Source: [Phormidium] sp. LEGE 05292 (GTDB lineage Bacteria; Cyanobacteriota; Cyanobacteriia; Cyanobacteriales; Aerosakkonemataceae). From it: a stretch of 64,000 bases of DNA. The position numbers and the translations under genes are program-made. The stretch spans positions 1-64,000 of the forward strand of contig NZ_JADEWG010000017.1 of the NCBI RefSeq assembly GCF_015207735.1, in the 5' to 3' direction. The notes beneath the pieces were generated by a model, which saw only the letters and a program-made list of their open reading frames with translations, did no database searches and was not told where the DNA came from. Shown here in pieces: positions 1-64,000 of this stretch (position 1 is its first letter; each line of letters begins with the position of its first letter).

Positions 1-60
1 GATGGGGAGGTAGGGAGAGTAGAAGAGAATAGATAGTTAAATTATTTCTCCCTATGCCCT

Positions 61-146
61 TGTCCCCTTGTCTCCTTGTCTCCTTGTCTCCTTGTCTCCT
101 TGTCCGTGTCCCCATCTCCCCATCTCCCCATCTCCCCATCTCCCCA
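61..146. repeat. Microsatellite tracts upstream of the collagen-like gene
   Basis: Two adjoining low-complexity tracts are visible. Positions 61-105 repeat a tctccttg unit and positions 110-146 repeat ccccatct. The first has the same unit as the tract inside lipA at 42148-42216. No gene is supported in bases 1-278. A short open frame across this tract is only a translation of the repeat. Confidence 0.85.
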
Positions 147-278
147 CTTCCGTAAATCTTTCTCTAGACTAGGCAACTTCTATTTCGGGAAACAGATAAA
201 ACTCGGAAAGTACCTAGCTAACCTAAATTTAGACAGACCGCAGTGGATGCCGATCAGGAATTAGGAGCTAGGTTAATT

Positions 279-1343
279 ATGTGGAAGTTTAATAAATCTT
301 TGCTAAAAAGTTGCCGTTTGGTTGTTCCTATGTTGTTTGCTTTGGCAGGGTTAGGAAGTACTCTGGTTATAACTACTCCTGCTAGGGCGCAGTCGGAAAT
401 TCTCATCAATAGCAACGGTACTCGTATTGATATGACTTTGAATCGTCAGCCTAATGAAAGTTACGAGTCTTTAATTGCTAGGGCACAAACAAATGCAAAA
501 AATGTTTTAACCCGTTCTTTTAATCAAAATCCTTCAGCAAAAAGAGTTTCTGTGACGATTTTGGGTCAAAATGCTGGTCAAGTTGTACCAATTATGTCTT
601 TAAATGTCGATCGCCAAACTTGGGCAAGTGGTCAGAATCTTCAACGCTTGGCTACTTATTTTCCTAATTCGCGATCGCTTCTCGGCTTGAGAACTCCCGC
701 ATCTCCCAACAATAACGTTGCCAATCAACCTCAACCTACAAACGCTGCCTCTGTCGGACAGACACTTCCTAACGGTGTGCGCGTACTTCCCAACGGGATT
801 GTAGTTACTGGAAATGGGACACAGGTACTTCCCAACGGCGTAGTTGTCACTAATAACGGTGGGACACAAGTGCTTCCCAACGGTAACGTTGTATCTGTTA
901 ATGCTGATGTCCAAAATTCCCCAGGTAACGCAGGCTTGCAAGGTTTTACTGGTAATACTGGGGTACAAGGTGTCCCTGGTAATGTGGGCGGACAAAATGC
1001 TGTTGGTAATGCTGGTGTACAAGGTGTTCCCGGAAATAACAATGCCAATGGTACGGTATTGTTCAATAATCCTGGTAGTAACAACTCTGGTGTAAATGGT
1101 CTGAATAATACTACCGGAGTTAACGGTACGATCGGAACTACTGGGGTTAACGGTATCAACGGCACTACCGGAGTTAACGGTACGATCGGAACTACTGGGG
1201 TTAACGGTATCAATGGCACTACTGGGGTTACTGGTACGACCGGAACTACTGGGGTTAACGGTATCAATGGCACTACTGGGGTTACTGGTACGACCGGAAC
1301 TACTGGTGTTAACGGTATCAATGGCACTACTGGTGGACAATGA
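279..1343 (+). CDS. Secreted collagen-like Gly-X-Y repeat protein
   Basis: The product has about 354 residues, counted from the ATG at 279, which has TAGGAG 12 bases upstream. A GTG at 243 would only add a tail before the signal peptide. Residues 1-37 form a typical Sec signal peptide (basic start, hydrophobic core, PARA-QS cleavage site). A globular part of about 110 residues follows, then three LPNG-containing repeats. Next come two Gly-X-Y stretches. The first is a GNA-GLQ-GFT type run with one break. The second is an uninterrupted run of 25 triplets (GVN, GIN, GTT, GTI, GVT) that ends the protein. Thr-rich GTT triplets resemble those of bacterial collagen-like surface proteins such as BclA. 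The function is unknown; an extracellular or cell-surface filament is an inference. Confidence 0.85.
   Translation: MWKFNKSLLKSCRLVVPMLFALAGLGSTLVITTPARAQSEILINSNGTRIDMTLNRQPNESYESLIARAQTNAKNVLTRSFNQNPSAKRVSVTILGQNAGQVVPIMSLNVDRQTWASGQNLQRLATYFPNSRSLLGLRTPASPNNNVANQPQPTNAASVGQTLPNGVRVLPNGIVVTGNGTQVLPNGVVVTNNGGTQVLPNGNVVSVNADVQNSPGNAGLQGFTGNTGVQGVPGNVGGQNAVGNAGVQGVPGNNNANGTVLFNNPGSNNSGVNGLNNTTGVNGTIGTTGVNGINGTTGVNGTIGTTGVNGINGTTGVTGTTGTTGVNGINGTTGVTGTTGTTGVNGINGTTGGQ
1116..1340 (+). repeat. In-frame 27-base tandem repeat encoding collagen-like triplets
   Basis: The 225 bases are built from 27-base units (three Gly-X-Y triplets), often paired into 54-base higher-order units alternating GTI/GIN and GVT/GIN forms. 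The unit length is a multiple of nine, so gain or loss of a unit keeps the Gly periodicity. The array also keeps antisense frames open, which creates long spurious reading frames on the other strand. Confidence 0.9.
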
Positions 1344-1349
1344 GGTTTT

Positions 1350-1449
1350 TATAGTAACCGCCAAAACGGTTAAGGCAAGATGAAAAGCCAGAACCCTTGT
1401 TTTTACGGTTTTTCCCTTCTGCCTTCTGCCTTCTGCCTTCTGCCTTCTG
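1350..1449. repeat. Dispersed repeat, copy 1 (partner at 44018-44096, inverted)
   Basis: The reverse complement of this segment reads as a cagaaggcagaagg tract, then aaacaagggttctgg, then gccttaaccg, then tggcggttactataaa. The same order of blocks occurs on the + strand at 44018-44096 with small differences. This is a dispersed non-coding repeat ending in a microsatellite. It lies between the collagen-like gene and rpmF. Confidence 0.75.
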
Positions 1450-1524
1450 TGATAAAACTGGGATCGGGTAGCGTGGTAATGCCCTACAATAGGAGGGTTG
1501 TCTACTAATAGCAAATATAGGATT

Positions 1525-1701
1525 ATGGCGGTTCCTAAGAAGAAAACCTCGAAGGCAAAACGTGACCAACGTAGAGCGACTTGGAGACGGAAAGCAGCAT
1601 TACAAGCTCAAAAAGCTTTGAGTTTGGGTAAGTCGATTTTGTCTGGACGTTCTACGTTTGTCTATCCTTCCAAGGATGAAGACGAAGAGGAAGAATCCTA
1701 G
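1525..1701 (+). CDS. rpmF: 50S ribosomal protein bL32
   Basis: The 58-residue product starts [20 protein letters not shown], the conserved N-terminus of cyanobacterial L32. It is strongly basic at first and ends in an acidic Asp/Glu tail (DEDEEEES), as usual in cyanobacteria. It is a structural protein of the large ribosomal subunit. The ATG at 1525 was chosen because family homology begins there. An in-frame GTG upstream at 1498 would add nine unrelated residues. An AGGAGG lies at 1491-1496, rather far from this ATG. The zinc-binding cysteines of some L32 proteins are absent, so this is the zinc-independent form. Confidence 0.96.
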
Positions 1702-1858
1702 AGATGGGTTGGAAGTTTGCGTAATTTTAGCGATCGCTCTATTTTCTATCCCGCTACCGATTCTGTTACAGAATTTAACTAGGCGCTGATATAACAGGGA
1801 AGAGATAGGTTCTGTTGTGTTAGCACAGAAAAGTCTAAATTGTTATCGGATTTTAAAG

Positions 1859-2455
1859 ATGGGGAAGTTTTTCAAGAAACCTGGGCCAGAAATGAGCGAT
1901 CGCATCCCTCCCGGTCAGTACGAAAGCAAAGGTTTTCCGGTACTGACTTATGGTAGTACGCCCCAAGTTAGCATTGAAAATTGGGGATTTCGCGTTTGGG
2001 GTTTAGCAAAAGAGGCAAGATTTACTTGGTCCGATCTTATGGCGATGCCTCAAACTAATTTCACCGCTGACTTCCACTGTGTAACTCGTTGGTCGAAATT
2101 AGATGTGCAGTGGACTGGGGTAAAAGTCACAGATTTTATGCAACATATTGAGGTAGACCCCAAAGCTAAACATATTATGGAACACTGCTACGGGGGTTAC
2201 ACCACTAACATTAGTATGGAAGATTTCTGGCGCGAAGAAAACTTTTTTGCTCATACTTTGTTTGGTGAACCTTTACCTCCAGAACATGGTGGCCCTTTGC
2301 GATTAATTGTTCCTCATCTTTACGCTTGGAAAAGTGCCAAGTGGATTAATGGTTTGGAATTTTTAAACAATGAAGAATTGGGTTTTTGGGAACGTAATGG
2401 TTATCACCGTCGAGGTGAACCTTGGGCGGAAGAACGTTACAGTGGTGGTTTTTAG
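1859..2455 (+). CDS. Sulfite-oxidase-like molybdopterin oxidoreductase
   Basis: The product has about 198 residues from the ATG at 1859; an in-frame GTG at 1817 is less likely. The fold is that of the oxidoreductase molybdopterin-binding domain (YedY/MsrP and sulfite oxidase superfamily). The diagnostic segment is FHCVTRWSKLDVQWTGV, in which the Cys is the expected molybdenum thiolate ligand. The conserved PPEHGGPLRLIVPHLYAWK and AKWINGLEF segments follow. No Tat signal peptide and no C-terminal dimerisation domain are present, so this is the short cytoplasmic type common in cyanobacteria. The substrate cannot be inferred. It is monocistronic here, and the next gene is convergent. Confidence 0.88.
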   Translation: MGKFFKKPGPEMSDRIPPGQYESKGFPVLTYGSTPQVSIENWGFRVWGLAKEARFTWSDLMAMPQTNFTADFHCVTRWSKLDVQWTGVKVTDFMQHIEVDPKAKHIMEHCYGGYTTNISMEDFWREENFFAHTLFGEPLPPEHGGPLRLIVPHLYAWKSAKWINGLEFLNNEELGFWERNGYHRRGEPWAEERYSGGF

Positions 2456-2533
2456 TTGAAAATTTTTGAAGACAATCAAGCTGGGGAAAGATGTATTTAT
2501 TCCTTTCCTATTTTTAACTCAGATCTTCCGCCT

Positions 2534-2581
2534 AGAGGCAGAGCCTCTGCGTTTCGTTCCCAGGTTCAACCTGGGAACGAG
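2534..2581. repeat. Double-hairpin palindromic repeat, copy 1
   Basis: There are two hairpins. The first is agaggc-aga-gcctct at 2534-2548. The second is a perfect inverted repeat with 13-base arms around base 2567, containing CCCAGGTTcAACCTGGG (2554-2580). It lies between two convergent genes and could end transcription in both directions. Related copies are at 4172-4227 and 59731-59780. Confidence 0.85.
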
Positions 2582-2620
2582 TATTGGTAGAGATGTTTCA
2601 TGAAACGTATCTACTAATCC

Positions 2621-4000
2621 TTAACTCATCAGTTTTTTCACTAAATCTATTTTTCCTAAATAAGGTGCATAGCGCACTTTAATGTCTACTAGAAAGGATT
2701 TTTTCAAGACGCTTTTTTGATGGGAAAAAGTATCGAAACTAGCTTTACCGTGATAGCTACCTATGCCGCTATTACCTACTCCACCAAAGGGTAATTCTGT
2801 AACAGCAATGTGCATGATGGTGTCGTTAATACAAACACCTCCAGAGGAAGTCTTTTGTAAAATTTGTTGTTGATATTCTTGATTTTTTGAGAAGAAGTAA
2901 AGGGCTAAAGGTTTGGGTTGGTTGTTAACTATAGAAATTGCTTCTTCGAGATTGCTATATTCAATTACTGGTAGGATCGGCCCAAAGATTTCTTCTTGCA
3001 TGATTGGCGCATCTAAAGATACTTTGTCAATCAATGTAGGGGCGATGTAGCAAGTTTCTGGGTTGGTTTTTCCACCGACTATAATTTCACCACTTTTTAA
3101 TAGTTCTACTAAACGGTTGTATTGTTTTTGATTGATAATTCTAGCGAAATCTGGACTTTTTTCTGGATCGTCTCCGTAAAATTCTTGGACGCAATTTTTA
3201 ATGCTATCTAACAAGGGTTGTTTAACTTTTTGATTAACTAAAAGATAGTCTGGGGCGATGCAAGTTTGCCCTGCATTGAGGAATTTTCCCCAGGCAATTC
3301 TGCGAGCAGTATATTCAATGTTAATATCACTATCAATAATGCAAGGGCTTTTGCCACCTAGTTCTAAGGTGACTGGTGTTAGATTTTTGGCGGCGGCTTC
3401 CATGACTATTTTGCCAATAGCTGTACCGCCTGTGAAAAAGATGTGGTCGAATTTTTGTTGTAATAGTTGTTGGCTGGTTTCTACACCGCCTTCTACAACT
3501 GCAATATAGGCAGGGTCAAAGTTTTTTTGGCAGATTTTAGCAATAATATTAGAGGTATGAGGGGAATTTTCTGATGGTTTTATTATGACGCAATTTCCGG
3601 CTGCGATCGCACCAAGCAAAGGCGAGATTGTCAGATAAAAAGGATAATTCCAAGGAGTAATAATTAGTACTACTCCCAAGGGTTCTGGATAAATAAAGGC
3701 TGAACCAGGTAATTGATCTAAGGGAGTTGATACTTTTTTGGGTTTACTCCATTTTTTCAAGTTTTTAATCGCATAATCAATTTCTTTGATCGCTCCGATT
3801 TCGGTGATATAACTTTCAAATATAGGTTTGTTTAAGTCTGCTTTTAAGGCATCTATAATTTGATCTCTGTTGTCCAAAACTGCTTGTTTTAAAATTTTTA
3901 GTTGAGTTAAGCGAAAAGCAATATCTTTGGTTTTACCAGTGGAGAAAAATTTGCGTTGTTCTTGGAGAATTTCTTGTACTGCTAATTGTTGAGTAATCAT
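2621..4000 (-). CDS. Aldehyde dehydrogenase (ALDH3-like, NAD(P)-dependent)
   Basis: The product has 459 residues, the usual size of class 3 aldehyde dehydrogenases. These oxidise fatty or aromatic aldehydes to acids. Conserved parts in order are TPWNYPFYLTISPLLGAIAA, the cofactor-site segment KPSE, FTGGTAIGK, LELGGKSPCI with the catalytic Glu, and NAGQTCIAPDY with the nucleophilic Cys. The protein then ends with ELPFGGVGNSGIGSYHGK and SFDTFSHQKSV. A hydrophobic C-terminal anchor is not evident. In cyanobacteria such enzymes handle fatty aldehydes or apocarotenals; which substrate applies here is unknown. It is the convergent neighbour of the molybdoenzyme gene. Confidence 0.95.
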   Translation of the reverse strand: MITQQLAVQEILQEQRKFFSTGKTKDIAFRLTQLKILKQAVLDNRDQIIDALKADLNKPIFESYITEIGAIKEIDYAIKNLKKWSKPKKVSTPLDQLPGSAFIYPEPLGVVLIITPWNYPFYLTISPLLGAIAAGNCVIIKPSENSPHTSNIIAKICQKNFDPAYIAVVEGGVETSQQLLQQKFDHIFFTGGTAIGKIVMEAAAKNLTPVTLELGGKSPCIIDSDINIEYTARRIAWGKFLNAGQTCIAPDYLLVNQKVKQPLLDSIKNCVQEFYGDDPEKSPDFARIINQKQYNRLVELLKSGEIIVGGKTNPETCYIAPTLIDKVSLDAPIMQEEIFGPILPVIEYSNLEEAISIVNNQPKPLALYFFSKNQEYQQQILQKTSSGGVCINDTIMHIAVTELPFGGVGNSGIGSYHGKASFDTFSHQKSVLKKSFLVDIKVRYAPYLGKIDLVKKLMS

Positions 4001-4171
4001 TTGAGTTCAAGTGCAGGCAAAACAATAGTGAAAATCGTGAAAACCAAGAGTTCATTTTATGGGATATTAGGAGTGAATTGGCAACAAGGGAAAATTTCAA
4101 AACTATTTTATTGAGCAATGAAATTTTCTATATTGTTGTTCTCTGTTCCCTGTTTTTCAGGTCTTGCAGCA

Positions 4172-4227
4172 GGGGAGGTAGAACCTCCCTTGCTCTCGTT
4201 TCCAGGTTGAACCTGGGTGGGAACGAG
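4172..4227. repeat. Double-hairpin palindromic repeat, copy 2
   Basis: A hairpin gggaggt-aga-acctccc (4173-4189) is followed by a second palindromic block, CCAGGTTgAACCTGG, flanked by ctcgtt and gaacgag (4195-4227). The order of the two hairpins matches copy 1, and copy 3 at 59731-59780 is the inverted form. The rest of the 4001-4343 gap holds no gene that I can support. Confidence 0.85.
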
Positions 4228-4343
4228 AAAAACGAAAGAAACTACTTTATTGAGCGGCAAAATCTTCTTTCTTGCTGTTCTCTGTTCCTTTTTTTAAGGA
4301 AGTTGCTCTTGGCTGTCTAACAATTAAAGACAAGAGAGAGGAT

Positions 4344-5495
4344 TTAGGATTTGTCAGATTGTTTGACTGGTAAACAGACAGTGAAACAACTACCTTTGCC
4401 TACTTCTGATTTAACATCAATGGTTCCTTGGTGGGTTTCTATAATGCGGCGTGAAAGATGTAAACCTAAACCGCTACCAGCTTGTTTATGTTTACCTTGG
4501 CGGAATCTTTCAAATAATTTAGTTTGATCTTCTGGGGAAATACCCAGCCCTGTGTCTTCAACTTCTACTAAAATTGAAGATTTAGAATTGTTTTTCTTAT
4601 CATCCTGAGTTATCAAACGAACTTCTACCGATCCAGCTTCAGTGAATTTAATGGCGTTGCCAATTAGGTTGATAAAAACTCGATGTAATTCTAAGCGATC
4701 GCCTTCCACAGTGATTTTTCTTTCTAACAAATCTGCTGGTTTTTGACCTAAATCAAGGTTTAAACACAAGTTTTTTTCATTGGCTAAAGGTTGCAGTTCT
4801 TGAACTGCTTCTTTGAGTATTTCCTTCAAATCAACTTGGGTAAAATTAAGTGTTTTCCGTCCAGCTTCATAACGATAAACTTCTAACAATGTGTTTACCA
4901 TTGCTAGGAGATTGTGGTTGCTGCGAACCATTGTATCTAGCACTTCTAAGATTGGGGGAGAGATTTCACCCAATGCTCCTTGACGAATTAATACGAGCAT
5001 TCGATCGGCTGCAATTAAAGGTGTTCGTAAGTCATGAGTGAGACGGGAAACAAAATCTTCTCTCTGACGAGCGATCGCATCGCGTTCGTCTATGCTGTGT
5101 TTTAATCGCAAGAGACTACGTACTCTTGCTAGTAATTCATCCACTTCTACTGGTTTGTGGATAAAATCATCAGCACCATTGTCTAATCCTTTGGCTACAC
5201 TAAGATGATCGTAAGCAGTGATTAACAAAATGGGCATGAATGGTAAACTTGTGTTCTGACGAATTCGTTGGGTGACTTCAAAGCCATCCATTCCAGGCAT
5301 CATAACATCTAGCAATAATAGATCGGGTGGTGATTCTTCAATGAGAGCTAAAGCAGAAAATCCATCGGAAGCTGTACTAACTTCATAGCCTTCTTCTTCC
5401 AAAATAGCTTGAATGAGAAACACATTATCAGGTGAATCATCCACAACCAAAATCTGGTCTTTTCCTACAGAGCTAGAGGATAAAAAACGATTCAT
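4344..5495 (-). CDS. Hybrid response regulator-histidine kinase
   Basis: The product has about 383 residues from the ATG at 5495; an in-frame TTG at 5546 would add 17 residues. An N-terminal receiver domain (about 14-128) has the acidic pair VVDD, the phospho-acceptor Asp63 (LLLLDVMMPGMDGF) and the conserved Lys of IHKP. A HisKA domain follows, with His154 in RLTHDLRTPL. A HATPase_c domain comes next, with N-box NLIGNAIKFTE, EDTGLGIS and GSGLGLHLS. There is no transmembrane segment, so it is cytosolic. A receiver ahead of a kinase suggests a phosphorelay in which another kinase controls this one. No partner gene is adjacent. Confidence 0.95.
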   Translation of the reverse strand: MNRFLSSSSVGKDQILVVDDSPDNVFLIQAILEEEGYEVSTASDGFSALALIEESPPDLLLLDVMMPGMDGFEVTQRIRQNTSLPFMPILLITAYDHLSVAKGLDNGADDFIHKPVEVDELLARVRSLLRLKHSIDERDAIARQREDFVSRLTHDLRTPLIAADRMLVLIRQGALGEISPPILEVLDTMVRSNHNLLAMVNTLLEVYRYEAGRKTLNFTQVDLKEILKEAVQELQPLANEKNLCLNLDLGQKPADLLERKITVEGDRLELHRVFINLIGNAIKFTEAGSVEVRLITQDDKKNNSKSSILVEVEDTGLGISPEDQTKLFERFRQGKHKQAGSGLGLHLSRRIIETHQGTIDVKSEVGKGSCFTVCLPVKQSDKS

Positions 5496-6023
5496 AGTAG
5501 AAGAAGTTTTGGAAATGATTTTTAACAACTGTTTTTTGTCAATCAACCTTAGTAATATTTTTTCCCACTGAGTATTAAGTTTACATCATCCTCCCGAAAT
5601 AGATCTTTGCTAGTAACTCAAGTTGCCAGTTATTAATTCTGGGTGGTTTTGTCATCTGTAAGCTGCGTCAAACACTACACTTTTAGGTAAGGACAGTAGT
5701 TTTCTGGTTCTGACACATCGTACAGAATTTAAATAATAACTTACGTTACTAACTGAATTTTTGATTTTTTATGGCAATTTTAGGGACTATGGTATCAGAA
5801 ATGTTAACAATTATGTGGAATATGAGAAAAATCATGAGTTTGTCAACATATAACGGGACTGAAGGAGAAGATTCTCAAGTGAGATTTCCAGGATAGTAAT
5901 TACACGGACAATAAACAGAAAAATCACCTGAAGAATTAGGGTATGAAAGCAAATTTTAGCAAAATGGGATGACGATCGCTATTCTTTGAGCCTCAAGAAG
6001 TTCCCTGAATTAAACTAAAATTT
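5496..6023. other. Intergenic region between divergent signalling genes
   Basis: The region is AT-rich and separates the - strand kinase from the + strand cyclase-TIR-AAA gene, so it must hold promoters for both. I see no RNA gene, repeat or convincing operator. A 41-codon open frame at 5771-5896 (starts MAILGTM) has no visible ribosome-binding site and is not called. Confidence 0.6.
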
Positions 6024-8204
6024 GTGAATAATCAACAGAAATCTAATTTCCTCACACCTTCTAAGCTGAGCCAATACGAGGAAACTCCACTTATGGAACC
6101 AAAGGAAAACCAGGAAACACCGTTAATAGAAGCAGATTGTACATTAGCCGCTATAGTCTTTACGGATGTAGAGGGATACACTTCCAAAATGGCTGCTAAC
6201 CAAAATCGTACCTTGGCTTTAGTTAACCGCGACTTGCAACTAATGACACGAATCTGTGAACAATTTAAGGGCAGAGTAGTCCAAGATACTGGTGATGGAT
6301 TGTTTATGTACTTTTCTAGTGCGGTAAATGCGGTATCTTGTGCTCAAGAAATTCAAAAAGTAATTTTTAAAACTGCTGCTCAATTGCCGGAAAATAATGT
6401 ACTTAAACATCGAATTGGGATTCATTTAGGAGATGTGGCTCATTTTGTGGGTGGGGAAGTTAAAGGTCATGGTGTAAATATGGCAGCCAGGTTGCAAACA
6501 GCAGCTCAAGCTGGTGGTATTTGTATTTCCCAAACTGTCTATGATGTCGTGAAAAATCGCTTGCCGTTACCGGGAATTTATCGAGAGGTGCGGGAAGTTA
6601 AAGGTATTGAAGAACCTGTTACAGTTTACCAAATTCCGGCTTTAGATATTGAGCAATCAACTAATAAGAAAGTTTTTATTAGTTATCGCAGTCACGATCC
6701 TGATTTGAGTTTAGCTGAAGAATTTTATAGAGCTTTAAAAGCTGCGGGACATGAAGCTTTTATGGCGGGACAAAGTATTCGTTTGGGGGAAGGATGGCCG
6801 CAACGAATTGAGGCAGAATTAAAACAAAGTGATTATTTATTGTTGTTGTTATCTGAGAAGTCTGTAACCAGTGAAATGGTGATTGAGGAGGTGCGGAGGG
6901 CGAAGGAGTTGCGCGATCGCAATTCCAAAGGTAAACCAATAATTTTGCCTATTCGGGTTAAATTTCCCCTCAATTCTCCATTAAATTACAACTTACGAGA
7001 ATATTTAAGTTGTATTCAGCAGCGAGAATGGCATAATCCAGAAGATACTCAGAATATTGTCCAAGAAATTCTGGAAATAGTTACAGAAGGAAGAGCTCAA
7101 GAAGAGACAACAGAAAGTCAAAAACATCCTGTAGCAATATCAGATTCCCAAGCTAAACCTTTGCCTGTAGCTATTCCCGAATTCCCTCAAATTCCTGAAA
7201 TACCAGAAGGTCAAGTAGAGTTAGCTTCAATTTTTTATGTCGAAAGACCACCAATTGAATTAAGATGTTATGAAACGGTTTTACAGCCAGGTTCTTTAAT
7301 TAGAATTAAGGCTCCTAGACAAATGGGTAAAACATCTTTGTTAGCGAGAATTTTACATTATGCGGCAAATTCTGGATTTAATGCGGTTCCTTTAAGTTTT
7401 CAATTAGCTGATGGGAAAGTTTTTACTGATTTGGATAAATTTTTACGCTGGTTTGCTGCTAGTATAGCGAGAAGATTGCGGTTAGCTAATCGGTTGGATG
7501 ATTATTGGGATGAAATTTTTGGCAGTAAAGATAACTGCACTGCTTACTTTGAGGAATATTTATTAGAGAATATCGAAAGTCCCTTAGTTTTGGGATTAGA
7601 TGAAGTGGATTGTGTGTTTCAATATCCAGAAATAGCGGCTGATTTTTTTGGTTTATTACGGGCTTGGCATGAAGATGCTAAAAATCGTGATATTTGGAAA
7701 AAGTTACGACTTTTGGTGGTACATTCAACGGAGGTTTATATCCCAATTAGTATTAATCAATCACCGTTTAATGTAGGCTTACCCATTGAATTACCAGAGT
7801 TTAATCAAGAACAAGTTCAAGATTTAGCTAAGCGTTATGGATTGCAATGGGAGGGGACAGAAGTTGAAAAATTGATGGCTATGGTAGGGGGTCATCCTTA
7901 TTTAATCAGGTTGGCTTTATATCATATTCAACGTGGCGATCTTTCTTTGGATGAATTGTTAGCAATTGCGCCGACAGAAGCAGGACTTTATGCCGATCAT
8001 TTACGCCGACATTTGTGGAATTTGCAACAGCATTCAGAGTTGGCGGGAGGAATTAAAGAGGTGATGAATGCTGATACTCCAGTGCGGTTAGAAGCTTTGT
8101 CAGCGTTTAAATTGCATAGTATGGGTTTAGTATATTTGCAGGGAAATGAATGTACTCCAAGATGCGATCTGTATCGGTTTTATTTGCGCGATCGCTTAGA
8201 TTAA
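6024..8204 (+). CDS. Class III nucleotide cyclase - TIR - AAA-like ATPase fusion
   Basis: The product has 726 residues from the GTG at 6024; an ATG at 6093 with GAGG upstream is an alternative that keeps every domain. Residues about 40-205 form a class III cyclase domain with both metal Asp residues (FTDVEGY, Asp48; DTGDGLF, Asp91) and the transition-state pair Asn152/Arg156 (GVNMAARLQ). The usual base-selecting Lys is Gln87, so the product is uncertain. Residues about 215-350 form a TIR domain (KKVFISYRSHD) with Glu289 at the NADase position (SEMVIEEV). Residues about 400-726 form an AAA-like module with Walker A APRQMGKTS (Lys436) and Walker B LVLGLDEVD. The last two domains are paralogous to those of the gene at 50381-52264. 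A signalling or defence role is inferred. Confidence 0.92.
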   Translation: MNNQQKSNFLTPSKLSQYEETPLMEPKENQETPLIEADCTLAAIVFTDVEGYTSKMAANQNRTLALVNRDLQLMTRICEQFKGRVVQDTGDGLFMYFSSAVNAVSCAQEIQKVIFKTAAQLPENNVLKHRIGIHLGDVAHFVGGEVKGHGVNMAARLQTAAQAGGICISQTVYDVVKNRLPLPGIYREVREVKGIEEPVTVYQIPALDIEQSTNKKVFISYRSHDPDLSLAEEFYRALKAAGHEAFMAGQSIRLGEGWPQRIEAELKQSDYLLLLLSEKSVTSEMVIEEVRRAKELRDRNSKGKPIILPIRVKFPLNSPLNYNLREYLSCIQQREWHNPEDTQNIVQEILEIVTEGRAQEETTESQKHPVAISDSQAKPLPVAIPEFPQIPEIPEGQVELASIFYVERPPIELRCYETVLQPGSLIRIKAPRQMGKTSLLARILHYAANSGFNAVPLSFQLADGKVFTDLDKFLRWFAASIARRLRLANRLDDYWDEIFGSKDNCTAYFEEYLLENIESPLVLGLDEVDCVFQYPEIAADFFGLLRAWHEDAKNRDIWKKLRLLVVHSTEVYIPISINQSPFNVGLPIELPEFNQEQVQDLAKRYGLQWEGTEVEKLMAMVGGHPYLIRLALYHIQRGDLSLDELLAIAPTEAGLYADHLRRHLWNLQQHSELAGGIKEVMNADTPVRLEALSAFKLHSMGLVYLQGNECTPRCDLYRFYLRDRLD

Positions 8205-8290
8205 GTTGTTAATTATTTTAATTGTTTTTTGAACTAGCAGGGGGGCTGGGGGGCTTATGAGAAAATCCAAAATCTAAAATCTAAAATCGC

Positions 8291-10948
8291 ATGGCTGACT
8301 TAAACTTAAGAAATTCTGCGGATATGTACCAAGTAGGCGGAAGTCTGCCAGTGGACGCTCCCACTTATGTAAAAAGACAGGCAGATGATGAGTTATTTGA
8401 GGCGTTACAAGCGGGGGAATTTTGTTATGTTTTAAACTCGCGACAAATGGGGAAATCGAGTTTGCGAGTGCAAACAATGCGGCGTTTGCAAGAGTCTGGC
8501 GTGGCTTGTGCTGCGATCGATATTACGGCGATCGGTAGTCAGCAAATTACACCGGATCAATGGTATGCAGGACTAATTCAAAGGTTAGTTAATAGTTTTA
8601 GTTTGGCGGCTGATTTTAATTTACGCAGTTGGTGGCGAGAAAGAGATTTATTTTCTCCTGTACAGCGATTTAATGAATTTATTGAACTAGTATTGCTGAG
8701 TCGAATAAATCAAAAAATCGTCATTTTTATCGATGAGATTGATAGTGTTCTGAGTTTAAATTTCCGAGTCGATGATTTTTTTACAGCGATTCGGGCTTGT
8801 TATAATAATCGGGCCGATCGACCAGAATATCAGCGGTTAACTTTTGCACTGTTGGGTGTAGCAACGCCTAATGATTTAATTGATACTAAACACCAAAGTA
8901 CGCCTTTTAATATTGGTCATGCAATTCATCTTTGTGGTTTTCAATTAGCAGACGTAGAACCTTTACTTACAGGCTTTCAGGGAAAAGTTCCCGCGCCTAA
9001 AGTGGTTTTAAAGGAAATTTTAAACTGGACTGGTGGACAACCTTTTTTGACGCAAAAGGTTTGTCGAATTATCCAAAATTATCTCGGTTGTGCAGCAAAT
9101 TTGAATCCGAACAATAAGATTTATAATCAAAAAGATTGGATTAAAAAGATTATTATTTCTCAAGTTATTGAAAATTGGGAAGCACAGGATGAACCGGAAC
9201 ATTTGCGGACAATACGCGATCGCATATTGAGAAGTTGCCAACAACCAGGTAGATTGTTGGGAATTTACCAACAAATTTTGCAGCAAGGCGAGATTTCAGC
9301 GAATAATAATTCAGACCAATTAGAGTTGCAGTTATCGGGATTAGTTGTAAAAAAAGATGGTAAATTAAAAGTTTACAATCGGATTTATGAGTTAGTTTTT
9401 AATCGCCAGTGGGTAGATGAAGCTTTAGCTAATTTACGTCCTTACACAGATGCGATCGTGGCTTGGGAAGCCACAAATAGAAAAGATGAAACATATTTAT
9501 TACGCGGAAAAGCTTTACGAGATGCGTTGGATTGGGCAGCAGATAAAAGCTTAAGTACTCAAGATTTTCAATTTTTAACTGCTAGTCAATCTTTAGAGAC
9601 AAGAGAAATTACTCAAGCGCATCAAAGATTACAAGAAATTCATTCATCTGCTGAAGATAAGGAGCAAATTATTCAAGAAGCAGCAACTATTGACAAAACT
9701 GGAATTAGTGCTTTACGATTATTTGAAAATCAACAAATTGACGGATTATTGTTAGCTTTGCAAGCGGGGCAAGCTTTAAAATTGCTAATTAATGATGAGA
9801 TATCTTTAATAAAATATCCCTGTTTTAGTCCCTTATTAGCTTTAAAGATTATTGTAGAATACATCCGGGAAAAAAACAAATTTTACGGTGATTGGCTAGG
9901 AATTACTTCGATTAAGTTTTCTCCTGACAGCCAGTTTTTGGCAACTGGAGGTCGTAATGGTAAAATCCAAATATGGAGTATTTTAGGTGAAAAATTGATT
10001 GAATTTGTAGCTCATCAAGGAGAAGTTTGGAATGTTAACTTCAGTCCTGATGGGCAGCATTTAGTTACCACAGGAGAGGATGATAGTACTCGAATTTGGC
10101 ATTTATCTGGACAGCAGATCCATCAGTTTGAGCATCATAGCAGTGCAGTAATTGAAGCTAAATTTAGCCCGGATGGTAAAAATTTAGTGACAATTGCTGA
10201 AGATGGAATTAAATTTTGGAATCTCTCAGGACAGCAGATAGCTAACAGAAATATTCATCGAAGTTGGATAAGTACTGTTGGCTTTCACCCAAATGGAGAA
10301 TGTGTTACTGCGGCATTTCGTAATGGGATAGTTCGTTTATGGAAGCGTTTTCAACAACAACCTTTGGAACTGAAAGTTAATCAAACTATTCACGGAAAAA
10401 TTACGGAAATTGCTTTTTGTCCTGATGGACAACGTTTAGTGATGATAGAAAAAAGTAATATTCTACGATTGTGGGACTTTTCTAAACGGCAAATGTTTCA
10501 ATGGCAAACTGAACATAGCGAAATTAAAAGTATCAGTTTTAGCCCTGATGGATTAAATATTGCTACGGCTGGTAAGGATAGTACAATTAAAATTTGGAAT
10601 TTGTCTGGAGAGCTGTTATTACAATTAAATGGTCATCAGGCTACAGTTCGGGATGTTTGCTTTAGTCCAAATGGGAAATATTTAGCAAGCGCAGGTGCAG
10701 ATGGAACGTTCCGAATTTGGGATTTAAGGAAACCTTTGGTGCCATTGTGTAGCCAATATACGAGAGTGTATGGCGTGAGATTGAGTCCTGATGGGCAATA
10801 TTTAACTAGTCGGGGAGAGGATGGTACTATCACTTCTTGGGAAATTGTTAGTTTAAATGAGTTATTAGTAAAAGCTGATGATTGGTTAAGAGATTATCTC
10901 AACAGCCATCCTGAAAAATTAAAAGAAATCGGAGGTGTAACTACATAG
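8291..10948 (+). CDS. AAA-like ATPase with C-terminal WD40 propeller
   Basis: The product has 885 residues. The N-terminal AAA-like domain (PF14516 type) begins [15 protein letters not shown], with Walker [10 protein letters not shown] (Lys55) and Walker [12 protein letters not shown] (about 144-154). A winged-helix-like region with GGQPFLTQK and [12 protein letters not shown] follows. After a linker, about eight WD40 repeats (FSPDG...IATAG.D..I.IW pattern) occupy about residues 540-860. The tail [16 protein letters not shown] is shared with the two downstream paralogs. There is no transmembrane segment, unlike those paralogs. The arrangement resembles STAND-type switches, where the propeller acts as sensor; that role is inferred. 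It lies 86 bases after the cyclase-TIR gene and 71 before the next, so co-transcription is plausible. Confidence 0.93.
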
Positions 10949-11019
10949 CTTGGAACTGATTGTTTCATCGCTAAATCTAGCCAAAGCGAAGAAATTGAAT
11001 TAGTAAAGGTGCCAAAGTA

Positions 11020-14000
11020 ATGACTGGAAATTTTACAGCGATCGCTCCCAATAATACACAAATGAATCAAGATTATTATTTAGATTCTTATTATCAAGTA
11101 GGCGGTAGTTTGCCAGTCAATGCGCTGACTTATGTCAAGCGACAAGCAGATCAAGATTTATATCAAGCTTTAAAATCTGGAGAGTTTTGTTATGTATTGA
11201 ACTCGCGACAAATGGGTAAATCTAGTTTGCGAGTGCAAACAATGCAGAGATTACAACGCGAAGGGGTTGTTTGTGCAGGAATTGACTTGACAGCTATTGG
11301 TAGTCAGAATATTACGATCGAGCAATGGTATGCGGGAATTACGCACAAGTTGGTCACGAATTTTAATTTAACAGTTAGTTCGCGGAGTTGGTGGCGCGAT
11401 CGCCAATATCTTTCGCCATTACAAAATTTTAGTGAGTATATTGAAGAAGTCTTATTAAAAGAAGTTGACAAAAATATTGTCATTTTTATAGATGAAATTG
11501 ACAGCGTTTTAAGTTTAAATTTTTCTAGTGATGATTTTTTTGCTTTTATTCGCGCCTGTTATAACAAAAGGGCGGAAAATTCCGATTATCAACGCTTGAG
11601 TTTTGCTTTATTGGGTGTAGCAACTCCCTCGGATTTAATTTTGGATAAAAACCGCACACCTTTTAATATTGGTCAAGCTATTGAATTATCTGGGTTTAAG
11701 TTAGATGAAGCTGCACCATTAGCTAGTGGAATCATAGATAAAGCTAGCAATCCTAAAGCGGTGTTAAAAGAAATTTTGTTTTGGACAGGTGGACAACCTT
11801 TTTTGACTCAGAGATTATGTAAAATTGTCCGAAATTCGGAATATTTTATTAATGATGGTGCAGAAGTAGAGGTGATTAAATATTCAGTGCAAAGCCGGAT
11901 TATTGAAAATTGGGAAGCTCAAGATGAACCAGAACATTTAAGAACGATTCGCGATCGCTTTTTGAACAAAGGTGAACGTTTGGCAAGAATTTTAGGCTTA
12001 TATCAGCAAATTTTACAACATGGGGAAGTATTAGCTGATGGTAGCTTGGAATCAATGGAATTGCGTTTATTAGGTATTGTTGTCGAACAACAGGGTAAAT
12101 TAAAAATTTATAATCCAATTTATGCTTCGGTTTTTAATTTGAATTGGGTAAAAAAAGAATTAAGTAATCTCCGACCTTATGCGGAAACATTGACAGCTTG
12201 GTTAGATTCAAAATGTCAGGATGAATCCCGATTATTGCGTGGTCAAGCTTTGCAGGATGCTTTAGCTTGGGCGGAAAATAAAAATTTAAGTAATCAGGAT
12301 TATGAGTTCTTATCTGCTAGCCAAAAAATTGCTCTACAAATAGAGATTGAAGCTAATCGAATTTTAAAAGCGGCACAGAAAAAAGCTAGACGAACCATTC
12401 GGACAGGTTTTGTGGGATTAGCTTTAACTACAGCTTGTGCGATCGGTGTAGTGGTATGGGCACACACAACTGGACAAACTATGGATGCGTTAAACAAAGC
12501 CAAAGAAAGCTTAAGTTTAGAACAAAAGGCAGATAGCGCTTTACGAAAATTCCAGACTGAACAATTAGATGCTTTACTATCAGCTATTCAAACCGGACAG
12601 AAATTAAGAGAAATAATTCAACAATCTCGCTATGGGAAGAAATACCCTGCACTCATTCCTGTATCAACTCTTCAACATATTTTAGGTAATATTAAAGAAG
12701 AAAATTTTTTTAATATTGATTCAGGTAGAGTTTTTAGCGTTAGTTTTAGTCCCAGTGGACAGTATATAGCAACTACAGCCGAAAATGGAATTATCCAAAT
12801 TGTAGATATTATTCACAACAAAACTATAAATTTAAAAAGTCATAACAATCAATCTGTACGAAGTGTTAGTTTTAGTCCAGATGGTAAATATATTGCTACG
12901 GCAGGAGAAGATGGCACAGCGAGAATTTGGACTTTATCAGGCAAAGAATTGAGACAATTAAAAGGACACAAAGGCGAAGTTTGGAGTGTCAGTTTTAGTC
13001 GAGATAGTAAGCGTGTTTTGACTGCGGGAGAAGATGGCACAGCGAGAATTTGGGATTTATCAGGTAAACAATTAATAGAATTAAAAGGTCATCAAGGTTC
13101 TATTTGGAATGCAATGTTTAGTCTAGATGACAAATATATTGCTACTGCTGGTAGAGATGGAACAGCAAGAATTTGGCATTCATCAGGAAGAGAACTCAAG
13201 AAGTTAACAGGACATCAAGGATCTGTCATTAGTCTTAGTTTTGATCCAAAGGGAAAACGCTTAGCCACTACTGGAGAAGATGGAATTGTTCGACTTTGGA
13301 ATCTTGCCGAAAGCTCATTTGGACAACCTTTAGAAAAATGGAAAAATAGCAGAGATGCTGTATTAAATATCAGTTTTAGTCCCGATGGCAAATACTTAGC
13401 TACTGCCGGAGTTGACGGCAAAGCTAGACTTTGGGATAGATCTGGACAATTAATAGCAGAATTTCCTAGTCATCAAAGACGGGTGGAAAGCCTCAGCTTT
13501 AGTCCGAATAAAAAAATCCTCGCTACAGCAGGCGGAGATGGGAAAGTGCGAATTTGGAACTGGGAATGGCCTTTGAAAAGTTCGCGGCAATTAATATCAA
13601 GTTGGCAAGGACATAGCGCCGAAGTTTGGAGTGTTAATTTTAGCCCTGATGGAAAGTATTTTGCTTCAGCTGGACAAGATGGTATGGCTAAAGTTTGGAA
13701 CTTCCAAGGCCAAACTTTAGCTAAAGTTAATTGTCATAAAAATGGAATTAATAGTGTAGTTTTTAGTCGGAATGGAAAGTTATTTGCTACGGCAGGAAAT
13801 GACAAAAGAGTACAACTATGGAGTTGGGAATCAAACAGGTTAGTGCGATCGCTAAATCATCCAGATAGAGTTTACAGTGCTAATTTTAGTTCCGATAATC
13901 AAAGTATCGTTACAGGTGGAAAAGATGGGATTGTGCGCCTCTGGAAAATTTCCGCACTACAGCCAACTATTCTGTTTAAAGGTCATCAAGGTTCAGTTAA

Positions 14001-14544
14001 TAGCGTTAGTTTTAGTCCGAATGGGCAATACATAGCTTCAGCTGGAAAAGATAGTACTATTCGACTTTGGAATTTATCGGGACAACAGTTGTTTACATTT
14101 AGGGGTCATGAAGGCGAAGTGTTGAGTGTCAATTTTAGTCCAGATGGTCAACAGTTAGTCAGTAGCGGAACTGATACGACCATTCGTGTTTGGAATTTGT
14201 CTGGTAAAGAATTAAATAACTTTAGTACTGGTCAGGGTGGAGTATTGAGTGCTACTTTCAGCCCTGATGGTCAGCTATTGGCTACGGCTGGACAAGACGG
14301 AACCACACAGTTATGGTTGCCATCAGGACAGTTAATTGCCCAATTTAACGGTCACGAAGGTAGAGTTTACAGTGTTAGTTTTAGCCCCAATGGAAAATAC
14401 TTAGTCACTGGGGGAAGAGATGGTACAGTCAGGCGTTGGCGCGTGGAAGGATTAGACGAATTGTTGAGGCGTGGTTGCTTATGGTTAAAAGATTACTTTG
14501 TCACTCATCCGAAAGCAGCCCGTATTTGTGCAAAAATTCCCTAA
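11020..14544 (+). CDS. Membrane-anchored AAA-like ATPase with 14 WD40 repeats (paralog A)
   Basis: The product has 1174 residues. An AAA-like domain (about 25-430) carries Walker [10 protein letters not shown] and Walker [12 protein letters not shown]. One transmembrane helix at about 458-482 ([19 protein letters not shown]) follows. A short helical linker leads to 14 WD40 repeats (about 565-1150), enough for two seven-bladed propellers. The conserved tail is [21 protein letters not shown] helix between ATPase and propellers implies that they lie on opposite sides of a membrane or that the helix is a membrane tether; the sequence does not decide. The gene at 15410-19003 is a close paralog with long stretches of identical DNA in the 3' half. 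The function is unknown. Confidence 0.93.
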
Positions 14545-14880
14545 TTGTGATATTTCGGCATTGATGTAAAGAACGCAATTGCTGGAAAAACTGACTTACG
14601 TACAATAAACCAGATTTTTGCATAAGTTCGATACTTGTAGAATGGGAGAAAAGAGTCGTAATTTCCCCAATGGCGCAAATCTAAACATTTTCTATAATTA
14701 TAGTGAATAGTACCAGAGTCAGGAAAAATAGAAATATTTTTCCGGATCGGGATGAGATAGATGGTAATAGTATTTATCCTGTGAATACAATTGTAAATTA
14801 ATATTTGAGTGGCAAATCGGGAAACTAATCCCAGCCATTATTCATCTATTTTATTCAACAAGCAGTGGAGGTAAAAGCAA
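14545..14880. other. Intergenic region upstream of the small secreted protein
   Basis: This is 336 AT-rich bases between paralog A and the 76-residue gene. I see no RNA gene, repeat family or clear terminator. A good Shine-Dalgarno (GTGGAGG) closes the region just before the ATG at 14881, so a promoter is expected here. Confidence 0.5.
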
Positions 14881-15111
14881 ATGAAATTACTTTTAATCGC
14901 TTCGGAACTAATCATGATAAGTGGCTTCCTAATTTTTTACTCTAACCTGAAACCTCTGGATAGTGCTAAAAGTCGTTCGGAAATTATCATTTTAGCTGAG
15001 GCTGTGCCACAAGATGATGGTTCTCCTGATACTAGAGATGGTAAAGGAAAAGGTAAAGGAAGAGCTAGCAGATTCAAAGAAGACATAACCAAAGAAATTA
15101 AGTTCTGCTGA
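14881..15111 (+). CDS. Small exported or membrane-anchored protein, Gly/Lys-rich
   Basis: The product has 76 residues and a strong ribosome-binding site (GGAGG, seven bases before the ATG). Residues 1-21 are hydrophobic (LLLIASELIMISGFLIFY) and act as a signal peptide or anchor. The rest is hydrophilic, with an acidic patch (DDGSPDTRDG), then a basic GKGKGKGR stretch and a terminal Cys. I do not recognise the family. It sits between the two large membrane AAA-WD40 paralogs on the same strand, so a link to them is possible but unproven. Overall it is a short, plausible gene. Confidence 0.6.
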   Translation: MKLLLIASELIMISGFLIFYSNLKPLDSAKSRSEIIILAEAVPQDDGSPDTRDGKGKGKGRASRFKEDITKEIKFC

Positions 15112-15409
15112 TGGCAATCTTTGTTTAGCTGAGTTGTTTTATTTACGTTTTTTGTCAGCTAATGATCATTTCAACTGCATCTGCTATCTTCTGTATTCTA
15201 TAAGTTGATGAGGCATCAGCTTACCAGGAAAATTATTGCTGATTTTTTAGTGATTTACTATTATTAATTAATTATAAAAAAGAAATTTCATTCTCTCATT
15301 ACAAAGAGCTTGTAATTGCAAGTAGTCAATACAATTACTTGCTGAGCAGTTTTGTATAAATTTTGTATGATTAAGCAATATAATCAAAAATTAAAACCTG
15401 AAAAGCCCA
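15112..15409. other. AT-rich intergenic region upstream of paralog B
   Basis: This is 298 bases with long runs of A and T (for example ttattaattaattataaaa). No gene, RNA or operator is recognised. It probably carries the promoter of the gene at 15410, because that gene has no close upstream neighbour to share a transcript with. Confidence 0.45.
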
Positions 15410-18400
15410 ATGACTTCTGGAGATAATTCAGTATATTATTATCAAGTAGGTGGCAGCCTGCCAATTGATGCTCCTACTTATGTTAGGCGACAAGCAGATG
15501 ATGACTTATACAATGGTTTGATATTCGGTGAGTTTTGCTATGTACTAAACTCTCGGCAAATGGGTAAATCTAGCTTACGGGTGCAGACAATGCAACGGTT
15601 ACAAGCTGATGGAATTGCTTGTGCGGCGATCGATATTACTGCGATTGGTACTTCTGAGATTACCTCTGAACAATGGTATGCTGGAGTAATTGATTATTTA
15701 GTGAATGGTTTTGAGCTTTATAACTGTTTCGATTTAGAAGAATGGTGGACATTTCATAATTTACTCTCGCCTGTACAAAAGTTTAGTAAATTTTTGGGAG
15801 AAATCCTCCTGCAAGCTATTGATAAAAAAATTGTAATTTTTGTTGATGAAATTGATAGCGTATTGGCTTTACCATTTAATATAAATGACTTTTTTGCAGT
15901 GATCCGTGACTGTTTCAACCAACGAGCAGATAAACCAGATTATAACCGTTTAACTTTTGCTTTAATTGGAGTAGCAACACCTGCAGATTTGATAAGTGAC
16001 CGTCGCCGTACTCCGTTTAATATTGGTCGCGCTATTGAATTAACTGGTTTTCAATTAGCTGAAGCACAACCTTTAGCATTAGGGTTAGCCAATAAAGTCG
16101 AAAATTTCCAATCAATGCTAGAAGCGGTGTTATTTTGGACTGGCGGACAACCATTTTTAACGCAAAAAATTTGTAAATTAATCCACAAGGATTTAAATTG
16201 CGAATTAATCAAGAATCCTTATGAATGGGTAGCAAATTTGGTACTAGAGAGGGTTATCAAGAATTGGGAAACGCAGGATGAGCCGGAACACTTGAAGACC
16301 ATTAAAACTCGGATTCTTCGCAATAAAAAATATGCCAGTTCTATGTTAGCAATTTATCAACAAATATTGTTAAAAGAGAGTATTATAGCTGATGATAGCT
16401 CTGAACAAATGGATTTACGTCTGTCTGGTTTAGTAGTCAAGCAGCAAGGACAATTAAAAGTTTATAACCATATTTATGAAGCAGTTTTTAATCTAAAATG
16501 GGTTGAAAAAGAATTAGAAAATTTGCGTCCTTACGCAGAAAATTTGGCAGCTTGGTTAGTTTCAGGCTGCCAGGATGACTCCCGTTTGTTAAGGGGACAA
16601 GCATTAGAAGATGCACTGGCTTGGTGTGTAGATAAAAATTTGAGTAATCAAGATTATCAGTTTTTAGCTGCGAGTCAAAATTTAAAGAGTCGAGAATTGC
16701 AACAGGTATTAGAAGCAGAAAGAAAAGCTTTTGAAGCGGAAAGGAAAGCTGAACAAGTCAAAAGAGATTTAGAAGCAGAAAGAAAAGCTAAGGAGTTAGC
16801 ACAACAGGAGATTCAGATACTAACAGAAGCGCAAAAAAAAGCCAGCAAGATAATTCGTACAGGTTTTGTAGGATTAGCTTTAACTACAGCTTGTGCGATC
16901 GCGATCGCTTTTTGGGGAGGTAGAATTTTTGAACAAGCTAAAGAAGAAGCCAAACAAGCAATAGAAGGTACAAAACTAGAACAATCATCTGCCAACACTT
17001 TGCGACAATTTAACAGCGAACAATTAGAAGTTTTAATATCAGCAATAAACTCAGGAAACCGCTTAAAAGAAATCAGTAAATCTTCTCATTTATGGGAGAA
17101 ATATCCTGCATTCAGTCCTGTATCAACTCTCCAAGAAATTTTAGGTAATATTTCTGAACAAAATTATTTTAATATTCATTCAGGTCGAGTTTTTAGCGTT
17201 ACTTTTAGTCCTAACGGACAGTATATAGCAACTACAGCAGAAGATGGAATTATCGAAATTTTAGACCTTTCTGGCAAAAAAATTATAAAATTTATCAGTC
17301 ATAGTCATAAGCCTGTACGGAGTGTGAATTTTAGTCCCGATAGCAAATATATTGCAACGGCGGGAGAAGATGGAACGGCGCGAATTTGGGATTTATCAGG
17401 TAAACAATTAGTCGAATTAAAAGGACACAAAGGAGAAGTTTGGAGTGTCAGTTTTAGTCGAGATGGTAAGCGTGTTGTGACTGCGGGAGAAGATGGAACA
17501 GCGAGAATTTGGGATTTATCAGGTAAACAATTAGTGGAATTAAAAGGACACAAAAGCTCTATTTGGAATGCAATTTTTAGCCCAGATGACAAATATATTG
17601 CTACTGCTGGGAAAGATGGAACAGCAAGAATTTGGCAGCGATCGGGAAGAGAAATTAAGAAGTTAATAGGACATCAAGGATCTGTCATTAGTCTTAGTTT
17701 TGATCCAAATGGACAACGCTTAGTCACTACTGGAGAAGATGGAATTGTTCGACTTTGGAATCTTGCCAAAAAATCATTCGGACAACCTTTAGCAAAATGG
17801 AGAAATAGCCGAGATGCTGTATTAAATATTAGTTTCAGTCCTGATGGAAAATTCTTAGCAACTGCCGGAGTTGATGGGAAAGCTAGGCTGTGGAGCATAT
17901 CTGGACAATTATTAGCAGAATTACCTAGTCATCAAAAACGGGTGGAAAGTCTCAGTTTTAGTCCTAATAAAAAAATCATCGCCACAGCAGGTGCAGATGG
18001 GAAAGTGCGAATTTGGAACTGGGAATGGCCTTTGAAAAGTTCGCGGCAATTAATATCAAGTTGGCAAGGACATAGTGCAGAAGTTTGGAGTGTTAATTTT
18101 AGCCCTGATGGAAAGTATTTTGCTTCGGCTGGAAAAGATGGTATAGCTAAAGTTTGGGACTTACAAGGCAAAAAATTAGCTGAATTTAAGTGTCATAAAG
18201 ATGGAATTAATACTGTAGTTTTTAGTCGAAATGGCAAGTTGTTAGCTACAGCAGGAAATGACTATCAAGTGAAATTATGGAGTTGGGAATCAAAAAGGTT
18301 AGTGCGATCGCTAATTCATCCCGATAGAGTTTACAGTACTAGTTTTAGTTTCGATAATAAAAACATCTCTACAGCGGGAAAAGATGGCATTGTTCGCCTC

Positions 18401-19003
18401 TGGAAAATTTCCGCAGCACAGCCACCTATTCTACTTCTAGGACATCAAGATTCAGTTAATAGCGTTACTTTTAGTCCCCAAGGAGAATACATCGCTTCAG
18501 CCGGAAAAGATGGTACTATTCGACTTTGGAATTTATCGGGAAAACAGTTGATGAAAATTAATGGTCATGAAGGCGAAGTTTTAAGTATTAACTTTAGTCC
18601 AGATGGTCATTATTTAGTCAGTACCGGAACTGATACGACAATTCGCGTTTGGAACTTGTCTGGTAAAGAATTAAATAAGTTTACTACTGGTCAGGGCGGA
18701 GTATTGAATGCTACTTTTAGCCGAGATGGTCAGCTATTGGCTACTGCTGGACAGGACGGAACAACACAGTTATGGTTGCCATCAGGACAGCTAATTGCCC
18801 AATTTAACGGTCACGAAGGTAGAGTTTACAGTGTCAGTTTTAGCCCTAATGGAAAATACTTAATCACTGCGGGAAGAGATGGTACAGTCAAGCGTTGGCG
18901 CGTGGAAGGATTAGACGAATTGCTGAAGCGAAGTTGCTTATGGTTAAAAGATTACTTTGTCACTCATCCGAAAGCAGCCCGTATTTGTGTAAAAATTCCC
19001 TAA
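15410..19003 (+). CDS. Membrane-anchored AAA-like ATPase with 14 WD40 repeats (paralog B)
   Basis: The product has 1197 residues with the same order as paralog A. The AAA-like domain has Walker [10 protein letters not shown] and Walker [13 protein letters not shown] charged coiled-coil insert built on repeated EAERKA units (about 427-475) is absent from paralog A. A transmembrane helix follows at about 481-506, then 14 WD40 repeats and the tail [19 protein letters not shown]. The region around 18012-18070 is essentially base-for-base identical to 13555-13613, and the last 100 bases of both genes are nearly identical, which points to recent duplication or gene conversion. It ends in a stem-loop shared with the convergent ureC. 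The function is unknown; a sensor-switch role is inferred from the architecture. Confidence 0.93.
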
Positions 19004-19020
19004 TTTATACATAAATTAGG
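18999..19020. terminator. Stem-loop between convergent paralog B and ureC
   Basis: A perfect 9-base stem, cctaattta / taaattagg, surrounds a four-base loop and overlaps the paralog B stop codon. Read on the - strand, the stem is followed by gaattttt, so it fits an intrinsic terminator for ureC best. On the + strand no T-run follows. Confidence 0.55.
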
Positions 19021-19054
19021 ATATCCCAAGGAGACAGAACTAAAGCTCTCAAAA

Positions 19055-20779
19055 TTAAAACAAAAAGTAACGTTGCGCCATAGGTAAAACTGTTGCAGGT
19101 TCACAAGTTAATAACTCTCCATCTGCCCTAACTTGATAGGTTTCTGGATCGACTTCTATTTGCGGTAAAGCATCGTTTAATTTCAAATCTCGCTTGGTAA
19201 TTTGGCGAGTTCCTGATACTGCGATCGCACTTTTTTGTAATTTCAACTGTGCGGGAATTTCTCTTTCTAATGCTGCTTGGGAAACAAAAGTAAATGATGT
19301 TGCCGCGATCGCACCACCAAAACTAGCAAACATCGGGCGAGTATGCACAGGTTGAGGTGTGGGAATGCTGGCGTTAGCATCACCCATTTGAGCATAAGCG
19401 ATCGCACCACCTTTAATCACAATCTCTGGTTTTACGCCAAAAAATGCAGGTTTCCAAAGACACAAATCTGCTAATTTCCCTTCTTCTATTGAACCAACAA
19501 ATTGAGCAATTCCGTGAGTAATTGCGGGATTAATAGTATATTTAGCTACATACCTCTTTACCCTGAAGTTGTCTGCTCTCTCCTGCATTTCTCCTTGTGA
19601 TGTAGGGGAGAGAATTCCTCTTTGCACTTTCATTTTATGGGCGGTTTGCCAAGTGCGAATAATTACTTCGCCTACTCTTCCCATTGCTTGCGAGTCGGAA
19701 GAAATCATGCTGAATGCGCCCAAGTCGTGCAAAATGTCTTCCGCTGCGATCGTTTCCCGACGAATGCGCGACTCGGCAAAGGCAACATCTTCGGGAATGC
19801 TGGGGGAAAGGTGATGGCACACCATCAGCATATCTAAGTGTTCTTCCAGAGTGTTCAATGTGTAAGGTCGAGTCGGGTTGGTGGAAGAAGGTAGCACATT
19901 TAACTCGCCGCACACTTTAATGATGTCGGGTGCGTGCCCTCCGCCTGCGCCTTCGGTGTGGTAAGTGTGGATGGCGCGATTTTTGAAGGCGGCGATCGTA
20001 GCTTCGACAAATCCAGCTTCGTTGAGAGTATCAGTATGAATTGCTACTTGTACGTCGTATTTGTCCGCCACACTGAGGCAAGTATCAATTGTTGCTGGTG
20101 TGGTTCCCCAGTCTTCATGCAGTTTTAACCCCATTGCGCCAGCAAATACTTGTTCTTCCAATCCTTCCGGCTTGCTGCTGTTGCCTTTGCCCAAAAATCC
20201 CAAGTTGACGGGGAAGGCATCGGCGGCTTGCAACATTCGGTACATATTCCAGGGGCCAGGGGTGCAAGTGGTAGCATTTGTCCCAGTGGCAGGGCCAGTT
20301 CCACCGCCGATCATTGTGGTAATTCCTGATGCGATCGCAGTTTCGATTTGTTGCGGGCAAATAAAGTGTATGTGTGAATCTATACCACCTGCGGTCAGTA
20401 CCATGCCTTCCCCGGCTAAAACTTCGGTTCCGGGGCCAATAATAATATTTACATTGTCTTGAATATAAGGATTTCCGGCTTTACCAATTTTGTAAATTTT
20501 GCCATCTTTAATGCCAATATCTGCTTTAATAATTCCCCACCAATCAACGATTAAAGCATTAGTAATTACCAAATCAACGGCTCCATCACTGTTAGAAATT
20601 GGTGATTGTCCCATGCCATCTCTGATTACTTTACCGCCGCCAAATTTGACTTCATCGCCGTAGGTTGTCAGGTCTTGTTCTACTTCAATAAATAATTCTG
20701 TGTCGGCTAAACGAATGCGATCGCCCACAGTTGGCCCGTATGTTTCCGCATAAGCCCGCCGATCCATTCTATAACTCAT
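19055..20779 (-). CDS. ureC: Urease alpha subunit (catalytic)
   Basis: The product has 574 residues, full length for bacterial UreC. The enzyme hydrolyses urea to ammonia and carbamate at a dinuclear nickel centre in the cytosol. Visible nickel ligands are His136/His138 (DSHIHF), carbamylated Lys219 ([10 protein letters not shown]), His248 ([11 protein letters not shown]) and His274 ([14 protein letters not shown]). The flap Cys lies in [13 protein letters not shown]. The start [20 protein letters not shown] is canonical and has AGGAGA upstream. It is the last gene of a - strand run and lies 9 bases after the DUF1349 gene. The accessory genes ureE, ureF and ureG are not in this window. Confidence 0.99.
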
Positions 20780-20788
20780 AATATCTCC

Positions 20789-21328
20789 TCACAATTGACT
20801 AATTTTAAATTCTTCAAACTTAGTAGAAAACCCATTTCCATCAGGAGAGGCACACATTAAACCCGCATTTACTGTTACTTTCGGAGTCAGGTATGCCAAT
20901 CGCAGCATTGTGTAATCTTCACCATCAAAAGAGTATTTTATTTCGATCGCAGTACTACGTCGAATTACTTTTATCCAAATAGAAGTGGGATTTTCTGGCA
21001 AGGGTACAACTGACCAATCTGAGTAATTTCTAGTCACAACAGCACTAACTTGTTGCACACCTTCGACAAATTCAATGCCACATTTTAACCAATTAACTTC
21101 ATCCAACCGCACCATAATTCCTGCTTGATCGTACAAGTCTCGGTATTCACCGCTAACTTTTACATCTACGACGAAATCTCCTTGAACTGTTTGATAAAAA
21201 AAGTGACCGTTATCTCGGATAAAGCCGTAGTGCGTCTCACGCCAAAAGTCAGTTTTAGGCTTAGAAGTCACACTGATTGTATCACCTTGAATTCGCCAAT
21301 TTTGTGGCTCGTTGTACCATTCCATCAT
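20789..21328 (-). CDS. DUF1349 family protein
   Basis: The product has 179 residues. The pattern WYNEPQNWRIQGDTISVTSKPKTDFW, then FVVDVKVSGEYRDLYDQAGIMVR, then WLKCGIEFVEGVQQVSAVVTR is that of the DUF1349 family, which has a concanavalin-like beta-sandwich (YesU type). Members are common in bacteria and fungi and their biochemical role is unclear. The gene lies 9 bases upstream of ureC, tight enough for translational coupling. A second Met follows the first directly, so the start could be one codon later. No signal peptide is visible. Confidence 0.85.
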   Translation of the reverse strand: MMEWYNEPQNWRIQGDTISVTSKPKTDFWRETHYGFIRDNGHFFYQTVQGDFVVDVKVSGEYRDLYDQAGIMVRLDEVNWLKCGIEFVEGVQQVSAVVTRNYSDWSVVPLPENPTSIWIKVIRRSTAIEIKYSFDGEDYTMLRLAYLTPKVTVNAGLMCASPDGNGFSTKFEEFKISQL

Positions 21329-21368
21329 TAAGTTTTGCTAATTAAACTTTATTAGGTTAATTGTATGG

Positions 21369-21758
21369 TTAGTTTGACGTTGAAAAACCTAAAATTTTTA
21401 TGGACTTTTCCATAACTTCATCCGGGTCAAAGGGCTTGGTCATATAAAGATCCGCGCCTACTTCATTTCCTTTTTGTTTATCAAATTCCTGACCTTTTGC
21501 CGTTAACATGATGATATAAATATCCGGCATTACCAAATCATTTTTGACAGTCTTACAAACTTCAAAACCATTCATTTTCGGCATCATCACATCCAGAAAT
21601 ACCAGGTCGGGTTTTTGTGTTTTGATGATCTCCAGCGCATCCTCCCCATTGCTAGCAGTTAATATTTCTACCCCTTCATCTTCAAGATCTTCAAGGGTTT
21701 GTTCTAGTAAAAGCCTGATGTGAGGCTCATCATCAACAATCAATATTGTTTTACTCAT
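21369..21758 (-). CDS. Single-domain response regulator
   Basis: The 129-residue product is only a CheY-like receiver: acidic VVDDEP-type pocket (IVDDEPH), phospho-acceptor Asp56 (DLVFLDVMMPKMNGF), Thr of MLTAKG and Lys of MTKPFD. There is no output domain. It starts 16 bases after the adenylate cyclase gene ends and probably belongs to the same transcript as the cyclase and hybrid kinase. It is a likely phosphate shuttle or target of that kinase. Confidence 0.94.
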   Translation of the reverse strand: MSKTILIVDDEPHIRLLLEQTLEDLEDEGVEILTASNGEDALEIIKTQKPDLVFLDVMMPKMNGFEVCKTVKNDLVMPDIYIIMLTAKGQEFDKQKGNEVGADLYMTKPFDPDEVMEKSIKILGFSTSN

Positions 21759-21774
21759 AAAGACTTTTGCTTAT

Positions 21775-23199
21775 TTAATAAACCACTTCAAAAACTTTGA
21801 TAGCTTCTTTTTTACCTTTGAGTTGTATCGTGCCAAATTCCTTAAATTCAAATAAATTTTCTGTAGCTTCATAGATGCTTTGGGTGATGAGTATCTGTTC
21901 CCCTTTAGCGATCGATTGTAACCTAGATGCTATATTTACTTTATCTCCTATGGCTGTGTAATCCATGTGTTGAGGAGAGCCAATGTTTCCCACAACTACT
22001 TCTCCTGAACTTAAGCCAATTCCTGTAATAAAATTCTTTCTAATCCAGGGAACTGAAATATTTTTAATTCGGTTTTGCATCCTAATTGCTGTTTCAATAG
22101 CCCGCCGTTCATTATCAACAAGCGTTGAAGGTGCGCCAAACATCGCTACAATCATATCTCCTACAAATTTGTTAACTGTACCGCCTTGTTCAAATATAAC
22201 CTCAACCATATTAGTTAAATATTCATTTAAATATTCTACAATGGCTTCCGGTGCTAATTCTTCACATTTAGTTGTAAAATTTCTAATATCAGAAAAAAGA
22301 ATGGAGATATTCTTGTTAGCTGGAGCTAAAGAAATATATCCTTTGCTATGTAAAATAGCTTGAACAACTTGTGCGGGGATATACCGCTCTAGATTACTTT
22401 TAATTCGTTCTTCTTTTAGTTTATTTTCATGTAAGAGGGCATTTTCGATCGCAGATGCAGCCTGAGATGCCACAGCAGTAAAAAGTTTTAAGTCATGGGC
22501 TGTATAATTAACTAATTCCTCATTACTGATCGTAAGTATTCCGAGTACTGCATCCTGTGTTTTGAGTGGAGCGCAAATTAAAGATTTTACTTGATTAGCA
22601 CCCCTAACAAATCTCGGATCGGACTCTACATCATTAACTATCTCTGCTATTCCTGTTAAAAATATGTTTCCAGCTATGCCTTCACCAGGAAGTAAAATTG
22701 TTTTATGGTGATATTCCTTACCACAGGCAGCTATGATTTCTAAATTTCCGGTTTTTTCCGAAAGTAGCATCGCTGATGCACTTGTTGATTTAATGATTTT
22801 TGTGGCTTCTTCGATCGCTAATTTGGCAACTTCTTTAAGCACCAGACAAGCTGTAAATTTTTCGGAAATATTATAGAGAAGGTTGATTTCTTTATATTTA
22901 TCTAAAGTTTCCCGTGCTAATATTTTTTTTTGTAACTCTTCATTAGCTAAGTAGCTAAGAAGTTGGGCAATTGTTGATGCTTTTTCATCGCCAACTACCC
23001 AGCCGATTATTTCTTTTTCAACAGTTACAGGGTATTTATTAAATTCGCTATTACTTACTTCACCCCATAATAAATTTCCTCCCCGGTCTTGAATACTGAT
23101 GGGAGCGCCTAGAGCTTGATTGATGTTACTTAAAATTACTGAAAACTCTTTTTTAAGAAGTAGCTTCTTCAGACTAATCTGAATCATATTTTTTTCCAT
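21775..23199 (-). CDS. GAF-domain adenylate cyclase (class III)
   Basis: The product has 474 residues. A GAF domain occupies about residues 105-260 ([15 protein letters not shown] to [13 protein letters not shown]). The C-terminal class III cyclase domain has metal-binding [10 protein letters not shown] and [12 protein letters not shown], the adenine-selecting Lys in that motif, the [16 protein letters not shown] segment with Asp/Thr, and the catalytic Asn and Arg. All key residues for cAMP synthesis are present, in contrast to the cyclase at 6024. The start overlaps the 3' end of the hybrid kinase gene by 26 bases, so translation is coupled. It is probably controlled by that kinase or by a ligand of its GAF domain. 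Confidence 0.93.
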
Positions 23200-25594
23200 T
23201 TGCTATAAAAAAGAATAGGACATTCTCCAAGCCCTTTTCAAATCGTAGCGTCTTAGCAAGATTGTGTTGCCCTGAAAGAATTGAATCTACAATAATCATA
23301 TCAGGCTTGACTGAAATTGCTTTTTCAATACACTCCTCAACATTAAACGCTTCAACAACACTATAGCCTTTAGCTTGCAAAACATCAGCTAGTATTCTCA
23401 CGGTTGACGCATCTTCGTCTACTACTAAAACTTTTCTTTTAGAAGTTCCTTGAGACAGAAGTATTTCAATATTAGTCAGCAGTTCTTCTGTATTGATCGG
23501 CTTGGTTAAGTAACTGTCAATTCCTAAACCATAACCTCTGTCTTTGTCCTCGACAATTGATAGGATAATAATGGGTACTTTGAAAGTTTTTGGATCGTTT
23601 TTAAGTACGGCAGCCACATCAAACCCATTCATTGCGGGCATCATGACATCTAAGATAATTAAATCGGGAATTTCTTGTTTAACTTGCCTAATGGCATCTA
23701 CACCATTTTGAGCTTCTTTCACGCTATAACCTTCTGCTTCTAGTTGCTGTCTGAGCAATTCCCGAATTGGCGCTTCATCATCTACAACCAAAATAGTTTT
23801 TTGATGTTCGACGGAAGTGGGTGTGGAAGTTACAACATGGTCTTTCAGTTGCTTGAGGAGGGTATTTATATCTGTTTTTAATAACTCACCTTCTGTTAAA
23901 GAACCATTTGGTAATGTGAAGGAAAAGTTACTGCCTTTACCTAGTTCACTTTCTACCCAAATTCTACCACCGTGATATTCTACAATTTGCTTGCAAATCG
24001 ATAGTCCGAGTCCTGTACCTTTAGGTTTGTCTGTTAGGGTATCACCGACTTGTTTAAATTTTTCAAAGACTTGATTTTGATCATTTGTGGCGATACCAAT
24101 CCCAGTATCAATAATACTAATGATGACTTCTTTATTAGTTTTATTAACTCGACAAATTATCGAACCTTCTGATGTAAATTTGACTGCATTAGAGATTAAA
24201 TTAATGATGACTTGGATTAATCTGTCTTTATCGGCTACTATCTGTGGAAGTTCAGGTTCAATATCTTGAATTAATTGCAATGGTTTTGTCAAAAATAAGG
24301 CTGATGTAGCAGCTGTTGCCTGTTCAATGATTTCCGTGAGCGAAACTGGTTCTAATTTCCATTCAATTTTTCCTGATTCTAATTTTGCTAGGTCGAGCAC
24401 ATCATTAATTAGGTTGGTTAGTCTTTCTCCTTCGGAAACGATGATGTCAAGATTATCTTCGACTTGCTTGACTGTTTTTTGCACTTTTTTGTCTTCGGTT
24501 TTAACTTCAGGAAATACGACTGTCTCTAATTTCTTTTTAATAATTTTGGCAAATCCTAATACAGAAGTTAGAGGAGTTCTTAATTCGTGGGAGACAACAG
24601 ATAAAAAATCCGATTTAGCACGATTGGCGATCTCTGCGCTTTCTTTTGCTTGTTGGAGTGCTTCTTCTGCTCGCTTGCGTTCGGCTATTTCGCTCTGTAA
24701 ATCTTCGATCGCTTTTGTTAATTCAGATGTACGTTCTTCTACTCTAATCTCTAGTTCTTCTTTGGCTTTTTTCAGTTCCGTTGCTGCTTGCTTGCGTTCA
24801 GTAATATCCTCAATTGTTCCCACATAACCGATGAGTTCGCCTTGACCGGAAAGTAGAGGAGATGACCTTAAATAAGTCCATCGAACGGTTCCTTCTTTTG
24901 ACATAAAGCGACATTCATCAGAATATTCCCGACCTTGGTGGGTATAGGTATACCAATCTGCTGATACACGATCGCGATCGTCTGGATGCACAAAATTTAA
25001 CCATCCCTCTCCCAAACTTTCCTCTAGCGTAAAGCCACAAATTGCTTGGCAGCGAGGATTCGTATATGTACAAAGTCCAACAATATCAGTTTGGAAAATA
25101 CCGACAGGTGAGCAAACACTTAAAGAGCGAAATCGTTCCTCACTTTCCTTAAGTTCGACATTCACAGATTCAAGTTGCAAAGTCTGTTGTTTAACCTGTT
25201 CTGTATTCTGGTAAAGGTCAACAAAAGTTGCTACTTTTGATTTTAATATTCCCGGATTGATCGGCTTGAGTAAATAATCAACTGCACCGATAGAATAGCC
25301 TTTAAATATATTAGTTTCGTTGGTATTGTATGCTGTTTGAAAAATAATTGGAGTATGGCGCGATCGCTCTCTTTGTCGAATCAACATTGCCGTTTCAAAT
25401 CCATCCATTTCTGGCATCTGAACATCGAGCAATATTACCGCAAAATCATGATTTAACAGAGATCTTAAAGCTTCCATGCCAGAATTTGCTTTCACCAAAT
25501 TCTGACCTAGAGGTTCTAGTATCGCTTCCAAAGCAAACAGATTTTCTGCACGATCGTCAACTAAGAGAATATTTACTTTTAGGTCAGACTGCAT
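23174..25594 (-). CDS. Hybrid sensor kinase: REC-PAS-HisKA-HATPase-REC-REC
   Basis: The product has about 806 residues from the ATG at 25594; a TTG at 25645 would add 17 residues. In order it has a receiver ([34 protein letters not shown]), a PAS/PAC domain ([17 protein letters not shown] to [13 protein letters not shown]), a coiled coil and HisKA with [15 protein letters not shown]. HATPase with [13 protein letters not shown] and [13 protein letters not shown] follows, then a second receiver with [15 protein letters not shown] and YLTKPI. The third receiver-like segment ([20 protein letters not shown]) stops before the conserved Lys and last helix, so it looks truncated. No transmembrane helices are seen. 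It is operonic with the downstream cyclase. Confidence 0.93.
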
Positions 25595-25714
25595 ATTTGA
25601 GATCTCAACACATGGGAAAAAGACACGACTTACCCAAGCAAGCACAAAGCAGAAGGTTGCGTTCCGTTTTGATTGGTAAAAAGTAAAGTGGGCATTTAGC
25701 CCACTCTAAACTTA

Positions 25715-25900
25715 TTATGGAACATAAACAGGAGCCAATTCAACTCCTAATTCTGCCCTCCATTCCGCCACAGGTTTTTCCCAATTTTTTTCCCATTTTT
25801 GGGCTAAAAATGGTTTAGCTTTGGCTCCCATTCTATAGCCCACCGCAATCCGATCTAATAACAGATCCAAATCTTCTGGAAAACTTAACAAAGTTCGCAA
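25715..25900 (-). CDS. Small conserved-looking hypothetical protein downstream of ureB
   Basis: The 61-residue frame begins with TTG at 25900; no ATG or GTG exists between the upstream in-frame stop and this point. It reads LLSFPEDLDLLLDRIAVGYR, then KAKPFLAQKWEKNWEKPVAE and ends ELAPVYVP. Composition is protein-like and differs from the antisense noise nearby. The frame is open further upstream (ILLAGGLLRTLL), so the real start may be non-standard or the gene may have lost its 5' end. It lies 47 bases after ureB on the same strand. No function is recognised. Confidence 0.45.
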   Translation of the reverse strand: MRTLLSFPEDLDLLLDRIAVGYRMGAKAKPFLAQKWEKNWEKPVAEWRAELGVELAPVYVP

Positions 25901-25947
25901 TAAACCGCCTGCTAATAATATAATAGACGTTGGTCTACGAGTTTGGG

Positions 25948-26262
25948 CTATGTTGTTGGTAGACTCCCATTAATTTTGCCATTAAAGCCGTAAACTTCTC
26001 GACTGCCGACAAAGGGTACTAACACCACTTCTTTTTCGTCTCCAGGTTCAAAGCGTACTGCTGTACCCGCCGGAATATCAAGGCGCATTCCCTTAGTTTG
26101 TTCTCTGTCAAATTCCAGAAATTCATTAACTTCATAAAAGTGGAAATGTGAACCCACTTGAATAGGTCGATCGCCTTTATTTGCCACCAATATTATTCGA
26201 GTATAACGACCAGCATTTAGTTCAATTTCACCCTCTGGTGTGATAATTTCTCCAGGTATCAT
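25948..26262 (-). CDS. ureB: Urease beta subunit
   Basis: The product has 104 residues, the standard length. The start [19 protein letters not shown] and the block [11 protein letters not shown] with [18 protein letters not shown] are diagnostic. It is a structural subunit of the urease (UreABC)3 complex and has no catalytic metal. It lies 15 bases after the PfpI-like gene and is separated from ureC by about 5 kb of signalling genes on the same strand. Confidence 0.98.
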
Positions 26263-26277
26263 TTTCTCCTCCTCAAA

Positions 26278-26844
26278 TTAATAACTATTATGTGGGTAAT
26301 CCATGCGTTTACGAATCTGTTCTTTTACATCATAACCGCAGAATTTCTCGCAGATATACAGTCCTAAATCAATTGATGAAGTTACACCTCTGGCGGTTAT
26401 TACATCTCCTCGATCGACTATTCTTTGATCTACTACAGAAGCACAATATTTTTCTAGTTCTGTGAAAGCATTGGGATGAGTTGTAGCGATTTTTCCAGTT
26501 AAAAATCCGGCTGCACCAAGTAGTAAAGAACCTGTACATACAGAAACTTTGTACTTACAATGTTTTGCAGTTTGCAACCAAGAAATAAATTCTGCATCCT
26601 CAACTAATTGTCTAGTAACAACTGCACCAGGAACAATAATCATGTCATATTCTTGGAGAGATTCCTTGACTTTTGTGGGAATTAAACCTAATCCGATGTT
26701 ATCCTTTACTTCTGGATAATAAGAACAAATATCCCATTGCAAATCTGACAAGAATCCCATTGTTTTTAGTCGAGTGATTGGATCGTATACCCCAATAAAA
26801 TCTAAAGTAGTCAATCCGTTGTAAATGATAAATGCAATTTTCAT
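26278..26844 (-). CDS. DJ-1/PfpI family protein
   Basis: The product has 188 residues with the DJ-1/PfpI glutamine-amidotransferase-like fold: KIAFIIYNGLTTLDFIG at the N-terminus, DMIIVPGA, and the nucleophile elbow VSVCTGSLLLGAAGFLTG with its Cys, followed by ATTHPNAFTELEKY and ITARGVTSSIDLGL. This pattern resembles the isonitrile hydratase and ThiJ-like branch of the family. The substrate is not clear. It is placed between ureA/fkbM and ureB, 15 bases before ureB, and so probably shares the urease transcript. A role linked to urease is only suggested by position. Confidence 0.9.
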   Translation of the reverse strand: MKIAFIIYNGLTTLDFIGVYDPITRLKTMGFLSDLQWDICSYYPEVKDNIGLGLIPTKVKESLQEYDMIIVPGAVVTRQLVEDAEFISWLQTAKHCKYKVSVCTGSLLLGAAGFLTGKIATTHPNAFTELEKYCASVVDQRIVDRGDVITARGVTSSIDLGLYICEKFCGYDVKEQIRKRMDYPHNSY

Positions 26845-26922
26845 AGTTAGCCTGGTGGTTTTTGGGTTTGGTTGAGCGTTGGCGTAGCCTCTCCACAGAG
26901 AATCGCTAAATCAATTCCTGTT

Positions 26923-27894
26923 TTAAACAATTAAATACTCTTGAATTTTGGCAATTACAGGTAAAGACTCTAAACCTTGTTTGAGTAACTCTGGAAATTG
27001 ACTCAGCCCTTCTACAATAGTATTAGCGCAGTTATATTTAGAGTTTTTTCCAAAGTTTAAAGTTAAATATTCAAGTAACTCTAAGGCATAGTCAGGGAAA
27101 TTTAAGATATCAGCAATGCACGCTAATTTTAGTATTTTATCTGGTTGTTTTAAATTTTTTCTCACCCTTTCTTCCAGCAAATCACGAATGTAAAGTGCAT
27201 CTCCCCAGAGTAATTGTCCCGGATTAATTTCGGAAACAATTGGAGAAACTTGATGATGACGAAAAGCCACAGGTAAACTAAACAGGCTAAATTCTCGTTC
27301 TCTTAAAAAGCTATCTATATTGCTAAATAAAGGTTGATTTAGATAGAGTTCACAAAATTCTACTTCGGTTTGAATTGCCAAAATACTACTTTCTAATATT
27401 TCTTTTGCTCCTTGTAAAACCTTCAAATCTGCCCCTTGGACATCTACTTTTAAAAAATCAATTTCTGTAATTCCTTCTTTCTGGCAAAAATCATCAATAG
27501 TTGTGGTTTCAATATCTATAGTAAAATCCAACCCCATGTATTCTATTAATTCGCTAAACCGACTAAGATAAGCTTCATTTGGTGGAAACAGCGAACTACA
27601 CATAGGATGTTTAGTAACATAAAGAATTGCTTCTCCTACAGTGTCACTTAAAGCTAATGGAATATGTTTTTCCGTCCAATTTACTTGACGAGATGCTAAA
27701 TCAGCATTCGCAATATCGCAAGCATCAGCATCTGCATCAAAAGCGTAAATTATTAAGTTAGGGGCAAAAATTCCCCAATCTTGACTACCATAATCATCTT
27801 CACTACTAACTTTCCGAGAACCAACATTAAAAATAGTCATCGTGATGTCATCTAAATGACCACTCCTTTTTAAACTGGTAAGAAAAGTTGACAT
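26923..27894 (-). CDS. FkbM family SAM-dependent methyltransferase
   Basis: The product has 323 residues. The FkbM signature is EIDFLKVDVQGADLKVLQGA, preceded by a glycine-containing N-terminal strand (TIFNVGSR), an acidic SAM-ribose segment (IYAFDADADAC) and HIPLALSDTVGEA. Family members methylate sugars or small molecules. The last 100 residues form an extra helical extension (RKNLKQPDKILKLACIADIL, LELLEYLTLNFGK). The gene lies 39 bases after ureA and 78 before the PfpI-like gene. Nothing links it to urease chemistry, so it may be a later insertion into the urease gene run. Confidence 0.88.
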   Translation of the reverse strand: MSTFLTSLKRSGHLDDITMTIFNVGSRKVSSEDDYGSQDWGIFAPNLIIYAFDADADACDIANADLASRQVNWTEKHIPLALSDTVGEAILYVTKHPMCSSLFPPNEAYLSRFSELIEYMGLDFTIDIETTTIDDFCQKEGITEIDFLKVDVQGADLKVLQGAKEILESSILAIQTEVEFCELYLNQPLFSNIDSFLREREFSLFSLPVAFRHHQVSPIVSEINPGQLLWGDALYIRDLLEERVRKNLKQPDKILKLACIADILNFPDYALELLEYLTLNFGKNSKYNCANTIVEGLSQFPELLKQGLESLPVIAKIQEYLIV

Positions 27895-27933
27895 AATTTT
27901 ACTTCCGAATGACGACTAATTTATTCATAGCAG

Positions 27934-28236
27934 TTAACGAATTGGGTGATGTACAGTAACCAATTTTGTCCCATCAGGAAAGGTCGCTTCTACTTGTACT
28001 TCATGCACCATTTCTGCTACACCTTCCATCACTTCTTCTTTGCTGAGTATGGTTGTACCATAACTCATTAATTCGGCTACAGTACGACCATCTCTAGCAC
28101 CTTCTAAAATAGCAGCAGTAATGTAGGCTACTGCTTCGGGATAATTTAATTTTAATCCTCTTTCTTTGCGGCGTTCTGCTAACAGGGCGGCGGTAAAAAT
28201 TAAAAGTTTATCTTTTTCCTGTGGTGTCAGTTGCAT
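27934..28236 (-). CDS. ureA: Urease gamma subunit
   Basis: The product has 100 residues. The start [20 protein letters not shown] and the segments [11 protein letters not shown] and [18 protein letters not shown] are those of bacterial UreA. It is a structural subunit of urease. It heads the - strand run ureA-fkbM-pfpI-ureB and further genes. The 112-base gap to the divergent ferritin-like gene must hold its promoter. I see no GTAN8TAC NtcA site there. Confidence 0.98.
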
Positions 28237-28348
28237 GGTTGAGGTCTAGTTGCAATTATTGAATAACACTTTCTAGAATGTATCAGAATCAGCAACCATT
28301 CTCGATTAATTTTCATAAAATTTCTAGATAAGGACTGAACTCTCGATT

Positions 28349-29098
28349 ATGAACTTCATCACCAACATTTTGCACATTTTTACCTCTAGTGCCGCAGCTT
28401 ATGTAACTGCGCGTAATATGCGTGACAGTCTGACTCGCCCCAGTATGTTAGCAAGTTTGCAACTTTCTGAATCTGGCGCAGTTCCTTTTTTGGAAAAACT
28501 CAGTCAAAGGGCGGCTTCTGAAGGTGATACTTGGCTTGCAGAAAAACTAGCGCGTCATGCTGCTGATGAACGTCGTCACGGACAAATTTTTGCCCAAGCT
28601 TTGAAACAATTAAACAAGCAAGTAATTGATTTTAAAAGCTTGCCAAAAAGCGATAATAACAACCGTAGTTCATTTTTTGCAGCTTATTTCCAGGGTTATT
28701 CTAGTGAAGATTTGAAGCCAGAAAACATCGATTGGAATGTATTTATGGCTAGTACTTACATCTTAGAATTAGATGCTAGCAAAGATTTTGTCCGAATGGC
28801 GAATGCTTTGCCGGAAGATCCCATCAGTAATAATATCAAAAAGGGAATTTTGAGTGTAGCAAAAGATGAAACAGGTCATGCTGATTACCTTTATGAAGCG
28901 TTAGAACGTCGTTTACCTGCGGTGGAAGTTGTGAAGTTAACTGATGAATGGCGATCGCGCAAGGTTAATGCACTTTTTGCCATGATTAATGATTTTTTGC
29001 AAAAAGGTGGAAAAATGACTAACTTGGCGCGAGATGGTGTACCTTCAGAATTAGAAAATGAGGTAGAAATTCCAGAATCTGAGCTTATTGCTAAGTAG
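28349..29098 (+). CDS. Ferritin-like diiron protein
   Basis: The product has 249 residues. Helical segments carry carboxylate and His pairs typical of a diiron four-helix bundle: SESGAVPFLEKL, then HAADERRHGQIF, then TYILELDASKDF, then AKDETGHADYLYE. The E..xxRH and DExGH motifs suggest a metal-binding oxidase or hydroxylase related to ferritin-like and MiaE-type proteins. No substrate can be assigned. It is a single + strand gene between ureA and ureD, transcribed opposite to both. Confidence 0.8.
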   Translation: MNFITNILHIFTSSAAAYVTARNMRDSLTRPSMLASLQLSESGAVPFLEKLSQRAASEGDTWLAEKLARHAADERRHGQIFAQALKQLNKQVIDFKSLPKSDNNNRSSFFAAYFQGYSSEDLKPENIDWNVFMASTYILELDASKDFVRMANALPEDPISNNIKKGILSVAKDETGHADYLYEALERRLPAVEVVKLTDEWRSRKVNALFAMINDFLQKGGKMTNLARDGVPSELENEVEIPESELIAK

Positions 29099-29113
29099 AA
29101 ATATGTAATTAAT

Positions 29114-29220
29114 TCATCTGCGTTTATCTGCGTTCATCTGCGGTTTAAAAAATAGAGTTTTTTTTTTAACCACAGATGTCCACAGATGTAAGCGTAGCCT
29201 TCCCGTAGGGTACACAGATG
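29114..29220. repeat. Dispersed imperfect inverted repeat (catctgcg / cacagatg)
   Basis: The left half repeats atctgcgttt-type units and the right half repeats ccacagatg units. Together they can fold into a hairpin around a T-rich centre (about 29135-29177). The end contains gcgtagccttcccgtaggg. The segment at 31698-31758 is the same element in opposite orientation. It lies between convergent genes and could act in transcription termination. Confidence 0.8.
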
Positions 29221-29239
29221 AATAAGAAAATTCCTTTTT

Positions 29240-30112
29240 TTACTGCCAAACTCTTGGCGGACAACTGGGACGATCGCAAAAACACAACCGCAACAAATGC
29301 CAAACTCCTTTAAACCAATGTTTTACTTCTGCACTAGAAGCACCCCGATATCGACATAATAAGCCTTCGGTTATTTGGGTAACTCCTGCTTCTCCTTTAC
29401 TGGAAAAAGTAGGTTGATTTTGCCAGAGTTCTCGCGCTTTTTCTACTATTTCAGGTGATACTTTTTCACCTACCCAAACTAAACTAGCAACTATTGGTTG
29501 TCCAGCTAAACCGTGAGGACTATTAATAATTTCTTCTCCTGCTGGTAGCCATTGTCTGTCTATCCATAAAGGTTTTCCTTCTCGCCAAATTTCGGTGTAA
29601 CTGCGCCATTCTCCTGTTATGAATTTCTCACCTCTGGCGCTACGTCCAAAGCGGGTAATCTCCCAACCTAACCAAGTAGCTTTTGGGGCTAATTCAACAC
29701 GCAAATCTTGTCGATAGTTTGCACCATTAAAAATAATATTTTCTTGGGTTAGCCATTCTAAATAAGCATCGGAATCTACTTTAATTTGAATATTTTGTTG
29801 TGCTTGTAAGCCGTTACTTCGATAAATTTTACTTGCAGCAGCAGTGGTGATTAAAGCTTTAGCATTTGGTTGTAATTGAACATCAAAAGAAAGCCGATCG
29901 CCTCCCACCATTCCCCCCGCAGTATGCAAAATTACGCTATGACAAATATCTGTACCTTCTGGATAAAAAGGTTTTTGTACTTTTAGGGGTGCGGTCGCTA
30001 AATTGTGAATTAGTTGGGTGGTCTTTTGGCGATCGGCATAAATTAAATTAACTTTTCCATGCCACTCAGAAAATAAAGAACTAGCTATTTTATCAGAAGA
30101 TATTTCGTTCAC
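29240..30112 (-). CDS. ureD: Urease accessory protein UreD (UreH)
   Basis: The product has 290 residues. Conserved parts are GKVNLIYADRQKTTQLI, LHTAGGMVGGDRLSFDV, ALITTAAASKIYRS, LEWLTQENIIFNGA and the GWEITRFGRSARGE block. UreD is the first scaffold to bind apo-urease and helps to carry nickel from UreE through UreG and UreF. It is separated from ureA by the opposite-strand ferritin-like gene. Its partners ureE, ureF and ureG are not in this window. Its upstream region is shared with the divergent formamidase gene and includes an NtcA site. Confidence 0.97.
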   Translation of the reverse strand: MNEISSDKIASSLFSEWHGKVNLIYADRQKTTQLIHNLATAPLKVQKPFYPEGTDICHSVILHTAGGMVGGDRLSFDVQLQPNAKALITTAAASKIYRSNGLQAQQNIQIKVDSDAYLEWLTQENIIFNGANYRQDLRVELAPKATWLGWEITRFGRSARGEKFITGEWRSYTEIWREGKPLWIDRQWLPAGEEIINSPHGLAGQPIVASLVWVGEKVSPEIVEKARELWQNQPTFSSKGEAGVTQITEGLLCRYRGASSAEVKHWFKGVWHLLRLCFCDRPSCPPRVWQ

Positions 30113-30424
30113 TTTGTATTAATAGGTCTTAGGCTATTTGATGAAATTATACTGCAAATTATTGCAAAAATTTGAGCATCAAAGTTATTAAATTTAAATA
30201 GTACTTTACCAATCTCAATATTAGCATATAATCTTTTACCAAAAACTAAATTAATAGTTACATATTCTCATAATTTTTGTATTCAAAAATACAGTATCTC
30301 TGGTATAGTTATCTTTAACTTAAGGGCAGCTAAAAGACAGAATTAATTAGTCAATCTGCGGAAAACAGATATATTTCTGTGGGACAGATAGGACTAAAAA
30401 AAATTAACTAATCAGGGGAATATT
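30113..30424. other. Shared promoter region of ureD and formamidase
   Basis: This is 312 AT-rich bases between divergent nitrogen-scavenging genes. It holds the NtcA-type promoter described separately. No RNA gene or coding frame is seen. Confidence 0.7.
30279..30321 (+). promoter_or_regulatory. NtcA-activated promoter of formamidase
   Basis: GTA-ttcaaaaa-TAC at 30279-30292 matches the NtcA consensus GTAN8TAC exactly. Exactly 23 bases downstream lies taactt (30316-30321), matching the -10 form TAN3T. This is the spacing of class II NtcA-activated promoters, so 2-oxoglutarate-responsive nitrogen control of the formamidase gene is expected. The site is symmetric; a weaker TAN3T lies 25 bases away on the ureD side, so ureD may also respond. 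Confidence 0.75.
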
Positions 30425-31600
30425 ATGCCTGAAGTTCTCTTCAAAGTAGACTTGAACAAACCATTCACCGAACAATCTTTAGTTGGACATAATCGTTGGC
30501 ATCCTGATATTCCAGCAATCGTTTCTGTGAATCCGGGGGCTGTATTTCGCATTGAATGTAAAGATTGGACAGATGGACAGATTGGCAATAATGACAATCC
30601 CAACGATGTCAAAGATGTTGATTTAACGGTAGTTCATGTATTAAGTGGCCCAATTCATGTTAACGGTGCTCAACCGGGAGATATTCTAATTGTTGACATT
30701 TTAGATGTGGGAACTTTGTCAGAATATGAATGGGGATTTACCGGAATTTTTGCCAAAGAAAATGGCGGTGGTTTCCTGACAGAACATTTTCCTATTGCTC
30801 AAAAAGCGATTTGGGATATTCAGGGAATTTACACGAAATCTCGTCATATTCCTGATGTGAGATTTGCGGGAATTCCTCACCCTGGATTAATTGGTTGTGC
30901 GCCTTCCCATGACTTACTTGCTACTTGGAATAAACGGGAAGCAGACTTAGTAGCAACTAACCCCGATCGAGTACCACCTTTAGCCGCATTACCTAACCCG
31001 CAAAATGCAATTCTTGGCTCATTAAAAGGTGCAGAATATGACAGAGTTGCCAAAGAAGCAGCAAGAACTGTTCCGCCTCGCGAACATGGGGGAAATTGTG
31101 ATATTAAAAACTTGTCCAAAGGTTCGAGAATTTATTTCCCAGTTTATGTAGATGGTGCCAAACTTTCAATGGGAGATATTCACTTTTCCCAAGGTGATGG
31201 GGAAATATCTTTTTGTGGTGCGATTGAAATGGCGGGTTATATTGATTTGCATATCGATATTATTAAAGGTGGCGTAGCAAAATATGGGTTAACCAATCCA
31301 ATTTTTAAACCGGGACCAGTGGAGCCTCGCTATTCAGAATATCTGGTTTTTGAAGGGATTTCTGTGGATGAATTTACTGGGCAACAATATTATTTAGATG
31401 CTCATGTTGCTTATCGGCGTGCTTGTTTGAATGCGATCGAATATTTCAAGAAATTCGGTTACACTGGAGAGCAAATTTATCTGCTGTTAGGTTCCGCACC
31501 AGTAGAAGGTCGAATTAGTGGCATTGTAGACATTCCTAATGCTTGTTGTACCCTCGCAGTTCCCACAGCAATTTTTGAAAAAAATGTCTTGCCAACGTAG
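30425..31600 (+). CDS. fmdA: Formamidase (FmdA/AmdA acetamidase-formamidase family)
   Basis: The product has 391 residues, close to the 400-odd of characterised formamidases, which split formamide into formate and ammonia. The start MPEVLFKVDLNKPFTEQSLV and the blocks NRWHPDIPA, VHVLSGPIHVNGAQPGDILI, HPGLIGCAPSH, PPREHGGNCDIKNL and DIHFSQGDGEISFCGAIEM are family signatures; the last contains the active-site Glu/Cys region. It is cytosolic. It has a good ribosome-binding site (AGGGGAA) and sits behind an NtcA promoter. The FmdB-type gene downstream and the urease genes upstream support a nitrogen-scavenging role. Confidence 0.96.
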   Translation: MPEVLFKVDLNKPFTEQSLVGHNRWHPDIPAIVSVNPGAVFRIECKDWTDGQIGNNDNPNDVKDVDLTVVHVLSGPIHVNGAQPGDILIVDILDVGTLSEYEWGFTGIFAKENGGGFLTEHFPIAQKAIWDIQGIYTKSRHIPDVRFAGIPHPGLIGCAPSHDLLATWNKREADLVATNPDRVPPLAALPNPQNAILGSLKGAEYDRVAKEAARTVPPREHGGNCDIKNLSKGSRIYFPVYVDGAKLSMGDIHFSQGDGEISFCGAIEMAGYIDLHIDIIKGGVAKYGLTNPIFKPGPVEPRYSEYLVFEGISVDEFTGQQYYLDAHVAYRRACLNAIEYFKKFGYTGEQIYLLLGSAPVEGRISGIVDIPNACCTLAVPTAIFEKNVLPT

Positions 31601-31607
31601 GGAAAAA

Positions 31608-31645
31608 CCTCACCCCCTAACCCCCTCTCCGCTACAGAGAGGGGG
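31608..31645. repeat. GC-rich hairpin repeat after formamidase
   Basis: ccccctctc / gagaggggg forms a perfect 9-base stem around a seven-base loop (31621-31645). It is preceded by aacctcacccccta. The sequence at 39380-39420 is the same element type in opposite orientation. It may end the fmdA transcript, although no T-run follows. Confidence 0.75.
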
Positions 31646-31697
31646 AATAAGAAAGTAGAATACATCTCTGGCAAAAGTCGATATCCTCTAAATACTA

Positions 31698-31758
31698 TCT
31701 GTGTACCCTACGGGAAGGCTACGCCTACATCTGTGTTTATCTGTGGATATCTGTGGTA
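31698..31758. repeat. Dispersed repeat, inverted copy of the element at 29114-29220
   Basis: The segment reads ctgtgtaccctacgggaagg, then ctacgcc, then acatctgtgttt and tatctgtggat units. Its reverse complement matches the right half of 29114-29220 block by block. The two copies flank the ureD-fmdA pair in opposite orientation, about 2.5 kb apart. Confidence 0.8.
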
Positions 31759-31828
31759 AAAAAATCAGATTTGTGAAATTCACAACAAATCTATTTCTAC
31801 CCTAACAATCCTCAATCTAAAATTAACT

Positions 31829-32107
31829 ATGCCTCTTTACGAATTTGACTGCCAAACTTGTGGAACTTTTGAAAAATTCCGCAGTATGAGCGAAGCTAGT
31901 AAACCAATGCTTTGCCCAACTTGCCAAGCGGAAGCTAAAAGAATTTATTCCGTAGCTGGTTTAATTATGACACCTCAATCATTAAGAACCCGCATTGATA
32001 AAGGTGCAGAACCTCGCCTAGTTAATCGTTCAGAAATTAAGCATTCTCATACACATAAACACCATCATCATCATGCTCATGACAGACCTTGGATGATTGG
32101 TCATTAA
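31829..32107 (+). CDS. FmdB-type zinc ribbon protein with His-rich tail
   Basis: The product has 92 residues. The N-terminus MPLYEFDCQTCGTFEKF and the later LCPTCQAEAKRIYSV form a CxxC...CxxC zinc ribbon of the FmdB family, first described beside formamidase genes and often called a putative regulator. The C-terminal 25 residues contain about ten histidines in a run of Lys, His and Thr, a likely metal-binding tail not typical of the family. It lies 228 bases after fmdA on the same strand and ends at a strong terminator. A regulatory role is by family name only. Confidence 0.9.
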   Translation: MPLYEFDCQTCGTFEKFRSMSEASKPMLCPTCQAEAKRIYSVAGLIMTPQSLRTRIDKGAEPRLVNRSEIKHSHTHKHHHHHAHDRPWMIGH

Positions 32108-32129
32108 ATTTAGCAATAATAACTTTTAT

Positions 32130-32163
32130 ATGAGGTAATTTATCTCTAAATTACCTCATTTTT
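32130..32163 (+). terminator. Rho-independent terminator of the fmdB-type gene
   Basis: tgaggtaattt (32130-32140) pairs perfectly with aaattacctca (32147-32157) around a six-base loop and is followed by a run of six T. It is a classical intrinsic terminator for the + strand, ahead of the convergent copper chaperone gene. Confidence 0.85.
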
Positions 32164-32183
32164 TGACGGCGAACCTTAATTTT

Positions 32184-32378
32184 TTAGGTGACTGGATAGC
32201 CAGCAGAGGCGATCGCATCCCGAATTGCTGTCTCCGGTTTTTCCGTTTCCACATTCACTAACTTAGTTTTCGGATCGGCTTGTACCACAGCATTGGGATC
32301 GACAGCTTTAATCGCTTTGGTAATAGTATCGCTACAAGCAGAACAAGCCATACTGGGAACTTCTAATTCCATGTTCAT
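32184..32378 (-). CDS. Copper chaperone, Atx1-like (HMA domain)
   Basis: The 64-residue product is a single heavy-metal-associated domain. VPSMACSACSDTITKAI holds the MxCxxC copper-binding motif, and the beta-alpha-beta-beta-alpha-beta pattern is complete. In cyanobacteria such proteins pass Cu(I) to P-type ATPases that feed plastocyanin and cytochrome oxidase. It starts 39 bases after the haem-oxygenase-like gene on the same strand, so the two are probably co-transcribed. Confidence 0.94.
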   Translation of the reverse strand: MNMELEVPSMACSACSDTITKAIKAVDPNAVVQADPKTKLVNVETEKPETAIRDAIASAGYPVT

Positions 32379-32417
32379 TCTTTACTCGCCAACAGCAAAA
32401 CGACAAATTCAACTCAG

Positions 32418-33215
32418 TCAAACTGTACTTAACAATTGTACTTCTGTAAGAGCTGGTGTTTCCACCTCATTTGAAAATGTTATGGCTGTAACTGAATCTA
32501 GCTTGGCAAATGGTTGCTGATAAGAATGATTTTTAGCATAGACCAGAAACTCGTTCAAAGCCGCAGAAAAACTAGCAAACACAGTTTCTACCGCCTGACA
32601 AGCTTTCTCTTTTTGTTCTTCAGTCAACTCGATGTTTTCCAGAAACTGCTCCACATCATCTACATCTGCTTGAATGTGACCTGTTTCCACTGCATAATGA
32701 GACGCACTGTAATAACGACAGCGTTGTCCTGTCAGCTGTTGCAGTTCGTCACCCAACTTAGCAATTACATCCAATGCAACTGTTCCAGTCGCTTCGATCG
32801 ACTCCACAACCGCTAGCTTTAGTATTGGATCGGTTTGAAAAACGCATAACGCAAATAAATTATAGGAAACCTCCCGCGTCTTTTGTGTCTCTTTACCCCA
32901 CAGGAATTTCAAGGTATCTACGAACTGCATGGATTCATTAAATCCGAGTTTTTCTATATCCTCAAGATACCATCGCCAATGACGACCATCTTCATAACTA
33001 TGCTGATTGATCATCTTTTGGATTGGGTTGTTTGTTGGTTCCTCTCGCAGAGCGTATGCGTTAATATCTTTAAACATCATTGCAAAAGGAGCCATGCAAG
33101 GAGCAAAAGCTAACCGCTGCCTGGGATCGATGCTTTTATCTGCCAAAAACTCAAATAAAGCTAACTGAGCAAACTCTTCTTTTTTCTTTTCTATTAATGC
33201 TAATACTTCTTTCAT
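32418..33215 (-). CDS. Haem-oxygenase-like / TenA-fold putative diiron protein
   Basis: The product has 265 mostly helical residues. The segment INQHSYEDGRHWRWYLEDIE and the later YYSASHYAVETGH carry His/Glu/Asp pairs expected of the iron-containing redox enzyme family with a haem-oxygenase-like fold. There is no signal peptide. Such proteins include CADD-like and other HO-like diiron oxidases, but the substrate here is unknown. It is upstream of the copper chaperone gene and divergent from hstK. Family placement is by motif recognition only. Confidence 0.7.
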   Translation of the reverse strand: MKEVLALIEKKKEEFAQLALFEFLADKSIDPRQRLAFAPCMAPFAMMFKDINAYALREEPTNNPIQKMINQHSYEDGRHWRWYLEDIEKLGFNESMQFVDTLKFLWGKETQKTREVSYNLFALCVFQTDPILKLAVVESIEATGTVALDVIAKLGDELQQLTGQRCRYYSASHYAVETGHIQADVDDVEQFLENIELTEEQKEKACQAVETVFASFSAALNEFLVYAKNHSYQQPFAKLDSVTAITFSNEVETPALTEVQLLSTV

Positions 33216-33691
33216 GACTAATACACCTAAGTAGTAAATCGAGCTGAAAAAATTAACGAACTTTGTTGAGAAGTTATTTATAAATCTTATGGGTTATTTG
33301 AGAAGTTTTTGTGTTCTAGATCGCATAAATTTGTGATTTTTATCGTTAGATATTAGTGATTTAGGCGCTTATATATTTTAAAAATTTAATCTTAATTTTT
33401 TCAGGAAAATCTTCTTTCTTAAGGTAGATTTAGAGTAAAGAAAATCTTTTTTGTGAAGGGATATTTACAGCAATTTAAAGCTAAAAAGTAATGTTTATTT
33501 TACTTAAGTAAATATTACAATTACGCAAATTGTTATGGTTAAATCAATCAGTAATTACCCTGATGCAAATCACAGCTATATCATTGTATAATATCCCTCT
33601 TCAAGTACTAGAGGCAAACACTAGCTACAGTGCTAGTTCATGAACTCGCTAGCTCTCTTAAGTTTTATTTTTCTACTATAATAATGTAAAA
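33216..33691. other. Long AT-rich intergenic region before the HstK gene
   Basis: This is 476 bases separating divergent genes. A small inverted repeat, ctagctacagtgctag, lies near 33622-33637, and a gttcatgaac palindrome follows it at 33638-33647. No gene, RNA or known operator is recognised. It holds promoters for both flanking genes. Confidence 0.5.
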
Positions 33692-36600
33692 ATGTTAATT
33701 ATCTCTCAAATGAGTACAATATCAGATTACGAAATAATCGAAAAAATTCATATAGGAATCCGAACTTTAATCGAACGTGGAGTTCGGAAATCAGACCGGG
33801 TGCCAGTCATTATCAAAAGCCTCAAATCGGAATATCCTACATTAGAAGAAATTGCGCGATTAAAACATGAATATAAAATTAACTCCAGCCTTTTCAATGT
33901 AGAGGGAATTGTTAAGACTTATGGATTATTAAAATATAAGAATGGTTTTGCTCTCATATTAGAAGATTTTCAAGGTAAATCGCTTAAGCAATTGCTTGCC
34001 GATCGCCTCCTACAAGTTATAGATTTTCTGAACATCGCTATCAAACTAGCGCAATCTTTGGGCGAATTGCATCAAAACCAAATAATTCATAAAGATATTA
34101 AATCAGCCAACATCATCGTCAACCCGAAAACAAGCCAAGTCAAAATTACAGATTTTAGTATTTCCACGCGCCTAACAAGAGAAACCAATCAGATTGGAAG
34201 TCCCTGTTTACTAGAAGGGACTCTTGCTTATATGTCGCCAGAACAAACTGGGCGAATGAATCGGTCAATTGATTATCGCACGGACTTTTATTCTTTAGGT
34301 ATTACCTACTATGAAATGCTCACGGGTCAGCTGCCTTTTAATGCGATCGACCCACTAGAATTAATTCACTGCCATATAGCTCTCACACCAGTTCCACCCC
34401 ATCAAATAAATCCAGAAATTCCAGAGGCGATTTCATCTATTGTGATGAAACTTTTACAAAAAAACGCTGAAGATAGATACCAAAGTGCTTTTGGACTAAA
34501 AGCTGACCTAGAAACTTGCCTACTTGAGTTACAAAAAACTAGTAAAATTGAAAACTTTACACCCGGACAACTAGATCAGTTTGGCAAATTTTTGATTCCG
34601 CAAAAACTTTACGGTCGCTCTCAGGAAGTTACCTTATTAATGCAAGCTTTTGAGCGAGTTAGCAAGGGCGCAACCGAAATGATATTAGTTTCTGGTTATT
34701 CGGGAATTGGTAAAACTGCGCTAGTAAATGAAGTTCACAAACCGATCGTACAAAAACGCGGTTATTTTATCGCAGGCAAATTCGATCAGTTTAAGCGCAA
34801 CATTCCTTACGCTGCCCTAATCCAAGCTTTCCAATCATTATTAAGGCAAATATTAACCGAAGGTTCAGATCAGATAGAGATTTGGAAACAAAAACTTTTA
34901 AGCACGCTGGGCGAACAAGGTCAAATTATTATCGATATTATACCGGAATTAGAACTTATTATTGGCTCTCAACCTGCTGTTCCTCAACTGTCGTTGCCGC
35001 TGGAATCTCAAAACCGATTTAATAAAGTATTTAAAGAATTTCTTGGCGTATTTACCAAAGCCGAACATCCATTAGTGCTATTCCTAGATGACCTCCAGTG
35101 GGCAGATCCAGCGTCTTTGAAATTAATCAAAATCTGGGTAACTGATCCAGAGAGTAAATATTTATTGATGATGGGAGCTTATCGAGATAACGAAGTTTCT
35201 CCAATTCACCCTACTATTCAGACGATCGATAAAATCAAAGAAAATGGCGCGACAGTTAATCAACTGATACTTCAACCTTTAGATATTAATAACGTCAGCC
35301 AATTATTAGCCGACACGCTATCATTTGGAAAACCTTTTGAACTGTGGGACGAAATAGAAAAATTAAAGCCACTTAAATCAGAAATAAGTTCTTTAGCATC
35401 TCTACTTTTTCATAAAACAGGCGGCAACCCTTTCTTTTTGACCCAATTAATGCAAACGCTATATTCTGAAAATTTGTTAAAATTCGACTTTATTAAAGGT
35501 CGCTGGTTTTGGAATGTTGCCCAAATACAATCCTTGGGAATCATTGATTACAATATTGTCGAACTGGTAGCTAAAAATATCCAAAAACTGTCGGATAGAA
35601 CACAGCACGCCTTAAAATTAGCAGCTTGTATTGGCAACCAATTTAACTTAGATGTCCTGGCGATCGTTAATCAGCAATCTTTGTTAACTACTGCTGATGA
35701 TTTATGGGAAGGACTTCAGACAGGTTTGATTCTGCCTCTCAATAGTGCTTACAAAATTCCCTTAGTATTTGACGATCAAGAAAGAGAAACCCAAGAGCGA
35801 ATACTCGACTGGGGAAATCAGGAAGGCGTTTTTCACTCGCCCATTTCTTACAAATTTTTGCATGACAGAGTTCAGCAAGCAGCTTATTCACTCATACCGG
35901 AAGAGCAAAAAAAAGCTACTCACCTAAAAATTGGTAAATTGTTACTACAGAAAACATCAGCTCATGCCTTATTAGAAAATATTTTCGATATTGTCAACCA
36001 ATTAAATATAAGTGCGGAACTAATCAACAATCCCTCAGAACGAAAAGATCTTGCTAAATTAAACCTTTTAGCTGGAAAAAAAGCTAAAGCAGCAACAGCC
36101 TATGAAGCAGCATTTAAGTATTTAAGTATTGGCTTAGAACAACTAACAGAAAAGGATTGGGAAAACCAGTACGATTTGACGATCGAACTTTATTTAGAAT
36201 CTTTAGAAATTGGTTATATAGTTAATCCTCAACAGGCAGTAAAGATTTTTCATACTATTCTGAATCATGCTCAAAAGCGGCTGGAAAAAGTCAAAGTATA
36301 TGAAATTCAGAGCAAATTTTATTTTTCTCAAAACCAACCTGTTCCCGCATTAGAAACTAGCTTAAAAGCATTGAAAATATTAGGCATAAATCTGCCTTCT
36401 CAACCGAATAAATTTAATGTATTAGCTAGTTTAATTAAGACAAAATTGCGGCAAGGAAATAAATCAATTGAAGCATTAGCTTCTCTGCCAGAAATGACAG
36501 ATGATGAACTCCTTGCAGCTATGCGGATATTATTAGCTCTCAGTCCGGCTGCCTTTGCCGTAAGACCGAATCTTTATCCGCTAGTAACTTTTAAAATGGT

Positions 36601-39322
36601 CAATTTGTCCCTGAAATATGGGAATACACCTTTATCTACTTATGGGTATGGAACTTATGGCTTGCTTCATTGTGCAATGCTGGGAGATTTTGATTCTGGA
36701 TATCGATATGGTCAATTAGCTCGCACACTTTTACACCAATTTAATGCTAAAGAAGTTACTGCGATCGTCTCTATACCATTGTATGTTTTTATTACTCATT
36801 GGAAGGAGCATATTAAAACAGCTTTAGCAGGTTTACTTGAGGGTTCTCAAACTGGTTTATCAACCGGAGATATAGAATATGGTTGTCATTGTGCAGGGTT
36901 TTATTGCAGTTATTTATTTTTGAGCGGTGAACCTCTAGACTCTGTAATTCAAAAGCAAAGTCAATATATTGATTTGTTAGTGCAATACAAGCAGGAATAT
37001 CAACTTAATCAAGTCAAAATATGGGCGCAAGTAGTCTTGAATTTTCAAGGGGAATCGGATAATGCGATCGCTCTTTCTGGGAAACAATTTAGCGAAGAAA
37101 CAATGCTTCCCCTTTTGATTGAATCTGAAAATGGGTTGGTACTTTTCCCAGCTTATTTAGCAAAAGCTTTGCTATGTTATTCATTTAAACTTTATGCTGA
37201 ATCCTGGGAAAATGCTTGTGCGGCAGAAAAATATGTACCAGCTGCTAGCGGTAGCGTTTATATTCCCGTGCATAACTTTTACGCTTCTCTTGCCCTCCTA
37301 GCTTTGTCTCGCACAGCCTCAAACAAAGAACGTCAAGAATATTTGCAAAAAGTTGCTGAGAATCAGAAAAAAATGCAGCAATGGGCAGACAATTCTCCCA
37401 CAAATTATCTACACAAATACGAGTTAGTTGAGGCAGAGAAAGCACGACTATTAGGAAAAAATGACACAGCAGCCGAATATTACGATCGAGCTATTAAAGG
37501 CGCTAGGGAACAAGGATATCTTCAGGAAGAAGCACTAGCTTTTGAATTGGCAGCGGAGTTTTACTTTCACCGGAATCGAGAAAAAGTAGCTCAAATATAC
37601 CTAACTGATGCCTACTATGGATACGATCGCTGGGGAGCTAAAGCAAAAATATGCGATTTAGAATCAAGGTATCCAGAGTTCTTTTCCCAGTTACTAGATA
37701 GAGAAAATTATCGATTTGAGTCGAATGGAACAACAAGTTCAACGACGGGAGAAAGTTCTACAAAATTGGATTTTTATGCTGTAATTAAAGCTTCGCAAGC
37801 CCTCTCTAATGAAATTGTTTTAGAAAGTTTATTGCAGCAATTAATCAAGTTAGTTATGCACAATGCGGGCGCTCAAACTGTATATTTACTTCTCGATCAA
37901 GATGGCAAAATCTTGTTAGAAGCTACAGGTACAGTTAACGAAGTTAGATTAGGGCTATCTACTACTGTAGAGAATAGTGAATGCCTGCCGATTTCTCTGA
38001 TAAATTATGTTGTCAGAACTCAGGAAAGTGTGGTTTTAAACGATGCCTACACTGAGGGAATTTTTACTGCCGATCCGTACATCATTAAAAATGAAATAAA
38101 ATCGATTTTGTGTACGCCTATCCTGACTCAAGGAAAACTTATCGGACTGCTTTATTTGGAAAATAATCTCAGCCGTCGTGCCTTTACAACTGAGCGGATT
38201 GAAGTTTTAAGAATTCTGACTTCTCAGGCTGCTATTTCCATTGATAAAGCACGTCTCTATGAAAATTTAATCAAAGTTAGCAATAATCTCAAACAAGCCA
38301 ACCAACAATTAGAGGATTATAGTCGAAGTTTGGAAGATAAAGTAAAAGAAAGAACGCTAGAATTAGAAGCTAAAAATACTTGTTTGCGAGAACAAACAAC
38401 AAATTTAGAGCAAACTATTAAGGAATTACAAGCTACTCAAACACAACTAATTCAGGCAGAAAAAATGTCTAGTTTAGGTCAGCTGGTTGCTGGTGTTGCT
38501 CATGAAATTAATAATCCGGTTAACTTTATTTATGGCAATCTTACTTATGCAAATGAATATACCGAATCCTTACTAAATCTATTGGATCTCTATCAACAAG
38601 AGTATCCCAATCCTACAGATAAAATTAGTGCTGAAATAGATGAAATTGATTTAGAATTTCTCAAACAAGACTTGCTTAAATTATTTTCTTCGATGAAAGT
38701 GGGTGCCGATCGCATTCGTCTGATTGTACTATCTTTGCGGAACTTTTCGCGTTTAGATGAAGCGCAAATGAAGGCAGTTGATATTCACGAAGGGATTGAT
38801 AGTACCCTAATGCTCTTGCAAAATAGGTTGAAACCTAAGTCCGATCGTCCTGGAATACAGGTGATAAAAGAGTATGGCGATTTACCTATGGTTGAGTGTT
38901 ATGCAGGTCAACTTAACCAAGTATTAATGAATATCATTGCTAATGCCATCGATGCTTTAGAATACTCAAGAGAAAGTGGACTTTCAACTGTCGATCGAGG
39001 ACTAACAGCTGAGTGTCCGACAATTCGGATTCGCACTCTCAAGCTTAATGCTAACTATGTAGAGATTGCAATTGCTGATAATGGTCTGGGAATGACTGAG
39101 GAAGTACGTTCAAAACTTTTCGACCCTTTCTTTACCACAAAACCAGTGGGCAAAGGTACTGGAATGGGTTTGTCGATTAGCTATCAGATTGTAGTTGACA
39201 AACACGGCGGCCAGTTAAAATGTATTTCATCTCCTGGAAAAGGGGCAGAGTTTGCGATCGAGATTCCCGTGCAGCAGCTAAAAAAACCTATCAATAATGA
39301 AGTTAACTCAGCCGCAAAGTAG
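33692..39322 (+). CDS. HstK-type dual Ser/Thr and histidine kinase
   Basis: The product has 1876 residues; the start could also be the ATG at 33710 ([13 protein letters not shown]). A Ser/Thr kinase domain (about 1-275) has the ATP-binding Lys (VIIKSLK), catalytic [11 protein letters not shown] and [17 protein letters not shown]. The metal motif is DFS instead of DFG and the glycine-rich loop is degraded. A predicted AAA ATPase follows (Walker [10 protein letters not shown], Walker [13 protein letters not shown]). Next are a long TPR-like helical region, a GAF domain (about 1365-1525), a coiled coil, HisKA with [17 protein letters not shown] (His near 1604) and HATPase with [12 protein letters not shown]. 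Cyanobacteria typically carry many such kinases; some affect heterocyst or stress responses. The signal here is unknown. Confidence 0.95.
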
Positions 39323-39375
39323 CAATTGAAACCCTTATGTCAGACACATATTAAAACACAAAAAAGTATAGCTTT

Positions 39376-39420
39376 GTCTCCCCTCCCTGTAGACGGGGAG
39401 GGGATTAAGGGGTGAGGTGA
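39376..39420. repeat. GC-rich hairpin repeat, inverted relative to 31608-31645
   Basis: cccctccc (39380-39387) and gggagggg (39396-39403) pair around an eight-base loop. Then attaaggggtgaggtg follows, which is the reverse complement of the acctcacccc lead-in seen at 31608. It lies between the convergent hstK and DUF305 genes and may act as a terminator. Confidence 0.75.
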
Positions 39421-39491
39421 AAATTAGTAGTAAACATTACTAATTAACCGGACATGATATTAAACAGGGGGATTTAAAAGGGTGAAGAAAT

Positions 39492-40172
39492 TTACATCCA
39501 GCGTCCACCAACACCACCATTTCTTGGCCCCATCATACCCATACCACCAGCATTAAACCAACCGATTAACCAAGCTTGCATTTGATGGATTTCTTGACGT
39601 TGGCTAATACTAATCTGTTGGGCTAATTTACTCACTTCATTGTGTTTAGCCAAATTATTTCCTAATAGCTGATTAGACATCATGACTGCGCCCATGTGAT
39701 GGAATCGCATATCTTCTAAAAATGCTCGATCCAAATCATCACCTTTGAGATTAGTTAAATCTCGCATCATTGGATGATATGTTACTTTGGTATTTTGATT
39801 CGGATACCACTGTTTTAACCATTGTTGCATTTGCTGAATTTCTGCACTTTGCACTCGGATAATATCATCAGCAAATTTTTTCATTTCTGGGCGATTCGTT
39901 CCCGCTTTTAATAGTTTAGCTGTTGCGATCGCTTCTTCATGATGGGGAATCATTTGGGTGAGAAAATCTGCTTCGTTTTCCACTCTCATCGAGTGCATTA
40001 TTCCCATTTTGCCGCCCATTCCCATTCCGGGACAACCTACGGCGGGAACTGAATAATTTGTTTGTTTATTCGGTGAGGGTGAACCAGCATTTGTTACCTG
40101 CGTAGTGGCTAAAGTTGCAGCACCAACACCTGCAACAGCAAAAGCAATTAACAATCTTTTTGGCATTAACAT
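39492..40172 (-). CDS. Secreted DUF305 protein (ferritin-like metal-binding fold)
   Basis: The product has about 226 residues from the ATG at 40172, which has GGGAGG ten bases upstream. The open frame extends 57 codons further up, but without family similarity. Residues 1-29 form a signal peptide (RLLIAFAVAGVGAATLATT). Two DUF305 halves follow, each with the Met/His pattern: FLTQMIPHHEEAIATAKL and FLEDMRFHHMGAVMMSNQ, and each ends in QQMQQWL or HQMQAWL. DUF305 proteins are often linked to copper or other metal handling in the periplasm. The C-terminus is rich in Gly and Met. It is divergent from natD. Confidence 0.93.
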   Translation of the reverse strand: MLMPKRLLIAFAVAGVGAATLATTQVTNAGSPSPNKQTNYSVPAVGCPGMGMGGKMGIMHSMRVENEADFLTQMIPHHEEAIATAKLLKAGTNRPEMKKFADDIIRVQSAEIQQMQQWLKQWYPNQNTKVTYHPMMRDLTNLKGDDLDRAFLEDMRFHHMGAVMMSNQLLGNNLAKHNEVSKLAQQISISQRQEIHQMQAWLIGWFNAGGMGMMGPRNGGVGGRWM

Positions 40173-40391
40173 ATCTTTTAACCTCCCAAAGCCCTTTTTT
40201 CTGCTTTCAGGAATTAACTCTTTTATGATAAAGACTCCTCTTAGGTGGAGAGTCAAGAGAACAAGGCATAAATTAACTTTTTTTTTAGATTTTCCTGACT
40301 CGTGAGATGATGATGCCAAAGCAATAGCCAATTTCAGGCACAATCAATAATCATTCGCCAAATTTGTGTTGAGCGTATTTAACTTTAAATT

Positions 40392-41264
40392 ATGGATCTG
40401 CAACAAACTGCACAATTATTTGTCAATGGAATTGCTGTAGGTAGCGTTATTGCCCTAGCAGCTGTCGGGTTAACACTAACTTACGGAATTTTGAGGCTTT
40501 CTAATTTTGCTCATGGCGACTTTATGACGCTGGGAGCTTATTTTACTTGGTTAGCGAATACTGCTGCTGGGATAAATATTTGGCTGTCGATGATGTTAGG
40601 TGCTGTAGGTACAGTGGCGGCAATGTTATTGTCAGAAAAAATCATTTGGTCGCCAATGCGCGATCGCCGTGCCACTTCCACTACCCTAATTATCATCTCG
40701 ATCGGATTAGCTTTATTTCTTCGCAATGGCATCATTTTTATTTGGGGTGGTGGCAATCAATCTTATGCTTTGCCTGTAGTTACCGCAATTGAACTTTTTG
40801 GCATCAGAATTGCTTTTTATCGCATCTTGGTGGTAATTTTGGCAATTTTAGCAATTGTGGCATTACATTTGCTGTTGCAAAATACCAAAATTGGCAAAGC
40901 AATGCGGGCAGTTGCCGATAATGTTGATTTAGCCCGTGTCACAGGGATTAATGTAGACCGAGTAGTAATTTGGACTTGGGTAATTGCTGGGAGTTTAACG
41001 GCTTTGGGCGGGGGAATGTATGGTTTAATTACGGCTGTGCGCCCGAACATGGGTTGGTTTTTGATTTTGCCGATGTTTGCTTCAGTAATTTTGGGCGGGA
41101 TTGGCAACCCTTACGGTGCGATCGCAGGTGCCCTAATCATCGGTTTAGTCCAAGAACTCAGCGTTCCCTTCTTAGGTAGCGAGTACAAATTAGGCGTAGC
41201 ACTTTTAATGATGATCGTCGTGCTACTCATTCGTCCCCAAGGTTTATTCAAAGGCACGCTCTGA
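40392..41264 (+). CDS. natD: Branched-chain/neutral amino acid ABC permease (LivH/NatD type)
   Basis: The product has 290 residues with about eight transmembrane helices. Signatures are GSVIALAAVGLTLTYGILRL, SNFAHGDFMTLGAYF, the cytoplasmic coupling segment TKIGKAMRAVADNVDLARVTGIN and FASVILGGIGNPYGAIAGA. It is one of two permeases of a hydrophobic amino acid uptake system. In Synechocystis and Anabaena the NatABCDE genes are scattered, as here: no ATPase, binding protein or second permease is in the window. The symbol is assigned by similarity to NatD; livH is the broader name. Confidence 0.9.
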   Translation: MDLQQTAQLFVNGIAVGSVIALAAVGLTLTYGILRLSNFAHGDFMTLGAYFTWLANTAAGINIWLSMMLGAVGTVAAMLLSEKIIWSPMRDRRATSTTLIIISIGLALFLRNGIIFIWGGGNQSYALPVVTAIELFGIRIAFYRILVVILAILAIVALHLLLQNTKIGKAMRAVADNVDLARVTGINVDRVVIWTWVIAGSLTALGGGMYGLITAVRPNMGWFLILPMFASVILGGIGNPYGAIAGALIIGLVQELSVPFLGSEYKLGVALLMMIVVLLIRPQGLFKGTL

Positions 41265-41305
41265 GCAGCATCAACGATCCGATTTATGGGTTCAAAAAAG
41301 CGAGA

Positions 41306-41449
41306 TTACTCAATGATATGGAAATAGTAAGCAGCCACTAAAAAGTTGATTGCTAACAGAAACAGCGCCCAACCTGTACGAAATGGGTAAGGTGGTTTGC
41401 CAGTTTTGGGTACAGTAGCACCAGTCGGATTGGTAGCTGGGGTTGCCAT
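41306..41449 (-). CDS. psaX: Photosystem I subunit PsaX
   Basis: The 47-residue gene is easily missed because of its length. The product starts MATPATNPTGATVPKTGKP and continues PYPFRTGWALFLLAINFLVA, then AYYFHIIE. The FRTxWAxxLLAINFLVAAYYF pattern is that of PsaX, a one-helix peripheral subunit of cyanobacterial photosystem I that binds chlorophyll near PsaA. TAGGAG lies ten bases before the ATG. It is convergent with natD (41 bases apart). It lies 227 bases downstream of lipA on the same strand, separated by a microsatellite. Confidence 0.93.
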   Translation of the reverse strand: MATPATNPTGATVPKTGKPPYPFRTGWALFLLAINFLVAAYYFHIIE

Positions 41450-41540
41450 AAAGTTTAGCTCCTAAAAGATGAGACTTTTATAAAGGAATACCAAAGAACC
41501 TCACCCTTTGGTACAAACCGATATAAATCTTTTCGTCTCT

Positions 41541-41676
41541 TAACAAAGGGGACTGGGGACAAGAGGACAAGGGGACAAGGGGACAAGGGGAGCAGAATAT
41601 TTTACATTCTGCCCCCCTGCTCCTCTGCTCCTCTGCTCCTCTGCTCCTCTGCCCCTCTGCCCCTCTGCCCCTCTGC
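41541..41676. repeat. Microsatellites directly after the lipA stop codon
   Basis: Two tracts are present: ggacaagggga units at about 41552-41588, and ctctgctcctctgcccc units at about 41609-41676, which end exactly at the lipA stop. The same two repeat types occur inside lipA and at the 3' end of the DUF1574 gene. Confidence 0.85.
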
Positions 41677-42717
41677 CTATTCCCCAGCGTGGTAGGAACT
41701 CCGCACCAAGGGGCCGGAACGGACGTGGGAAAAGCCGAGTTCATGAGCGATCGCACCTAATCGCTCAAATTCTTCGGGTGTCCAATATTTCTGCACTGGC
41801 AGGTGTTCTAAAGAAGGGCGGAGATATTGACCGAGAGTAATGCGATCGCAACCCGCCTCCCTTAAATCTTTCATTGCTTCGATAATTTCCGCTTCAGTTT
41901 CCCCATGTCCCAACATCAAACCTGATTTCGTCGGGATATTTGGGTCAAGATTTTTGACAATTCTGAGAACGTTGAGACTGCGATCGTATTTTGCCCCCCG
42001 ACGCACTGGGTTTTGCAACCGTCGCACTGTTTCAATATTGTGGTTGTAACAAGCAGGTTTTGCCTTAACTACAGTGGCAACTCGCTGATATTGCTTCTCT
42101 TCCAGTGATATTTTTCCTCCCAAGTTCCCCTCATCTACAACACTTTCATCTTCTCCTTGTCCCCTTGTCTCCTTGTCCCCTTGTCTCCTTGTCCCCTTGT
42201 CCTCCTTGTCCCCTTGTCCCAAGAGTCCTCCCCAAAAATCAGGGGTTAAAACTTCAATTTGAGTGATTGGGTTGAGTTGGCGAATCGCTTCCATTGTTGC
42301 AACGAACCAACCTGCACCCCCATCGGGCAAATCATCTCTAGCAACTGAAGTCAGCACCACATAACGCAACCCCAACAATTGCACTGACTCGGCAACTTTT
42401 TGCGGTTCCTGGGGGTCAACAGGCATAGGTGCGTGTCCTTTGTCCACCTGGCAAAAGGCACAAGCCCTGGTACAAGTTGGCCCCATCAATAGGAAAGTTG
42501 CGGTTTTTTGCGAATAACACTCGCCTCGGTTTGGACAACGCCCTTCTTCACAAATAGTATGAATCTGTCTTTGTTTAATGATTCGTTGTACTGTAGAAAT
42601 TTCACTGGCTTTGCCGATACCTCGCTGTCTTAACCAAGGAGGCATTGCTTCAATTTCCGATCGCATTTGCGAATTGACAAAACTAGATAGAACTGTTGGG
42701 TTAGGTTCAGAAGGCAT
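41677..42717 (-). CDS. lipA: Lipoyl synthase, with a microsatellite-encoded insertion
   Basis: The product has 346 residues against roughly 290-300 in related cyanobacteria. It is a radical SAM enzyme that inserts two sulfurs into octanoyl groups on E2 and GcvH proteins. The auxiliary cluster motif is [13 protein letters not shown]. The SAM cluster motif is CTRACAFC, and the C-terminal RSSYHAGE holds the Ser ligand. Between VLTPDFWGG and [17 protein letters not shown] lies an extra stretch of about 40 residues. Residues about 168-190 of it are a translated repeat of Gly, Asp, Lys, Arg and Gln. The insert sits at a loop that is short in relatives, and all catalytic motifs remain, so the enzyme is probably active. 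Confidence 0.96.
42148..42216. repeat. tctccttgtcccc microsatellite inside lipA
   Basis: The tract of ccttgtcc/ccttgtct units matches that at 61-105. It lies within the coding sequence and keeps the frame open. On the coding strand it reads aaggggacaaggagac and gives GDK/GTR/QGDKET-type residues. Confidence 0.9.
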
Positions 42718-42867
42718 GATTAAGTGGAAAAATTATATGTTAATAGAGGTTAACAGAACTCTTAATAAAGAGGATGATGCACATTGTAGAGCTTTGGCTA
42801 AACTAGCATTATGATTAAGAGGCAACTTCAGTCAAGCGTAATATAGTCCCTATTAGAGGAATTGGTC

Positions 42868-43443
42868 GTGCCAAACAAAATCTTAGTTATTGATGACAGC
42901 GGAGTGATCCGTAAAACGGTAAAAGATATGTTACCTGCGGGTAAGTTTGAGATTGTAGAAGCCAAAGATGGTGTAGAAGGACTCAATCTCGCCAAGAAGG
43001 AACGCCCAAATTGGATTATGTTAGATTTCATCTTGCCGAAAATGAGTGGCTGGGATGTTTATCAAGAGTTGGAAAAACAACCCGAACTCCGCAAGATTCC
43101 TTTAGTAGTAATGTCAGGGCGTAAGGAAGAAGTAACATCAAAAATTCCCGATGCTTCTTTTAAATTTGTCGAGTTTCTTGTTAAGCCTTTCGATCAAAAG
43201 CAATTGATGGCGGCTTTAAAAAGTTCAATGGAAAAGGTGAAGCTGAGAGTAGCTGCTGCACCCACTACAGCTGCAACAGCAGCACCCGCCGCTACAGCAA
43301 AACCCGCCGCAGCTGGCGATGGTGCCAGTGCAGGGGAAATTCAAGCTTTGAAACAGCAAATTGCTAAGTTGAATGCTGAGGTAGAAGCTTTGAAGAAACA
43401 ACAGGCTCAAATTATGACTTTTATTAAGCAAAAATTAAAATAG
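42868..43443 (+). CDS. Response regulator with Ala/Pro linker and C-terminal coiled coil
   Basis: The product has about 191 residues from the GTG at 42868, which has AGAGGA seven bases upstream; a TTG at 42862 is too close to that site. The receiver (1-120) has ILVIDDSGVIRKT, the phospho-acceptor in WIMLDFILPKMSGWDV and the Lys of LVKPFDQ. A low-complexity Ala/Thr/Pro linker follows (about 128-150), then a heptad coiled coil (IQALKQQIAKLNAEVEALKK). There is no DNA-binding domain, so the output is probably a protein interaction. It starts 150 bases upstream of, and divergent from, lipA. Confidence 0.92.
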   Translation: MPNKILVIDDSGVIRKTVKDMLPAGKFEIVEAKDGVEGLNLAKKERPNWIMLDFILPKMSGWDVYQELEKQPELRKIPLVVMSGRKEEVTSKIPDASFKFVEFLVKPFDQKQLMAALKSSMEKVKLRVAAAPTTAATAAPAATAKPAAAGDGASAGEIQALKQQIAKLNAEVEALKKQQAQIMTFIKQKLK

Positions 43444-43471
43444 TAGCCTTTGTTAAATAAATATTTTCCTG

Positions 43472-43510
43472 AGTCTGGCAGTCATGGGACGCTGCTAGAC
43501 TTATTTTTAT
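43472..43510 (+). terminator. Rho-independent terminator of the response regulator
   Basis: agtctggcag (43472-43481) pairs with ctgctagact (43492-43501) with one G-T wobble and a ten-base loop, then tatttttat follows. It sits 29 bases after the stop codon. Confidence 0.7.
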
Positions 43511-43718
43511 TAATTTAATTATTTTCTCCACTTTAGCGATCGCCAAACCAGAGAAGTTCCCTAAAGATAGTTATATAATCAAGTTATGTTATCAGAGTGA
43601 CACCTGAGTAATTTCTTCCCAGTTGTGTAGCTTTTCCTTACTGTATTTTTTTTAACGATTATACTGCTTTTATTCAGCAGTATTGTTAGTATTTGTGCAT
43701 TCAAATGGAGGCAAGAAA

Positions 43719-43955
43719 ATGATATTAAATTCAAATAAACCAGCAGCAAATTTTGATGATTCTGGTTTTCTTGACTCTGAAGTTGGTTCCGATCCGGCAA
43801 GTTCTGATTATACTGAGCTTAATGTCGCAGTAATTGAACAAGATATTAATCATTTTTCCGATATCATTGCCGCAGTTCCGCTTCATTCTGAACCAGAAGA
43901 TGATGATAAAGCTGCTGAACGTCAAAGAAGAATTATGAGTCGAATTCCGCAGTAA
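43719..43955 (+). CDS. Small acidic hypothetical protein
   Basis: The product has 78 residues from the ATG at 43719 with GGAGG nine bases upstream; an in-frame TTG at 43683 is less likely. It is rich in Asp, Glu and Ser (FDDSGFLDSEVGSDPASSDY) and ends with a basic stretch (AERQRRIMSRIPQ). There is no signal peptide, membrane helix or known motif. It has its own upstream gap of about 270 bases after a terminator, so it is probably transcribed alone. The family is not recognised. Confidence 0.6.
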   Translation: MILNSNKPAANFDDSGFLDSEVGSDPASSDYTELNVAVIEQDINHFSDIIAAVPLHSEPEDDDKAAERQRRIMSRIPQ

Positions 43956-44017
43956 AATATCGGTTTTAGCGTACTTCTGGGGAGCGGTAAACTTAATTAA
44001 TGAAGTGCCAGTAACAA

Positions 44018-44096
44018 AGCAGAAGGCAGAAGGGAAAAGCTTTAAAAACAAGGGTGCTAGCCCTTCATTCTGGCTTAACCGCCCTGGCGTTTGCTA
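44018..44096. repeat. Dispersed repeat, copy 2 (inverted partner of 1350-1449)
   Basis: The order is cagaaggcagaaggg, aaaaacaagggtgcta, attctggcttaaccgcc, then tggcgtttgctataaa, matching the reverse complement of 1350-1449. A short extra segment (agcccttc) is present here. It is followed by aaatcccaaatcccaaat microsatellite units, up to the end of kefB. Confidence 0.75.
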
Positions 44097-44171
44097 TAAA
44101 TCTAAAATCCCAAATCCCAAATCTAAAATTGTTTGACTTTTATTAAAAGAATAAAAAGTTCTCCTAGAACA

Positions 44172-46037
44172 TTAGTTTGTTTCTGTTTGTTGAGCTAAGA
44201 TATCCCAAGCTCGATCGACTTCATGGTTAGCTTCTCGTTCGTCAGACTGCAAAATTTGCTCTAACATTTCTGTTAACTGACGAGAGCGTGCCATTAAAGC
44301 AGAGTGATCGTCTTTGACAAAAGCCATTTCAGATAATGCTTCTTCATCATGCTGTTTAAAAGTTTGAGCGGCGCGATGTGCTTTGTAAGAGCGAACTCCC
44401 AATAGTTTTAATGCGTCAACGCCCATATCCAACGCCGAGCCAAAGGTTTCCCGTTGGATAGCATCAACTCTCAGGCGAATCAACTCATAGGCATGGCTAC
44501 GATCGATCGCCCTTGCCAAAATCTTCAGCTGAGGAAAGTGCTTTCGCGCTAACTTGACAATCTCCAGAATTTGCTCGCTATCATCGATCGCGACAACCAG
44601 GAGTTTAGCTTGTTCTGCCCCGGCTGCATAGAGCAATTCAATCCGCGAGGCATCCCCATAAAATACCTTCCAGCCAAAGCGCCGCAACAGATCGATTTGG
44701 GCTGGTCTATGCTCTAAAACAGTAATCGGATAGCCATTAGCAATTAACAACCTTCCCACAATTTGACCAAATCGCCCAAATCCAGCGATAATCACGGAGT
44801 TTTCATTATCGTCAATTTCATCGGCTTCTCGCTCATCAGATTGTGAAATAAAACGAGGGGCGACTAGGCGATCGTAAGCAATCATAAACAGCGGCGATAG
44901 CAGCATAGAAAGTGCAACAACAGCAATCAAGCTACCTGCCAAATTCTCCGAAAGTACCTTACTTTGTGCCGCAAAAGAAAACAAAACAAACGCAAATTCA
45001 TCACCTTGTACCAGAGCAAAGGCAAACAAGATCCTTTGATTCCAATCCAATTTGAATAGCTTTCCTAGCCCGATCAAAACCCCTGATTTCAGGAGAGAAA
45101 CTCCGATAATTAATCCGAAAATTAGCAAAGGTTGCCCCAGAATTAAATTGAAATCAATGCTGGCTCCAACCGAGAGAAAAAATAATCCCAACAACAAGCT
45201 TTGGAACGGTTCAACCGTGCTCATTAACTCATGACGATATTCGCTTTCCGCCAGCACCACTCCGGCGACAAATGTTCCCAAGGCTGGAGATAAGCCGACT
45301 GCTTGCATTGCCAGGGTGATTCCTACAACCAGTAGGAGTGCCGTTGCTGTAAAAATCTCCCGCAGGCGAGTTATCGCAATAAAGCGAAATACAGGACGCA
45401 TCAAGAATCGTCCACCCACGACAATACCACCCACCGTACTCATAACCAGCAGCGTTTGTTGCCAACCTGCTAAGGTGTTGCTGGATGTTGCAGTGTGGCT
45501 CACAGCTGCGACTGGATTGGTACTCAGCAGGGGCAACAATGCCAAAATTGGAATCACGGCAACTGCTTGAAATAGGAGGATGGAAAAGGCAGATTGTCCT
45601 CCTTCTGTTTTCATGAGTCCCCGTTCAGTCAGGGTTTGCACACCGATCGCAGTTGAAGAGAGGGGTAGGATTAGTCCGATCGCCAGTGCAGGTTGCCACG
45701 ATAGTCCCAGCATCATGCCTAACCCTGACAGCAAGACAACGTTGGCAATCATCTGCAACCCGCCTAATCCTAAGATCGGAACTCGCATCCGCCACAGCAA
45801 CTCCGGCTGAAGTTGCAAGCCTACCAGGAATAACATCATCACTACGCCAAACTCAGCGAAGTGCATGACTTCCTCACCTTCTTGCCCTACTAAGCGCAGT
45901 CCAAATGGCCCGATTACGACTCCAGCAATCAGATATCCCAAGACAGAACCCAGTCCCAGCCGTTTAGAAATTGGCACTGTAATGACGGCAGCCGCCAGGT
46001 AGACAAAAGCTTGAAAGAAAAAGTTTTCATTGGACAT
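44172..46037 (-). CDS. Kef-type K+/H+ antiporter with TrkA-N domain
   Basis: The product has 621 residues. About twelve membrane helices form a CPA2 exchanger domain (ITVPISKRLGLGSVLGYLIA, GVVMMLFLVGLQLQPELLW, LPLSSTAIGVQTL, VQGDEFAFVLFSFA). A cytosolic RCK/TrkA-N Rossmann domain follows (VIIAGFGRFGQIVGRLL, VFYGDASRIELL), then a charged C-terminal tail. It resembles glutathione-gated KefB/KefC, which expel K+ and acidify the cytosol during electrophile stress. It overlaps the oxidoreductase gene upstream by 11 bases, as kefC overlaps kefF in enterobacteria. Base composition looks slightly more GC-rich than in neighbours. Confidence 0.95.
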   Translation of the reverse strand: MSNENFFFQAFVYLAAAVITVPISKRLGLGSVLGYLIAGVVIGPFGLRLVGQEGEEVMHFAEFGVVMMLFLVGLQLQPELLWRMRVPILGLGGLQMIANVVLLSGLGMMLGLSWQPALAIGLILPLSSTAIGVQTLTERGLMKTEGGQSAFSILLFQAVAVIPILALLPLLSTNPVAAVSHTATSSNTLAGWQQTLLVMSTVGGIVVGGRFLMRPVFRFIAITRLREIFTATALLLVVGITLAMQAVGLSPALGTFVAGVVLAESEYRHELMSTVEPFQSLLLGLFFLSVGASIDFNLILGQPLLIFGLIIGVSLLKSGVLIGLGKLFKLDWNQRILFAFALVQGDEFAFVLFSFAAQSKVLSENLAGSLIAVVALSMLLSPLFMIAYDRLVAPRFISQSDEREADEIDDNENSVIIAGFGRFGQIVGRLLIANGYPITVLEHRPAQIDLLRRFGWKVFYGDASRIELLYAAGAEQAKLLVVAIDDSEQILEIVKLARKHFPQLKILARAIDRSHAYELIRLRVDAIQRETFGSALDMGVDALKLLGVRSYKAHRAAQTFKQHDEEALSEMAFVKDDHSALMARSRQLTEMLEQILQSDEREANHEVDRAWDILAQQTETN

Positions 46038-46665
46038 GGAGAGGTGACTCCAGTTTGTTAATTACTTGCTCAAGGTAATGATTGAGATGTTTGTGTTGTA
46101 GTAGTTGCTCCCATTCAATCATGTTGTCGCGGAACATGGCGATCGCACTTCGGTAGTGATCAACATATCGGGCAAGTTGATGCGCTTCCCGGAGTTGATG
46201 GGTTCCATGAATCACAAAGGGTGGCAAATATTCCATCCCACAAAGTCGTGCTGTTTGCTCAAAGGGAGCCAAAAGTTCGCGTATGGTGAAGTAATTATGT
46301 CCCTGTCGGCAGTAAGCCTCTTCACTACCCCCGGTAGTAATGGCAGAAAGAAACTTTTTCCCATGCAAGGCAGTGCCATTGTTACCGTAAGCAAAGTCAT
46401 GTTCAAGCACTAAATCTTGCCATTCCTTGAGGATCGCAGGGCTGCTATACCAGTAAAAAGGATGTTGAAAAACAATGATATCATGAGCCAGCAAAAGTTC
46501 TTGCTCAAGCTTCACGTTAATATGAAAGTTGGGATATTGCTCATAAAGATCGCGAATTGTAATGTAGTCCATTCCACGAACGGCTTTAATCAATTGGCGA
46601 TTGATGCGTGACTTTTCTAGTGCAGGATGAGCGAATAAAATTAAAATACGGTTTGGCTTACCCAT
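46027..46665 (-). CDS. KefF/KefG-like NAD(P)H oxidoreductase (Kef ancillary protein)
   Basis: The product has about 212 residues from the ATG at 46665. It is a flavodoxin-like quinone reductase: KPNRILILFAHPALEKSRIN, then IIVFQHPFYWYSSPAILKEW and FLSAITTGGSEEAYCRQGHN. These are the FMN-binding and active-site segments of the KefF/KefG/NQO family. In Escherichia coli such proteins bind and activate the Kef channel. The 11-base overlap with the antiporter gene supports the same partnership here. Confidence 0.93.
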   Translation of the reverse strand: MGKPNRILILFAHPALEKSRINRQLIKAVRGMDYITIRDLYEQYPNFHINVKLEQELLLAHDIIVFQHPFYWYSSPAILKEWQDLVLEHDFAYGNNGTALHGKKFLSAITTGGSEEAYCRQGHNYFTIRELLAPFEQTARLCGMEYLPPFVIHGTHQLREAHQLARYVDHYRSAIAMFRDNMIEWEQLLQHKHLNHYLEQVINKLESPLHVQ

Positions 46666-46826
46666 TGATGTAATTAAGTAATACGACAGAGTTGATGGCA
46701 ATCTAAAAACGATTCAGCAGGTTTTCCAAACGCTCGCGATCGCTATATTTTAACAGAGCTTATTTTATCAAAATGTACTTGAGCTTACCTCTTCATTAGA
46801 TCTTTCACAAGTACGCTAAAACCACT

Positions 46827-49800
46827 TTATTGATGGTTTTCTGCTAAATAACCTTTCAATTTTTCCAAAAGCTTAGAATTTTGCAGGGTTACTCCCACTT
46901 GATTATTGAAAATTTGCATATATTTTTCATCACTTTCATCAAAACTCGTTTGAAATTGATTTGGTACTTCTAGATCGTAAGCTAGTGAGAATTCCGAAAA
47001 ATCTCCGGTTTTTCTTTTGTTAATTAATTGGCTGACAGCAATCAAATCACCATCAGGGTTAAATACTGGCATACATAGTAAACTGCAAGTACGATAACCT
47101 GTTTGTTGATCGGTTTTTCGAGCGGTTTCTGAGTCTGGGTGATTGTACAAATCAAAGGGAATATTTATTAGTTTTTTGGTTTGGGCAACTTTGCCTGCGT
47201 AACCTTGTCCCACTTTAATTTTGATTTCTTTAAAGGAACCATCTTCAAAGAGGATTTCTGTCCATAATTCTCGTTCATCATTATCTAATAACCAGAGGGT
47301 ACTGCGATCGGCATTAGTCAGTTTTTTCGCTTCTTCCATTACCCTTTGCAGAATTTCTTTAATCTCCATGCTACCGTTACTAACAGTGCGTGTAGCAGCA
47401 ATTAAAGCCGCCGCTACTCGTTGTCCCCGCGCTGTTTTATGATAGGAACGGAAACTTTCTAAAACTATTTTGATTTCTTGAGCATCTTTAAGCAATCGTT
47501 GTTCATCAGCAGTATTAAAGCCTTGTCGATCAATCTTTTCTGCTAAAGGCTTACTTTTAGCAATTCCCGACTTTAATTTATTAAGTAATTGCACTACTGC
47601 CACTAAATTTCCCTGCTCATTTAACAGCGGATAAGTTAACATTGTATAAGTACGATAATTGTTCTTTTTATCTTGTTCTTTGGCTGTAGTCGATCGAGGA
47701 TCGTCATAAAAATCGAAGGGAATATTAATTACTTTTTTATGGGCTGCTACTTCACCAAGAATACCTTTATTCGTGGGAATGCGAATTTCCAGAAATTCGT
47801 CACTATCTGATTCAGCAACAATTGACCAAAATTCATTCTTTTCTTCATCTAATAAAAAGATGCTAGTGCGATCGGCATTTAATGACCTCCCCATTTTTAA
47901 GGTAATTCTGCGTAAAATGGAATCAATAATTTCATCACAACCTTGAATATCCATAACGCTAGTGAGTACAGCTAAAGCTTGCGTCACCACGTTATTCGGC
48001 TGATTTTTTAACTCTTCTTTTAACGCCTCAAATTTCTTCGCATTATGCAATGCTACACCAGCTTGCTCGTTAAATGTTTTCATCGATTTTTGATCTTGAG
48101 AATCGAAACTAGCTTGAAAACATTCTGGTGCTTGAGGCCAATCATTTGGGTTATATTTAGGGAACTCACCCAGTCTTTTTTTGTTAATTAATTGGGTAAC
48201 ACCAAGTAATTCTCCATCTGGGCTAAAAACTGGCATACATAGTAAACTACAAGTCCGATATCCAGTTTTTTCATCTGTGTTTTTAGCGGTTGCAGAATCG
48301 GGGTGTTTGTAAAGATCGAAAGGGATATTTAAAGGTTTGGCTGTTTGAGCAACTTTACCAGCAAAACCTTGTCCAACCTGCACTCTAATTTCTTTAATTT
48401 CGCCATTTTCAAAGGGAATTTTTGTCCAAAGTTCATTTTTTTCTTGATCTAAAAGCCAGAGGGTGCTGCGATCGGCATTCATCAACTTTTTTGCCTCTTC
48501 CATAACTCTAGTTAAAGTAGCTTCTGAGTCTAAACTACTTTGCGAAAGAGATACTGTAGCTTCTGTTAAAGCCTTTAATGCTTGGACTTTTTGGGTTTGT
48601 TTATAAAACAATTGGCACTTTTGCAAAATTTGGCGAATTTTTGGTGCATATTCTGCAAATTGTTTTTCATCTATTTCAGTAAAACCTTGGCGATCGATTC
48701 TTTCTGATAACGAAGCGCACGGATTATTATGTGCTTTAAGCTTATTAATTAATTGAACAACTGTAACTACATCTTTATGTTCATTAAATAGTGGTATGAC
48801 TAGCCTATTGTATATGGGATAGTAAGTTTTTTCTTTACTTAAATCTGGAAAAATATTAATGTTTTCCTCGCCAAATTTAAATGGCTGATTAATCAGTTTT
48901 TTAAAGTTACTAACTATACTTTCAGTTTGTTGATTAACATTAATTTCTAATTCTGGTTGCTGGCTATACCTATCTGTAGCAGTAATTGACCAAAGTTCTT
49001 GGTTCTCTTCATCAATGAAAAAAATTCTGGTGCATTCAGCATTCATTAATTCACCTAATTTTTTGGTGATTGAACCGAGGATTTCTTTTAGAATAAATTC
49101 AAAAGCTTTACCTTCCATTGCATCTAACATAGAAAGTAATTTTTGCTCTTGAGCTTCAACAACTTGGATAAAATCTGCTTGTAATTCAGCTAAAGCTTTG
49201 CCAACCCAGATATGGTGAAATATCTCTGCATAAATGCGGTTACAAATTTTTAATTTTCCCTGGTGTTTAACTACTAGACCAGAAAGACGTAATTCTATTT
49301 GTTCTGTACTTTCATCGGCTATAACTTCTTCTTCCCGCAACACTTTTTGATAAATATTTAATAGCGATCGCGACCTTTTACTAATTGTCAATAACCGATC
49401 TCTAATCGTTCTTAAATGCGGTGGTTCATCCCCGGCTTCCCAATTTTCAATTAAACGCGATCGCACCAACTGTTGGACAAACTCTTCTTCTTCATTCGCG
49501 GGAATATCAGCTTCCCAACAATGAATTAAATTACACAGTTTTTGCGTGAGAAATGGTTGTCCTCCCGTCCAATCCAATACAGCTTTTAATATAGCTTGGG
49601 AATGATGCACTTTATTTGCTAAACCTTCAGCTAAAGGCCCAATTTCTCCTAATTGAAAGCCATGTAATTCAATCGCACGCCCAATATTAAAAGGTGTCGT
49701 TTTTTTGTCTTGAATTAAATCCGATGGCGTGGCTACTCCAAGTAAAGCAAAAGTAATTCGGTTGTCTGGTTCATTACAAGAACGAATATAAGCAAAAAAA

Positions 49801-50279
49801 TTATCTGTGGGAAAGTTGAGGTTAAGAACGCTATCAATTTCATCAATAAAAATAACAATTTTTTGATTAACTGATTCTAGAAGTACTTGTTCTATGAATT
49901 CGCTTAATCGGTGGACAGGTGTGAGAAAAGCACGATCGCGCAACCAACTTTGTAAATTAATTTTTTCTACTAATTGAAAGCTGGTTAATAGCCGCCGCAT
50001 GATTCCCGCATACCATTGATCCGGCGTAATATCTTGACTACCAATTTTATTTAAATCAATTGCTGCACAGGCGAAACCTTTTGCTTGTAATTTGTGCATT
50101 GTTCGCACTCTCAAGCTAGTTTTACCCATCTGTCGGGAATTCAAAACATAACAGAAATCGCCAGCTTTTAAACCTTCATAAAGTTCTCGATCGGCTTGTC
50201 GTACAACATAACTGGGTGCATCTAAAGGTAAATGTCCGCCCACTTTATAAGTGAAAGTCGAATTTTGTGTTGTAATCAT
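46827..50279 (-). CDS. AAA-like ATPase with four NKFDE-type GAF domains
   Basis: The product has 1150 residues. The AAA-like domain (about 12-370) starts [20 protein letters not shown], with Walker [10 protein letters not shown] (Lys53) and Walker [12 protein letters not shown]. It is the same core as in the three AAA-WD40 proteins. Four GAF domains follow, at about 385-550, 575-750, 775-935 and 960-1135. Each has an NK pair and a downstream F-x3-D-[EQ] (INKLK...FTEIDE; INKKR...FDSQDQ; LNKLK...FNTADE; INKRK...FDESDE). This is the NKFDE pattern of cyclic-nucleotide-binding GAF domains in phosphodiesterases and cyanobacterial CyaB1. cAMP or cGMP sensing is inferred. It lies about 100 bases downstream of the HTH-TIR-AAA gene on the same strand. 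Confidence 0.92.
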
Positions 50280-50380
50280 TATTATTTATTAATGAGTAGA
50301 GAACACCGCTAGTGTAAGAAGGCAAAAGGCAAGAAAATTTTGCTGTTTTGTTTACTATCGATCGATACTTAATTGCTTGT

Positions 50381-52264
50381 TCATAAGCGGTCGCGAAAAT
50401 AAAGTTTGTATAAATTAAATCTCGGAATTACTTGATTTCCCTGAAATTTTACCAAGCCCATACTATGTAATTTAAATGCTGGCACAGATTCCAATTCTAT
50501 GGGTGTGTCCGCCGTCACTACTTGAGCAAAAGCATCTGCCAATTCTGGATGCTGTTGCAAACTCCATAAATGTCTTCGCAAATGGTCATTATAAAGACCC
50601 GCCTCTGTAGGTGCAGTTTCTAAGAGTTTTTCTAAGGTAATTTCGTTTTGAGAAATTCGATAAAGTGCTAATCTAATTAAATAAGGATGCCCTCCTACTA
50701 AAGTCATTAATTGCTCAATCTTATTGGTCTGCCAATTTAATTGATGTCGATCGATTAAAACCTGTATCTGATTAAAATTAAACTCCGGCAATTCAATGGG
50801 CAAGCCGACATTAAACGGGGATTGGTTAACGTTTAAAGGTATATAAACTTCAGTGGAATGTACTACTACTAAACGCAATTTTCCCCAAAGATTGCTATCA
50901 CCACTGCCATACCCAGCTTCCTCAAACCAAGCACGTAGTAACCCAAAAAAATCATCAGCAATTTTTGGGTATTGGAAAATGCGATCGACTTCATCCAAAC
51001 CTAAAACTAAGGCACTATTAGCTGCTGGTAACAAATAATCTTCAAAATAAATTGTGCAATTATCCTTACTACCATAAGTATCTGTCCAGAACTTATCTAG
51101 CTGAGAAGCTAAACCTAATTTGCGCGAAATTATCGCACAAAACCATCTTAAGAGTTGATTTAAATCCGTAAAAATTTCTGTATCTGCTAACTGAAAACTC
51201 AAGGGAACTGTACGGTAACTTAATTTTTCTTCTGCATGATACAAAAGCCTCGCCATTAAAGATGTTTTGCCCATTTGTCTGGGTGCTTTAATCCGAATTA
51301 ACGCCCCAGGTTGAGAAATAGCTGAATAACACTGATTTTCACAAGGAACTCTTTCGACATAAAAAGCTGAAGCTAGGCGCACTTGTCCGCTGGGTATTTC
51401 TGGTTCTGCTACTGGTAAAGGAATTCCAGGCGTAACTTTGTAAGTAGATGGGGGTTTAGAGTTCTCCCATTTGACTACTTTTCCTGATAATAAACTATTG
51501 ATTTCTTCCAGTAAATAAGGCGTATCACTAGGAGAATTCCACTCGCGTTGTCTGACTTCGGCTAAATAGCCACGTAAATCATGATTTAAAATAGTATTAG
51601 CTGGGCACTTTACCCGAATAGTTAATAATGTTAGCTGATGATTTCGCTGGCGATCGCGCAACTCCCGCACCCGCCGCAAAATTTCTATCACCATTTCACT
51701 TACAGCAGATTCGGGAGATAACAATAGCAGAAAATAATCGGATTGTTGCAACTTATGATTAATATCAGCAAACCAATCTGCCTCAGCTTGATAAGAATTA
51801 GAATTTACTTCTACCGCATTGTGAAAACTGAGAGGAAACTTGTATGATTGTCCGCCTAATTGTGCGATCGATCGCTCTAACTCCGTTGCTAAATTAGCAT
51901 CAGGTTGCTGATGATGGTAACTAATAAAAAAAGTCTTAGCTGCACCTATACTTGGCAAAAAAAACTTATTTTCTAAACTTGATCCAGTTAGTTCTAACTG
52001 AGAATTTTTTGCTTTAAATGCTCTAGTTATTGCACCTTGCAAAGTTTTTTTCTTTACTTCTTCACCTAATACTTGAGATAACTTTCTCCATAACCTATAT
52101 GCAACATCCTTTTCCACATATTCAGGATTTTCAGGATGAATCTTGTCATAAGTTAGTCCTGACCAAGAACCAATAAATACCTTTCTTTCCAAATCATTCA
52201 AATACTTTCCTGCATCATCATAGACTAACTTATCAACAAATTCCAAAGCTTGCTCAACTTCCAT
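50381..52264 (-). CDS. HTH - TIR - AAA-like ATPase
   Basis: The product has 627 residues. Residues 1-80 form a helix-turn-helix-like N-terminal domain of the type found in cyanobacterial vWA-MoxR-associated proteins (NDLERKVFIGSWSGLTYDKI, then YRLWRKLSQVLGEEVKKKTL). Residues about 108-255 form a TIR domain (AKTFFISYHHQQPD). The position of the NADase Glu is Ile195 (SEMVIEIL), with Glu194 one residue before. Residues about 298-627 form an AAA-like module with APRQMGKTS (Lys333) and LVLGLDEVDRIF. The TIR-AAA part is closely paralogous to that of 6024-8204, with the cyclase replaced by the HTH. It is divergent from the HD gene. Confidence 0.9.
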   Translation of the reverse strand: MEVEQALEFVDKLVYDDAGKYLNDLERKVFIGSWSGLTYDKIHPENPEYVEKDVAYRLWRKLSQVLGEEVKKKTLQGAITRAFKAKNSQLELTGSSLENKFFLPSIGAAKTFFISYHHQQPDANLATELERSIAQLGGQSYKFPLSFHNAVEVNSNSYQAEADWFADINHKLQQSDYFLLLLSPESAVSEMVIEILRRVRELRDRQRNHQLTLLTIRVKCPANTILNHDLRGYLAEVRQREWNSPSDTPYLLEEINSLLSGKVVKWENSKPPSTYKVTPGIPLPVAEPEIPSGQVRLASAFYVERVPCENQCYSAISQPGALIRIKAPRQMGKTSLMARLLYHAEEKLSYRTVPLSFQLADTEIFTDLNQLLRWFCAIISRKLGLASQLDKFWTDTYGSKDNCTIYFEDYLLPAANSALVLGLDEVDRIFQYPKIADDFFGLLRAWFEEAGYGSGDSNLWGKLRLVVVHSTEVYIPLNVNQSPFNVGLPIELPEFNFNQIQVLIDRHQLNWQTNKIEQLMTLVGGHPYLIRLALYRISQNEITLEKLLETAPTEAGLYNDHLRRHLWSLQQHPELADAFAQVVTADTPIELESVPAFKLHSMGLVKFQGNQVIPRFNLYKLYFRDRL

Positions 52265-52664
52265 ACAACTAACTTAAGTTCCTATTGCTGCTGCCTAGTT
52301 AAAACTATATAATCTAACATCACCCTGAGCAATCAGGATTAGTATAACAAAAATTTATAATAATTGTCCATTAATATTAAATTACTGAGTTTTACAGAGT
52401 TTTCCTGAATAATTCCCACTCAAGTAATTTAAATGTACAGACTTTTCCTGAACAGTTAAAAATTAAATATATTCTGAAATTTTTTAGATATGGACTTTCC
52501 TGGTTTGATGTCTCTTAAAATATTGCTATAACTACTATTAAAGCCCAATAATGGTTTATTTTGAGTCCTAAGACAAAACAGATAATAATCTGGCACTTTT
52601 TCCAGGGATAGTCTATCAAAATACTAATAAAGCAGCCAATGCAAAACATTTCCGGGGGGAAACT
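52265..52664. other. Divergent promoter region with direct repeats
   Basis: This is 400 AT-rich bases between the HTH-TIR-AAA and HD genes. It holds the ttttcctgaa direct repeats described separately. No RNA gene or coding frame is visible. A Shine-Dalgarno-like GGGGGG precedes the HD gene. Confidence 0.55.
52394..52452. promoter_or_regulatory. Two direct repeats acaga[gc]ttttcctgaa
   Basis: Sixteen-base motifs at 52394-52409 and 52437-52452 differ at one base and are 43 bases apart, close to four helical turns. A shorter relative, actttcctg, occurs at 52494-52502. Equal facing suggests a protein-binding site, but no known regulator is matched. Confidence 0.4.
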
Positions 52665-53510
52665 ATGTACAATCCTACAAAATACATGATCGATGGTTTC
52701 GTAGAAAACTTACAAGCTGGCTACCGTCGCAATTACGGAGGTTTGAACCCTGACTACGCCGATATTATCGGCTGGGCAGCTAACATGGCGCTAGAAAATA
52801 TTGCCAACAGCGATGCTTTGTATCATAACGTGGAACACACAATCTATGTCACCTTAGTAGGGCAGGAAATTCTTTGGGGTAAGCATATCCGTGAAGGTGG
52901 AGTAAGTTGTGAAGATTGGTTGCATTGCATCATTTCTCTTTTATGTCACGATATTGGATTTGTTAAAGGTGTGTGCCGAACTGACAAACCATCAGAAAGA
53001 AAATATGCCACAGGCATAGATGATGTGATGATTACATTACCATTTGGTTGTACTGACGCAAGTCTCAATAACTATCACGTAGACCGAGGAAAATTATTTA
53101 TCCAAGAACGTTTTGGTGGACACAAAATTATTAATGCCAACATCATCAAAAAAAACATTGAACTAACTCGTTTTCCCGTACCAAAAGATGAAGACCATCA
53201 AGATACAAAAGAATATCCTGGATTAGTTCGTGCAGGGGATTTAATTGGTCAATTAAGTGACCCCCGCTATTTACAAAAAATCAGTGCTTTGTTTTATGAA
53301 TTTGAAGAAACCGGAATGAATAAAACTTTGGGTTATAAAAATCCCAATGATTTACGGAAAAACTATCCCAAATTTTATTGGGGAGTAGTTTATCCTTTTA
53401 TTGAACCTGCTTTAGAATTTCTCGACGTAACTTTGCAAGGTAAGCAAATTTTGGCTAACTTATATTCCACTGTATTTCGGATGGAACACTCTCAACAAAA
53501 AGAGGATTAA
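52665..53510 (+). CDS. HD-domain metal-dependent phosphohydrolase, PDE-like
   Basis: The product has 281 residues. The metal-site motifs are ALYHNVEHTIYVTLVGQEI, then SLLCHDIGFVKG and RAGDLIGQLSD, giving H...HD...D. The YHNxxHxxxV form of the first motif resembles the signature of class I cyclic-nucleotide phosphodiesterases more than generic HD enzymes. It is a soluble protein with a helical C-terminal part. It is divergently transcribed from the HTH-TIR-AAA gene and next to the GAF-AAA gene. Phosphodiesterase activity on cyclic nucleotides is a testable inference; some other phosphohydrolase activity is equally possible. Confidence 0.88.
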   Translation: MYNPTKYMIDGFVENLQAGYRRNYGGLNPDYADIIGWAANMALENIANSDALYHNVEHTIYVTLVGQEILWGKHIREGGVSCEDWLHCIISLLCHDIGFVKGVCRTDKPSERKYATGIDDVMITLPFGCTDASLNNYHVDRGKLFIQERFGGHKIINANIIKKNIELTRFPVPKDEDHQDTKEYPGLVRAGDLIGQLSDPRYLQKISALFYEFEETGMNKTLGYKNPNDLRKNYPKFYWGVVYPFIEPALEFLDVTLQGKQILANLYSTVFRMEHSQQKED

Positions 53511-53512
53511 CA

Positions 53513-53569
53513 AGTAATGGGATTTGAAGATTTAAGAAAATCTCAAAAATACCCAAATTGCCCATTACT
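53513..53569. terminator. Possible bidirectional terminator between HD gene and recR
   Basis: agtaatggg (53513-53521) pairs with cccattact (53561-53569) across a 39-base AT-rich loop, in the 66-base gap of two convergent genes. The loop is long and T-runs are weak, so this is only a candidate. Confidence 0.35.
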
Positions 53570-53576
53570 AATATTT

Positions 53577-54173
53577 CTAATCTATTTCTCTTCTGCCCTC
53601 CAAAGCACGGGCTAATGTTATTTCATCTGCATATTCTAAATCTCCACCTACTGGCAAACCAAAAGCAATCCGCGTTACTTTGGTAAAAGGTTTTAATAAT
53701 TGACCTACATAAAGAGTAGTTGTTTCACCTTCTACGCTAGGAGTAATTGCTAAAATTACTTCTTTTGGCTTTTGTTGGCTTACTCTTTTCACTAATGGAG
53801 AAACATTTAATTGTTCGGGGCCAATACCATCCATTGGGGAAATTACACCGCCTAAAACGTGATATTTTCCGCTAAATTCTCGCGTTTTTTCTAAAGCAAT
53901 GACATCGCGAGAGTCGGCGACTACACAAAAAGTATTGCTATCACGATTTGGGTTGCGGCAAATTTCGCAAACTGGTTCAGCTGATAAGTGAAAACAAACG
54001 GAACATAAACCAACTTGCTGTTTGGCTTCTATTAAAGCTTGGGCAAGTGCTTGGACTTCATCTTCGGAACGTTTCAAAATATGTAAAGCCAAGCGTTGCG
54101 CCGTTTTTGGGCCAACTCCTGGTAAACGTTGTAATTGTTCAATCAAACGAGCTAAAGGGCGTGTATATACCAT
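53577..54173 (-). CDS. recR: Recombination protein RecR
   Basis: The product has 198 residues, standard length. In order it has a helix-hairpin-helix ([17 protein letters not shown]), a four-cysteine zinc finger (CSVC...CEIC), a Toprim domain ([28 protein letters not shown]) and a C-terminal Walker-like segment ([18 protein letters not shown]). RecR works with RecO and RecF to load RecA on gapped DNA. The start [15 protein letters not shown] is the common one in cyanobacteria. It is monocistronic in this window. Confidence 0.98.
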
Positions 54174-54265
54174 TTTCAGTTAGAAATGCTGAGTACTGAA
54201 TCAGGATTTTCGCCTCAGCATTCAAATGCTAACAACTTTAGGTTCTCTCGTACTTATAGGGGTTA

Positions 54266-54298
54266 GGGACTGAGGACTGGGGACTGGGGACTGGGGAT
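54266..54298. repeat. ggactggg microsatellite
   Basis: About four copies of a ggactgggg-like unit (one with gagg) lie between recR and the MBOAT gene. Similar but degenerate units (ggactgggtactaggg) recur at 55949-55980 upstream of the MBOAT gene. Confidence 0.8.
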
Positions 54299-54414
54299 TA
54301 GGTAATTTTTAGATTTGGTTTCTCGTGCATAAGGTGATAAGTAAACTTTTTATTCGGGGAATACCTGATTTATGAGGAGTCCAAGTACCCAATCCCTATT
54401 ACCCAATTCCCTCT

Positions 54415-55932
54415 TTAGAAGTCAAAGTAGATATAAGGCAAACCTTGTTTGGGGGCTAGCATCCAAACTGCATACAAACTCAAGGGTACTAACATAATTT
54501 TGATCGGCCAATTTAGTTGTAGCTTTAAACGGCGATGCAGGGCAAAAATTAATCCCATGATGCCGACTATTGCCCAAAGTAATAATGTGATTTCTTCTCT
54601 TTGAAGTCCGATCGCTTCTAAGTATACCTTTTGGGCAAACTGAACATCAGCTTGGTGTCCCCACAAATGAGTAAATACCCAAGTAGAATCTTGTAAATTA
54701 GGTAAGCGGAAAAAGATCCAAGAAGTAAATACCATTAATTGAGTAATCGCCCAAGCTAGGACTATACCGGGAATAGTTTGCCACCATTTTTTCAGGATTG
54801 AAACATTATCAGATAGGGTTTCTGTTAAGCGGTGAATTACTAAAGCAATGCCGTGATATGCGCCCCAAGCGACAAAACCCCAAGCTGCACCATGCCAAAT
54901 TCCAGCGATTAACATGACAACTAATAAGTTAAAACAGGTGCGTCCCAAACCTTGTCGAGAACCTCCAAGGGGAAAGTAAAGATAATTCCGCAACCAATCT
55001 CCTAGTGTAATGTGCCAGCGTCGCCAAAATTCAGCAATGCTAGTAGTAAAATAGGGGAAATCGAAGTTTTGTGGTAAGTTTAATCCCAGTAACAAAGCTG
55101 TACCCAAGGCAATATCAACGTAGCCACTAAAATCAAGATACAGTTGTAATCCATAAGCAAAGGTTGCTAACCACAAATCCCCGCTACCAGCCCGTTCTAA
55201 ATTATCAAAGCTGACCCCAACTAATATGCCGATTCTATCTGCTATTAAGGCTTTTTTGACTGCTCCACAAGCTATTAACCAAAGTCCTTCTACTATTTGA
55301 TTGGTACTGGGAAATCGTAGAGTATTTAATTGTGCTGCTAAGTGATGATAACGGGTAATCGGCCCAGAAATTAGTTTAGGAAAAAACAGTTTGTAGGTAG
55401 AAAATTTGAGGAAATTTCCGGTAGCTGGTGCACCGCGATAAACATCTATTAGATAAGAGATACATTCAAAACAGAAAAAGGAAATTCCCAAGGGTGCAAT
55501 TAGTTGCAGGTTCAGCCAAGTTGCTTGTTCTTTAATTACTGGTAAGTTAAATAGGGAAGCGATCGAATTTAGGAAAAATGGTACATACTTGAAGCCAAAC
55601 AATAAGAAAACATTCAAGAAAATTCCTAACCATAAAAAGCGCAAGCGTTTCTTATCCCAATTTTCTTGTACTTTTTGCCATTCTTGATTAGACAATCGCC
55701 AATCTTTGGAATTTAACCTTAATAAGGAACGTTTACCTAAGATTAATCCCAAGCGAAAGTTAAAAAATGTCAGCGCAAAAAGTAAAGGAATGTAATAAAT
55801 TTGGATAGAACCATAAAAGATTACGCTAGCTAACAAAAGTATCCATAACCGCAACCACTGACTTTGAATTAGCCAGTAAATTGCTAGGACAGCTAACAGG
55901 AATACACCGTATAAAAGGGAAACAAAAGTCAT
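54415..55932 (-). CDS. MBOAT family membrane O-acyltransferase (AlgI-like)
   Basis: The product has 505 residues with about eleven membrane helices. Conserved MBOAT/AlgI motifs are FWRRWHITLGDWLRNYLYFP, LGGSRQG and GIWHGAAWGFVAWGAYHG, which contains the catalytic His (near residue 347). AlgI-type proteins pass acetyl groups across the membrane onto exported polysaccharides or cell-wall sugars. The DUF1574 gene, transcribed just upstream on the same strand (95-base gap), encodes a protein with an SGNH-like domain; this mirrors the AlgI-AlgJ/AlgX pairing. The acceptor polymer is unknown. Confidence 0.95.
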   Translation of the reverse strand: MTFVSLLYGVFLLAVLAIYWLIQSQWLRLWILLLASVIFYGSIQIYYIPLLFALTFFNFRLGLILGKRSLLRLNSKDWRLSNQEWQKVQENWDKKRLRFLWLGIFLNVFLLFGFKYVPFFLNSIASLFNLPVIKEQATWLNLQLIAPLGISFFCFECISYLIDVYRGAPATGNFLKFSTYKLFFPKLISGPITRYHHLAAQLNTLRFPSTNQIVEGLWLIACGAVKKALIADRIGILVGVSFDNLERAGSGDLWLATFAYGLQLYLDFSGYVDIALGTALLLGLNLPQNFDFPYFTTSIAEFWRRWHITLGDWLRNYLYFPLGGSRQGLGRTCFNLLVVMLIAGIWHGAAWGFVAWGAYHGIALVIHRLTETLSDNVSILKKWWQTIPGIVLAWAITQLMVFTSWIFFRLPNLQDSTWVFTHLWGHQADVQFAQKVYLEAIGLQREEITLLLWAIVGIMGLIFALHRRLKLQLNWPIKIMLVPLSLYAVWMLAPKQGLPYIYFDF

Positions 55933-56026
55933 TCTCTCTAGTTGATAGTTAGGGACTGGGTACTAGGGATTGGGCACTGGGAAAGGCAGAAGTCAGAAAG
56001 GAAGAATAAGTATAAGGAGCTAATAT

Positions 56027-59000
56027 TTACTTTTCCCCTCTGCTCCCCTGCGCCTCTGCTCCCTTGCTCCCCTGCTCCTTGGGCCAAGGAATTAAGGGAT
56101 CTAGAGCTAGTCTTTGAGCTACAGCAGCAGCGCCATAGCGGTTTAGGTGACTGGGATCGGAAAAGTATTCATTTTTGTTAGGCCATAATTGATTCCAATT
56201 ACGGAACACAAATCCTTTTCTTAAGGAAAGGCGCAACATATAAATTTCAAATTCTTTTTCGTATTGTCGCCTGTGAGAATCTAAGTATTCTTTGGTCAGG
56301 GGCAAATTGATGAAAACCAGAGGAATTTGCAGAGATTGAGTATACTGAACTAAAGATTCCAAGGCGGCGTTTTGTGGCCCTCCTAAATAGAAATCTTTGT
56401 AGTCTGTATCATAATCTCCTTTGACTTTGGCGTGGTTTTCGTAGTAGGTATCGGGATTAAAGCGGAGAGAAATGGGTAAAAAACCATCCCAATTAAAAGG
56501 ACGTTCCTCTATTTCTTCATTGCTCAATCGCACTTGACCCGGTTTTTCTGGTTCTCCAAAACTATTCGCAAACCAATCGCGTAATTTTGTATTTAAGCGA
56601 TCGCGTTCTTCATAACTTGCCGATATCTCGCCCAATTTTTGATTTAACAAATTATCTACATCTTGGGCTTTTATTTCCCCCATATTTTCTGATAATTCGG
56701 CAACAATTGTTGGGGCTTCTTGATTTTTTGGAGTTTGATTAGCTAAATCTTCTGGTTGTTCTAGTTTATGAAATGTCCCTGCTTCAACTCCTTTGTAACC
56801 TGGAGATGTAGTCAGTTTACTATAAGTTAAATCAAATCTACCGCTATTCATAGCCCTTGCGCCGTCTGCCCAAATAATCAATTTAGGCATTTCTTCTGGG
56901 GTAAGAACGCGGCGAATTAATAAGTCAGCAATTTGAGCGGTTCCACCATTTATTCCGAAGTTGAAAATTTGAACTTTGCCGTAACCTTGCTCTGCTAAAG
57001 CTTTTTGCAAAATTGCCGGATCGATCCCACGCATAGCACGAGAACTACCGACAATTAATACATCAGGAGGGCCTTGTTTTTCTATTTGTTTTTTGTAGAT
57101 TGCCAGTTTTTCATCGAATTGAGTATTGTCAAAACTGGGTAAATCTGAATGTTTAACATTTAAGGTAGCATTTTCCCCTGTGGGGTCTACCTTTACTTCT
57201 GTATCTCCTGGTTTTGTAAATCCAGTAGTATCAAAAATATTTTCTGGTTGGCGGCGTTTGCGCTGACGAGATCTTCTTTTTTTGGTGGTATTTTCCTGGA
57301 CTAATTCTGTGTTGGCTGCTGCTGGTTTTTCTGGTGTTAGATTTTCATTTTCATATTTTTCCCGAAAAGCGGCATCATTCAACACCGGGGAATTTTGTTG
57401 GGGACTGTCGGCCATTTTCAGTACACTACCAACAATTAAGTCTGTACTTAAAGCCAACATAATTCCCAAAGCTCCCCATACCAAAGCTACTTTTGCGCCG
57501 CTGTAATTGGCATTTCCTGGTAAAGCTAAGAAATTTTGGGTTGTTTCGCTGGGGGTGCAAATTTGCGATCGCGTTAAAGTCGCATAGCAAGACTGTCCAA
57601 ATTTACCAACTCTCTCCTGAAGTTTCTCGAATTGCGTTTCTAGCCAACCAGGAGGTAAATCTTCTGTATCGGGAATCTCACTTGTAAAAACAATTTCTTC
57701 CGAGTCCGAGTCAATTTTTTCTGTTACATAATGTTCGCTAGTGGCGAATTCTGGGGTACTCTCTGGAACCACAACCCCACGAGCCGTAAAATCTCTGCCG
57801 TAAGACCAACTCGGTTGTTTTTCCCCCGCCCGCCGACCGTAAACTCTTACCCCAGCAATGCCCGGAATTTGCAATTCACTAATAAACTGAACAACGGGCG
57901 AACCTACTTGCTGTTGCAGCGGACAAATTAGCGCATCAGTCATGACGTACAACAAATCTTCCCGCCGCCGCACTTGAATGCGAATCCCGCCTGTTGCTAA
58001 CCGCCAATCAATATCTGTATTTAATAATTGCCCTAATAAAAATTCCAAAGCTTCTTCATCGCCATTCGCCGCTAGGGAGCGAGTAGACTGACCTAATTGA
58101 GGATGATTATTGCCTGGTAAATCTAACCATTCAACCCAAACTGGCGTTTCGTCTAAATGTTCGTGACCATAAATAATTCCAGCTTTCAACCCTTGGGGAG
58201 CCAAGGTTCTTATAATTGGGGTGAGAATTGCGATCGCCCTATGCTTATCTGGCACAATATCCGGGCGCACATTGTAATTTCCCCGGTGAAATTGCTTAAT
58301 TCTTTCCCAATTCGGTGTAGTGCAGGAAAGATGCAGCGTTGACTCCTTAATCACCGCTGAAATTTCCATACCATGCTCTTGCGGGCGGTTCAGCAAGCGT
58401 TCGATCGCCACCTCATCCCCCCACTGTGCCCACTCCCGCAGCATCTCTTCGGGCGGCGTTAAATCTACCCGCAACATCCAATCAGGAGACTCTTCCCCTG
58501 TCACCTGACTGAGAATTACCGCATCTTGGAAACCCGCCAAATTTAACTCTCGTAATTGTTGGGCAACGGGTGCAGCTAACAAAGATGGATCGGGACTGTA
58601 ACCACTTTCACAGAATACCCATAACCGCTGCTTCGGCGTACCTAAATCTTTACTTTTAAACGGATTTTCTCGGTGTTTACTTTTTGTCTTCACAGGTAGG
58701 ATTTTGGTGATTACTTTCACCGTCACCCCCAAATGACTCAGATGCTTGCTTAAATAATGAGCGATCGCATCTGCATTACCTTGACGCGCCTGACTTTCCC
58801 AATACTCATCATCACCAACCTCAACCACCTGAGAACTAACAATTTCTTCTGAAGCTGTCCCCTCACTCACCGATTTCATCGCTAACTCTTGACTATTCTT
58901 AACTTGTGGCGCTTTTCCAGAATGGGTTGTTCTTGAGGGAACTAACTGCTGAATATCTAGTTGTTCTGTCCAATTGGGTTTTTTTTCACCTAACACCCGA

Positions 59001-59257
59001 CCGTAAAGAAACACCCGGTTAATTGGCAGTTGTTCTCCACTCAACAGGTTTTCTCGTCCAATGGCTTGCAGAGCCTGTGTCACTCGCTCTATTGCTTTTT
59101 GCCTGTTAGGACAATCTCGACCTTCCCAGAGAATATGCAGAGTATTCTCCCGCACCCGGGCTCGTACCTGCATCCCCGCAAGTACTAGCTCTCTTTCAAC
59201 CCACTGAGTCAGGTTGATTGGGTCAGATGTAATTTGGCGTTGCTCTATGTTCAACAT
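56027..59257 (-). CDS. DUF1574 protein: four N-terminal repeats, one TM helix, SGNH-like domain
   Basis: The product has 1076 residues. The first 500 contain four divergent repeats of about 120 residues, each with an ALEFLL-type helix and a strand ending V.IYGR.....PxW. A membrane helix lies at about 590-615 (VALVWGALGIMLALSTDLIV). It is followed by a charged linker (TKKRRSRQRKRRQPEN). The C-terminal domain (about 720-1060) has VLIVGSSRAMRGIDPAIL, FNFGINGGTAQIADLL and DPSHLNRYGA, in keeping with an SGNH-like esterase or acyltransferase (DUF1574). The last 15 residues (EQGSKGAEAQGSRGEK) are a translated microsatellite. It probably works with the MBOAT protein. Confidence 0.9.
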   Translation of the reverse strand: MLNIEQRQITSDPINLTQWVERELVLAGMQVRARVRENTLHILWEGRDCPNRQKAIERVTQALQAIGRENLLSGEQLPINRVFLYGRVLGEKKPNWTEQLDIQQLVPSRTTHSGKAPQVKNSQELAMKSVSEGTASEEIVSSQVVEVGDDEYWESQARQGNADAIAHYLSKHLSHLGVTVKVITKILPVKTKSKHRENPFKSKDLGTPKQRLWVFCESGYSPDPSLLAAPVAQQLRELNLAGFQDAVILSQVTGEESPDWMLRVDLTPPEEMLREWAQWGDEVAIERLLNRPQEHGMEISAVIKESTLHLSCTTPNWERIKQFHRGNYNVRPDIVPDKHRAIAILTPIIRTLAPQGLKAGIIYGHEHLDETPVWVEWLDLPGNNHPQLGQSTRSLAANGDEEALEFLLGQLLNTDIDWRLATGGIRIQVRRREDLLYVMTDALICPLQQQVGSPVVQFISELQIPGIAGVRVYGRRAGEKQPSWSYGRDFTARGVVVPESTPEFATSEHYVTEKIDSDSEEIVFTSEIPDTEDLPPGWLETQFEKLQERVGKFGQSCYATLTRSQICTPSETTQNFLALPGNANYSGAKVALVWGALGIMLALSTDLIVGSVLKMADSPQQNSPVLNDAAFREKYENENLTPEKPAAANTELVQENTTKKRRSRQRKRRQPENIFDTTGFTKPGDTEVKVDPTGENATLNVKHSDLPSFDNTQFDEKLAIYKKQIEKQGPPDVLIVGSSRAMRGIDPAILQKALAEQGYGKVQIFNFGINGGTAQIADLLIRRVLTPEEMPKLIIWADGARAMNSGRFDLTYSKLTTSPGYKGVEAGTFHKLEQPEDLANQTPKNQEAPTIVAELSENMGEIKAQDVDNLLNQKLGEISASYEERDRLNTKLRDWFANSFGEPEKPGQVRLSNEEIEERPFNWDGFLPISLRFNPDTYYENHAKVKGDYDTDYKDFYLGGPQNAALESLVQYTQSLQIPLVFINLPLTKEYLDSHRRQYEKEFEIYMLRLSLRKGFVFRNWNQLWPNKNEYFSDPSHLNRYGAAAVAQRLALDPLIPWPKEQGSKGAEAQGSRGEK
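56033..56083. repeat. ctgctcccctg microsatellite at the 3' end of the DUF1574 gene
   Basis: The tract of ctgctcc/ctgcgcc/cttgctcc units runs into the stop codon and supplies the C-terminal residues. It is the same class of repeat as at 41609-41676. Confidence 0.85.
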
Positions 59258-60023
59258 TAGGGCGCTAAATAAAGACTGAGGAAGAAACTGAGGACTAACA
59301 CTAGTACCGGAATGCAGAAGCTAGAGGGCAGTTGGCGCAGCCTGCTGACCGCAGGGAGGCATTTGCTCCAAGGTAAGAAGGCTTCTATATTCAGCTTGTT
59401 ACCTGTGTTCAACTGTCAATCATTTTGCTACGATGCACTAGTTTTCTGAATGCCGACCTTGGTTCTTACTAAATCAAATTACGAGTGGCATTATATCCTG
59501 CTCTGGTTAAAATACAATCATCCAATCAGGATTTTTGCACTTCTCAGTTGAGACTTCACTTCACCTCTGATGTCGTTTTTCCTTGAGTTTGCTACATCAT
59601 GATTGACCAAAACTAGGGTGTAGAGTGCAGGGTGTAGGGTTTGGGGGGGAAAGAAAAAATTGTATTTTTGTACACCCTGCCCCGAAACCATTAGGAGTAC
59701 AAGCCCCCACCAATTACCCCACACCCTTTTCTCGTTCCCAGGTTGAACCTGGGAATGAGGTCTTAGGAGGTTCTACCTCCATTGCGGCAAGATCTGAGTC
59801 AAAACTTAAAACTCTATTGGAGCCTTCTGTCTTTTGCTATACGTTCCAATTATTCTTTTTGACACCTTTGTGTTAAACAGTTTGGGCAAATCTGTTTCAC
59901 AATAATTAATGAACAAGTAGTTGCTCTTGCTTACGAAAAAGTAATCAATTTTACAATTTGTCCAAAAACAGGATTCTGGATAATTAACACTGAAGTTATT
60001 TGGTTATACTATCGAGGTACATT
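59258..60023. other. Longest intergenic region of the window (766 bases)
   Basis: The region holds the third palindromic repeat (59731-59780) and, at about 59612-59730, an imperfect inverted pair built on agggtgtag and caccct units with long G and C runs. I see no tRNA, riboswitch or coding frame with protein-like composition. It contains the promoters of the divergent DUF1574 and 60024 genes. Confidence 0.55.
59731..59780. repeat. Double-hairpin palindromic repeat, copy 3 (inverted)
   Basis: CTCGTTCCCAGGTTgAACCTGGGAAtgag (59731-59758) is followed by ggaggttctacctcc (59766-59780). Its reverse complement gives the same hairpin order and the same ggaggtagaacctcc block as copy 2 at 4172-4227. 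Confidence 0.85.
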
Positions 60024-60257
60024 ATGAACTCTAACAGCATCAATCAGCCAGAAACACGAACATCCCAAATCCCAGAAGCAACCTTTCCGGTAGAAATAAT
60101 TGTTAGTTTAGCTACAGGCCCTTTACTTCTGGGTGTATTATGTGGAAAGGCTTCATTAAAGTTTCTCCAAGCAGTAGGGGAAGCAAGCGAAGAAGTATTT
60201 CGCGGCGATCGCTTGCCAGTACTGCAATTTCCCAAAGTTGAATCTGAAGGAAATTAA
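60024..60257 (+). CDS. Small hypothetical protein with one hydrophobic helix
   Basis: The product has 77 residues from the ATG at 60024 with GAGG about ten bases before it. A polar N-terminus (residues 1-25) is followed by a hydrophobic segment (FPVEIIVSLATGPLLLGVLC) and an amphipathic helix with EASEEVFRGDRLPVLQF. It resembles the many small unannotated cyanobacterial proteins, but I recognise no family. It lies 300 bases upstream of ppc on the same strand. Confidence 0.55.
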   Translation: MNSNSINQPETRTSQIPEATFPVEIIVSLATGPLLLGVLCGKASLKFLQAVGEASEEVFRGDRLPVLQFPKVESEGN

Positions 60258-60556
60258 AAGTTGTGCAGTGGGGGCAAAAATCTCTAAGATTTCCCCATAC
60301 CGAGTTACTAAATATGTAACGCGAATTCCCAAACCTAAAAGAATAACACAATTGTAGAAAATATTTTCGAGGACACCGCAGTAAAAATAACTGCTCATTT
60401 GAACAAAGGTAAAAAGCGGAACATAAATGCCTTATACCTTCTGCCTTGGAGCCTTCTTTTACTAAGGCTGGCTAAATTGGTTGAATTTTCCACTAATCTA
60501 GCTTAATAAGCCTCGTAAAATTTTTTGGTTATTATAGCTTGGATAGAACAACACCT
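60258..60556. other. Intergenic region upstream of ppc
   Basis: This is 299 AT-rich bases. A short inverted repeat, aaatct-cta-agattt, lies at about 60278-60292. It should hold the ppc promoter. No operator or RNA is recognised. Confidence 0.45.
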
Positions 60557-63500
60557 ATGAGTCCGACACTCCAATCCGATCAGGCAGTTCATCTCGCTTC
60601 CCCATCAGACCTATTTTTGCGACATCGCCTAAAAGTCGTAGAGGACTTATGGGAATACGTTCTTTGCTCCGAATGTGGTCAAGAACTTGTAGACTTGTGT
60701 AATTACTTGCGATCGTTATGTTCCCCAGAAGGACAAGCTACTGGTGATAACCTTCAAGAAGACGAAGTTTTTCGGATCATTCAAAATTTAGAAATCAATG
60801 ATGCCATCCGTGCAGCGCGTGCTTTTGCCCTGTATTTCCAATTAATTAATATTGTCGAACAACACTATGACCAAAGGGCGCAACAACAAGCTTTACGCAT
60901 GGCGTTTAAGCAAGATGTTCCCGATCCAGCACTGCAAGCATTTACTAAGTTAGATGATGAATCTCAAGAAAGTATTCCCGGAACAGATTCTTTAGAAAAA
61001 AGTTGGCAAGCAGCAAATTGGTCACGTAAGGAAAAGGGAACTTTTCAATGGTTGTTTCCTTACTTGCGAAAGTTGAATATGCCGCCCCAAGCTGTCCAAA
61101 AATTAATTGATAATTTGGACATCCGATTAGTATTTACTGCACACCCAACAGAAATTGTCCGGCATACAATTAGAGATAAACAACGCCACATTGCCAAGAT
61201 TCTGCAAAAACTTGATGATTTAGAAGAAGGAAGTACGCTGCTCGAAGAAGCAGAAAATTCTTGGGAAGGTAAGTTACTCAAAGAAGAGTTAACGGAAGAA
61301 ATTCGTCTGTGGTGGCGAACTGATGAATTACATCAGTTTAAACCTTCGGTTTTGGATGAAGTAGATTACGCTTTACACTACTTCCAAGAAGTTTTGTTTG
61401 AAGCAATTCCTCAACTTTATCACAGATTAGAAAATAGCCTCAAAGGTGTCTGGCAAAATTTGCGCCCTCCAAAACCTAATTTTTGTAAGTTTGGTTCTTG
61501 GGTAGGGTCAGATAGAGATGGGAACCCCTTTGTTACTCCCGCAGTTAGTTGGCAAACATCTTGTTACCAGCGGCATTTGGTTTTGGAAAAATACATAGGT
61601 TCAATAGACAAATTAATTAATCGTTTAAGTTTGTCTTTGCACTGGTGTGATGTTTTGCCAGAGTTGTTAGAATCTCTGGAACAAAACCGTTTGCAAATGC
61701 CGGATGTTTATGAAGAGTTGTCAATTCGCTATCGCCAAGAACCATATCGGTTAAAGTTATCTTATGTGAAAAAGCGATTGGAGTATACACGCGATCGCAA
61801 TTGGCGACTCTACAAAGGTGAAGCTTTGCAACTAGAAGCTCTACAACAAAAACAGCAAACACCGATTTATAAAACATCTGAAGAATTTTTAGCACAACTG
61901 CGATTAATTCAACGTAACTTACAAGAAACAGGTTTAATCTGTCGCGACTTAGAACAACTGATTTGTCAAGTAGAAGTTTACGGATTCTGTTTAGCGTCTT
62001 TAGATGTCCGCCAAGAAAGTACCAGACACTCAGAGGCAATCAACGAAATAGTTGATTATCTGCAAGTGTTACCTTGTCAGTATAATGATTTAGCTGAAGA
62101 CGAAAAGATTAAATGGTTAGTTTCGGAACTGCAAACTAGAAGACCTTTAGTTGCTAACGAGTTGCCCTTTAGTCCACAGACTTGCGAAACAATTGAAACA
62201 TTGCGCGTGGTGCGGCAAATGCAGCGAGAGTTTGGTGAAGAAATTTGCCAAACTTATATTATCAGCATGAGCCATGATGTCAGCGATTTGTTAGAAGTCT
62301 TACTGTTTGCCAAAGAAGCAGGACTTTACGATCCATCCACAGGTGAAGGAACGCTGCAAATAGTACCACTATTTGAAACAGTGGAAGATTTGAAAAAAGC
62401 TCCTTCCATCATGCAAACTCTGTTTGAATTGCCATTTTATCGTGCTTTACTGGCAGGTGGTTATCAGAAATATGAAATAGAAAAGAAAAATGAAGTTAGT
62501 AATAATGTTACTTCTTTCAGTCCCTTACCTTCCTCATTACAAGAGGTAATGTTGGGTTATTCTGATAGCAACAAAGATTCCGGTTTCTTAAGTAGTAACT
62601 GGGAAATTCATAAAGCGCAAAAAGCCTTAGAAGCGATCGCTTGTAAGTATGGCGTTTCCCTCCGCATTTTTCACGGTAGAGGCGGTTCTGTCGGACGTGG
62701 TGGCGGCCCTTCCTACGAAGCAATTTTAGCCCAACCAGGACACACAATCAACGGCAGAATTAAAATTACCGAACAAGGCGAAGTCTTAGCTTCTAAATAT
62801 TCTTGGCCGGAATTAGCTTTGTACAATTTAGAAACTGTCACCACAGCAGTAATTCAAGCCAGCTTGCTGAGAACAGGGTTCGATAATATTGAACCTTGGA
62901 ACGAAATCATGGAAGAGTTGTCTGACAAATCTCGCCAACACTATCGCAGTTTGATTTACGAACAACCAGACTTTATTGATTTCTTCATGCAAGTAACACC
63001 AATTGAAGAAATTAGCCAATTACAAATTAGTTCTCGTCCCGCTAGACGAAAAACTGGAAAAAAAGATTTAAGCACATTAAGAGCAATTCCTTGGGTATTT
63101 AGTTGGACACAAAGCCGCTTTTTATTACCAGCTTGGTATGGCGTAGGAACAGCACTTAATCAATTTTTGCAGGAAAATCCCCAAGAAAATTTGAAGTTGT
63201 TACGCTACTTTTATTACAAATGGCCTTTCTTCAAAGTAGTGATTTCTAAAGTTGAAATGACTTTATCGAAAGTCGATTTACAAATCGCTCATTACTACAT
63301 GAAAGAATTGTCTGCACCAGAAGATTTACCCAGATTTGAAAAGTTGTTTGCTCAAATCTCTGATGAGTATCATTTGACTCGCGATCTAGTTTTAAACATC
63401 ACCGATCACAAACGTTTGTTGGATGGCGATCCTGATTTGCAGCGATCGGTACAACTCCGCAATGGTAACATTGTACCTCTGGGATTTTTACAAGTTTCCC

Positions 63501-63637
63501 TGTTAAAACGCCTGCGTCAAAGCAAATCGCAAAGTCTCACTGGTGTAATCGACTCCCGTCACAGTCGCGGCGAATTACTCCGAGGTGCATTATTGACAAT
63601 TAACGGTATTGCAGCCGGAATGAGAAACACAGGCTGA
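60557..63637 (+). CDS. ppc: Phosphoenolpyruvate carboxylase
   Basis: The product has about 1026 residues from the ATG at 60557 ([15 protein letters not shown]); a TTG at 60539 would add six residues. The enzyme adds bicarbonate to PEP, giving oxaloacetate to refill the TCA pathway and feed aspartate synthesis. Signature segments are [18 protein letters not shown] with the catalytic His, [30 protein letters not shown] with the catalytic Lys, [32 protein letters not shown] and the terminal [11 protein letters not shown]. There is no N-terminal Ser phosphorylation motif of the plant type, as usual in bacteria. Confidence 0.99.
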
Positions 63638-63645
63638 TCCAGTAG

Positions 63646-63673
63646 GGTGCGTTAGGCACAGCTGTAACGCACC
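63646..63673. terminator. Hairpin after ppc (ggtgcgtta / taacgcacc)
   Basis: A perfect nine-base stem (63646-63654 with 63665-63673) surrounds a ten-base loop and is followed by attttccc. The arms are a dispersed palindrome common in many bacterial genomes. Its position 9 bases after the ppc stop suggests a terminator role. Confidence 0.65.
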
Positions 63674-63866
63674 ATTTTCCCTTTTCTCGGTACATGAAAT
63701 GGCATTAGTTTACCCAAAAATAAATACTGCTAAAGATTGATTTATTTATTAGTAAATTGTAAAGTTTTGTGTGATTTAGTATTTCAAAACACATTCCTTA
63801 ACCTGAGCTTTATCACTTAACCTTACTGTCGAGTATCGACAGCATCATCCTATACATTTTTAAACT

Positions 63867-64000
63867 ATGTCGGTTAGAGTTCAATTAAAGCGGAGAAAGC
63901 TGCTAGTTTTCCTGTGTCTTTCAGCCTTTGTCGTTGCTAGTAACGCAACCAACCATCTCCGTCCTCAAAGTGCTACTGCTAAAGACTCTTCATTGCTTTT
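63867..64000 (+). CDS. Start of an exported protein gene, cut by the window edge
   Basis: Forty-four codons are visible from the ATG at 63867, with no stop before the end. A basic N-terminus (RVQLKRRKLL) is followed by a hydrophobic stretch (VFLCLSAFVVASNA), which fits a Sec signal peptide or lipoprotein-like signal. Too little is present to assign a family. No strong ribosome-binding site is seen directly upstream. Confidence 0.5.
   Translation, partial: MSVRVQLKRRKLLVFLCLSAFVVASNATNHLRPQSATAKDSSLL

Follow-up and report, generated by a model that had tools for sequence, protein, structure and literature searches.

The window analysed here is a 64,000-nucleotide stretch of [Phormidium] sp. 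LEGE 05292, a cyanobacterium with a 7.5-Mb genome that apparently belongs to the same family as Argonema antarcticum. Gene A of this window is an open frame of 726 residues, free of internal stops, in which a class III nucleotide cyclase, a TIR domain and an AAA_35 ATPase follow one another (Table 1). Pfam places Guanylate_cyc at residues 43-204 (E 2.9e-12), TIR_2 at 217-336 (1.2e-19) and AAA_35 at 394-722 (1.1e-154). The frame is counted from a GTG, although the start codon is uncertain and may also be the ATG at residue 24. An initial annotation had proposed that a cyclase with both metal Asp residues, a TIR domain with the NADase Glu and a P-loop ATPase share this chain; open frame, Pfam and a residue census confirmed it, and the numbering of D48, Q87, D91 and E289 proved correct. 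None of the models of NCBIfam and PADLOC names the protein, and promoter and terminator scans gave results at chance level.

Table 1. Genes and domains of the two A/B loci in the window
Feature	Coordinates	Strand	Evidence
Gene A, class III cyclase - TIR - AAA_35 (STAND-type)	6024..8204	+	Open frame, Pfam, orthologues
Class III nucleotide cyclase domain, residues 37-210	6132..6653	+	Pfam, PDB match, fold match, residue census
TIR domain, residues 213-360, catalytic-type E289	6660..7103	+	Pfam, fold match, E289 conservation
AAA_35 STAND-type NTPase, residues 391-726	7194..8201	+	Pfam, CED-4 and Apaf-1 alignment
Gene B1, diverged partner-type AAA_35 with C-terminal WD40, 885 aa, 86 bp downstream of gene A	8291..10948	+	Pfam
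Gene B2, AAA_35-WD40, 1174 aa	11020..14544	+	Pfam; 91% orthologue in L139
Gene B3, AAA_35-WD40, 1197 aa, paralogue of B2 (70% aa identity)	15410..19003	+	Sequence comparison
Second B-type gene, AAA_35 with three GAF domains	46827..50279	-	Pfam
Second A-type gene, N-terminus of about 110 aa - TIR - AAA_35, Ile for the catalytic Glu	50381..52264	-	Sequence

The two genes listed last form the second A/B pair of the window. DNA identity between B2 and B3 is 86% over the WD40 half but about 71-75% over the NTPase half, a pattern that would be expected from exchange or conversion of the former. The window also holds a separate GAF-class III cyclase about 3 kb past the end of B3 (21775-23199, minus strand), a 1876-residue hybrid of protein kinase, AAA_16, GAF and histidine kinase (33692-39322, plus strand) and a low-complexity protein built of TTGVNGINGTTGV repeats, whose gene (243-1343, plus strand) is open on both strands.

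The cyclase domain has both metal-binding Asp residues (D48 and D91) and the transition-state pair N152/R156, and the metal Asp and Asn/Arg positions are invariant in the census of fusion proteins. Among solved structures, 3mr7 (E 4e-24) and Ma1120 are the nearest to it in sequence. A model of the whole chain is confident for TIR and AAA_35 and leaves the cyclase unfolded (pLDDT mostly below 60), because just three aligned rows covered the cyclase. A separate model of residues 33-213, of modest quality (three aligned rows, pLDDT 65, pTM 0.69), repaired the fold. The match of residues 40-205 to class III cyclases had been set beforehand as the point on which the cyclase assignment could fall; the best 50 PDB entries for this model were class III cyclases only (Z 18.1 to 14.8), headed by 3mr7 (Z 18.1) and Ma1120 (Z 18.0).

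The base-selecting pocket is different from that of canonical adenylyl cyclases, which have Lys plus Asp or Thr, in that Q87/E145 replaces the Lys/Asp pair. Every relative examined beyond the window's family keeps Lys/Asp, apart from those halves of tandem cyclases that have lost the metal Asp or the Arg and form a case of their own. Family members have Q/E (window, L122), A/Q (Argonema, L123) or S/S (L125) at these positions, and D88 and K147 are newly fixed. As read from these alignments, Gln87 arose within the window's family, paired with the change of Asp to Glu145. Seven of the 19 family-specific changes fall in the pocket stretches 84-95 and 142-148, with a hypergeometric P of about 0.001 that is indicative only, since the stretches were picked after Q87 had been seen.

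The replacement of the base-selecting Lys by Gln87 was described correctly in the initial annotation, but its suggestion that the product may not be cAMP does not follow from Gln87 alone. Rv0386 of Mycobacterium has Gln at the same position and makes cAMP. The K101E/D157G variant of Ma1120 stays an efficient adenylyl cyclase, with a kcat/Km for ATP of 1.9 against 1.25 in the wild type (PMC4215837), so that loss of the Lys does not exclude cAMP. A bolder view would be that the family has re-tooled its pocket for another base or nucleotide, so that NAD cleavage and the release of a cyclic nucleotide other than cAMP would come from one NLR-like assembly. It would build on the loss of Lys87 and Asp145, the fixation of Asp88 and Lys147 and the resulting reversal of charges, and we hold it to be speculative and rather unlikely. 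The coupled change of the pocket does make the base choice of this cyclase directly testable.

The same losses could be read in another way, namely that the cyclase is a non-catalytic module for dimerisation or nucleotide sensing and the TIR domain the only effector. The window's family has lost both base-selecting residues, and cyclases with degenerate sites are found C-terminal to AAA_35 in other architectures (L156, L157). However, the invariance of the metal Asp and Asn/Arg residues is at odds with such a role, and so is selection. Between the window gene and its 90% identical same-genus orthologue, dN/dS is 0.086 for the cyclase, 0.085 for the TIR and 0.091 for the AAA domain (most other pairs were saturated and were left out of the selection analysis); purifying selection is thus equal across the chain and the cyclase is not decaying.

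Tandem cyclases of the subfamily also speak for catalysis. In L081 (5396-8032) two cyclase domains precede TIR-AAA_35. The first keeps both metal Asp residues and has lost the Arg, and the second has lost both metal Asp residues (to A and Y) and keeps the Lys, Asp, Asn and Arg. The split is more complete in L155 (1-4044), a tandem cyclase from the same genome that is distantly related (42% identity). Mammalian adenylyl cyclases divide labour between their C1 and C2 domains in this manner, and the complementary loss in L081 and L155 is a bacterial parallel. It would be hard to explain unless domain pairing and catalysis were under selection in the subfamily, and a purely structural cyclase in gene A appears to us quite improbable.

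The predicted TIR fold matches the TIR domains of RPS4, SPARTA and SARM1 (Z 13-15), and E289, not the neighbouring E288, corresponds to the invariant TIR Glu across all fusion-protein rows. By sequence and model, then, the domain has the fold and the Glu of TIR NADases, and NAD cleavage is its predicted activity. In a whole TIR-AAA_35 clade of Microcoleus, Tychonema and relatives (L030-L048), the catalytic Glu is replaced by Gln (TYQVQQAKE). This suggests a conserved TIR domain without NADase activity in that clade, and the Microcoleus case implies that a TIR can persist without NADase chemistry.

The third domain had initially been called an AAA-like ATPase. Its P-loop stands, with conserved Walker A (KAPRQMGKTS) and Walker B (VLGLDEVDCV) motifs, and alignments to CED-4 and RPP1 make a STAND switch the better description. 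In the predicted structure, AAA_35 residues 376-726 align with CED-4 109-469 (Z 16.9, rmsd 4.4); Apaf-1 (Z 14.5), Dark and NLR resistosomes also match. TIR and AAA_35 together match RPP1 over 427 residues (Z 17.1); the rmsd of 16 presumably reflects a different placement of the two domains. PABY2304 matches the P-loop domain at Z 19.4, and equally good scores (Z 19-15) are reached by archaeal ATPases (2qen, 2fna) and by ORC/Cdc6 proteins, for which reason we speak of a STAND/ORC-type fold. The TIR domain in front and the swappable effectors described below favour the STAND reading over the ORC type. With its NB-ARC/NACHT-like fold, winged helix and Walker motifs, the ATPase is classified here, from sequence and predicted structure, as an NLR/apoptosome-type STAND switch, and it probably controls both enzymes.

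A search for the same domain order, which the initial annotation had proposed, showed that gene A is no single oddity. In two overlapping samples, one of 390 genomes from the class and one of 245 from the order (with the best candidates per genome scored, so that counts are lower bounds), cyclase-TIR-AAA_35 was found in at least 25 genes of at least 22 genomes, all cyanobacterial, and one further gene (L087) has the permuted order TIR-AAA_35-cyclase. Viral contigs, scanned twice with cyclase queries, yielded no relatives. A chance fusion or assembly artefact was considered and rejected, given the 90% identical orthologue and the recurrence of the order in 22 genomes. The arrangement is real, old and recurrent.

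In the TIR-AAA_35 tree, 20 fusion rows form a single clade (SH-aLRT 97), and L055, L081, L082 and L087 fall outside it, alone or among caspase, CHAT or trypsin forms. A single clade for all 24 fusion rows was rejected (p-AU 6.6e-6, log-likelihood difference 70) in what is a quick tree with L082 as a long branch. By this phylogeny, the cyclase joined the TIR-AAA_35 chassis more than once. The slot it occupies may instead hold a caspase (L062), CHAT (L061, L066, L080), trypsin (L059) or a Sigma70_r4-type HTH (L002), or be empty (L075). To judge from these architectures, cyclase, caspase, CHAT, trypsin and HTH in one slot look like exchangeable effectors of the usual kind. Elsewhere, cyclases of this subfamily are fused to NACHT (L083), nSTAND1-WD40 (L085) and protein kinases (L088, L090). 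Among other AAA_35 proteins, L158 (3069-6005, minus strand) joins a B-type AAA_35 to a cyclase, whose first metal Asp is Asn, and CHASE2, and two genes of the window's genome (L113, 4301-5914, and L117, 9197-11122, both minus strand) combine AAA_35 with a C-terminal degenerate GGDEF (QRQEF and QEDEF).

At 18 of the 24 loci with known context, gene B with its diverged AAA_35 is the same-strand neighbour of the fusion gene (16 downstream, two upstream); it lies on the opposite strand at one locus and is missing at five (L029, L091, L145, L146, L149). Four of the same-strand pairs have overlapping frames. Of all 52 A-type genes examined, 35 are followed by B on the same strand at a distance of up to 2.5 kb, nine of them with overlapping frames. 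As the window's own genome holds about eleven B genes, adjacency by chance would be far below 1%. The C-termini of B proteins vary and include WD40, TPR, TPR-CHAT, FHA, GAF and histidine kinase modules.

The reading that we favour, with a probability of roughly 0.55, is that gene A is the executor of a modular two-gene NLR-like STAND system, in which clustering starts cyclase and TIR in parallel and B is the sensor. AAA_35 would act as an ATP-driven oligomerisation switch, with the N-terminal cyclase and TIR as its two enzymatic outputs. Since no sensor domain follows the winged-helix region in the chain of gene A, sensing is assigned to the partner, which with its diverged AAA_35 and WD40 repeats (elsewhere TPR, FHA, GAF or histidine kinase) most likely perceives the trigger. 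The activated executor would then cluster upon ATP exchange. In class III cyclases the active sites lie where two domains meet in a dimer, and TIR NADases need assembly; clustering could pair the cyclase domains into active dimers and assemble the TIR domains into an NAD-cleaving form, so that both activities begin together. The likely outcome would be a stress or anti-phage response ending in growth arrest or cell death. The analysis itself shows the domains with their catalytic residues and folds, the swapping of modules, the pairing of genes and the selection on the cyclase; that the two enzymes are active, that clustering triggers them, that B senses and what the cell gains are inferred. 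An immune role is plausible by analogy with the systems of PMC7159879 and PMC8195603.

Several observations count against an executor, among them the five fusion loci without B and the genomic context. The neighbours of fusion genes are diverse and mostly housekeeping, PADLOC matches among them are mostly generic and kinase-like, and neither clear defence genes, a defence island nor a recurrent cNMP-binding effector was seen among them. Where the window's family carries the cassette, it is flanked by ureC (19055-20779) on one side and by a response-regulator/kinase plus an aldehyde dehydrogenase on the other; four members have the same flanks and lack the cassette, and the family inherits the locus at one fixed site. 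This stability outside a defence island, the GAF, FHA and histidine kinase modules of partner proteins, the HTH or GGDEF-like domains of A-type paralogues in the same genome and the absence of the catalytic Glu from some related TIR domains, such as those kept in the Microcoleus clade, would also fit ordinary signal transduction. Gene A would then encode a multidomain regulator whose cyclase makes cAMP as a messenger and whose TIR domain is a protein-protein interaction module. Such a module would not be expected to keep Glu289 invariant in all fusion rows or to show a dN/dS equal to that of the other domains, and the caspase, CHAT and trypsin-type peptidases found in the same slot suit execution better. 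We regard ordinary signalling as possible, if somewhat unlikely.

The coupling of a cyclic-nucleotide signal to NAD consumption, raised in the initial annotation, found no direct support. Its most specific form, that the cyclase product binds and activates the TIR domain of the same or a neighbouring chain, has a precedent in Pycsar, where the product of a class III cyclase activates a TIR effector (PMC11224242). Pycsar TIR effectors, however, use a cyclic-nucleotide-binding domain, and Pfam finds none in the chain of gene A or in B1 and B2, nor is such a family among the commonest of the 61 neighbouring proteins. TIR-AAA_35 moreover works with other N-terminal modules or with none. We therefore give this link very little credence; parallel activation by clustering is the simpler explanation.

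Gene A resembles Pycsar (PycC plus PycTIR) in linking a class III cyclase with a TIR effector. Pycsar differs in its separate proteins, its cNMP-binding effector and the base-selecting residues of PycC; gene A does not qualify as Pycsar, and PADLOC PycC matches here are weak (E 3e-8 to 2e-4). As for the cyclase itself, the mycobacterial-type Ma1120 and Rv1900c, together with 3mr7, are the best structural and sequence matches and share the metal-binding positions. Unlike them, gene A has Gln/Glu for the Lys/Asp pair and is fused to TIR-STAND.

A further comparison is with the NTP-dependent conflict systems of the VMAP ternary and related types (Kaur et al. 2020, PMC7159879; 2021 follow-up, PMC8195603), in which cNMP cyclases and TIR domains are alternative nucleotide-signal domains at the N-terminus; a "Npun2340/2341" STAND family is named in PMC8195603. 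Shared features are a variable N-terminal slot for trypsin, caspase, cNMP cyclase or TIR, regulation by an NTPase and enrichment in multicellular prokaryotes, including cyanobacteria. The VMAP core, in contrast, consists of MoxR, vWA and VMAP-C, whereas the cassette described here is a pair of AAA_35 proteins; Pfam found no VMAP, MoxR or vWA domains in the A and B proteins, and these are not among the commonest families of the 61 neighbours. The enzymatic domains of VMAP proteins are reported to be strongly mutually exclusive, whereas gene A carries cyclase and TIR in one chain. No description of the cyclase-TIR-AAA_35 combination was found in the open-access literature, in agreement with the initial annotation. 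Gene A thus joins the known NLR-like, effector-swapping systems with a cyclase plus TIR order for which we found no earlier description. If the proposed mechanism is true, one NLR-like switch governs two chemically different nucleotide signals, which the earlier survey of related systems had found to be nearly mutually exclusive.

With RPP1, CED-4 and Apaf-1, gene A shares a TIR plus NB-ARC-like fold, but its TIR chain lacks LRR or WD40 repeats, has an additional cyclase, belongs to a two-gene arrangement and is only about 10-13% identical to them. The WD40 repeats on the partner STAND protein resemble the Apaf-1/Dark layout. The series of cyclase, caspase, CHAT, trypsin and HTH forms on a TIR-STAND chassis, together with a WD40 STAND partner, provides a test set for the wiring of bacterial apoptosome-like pairs.
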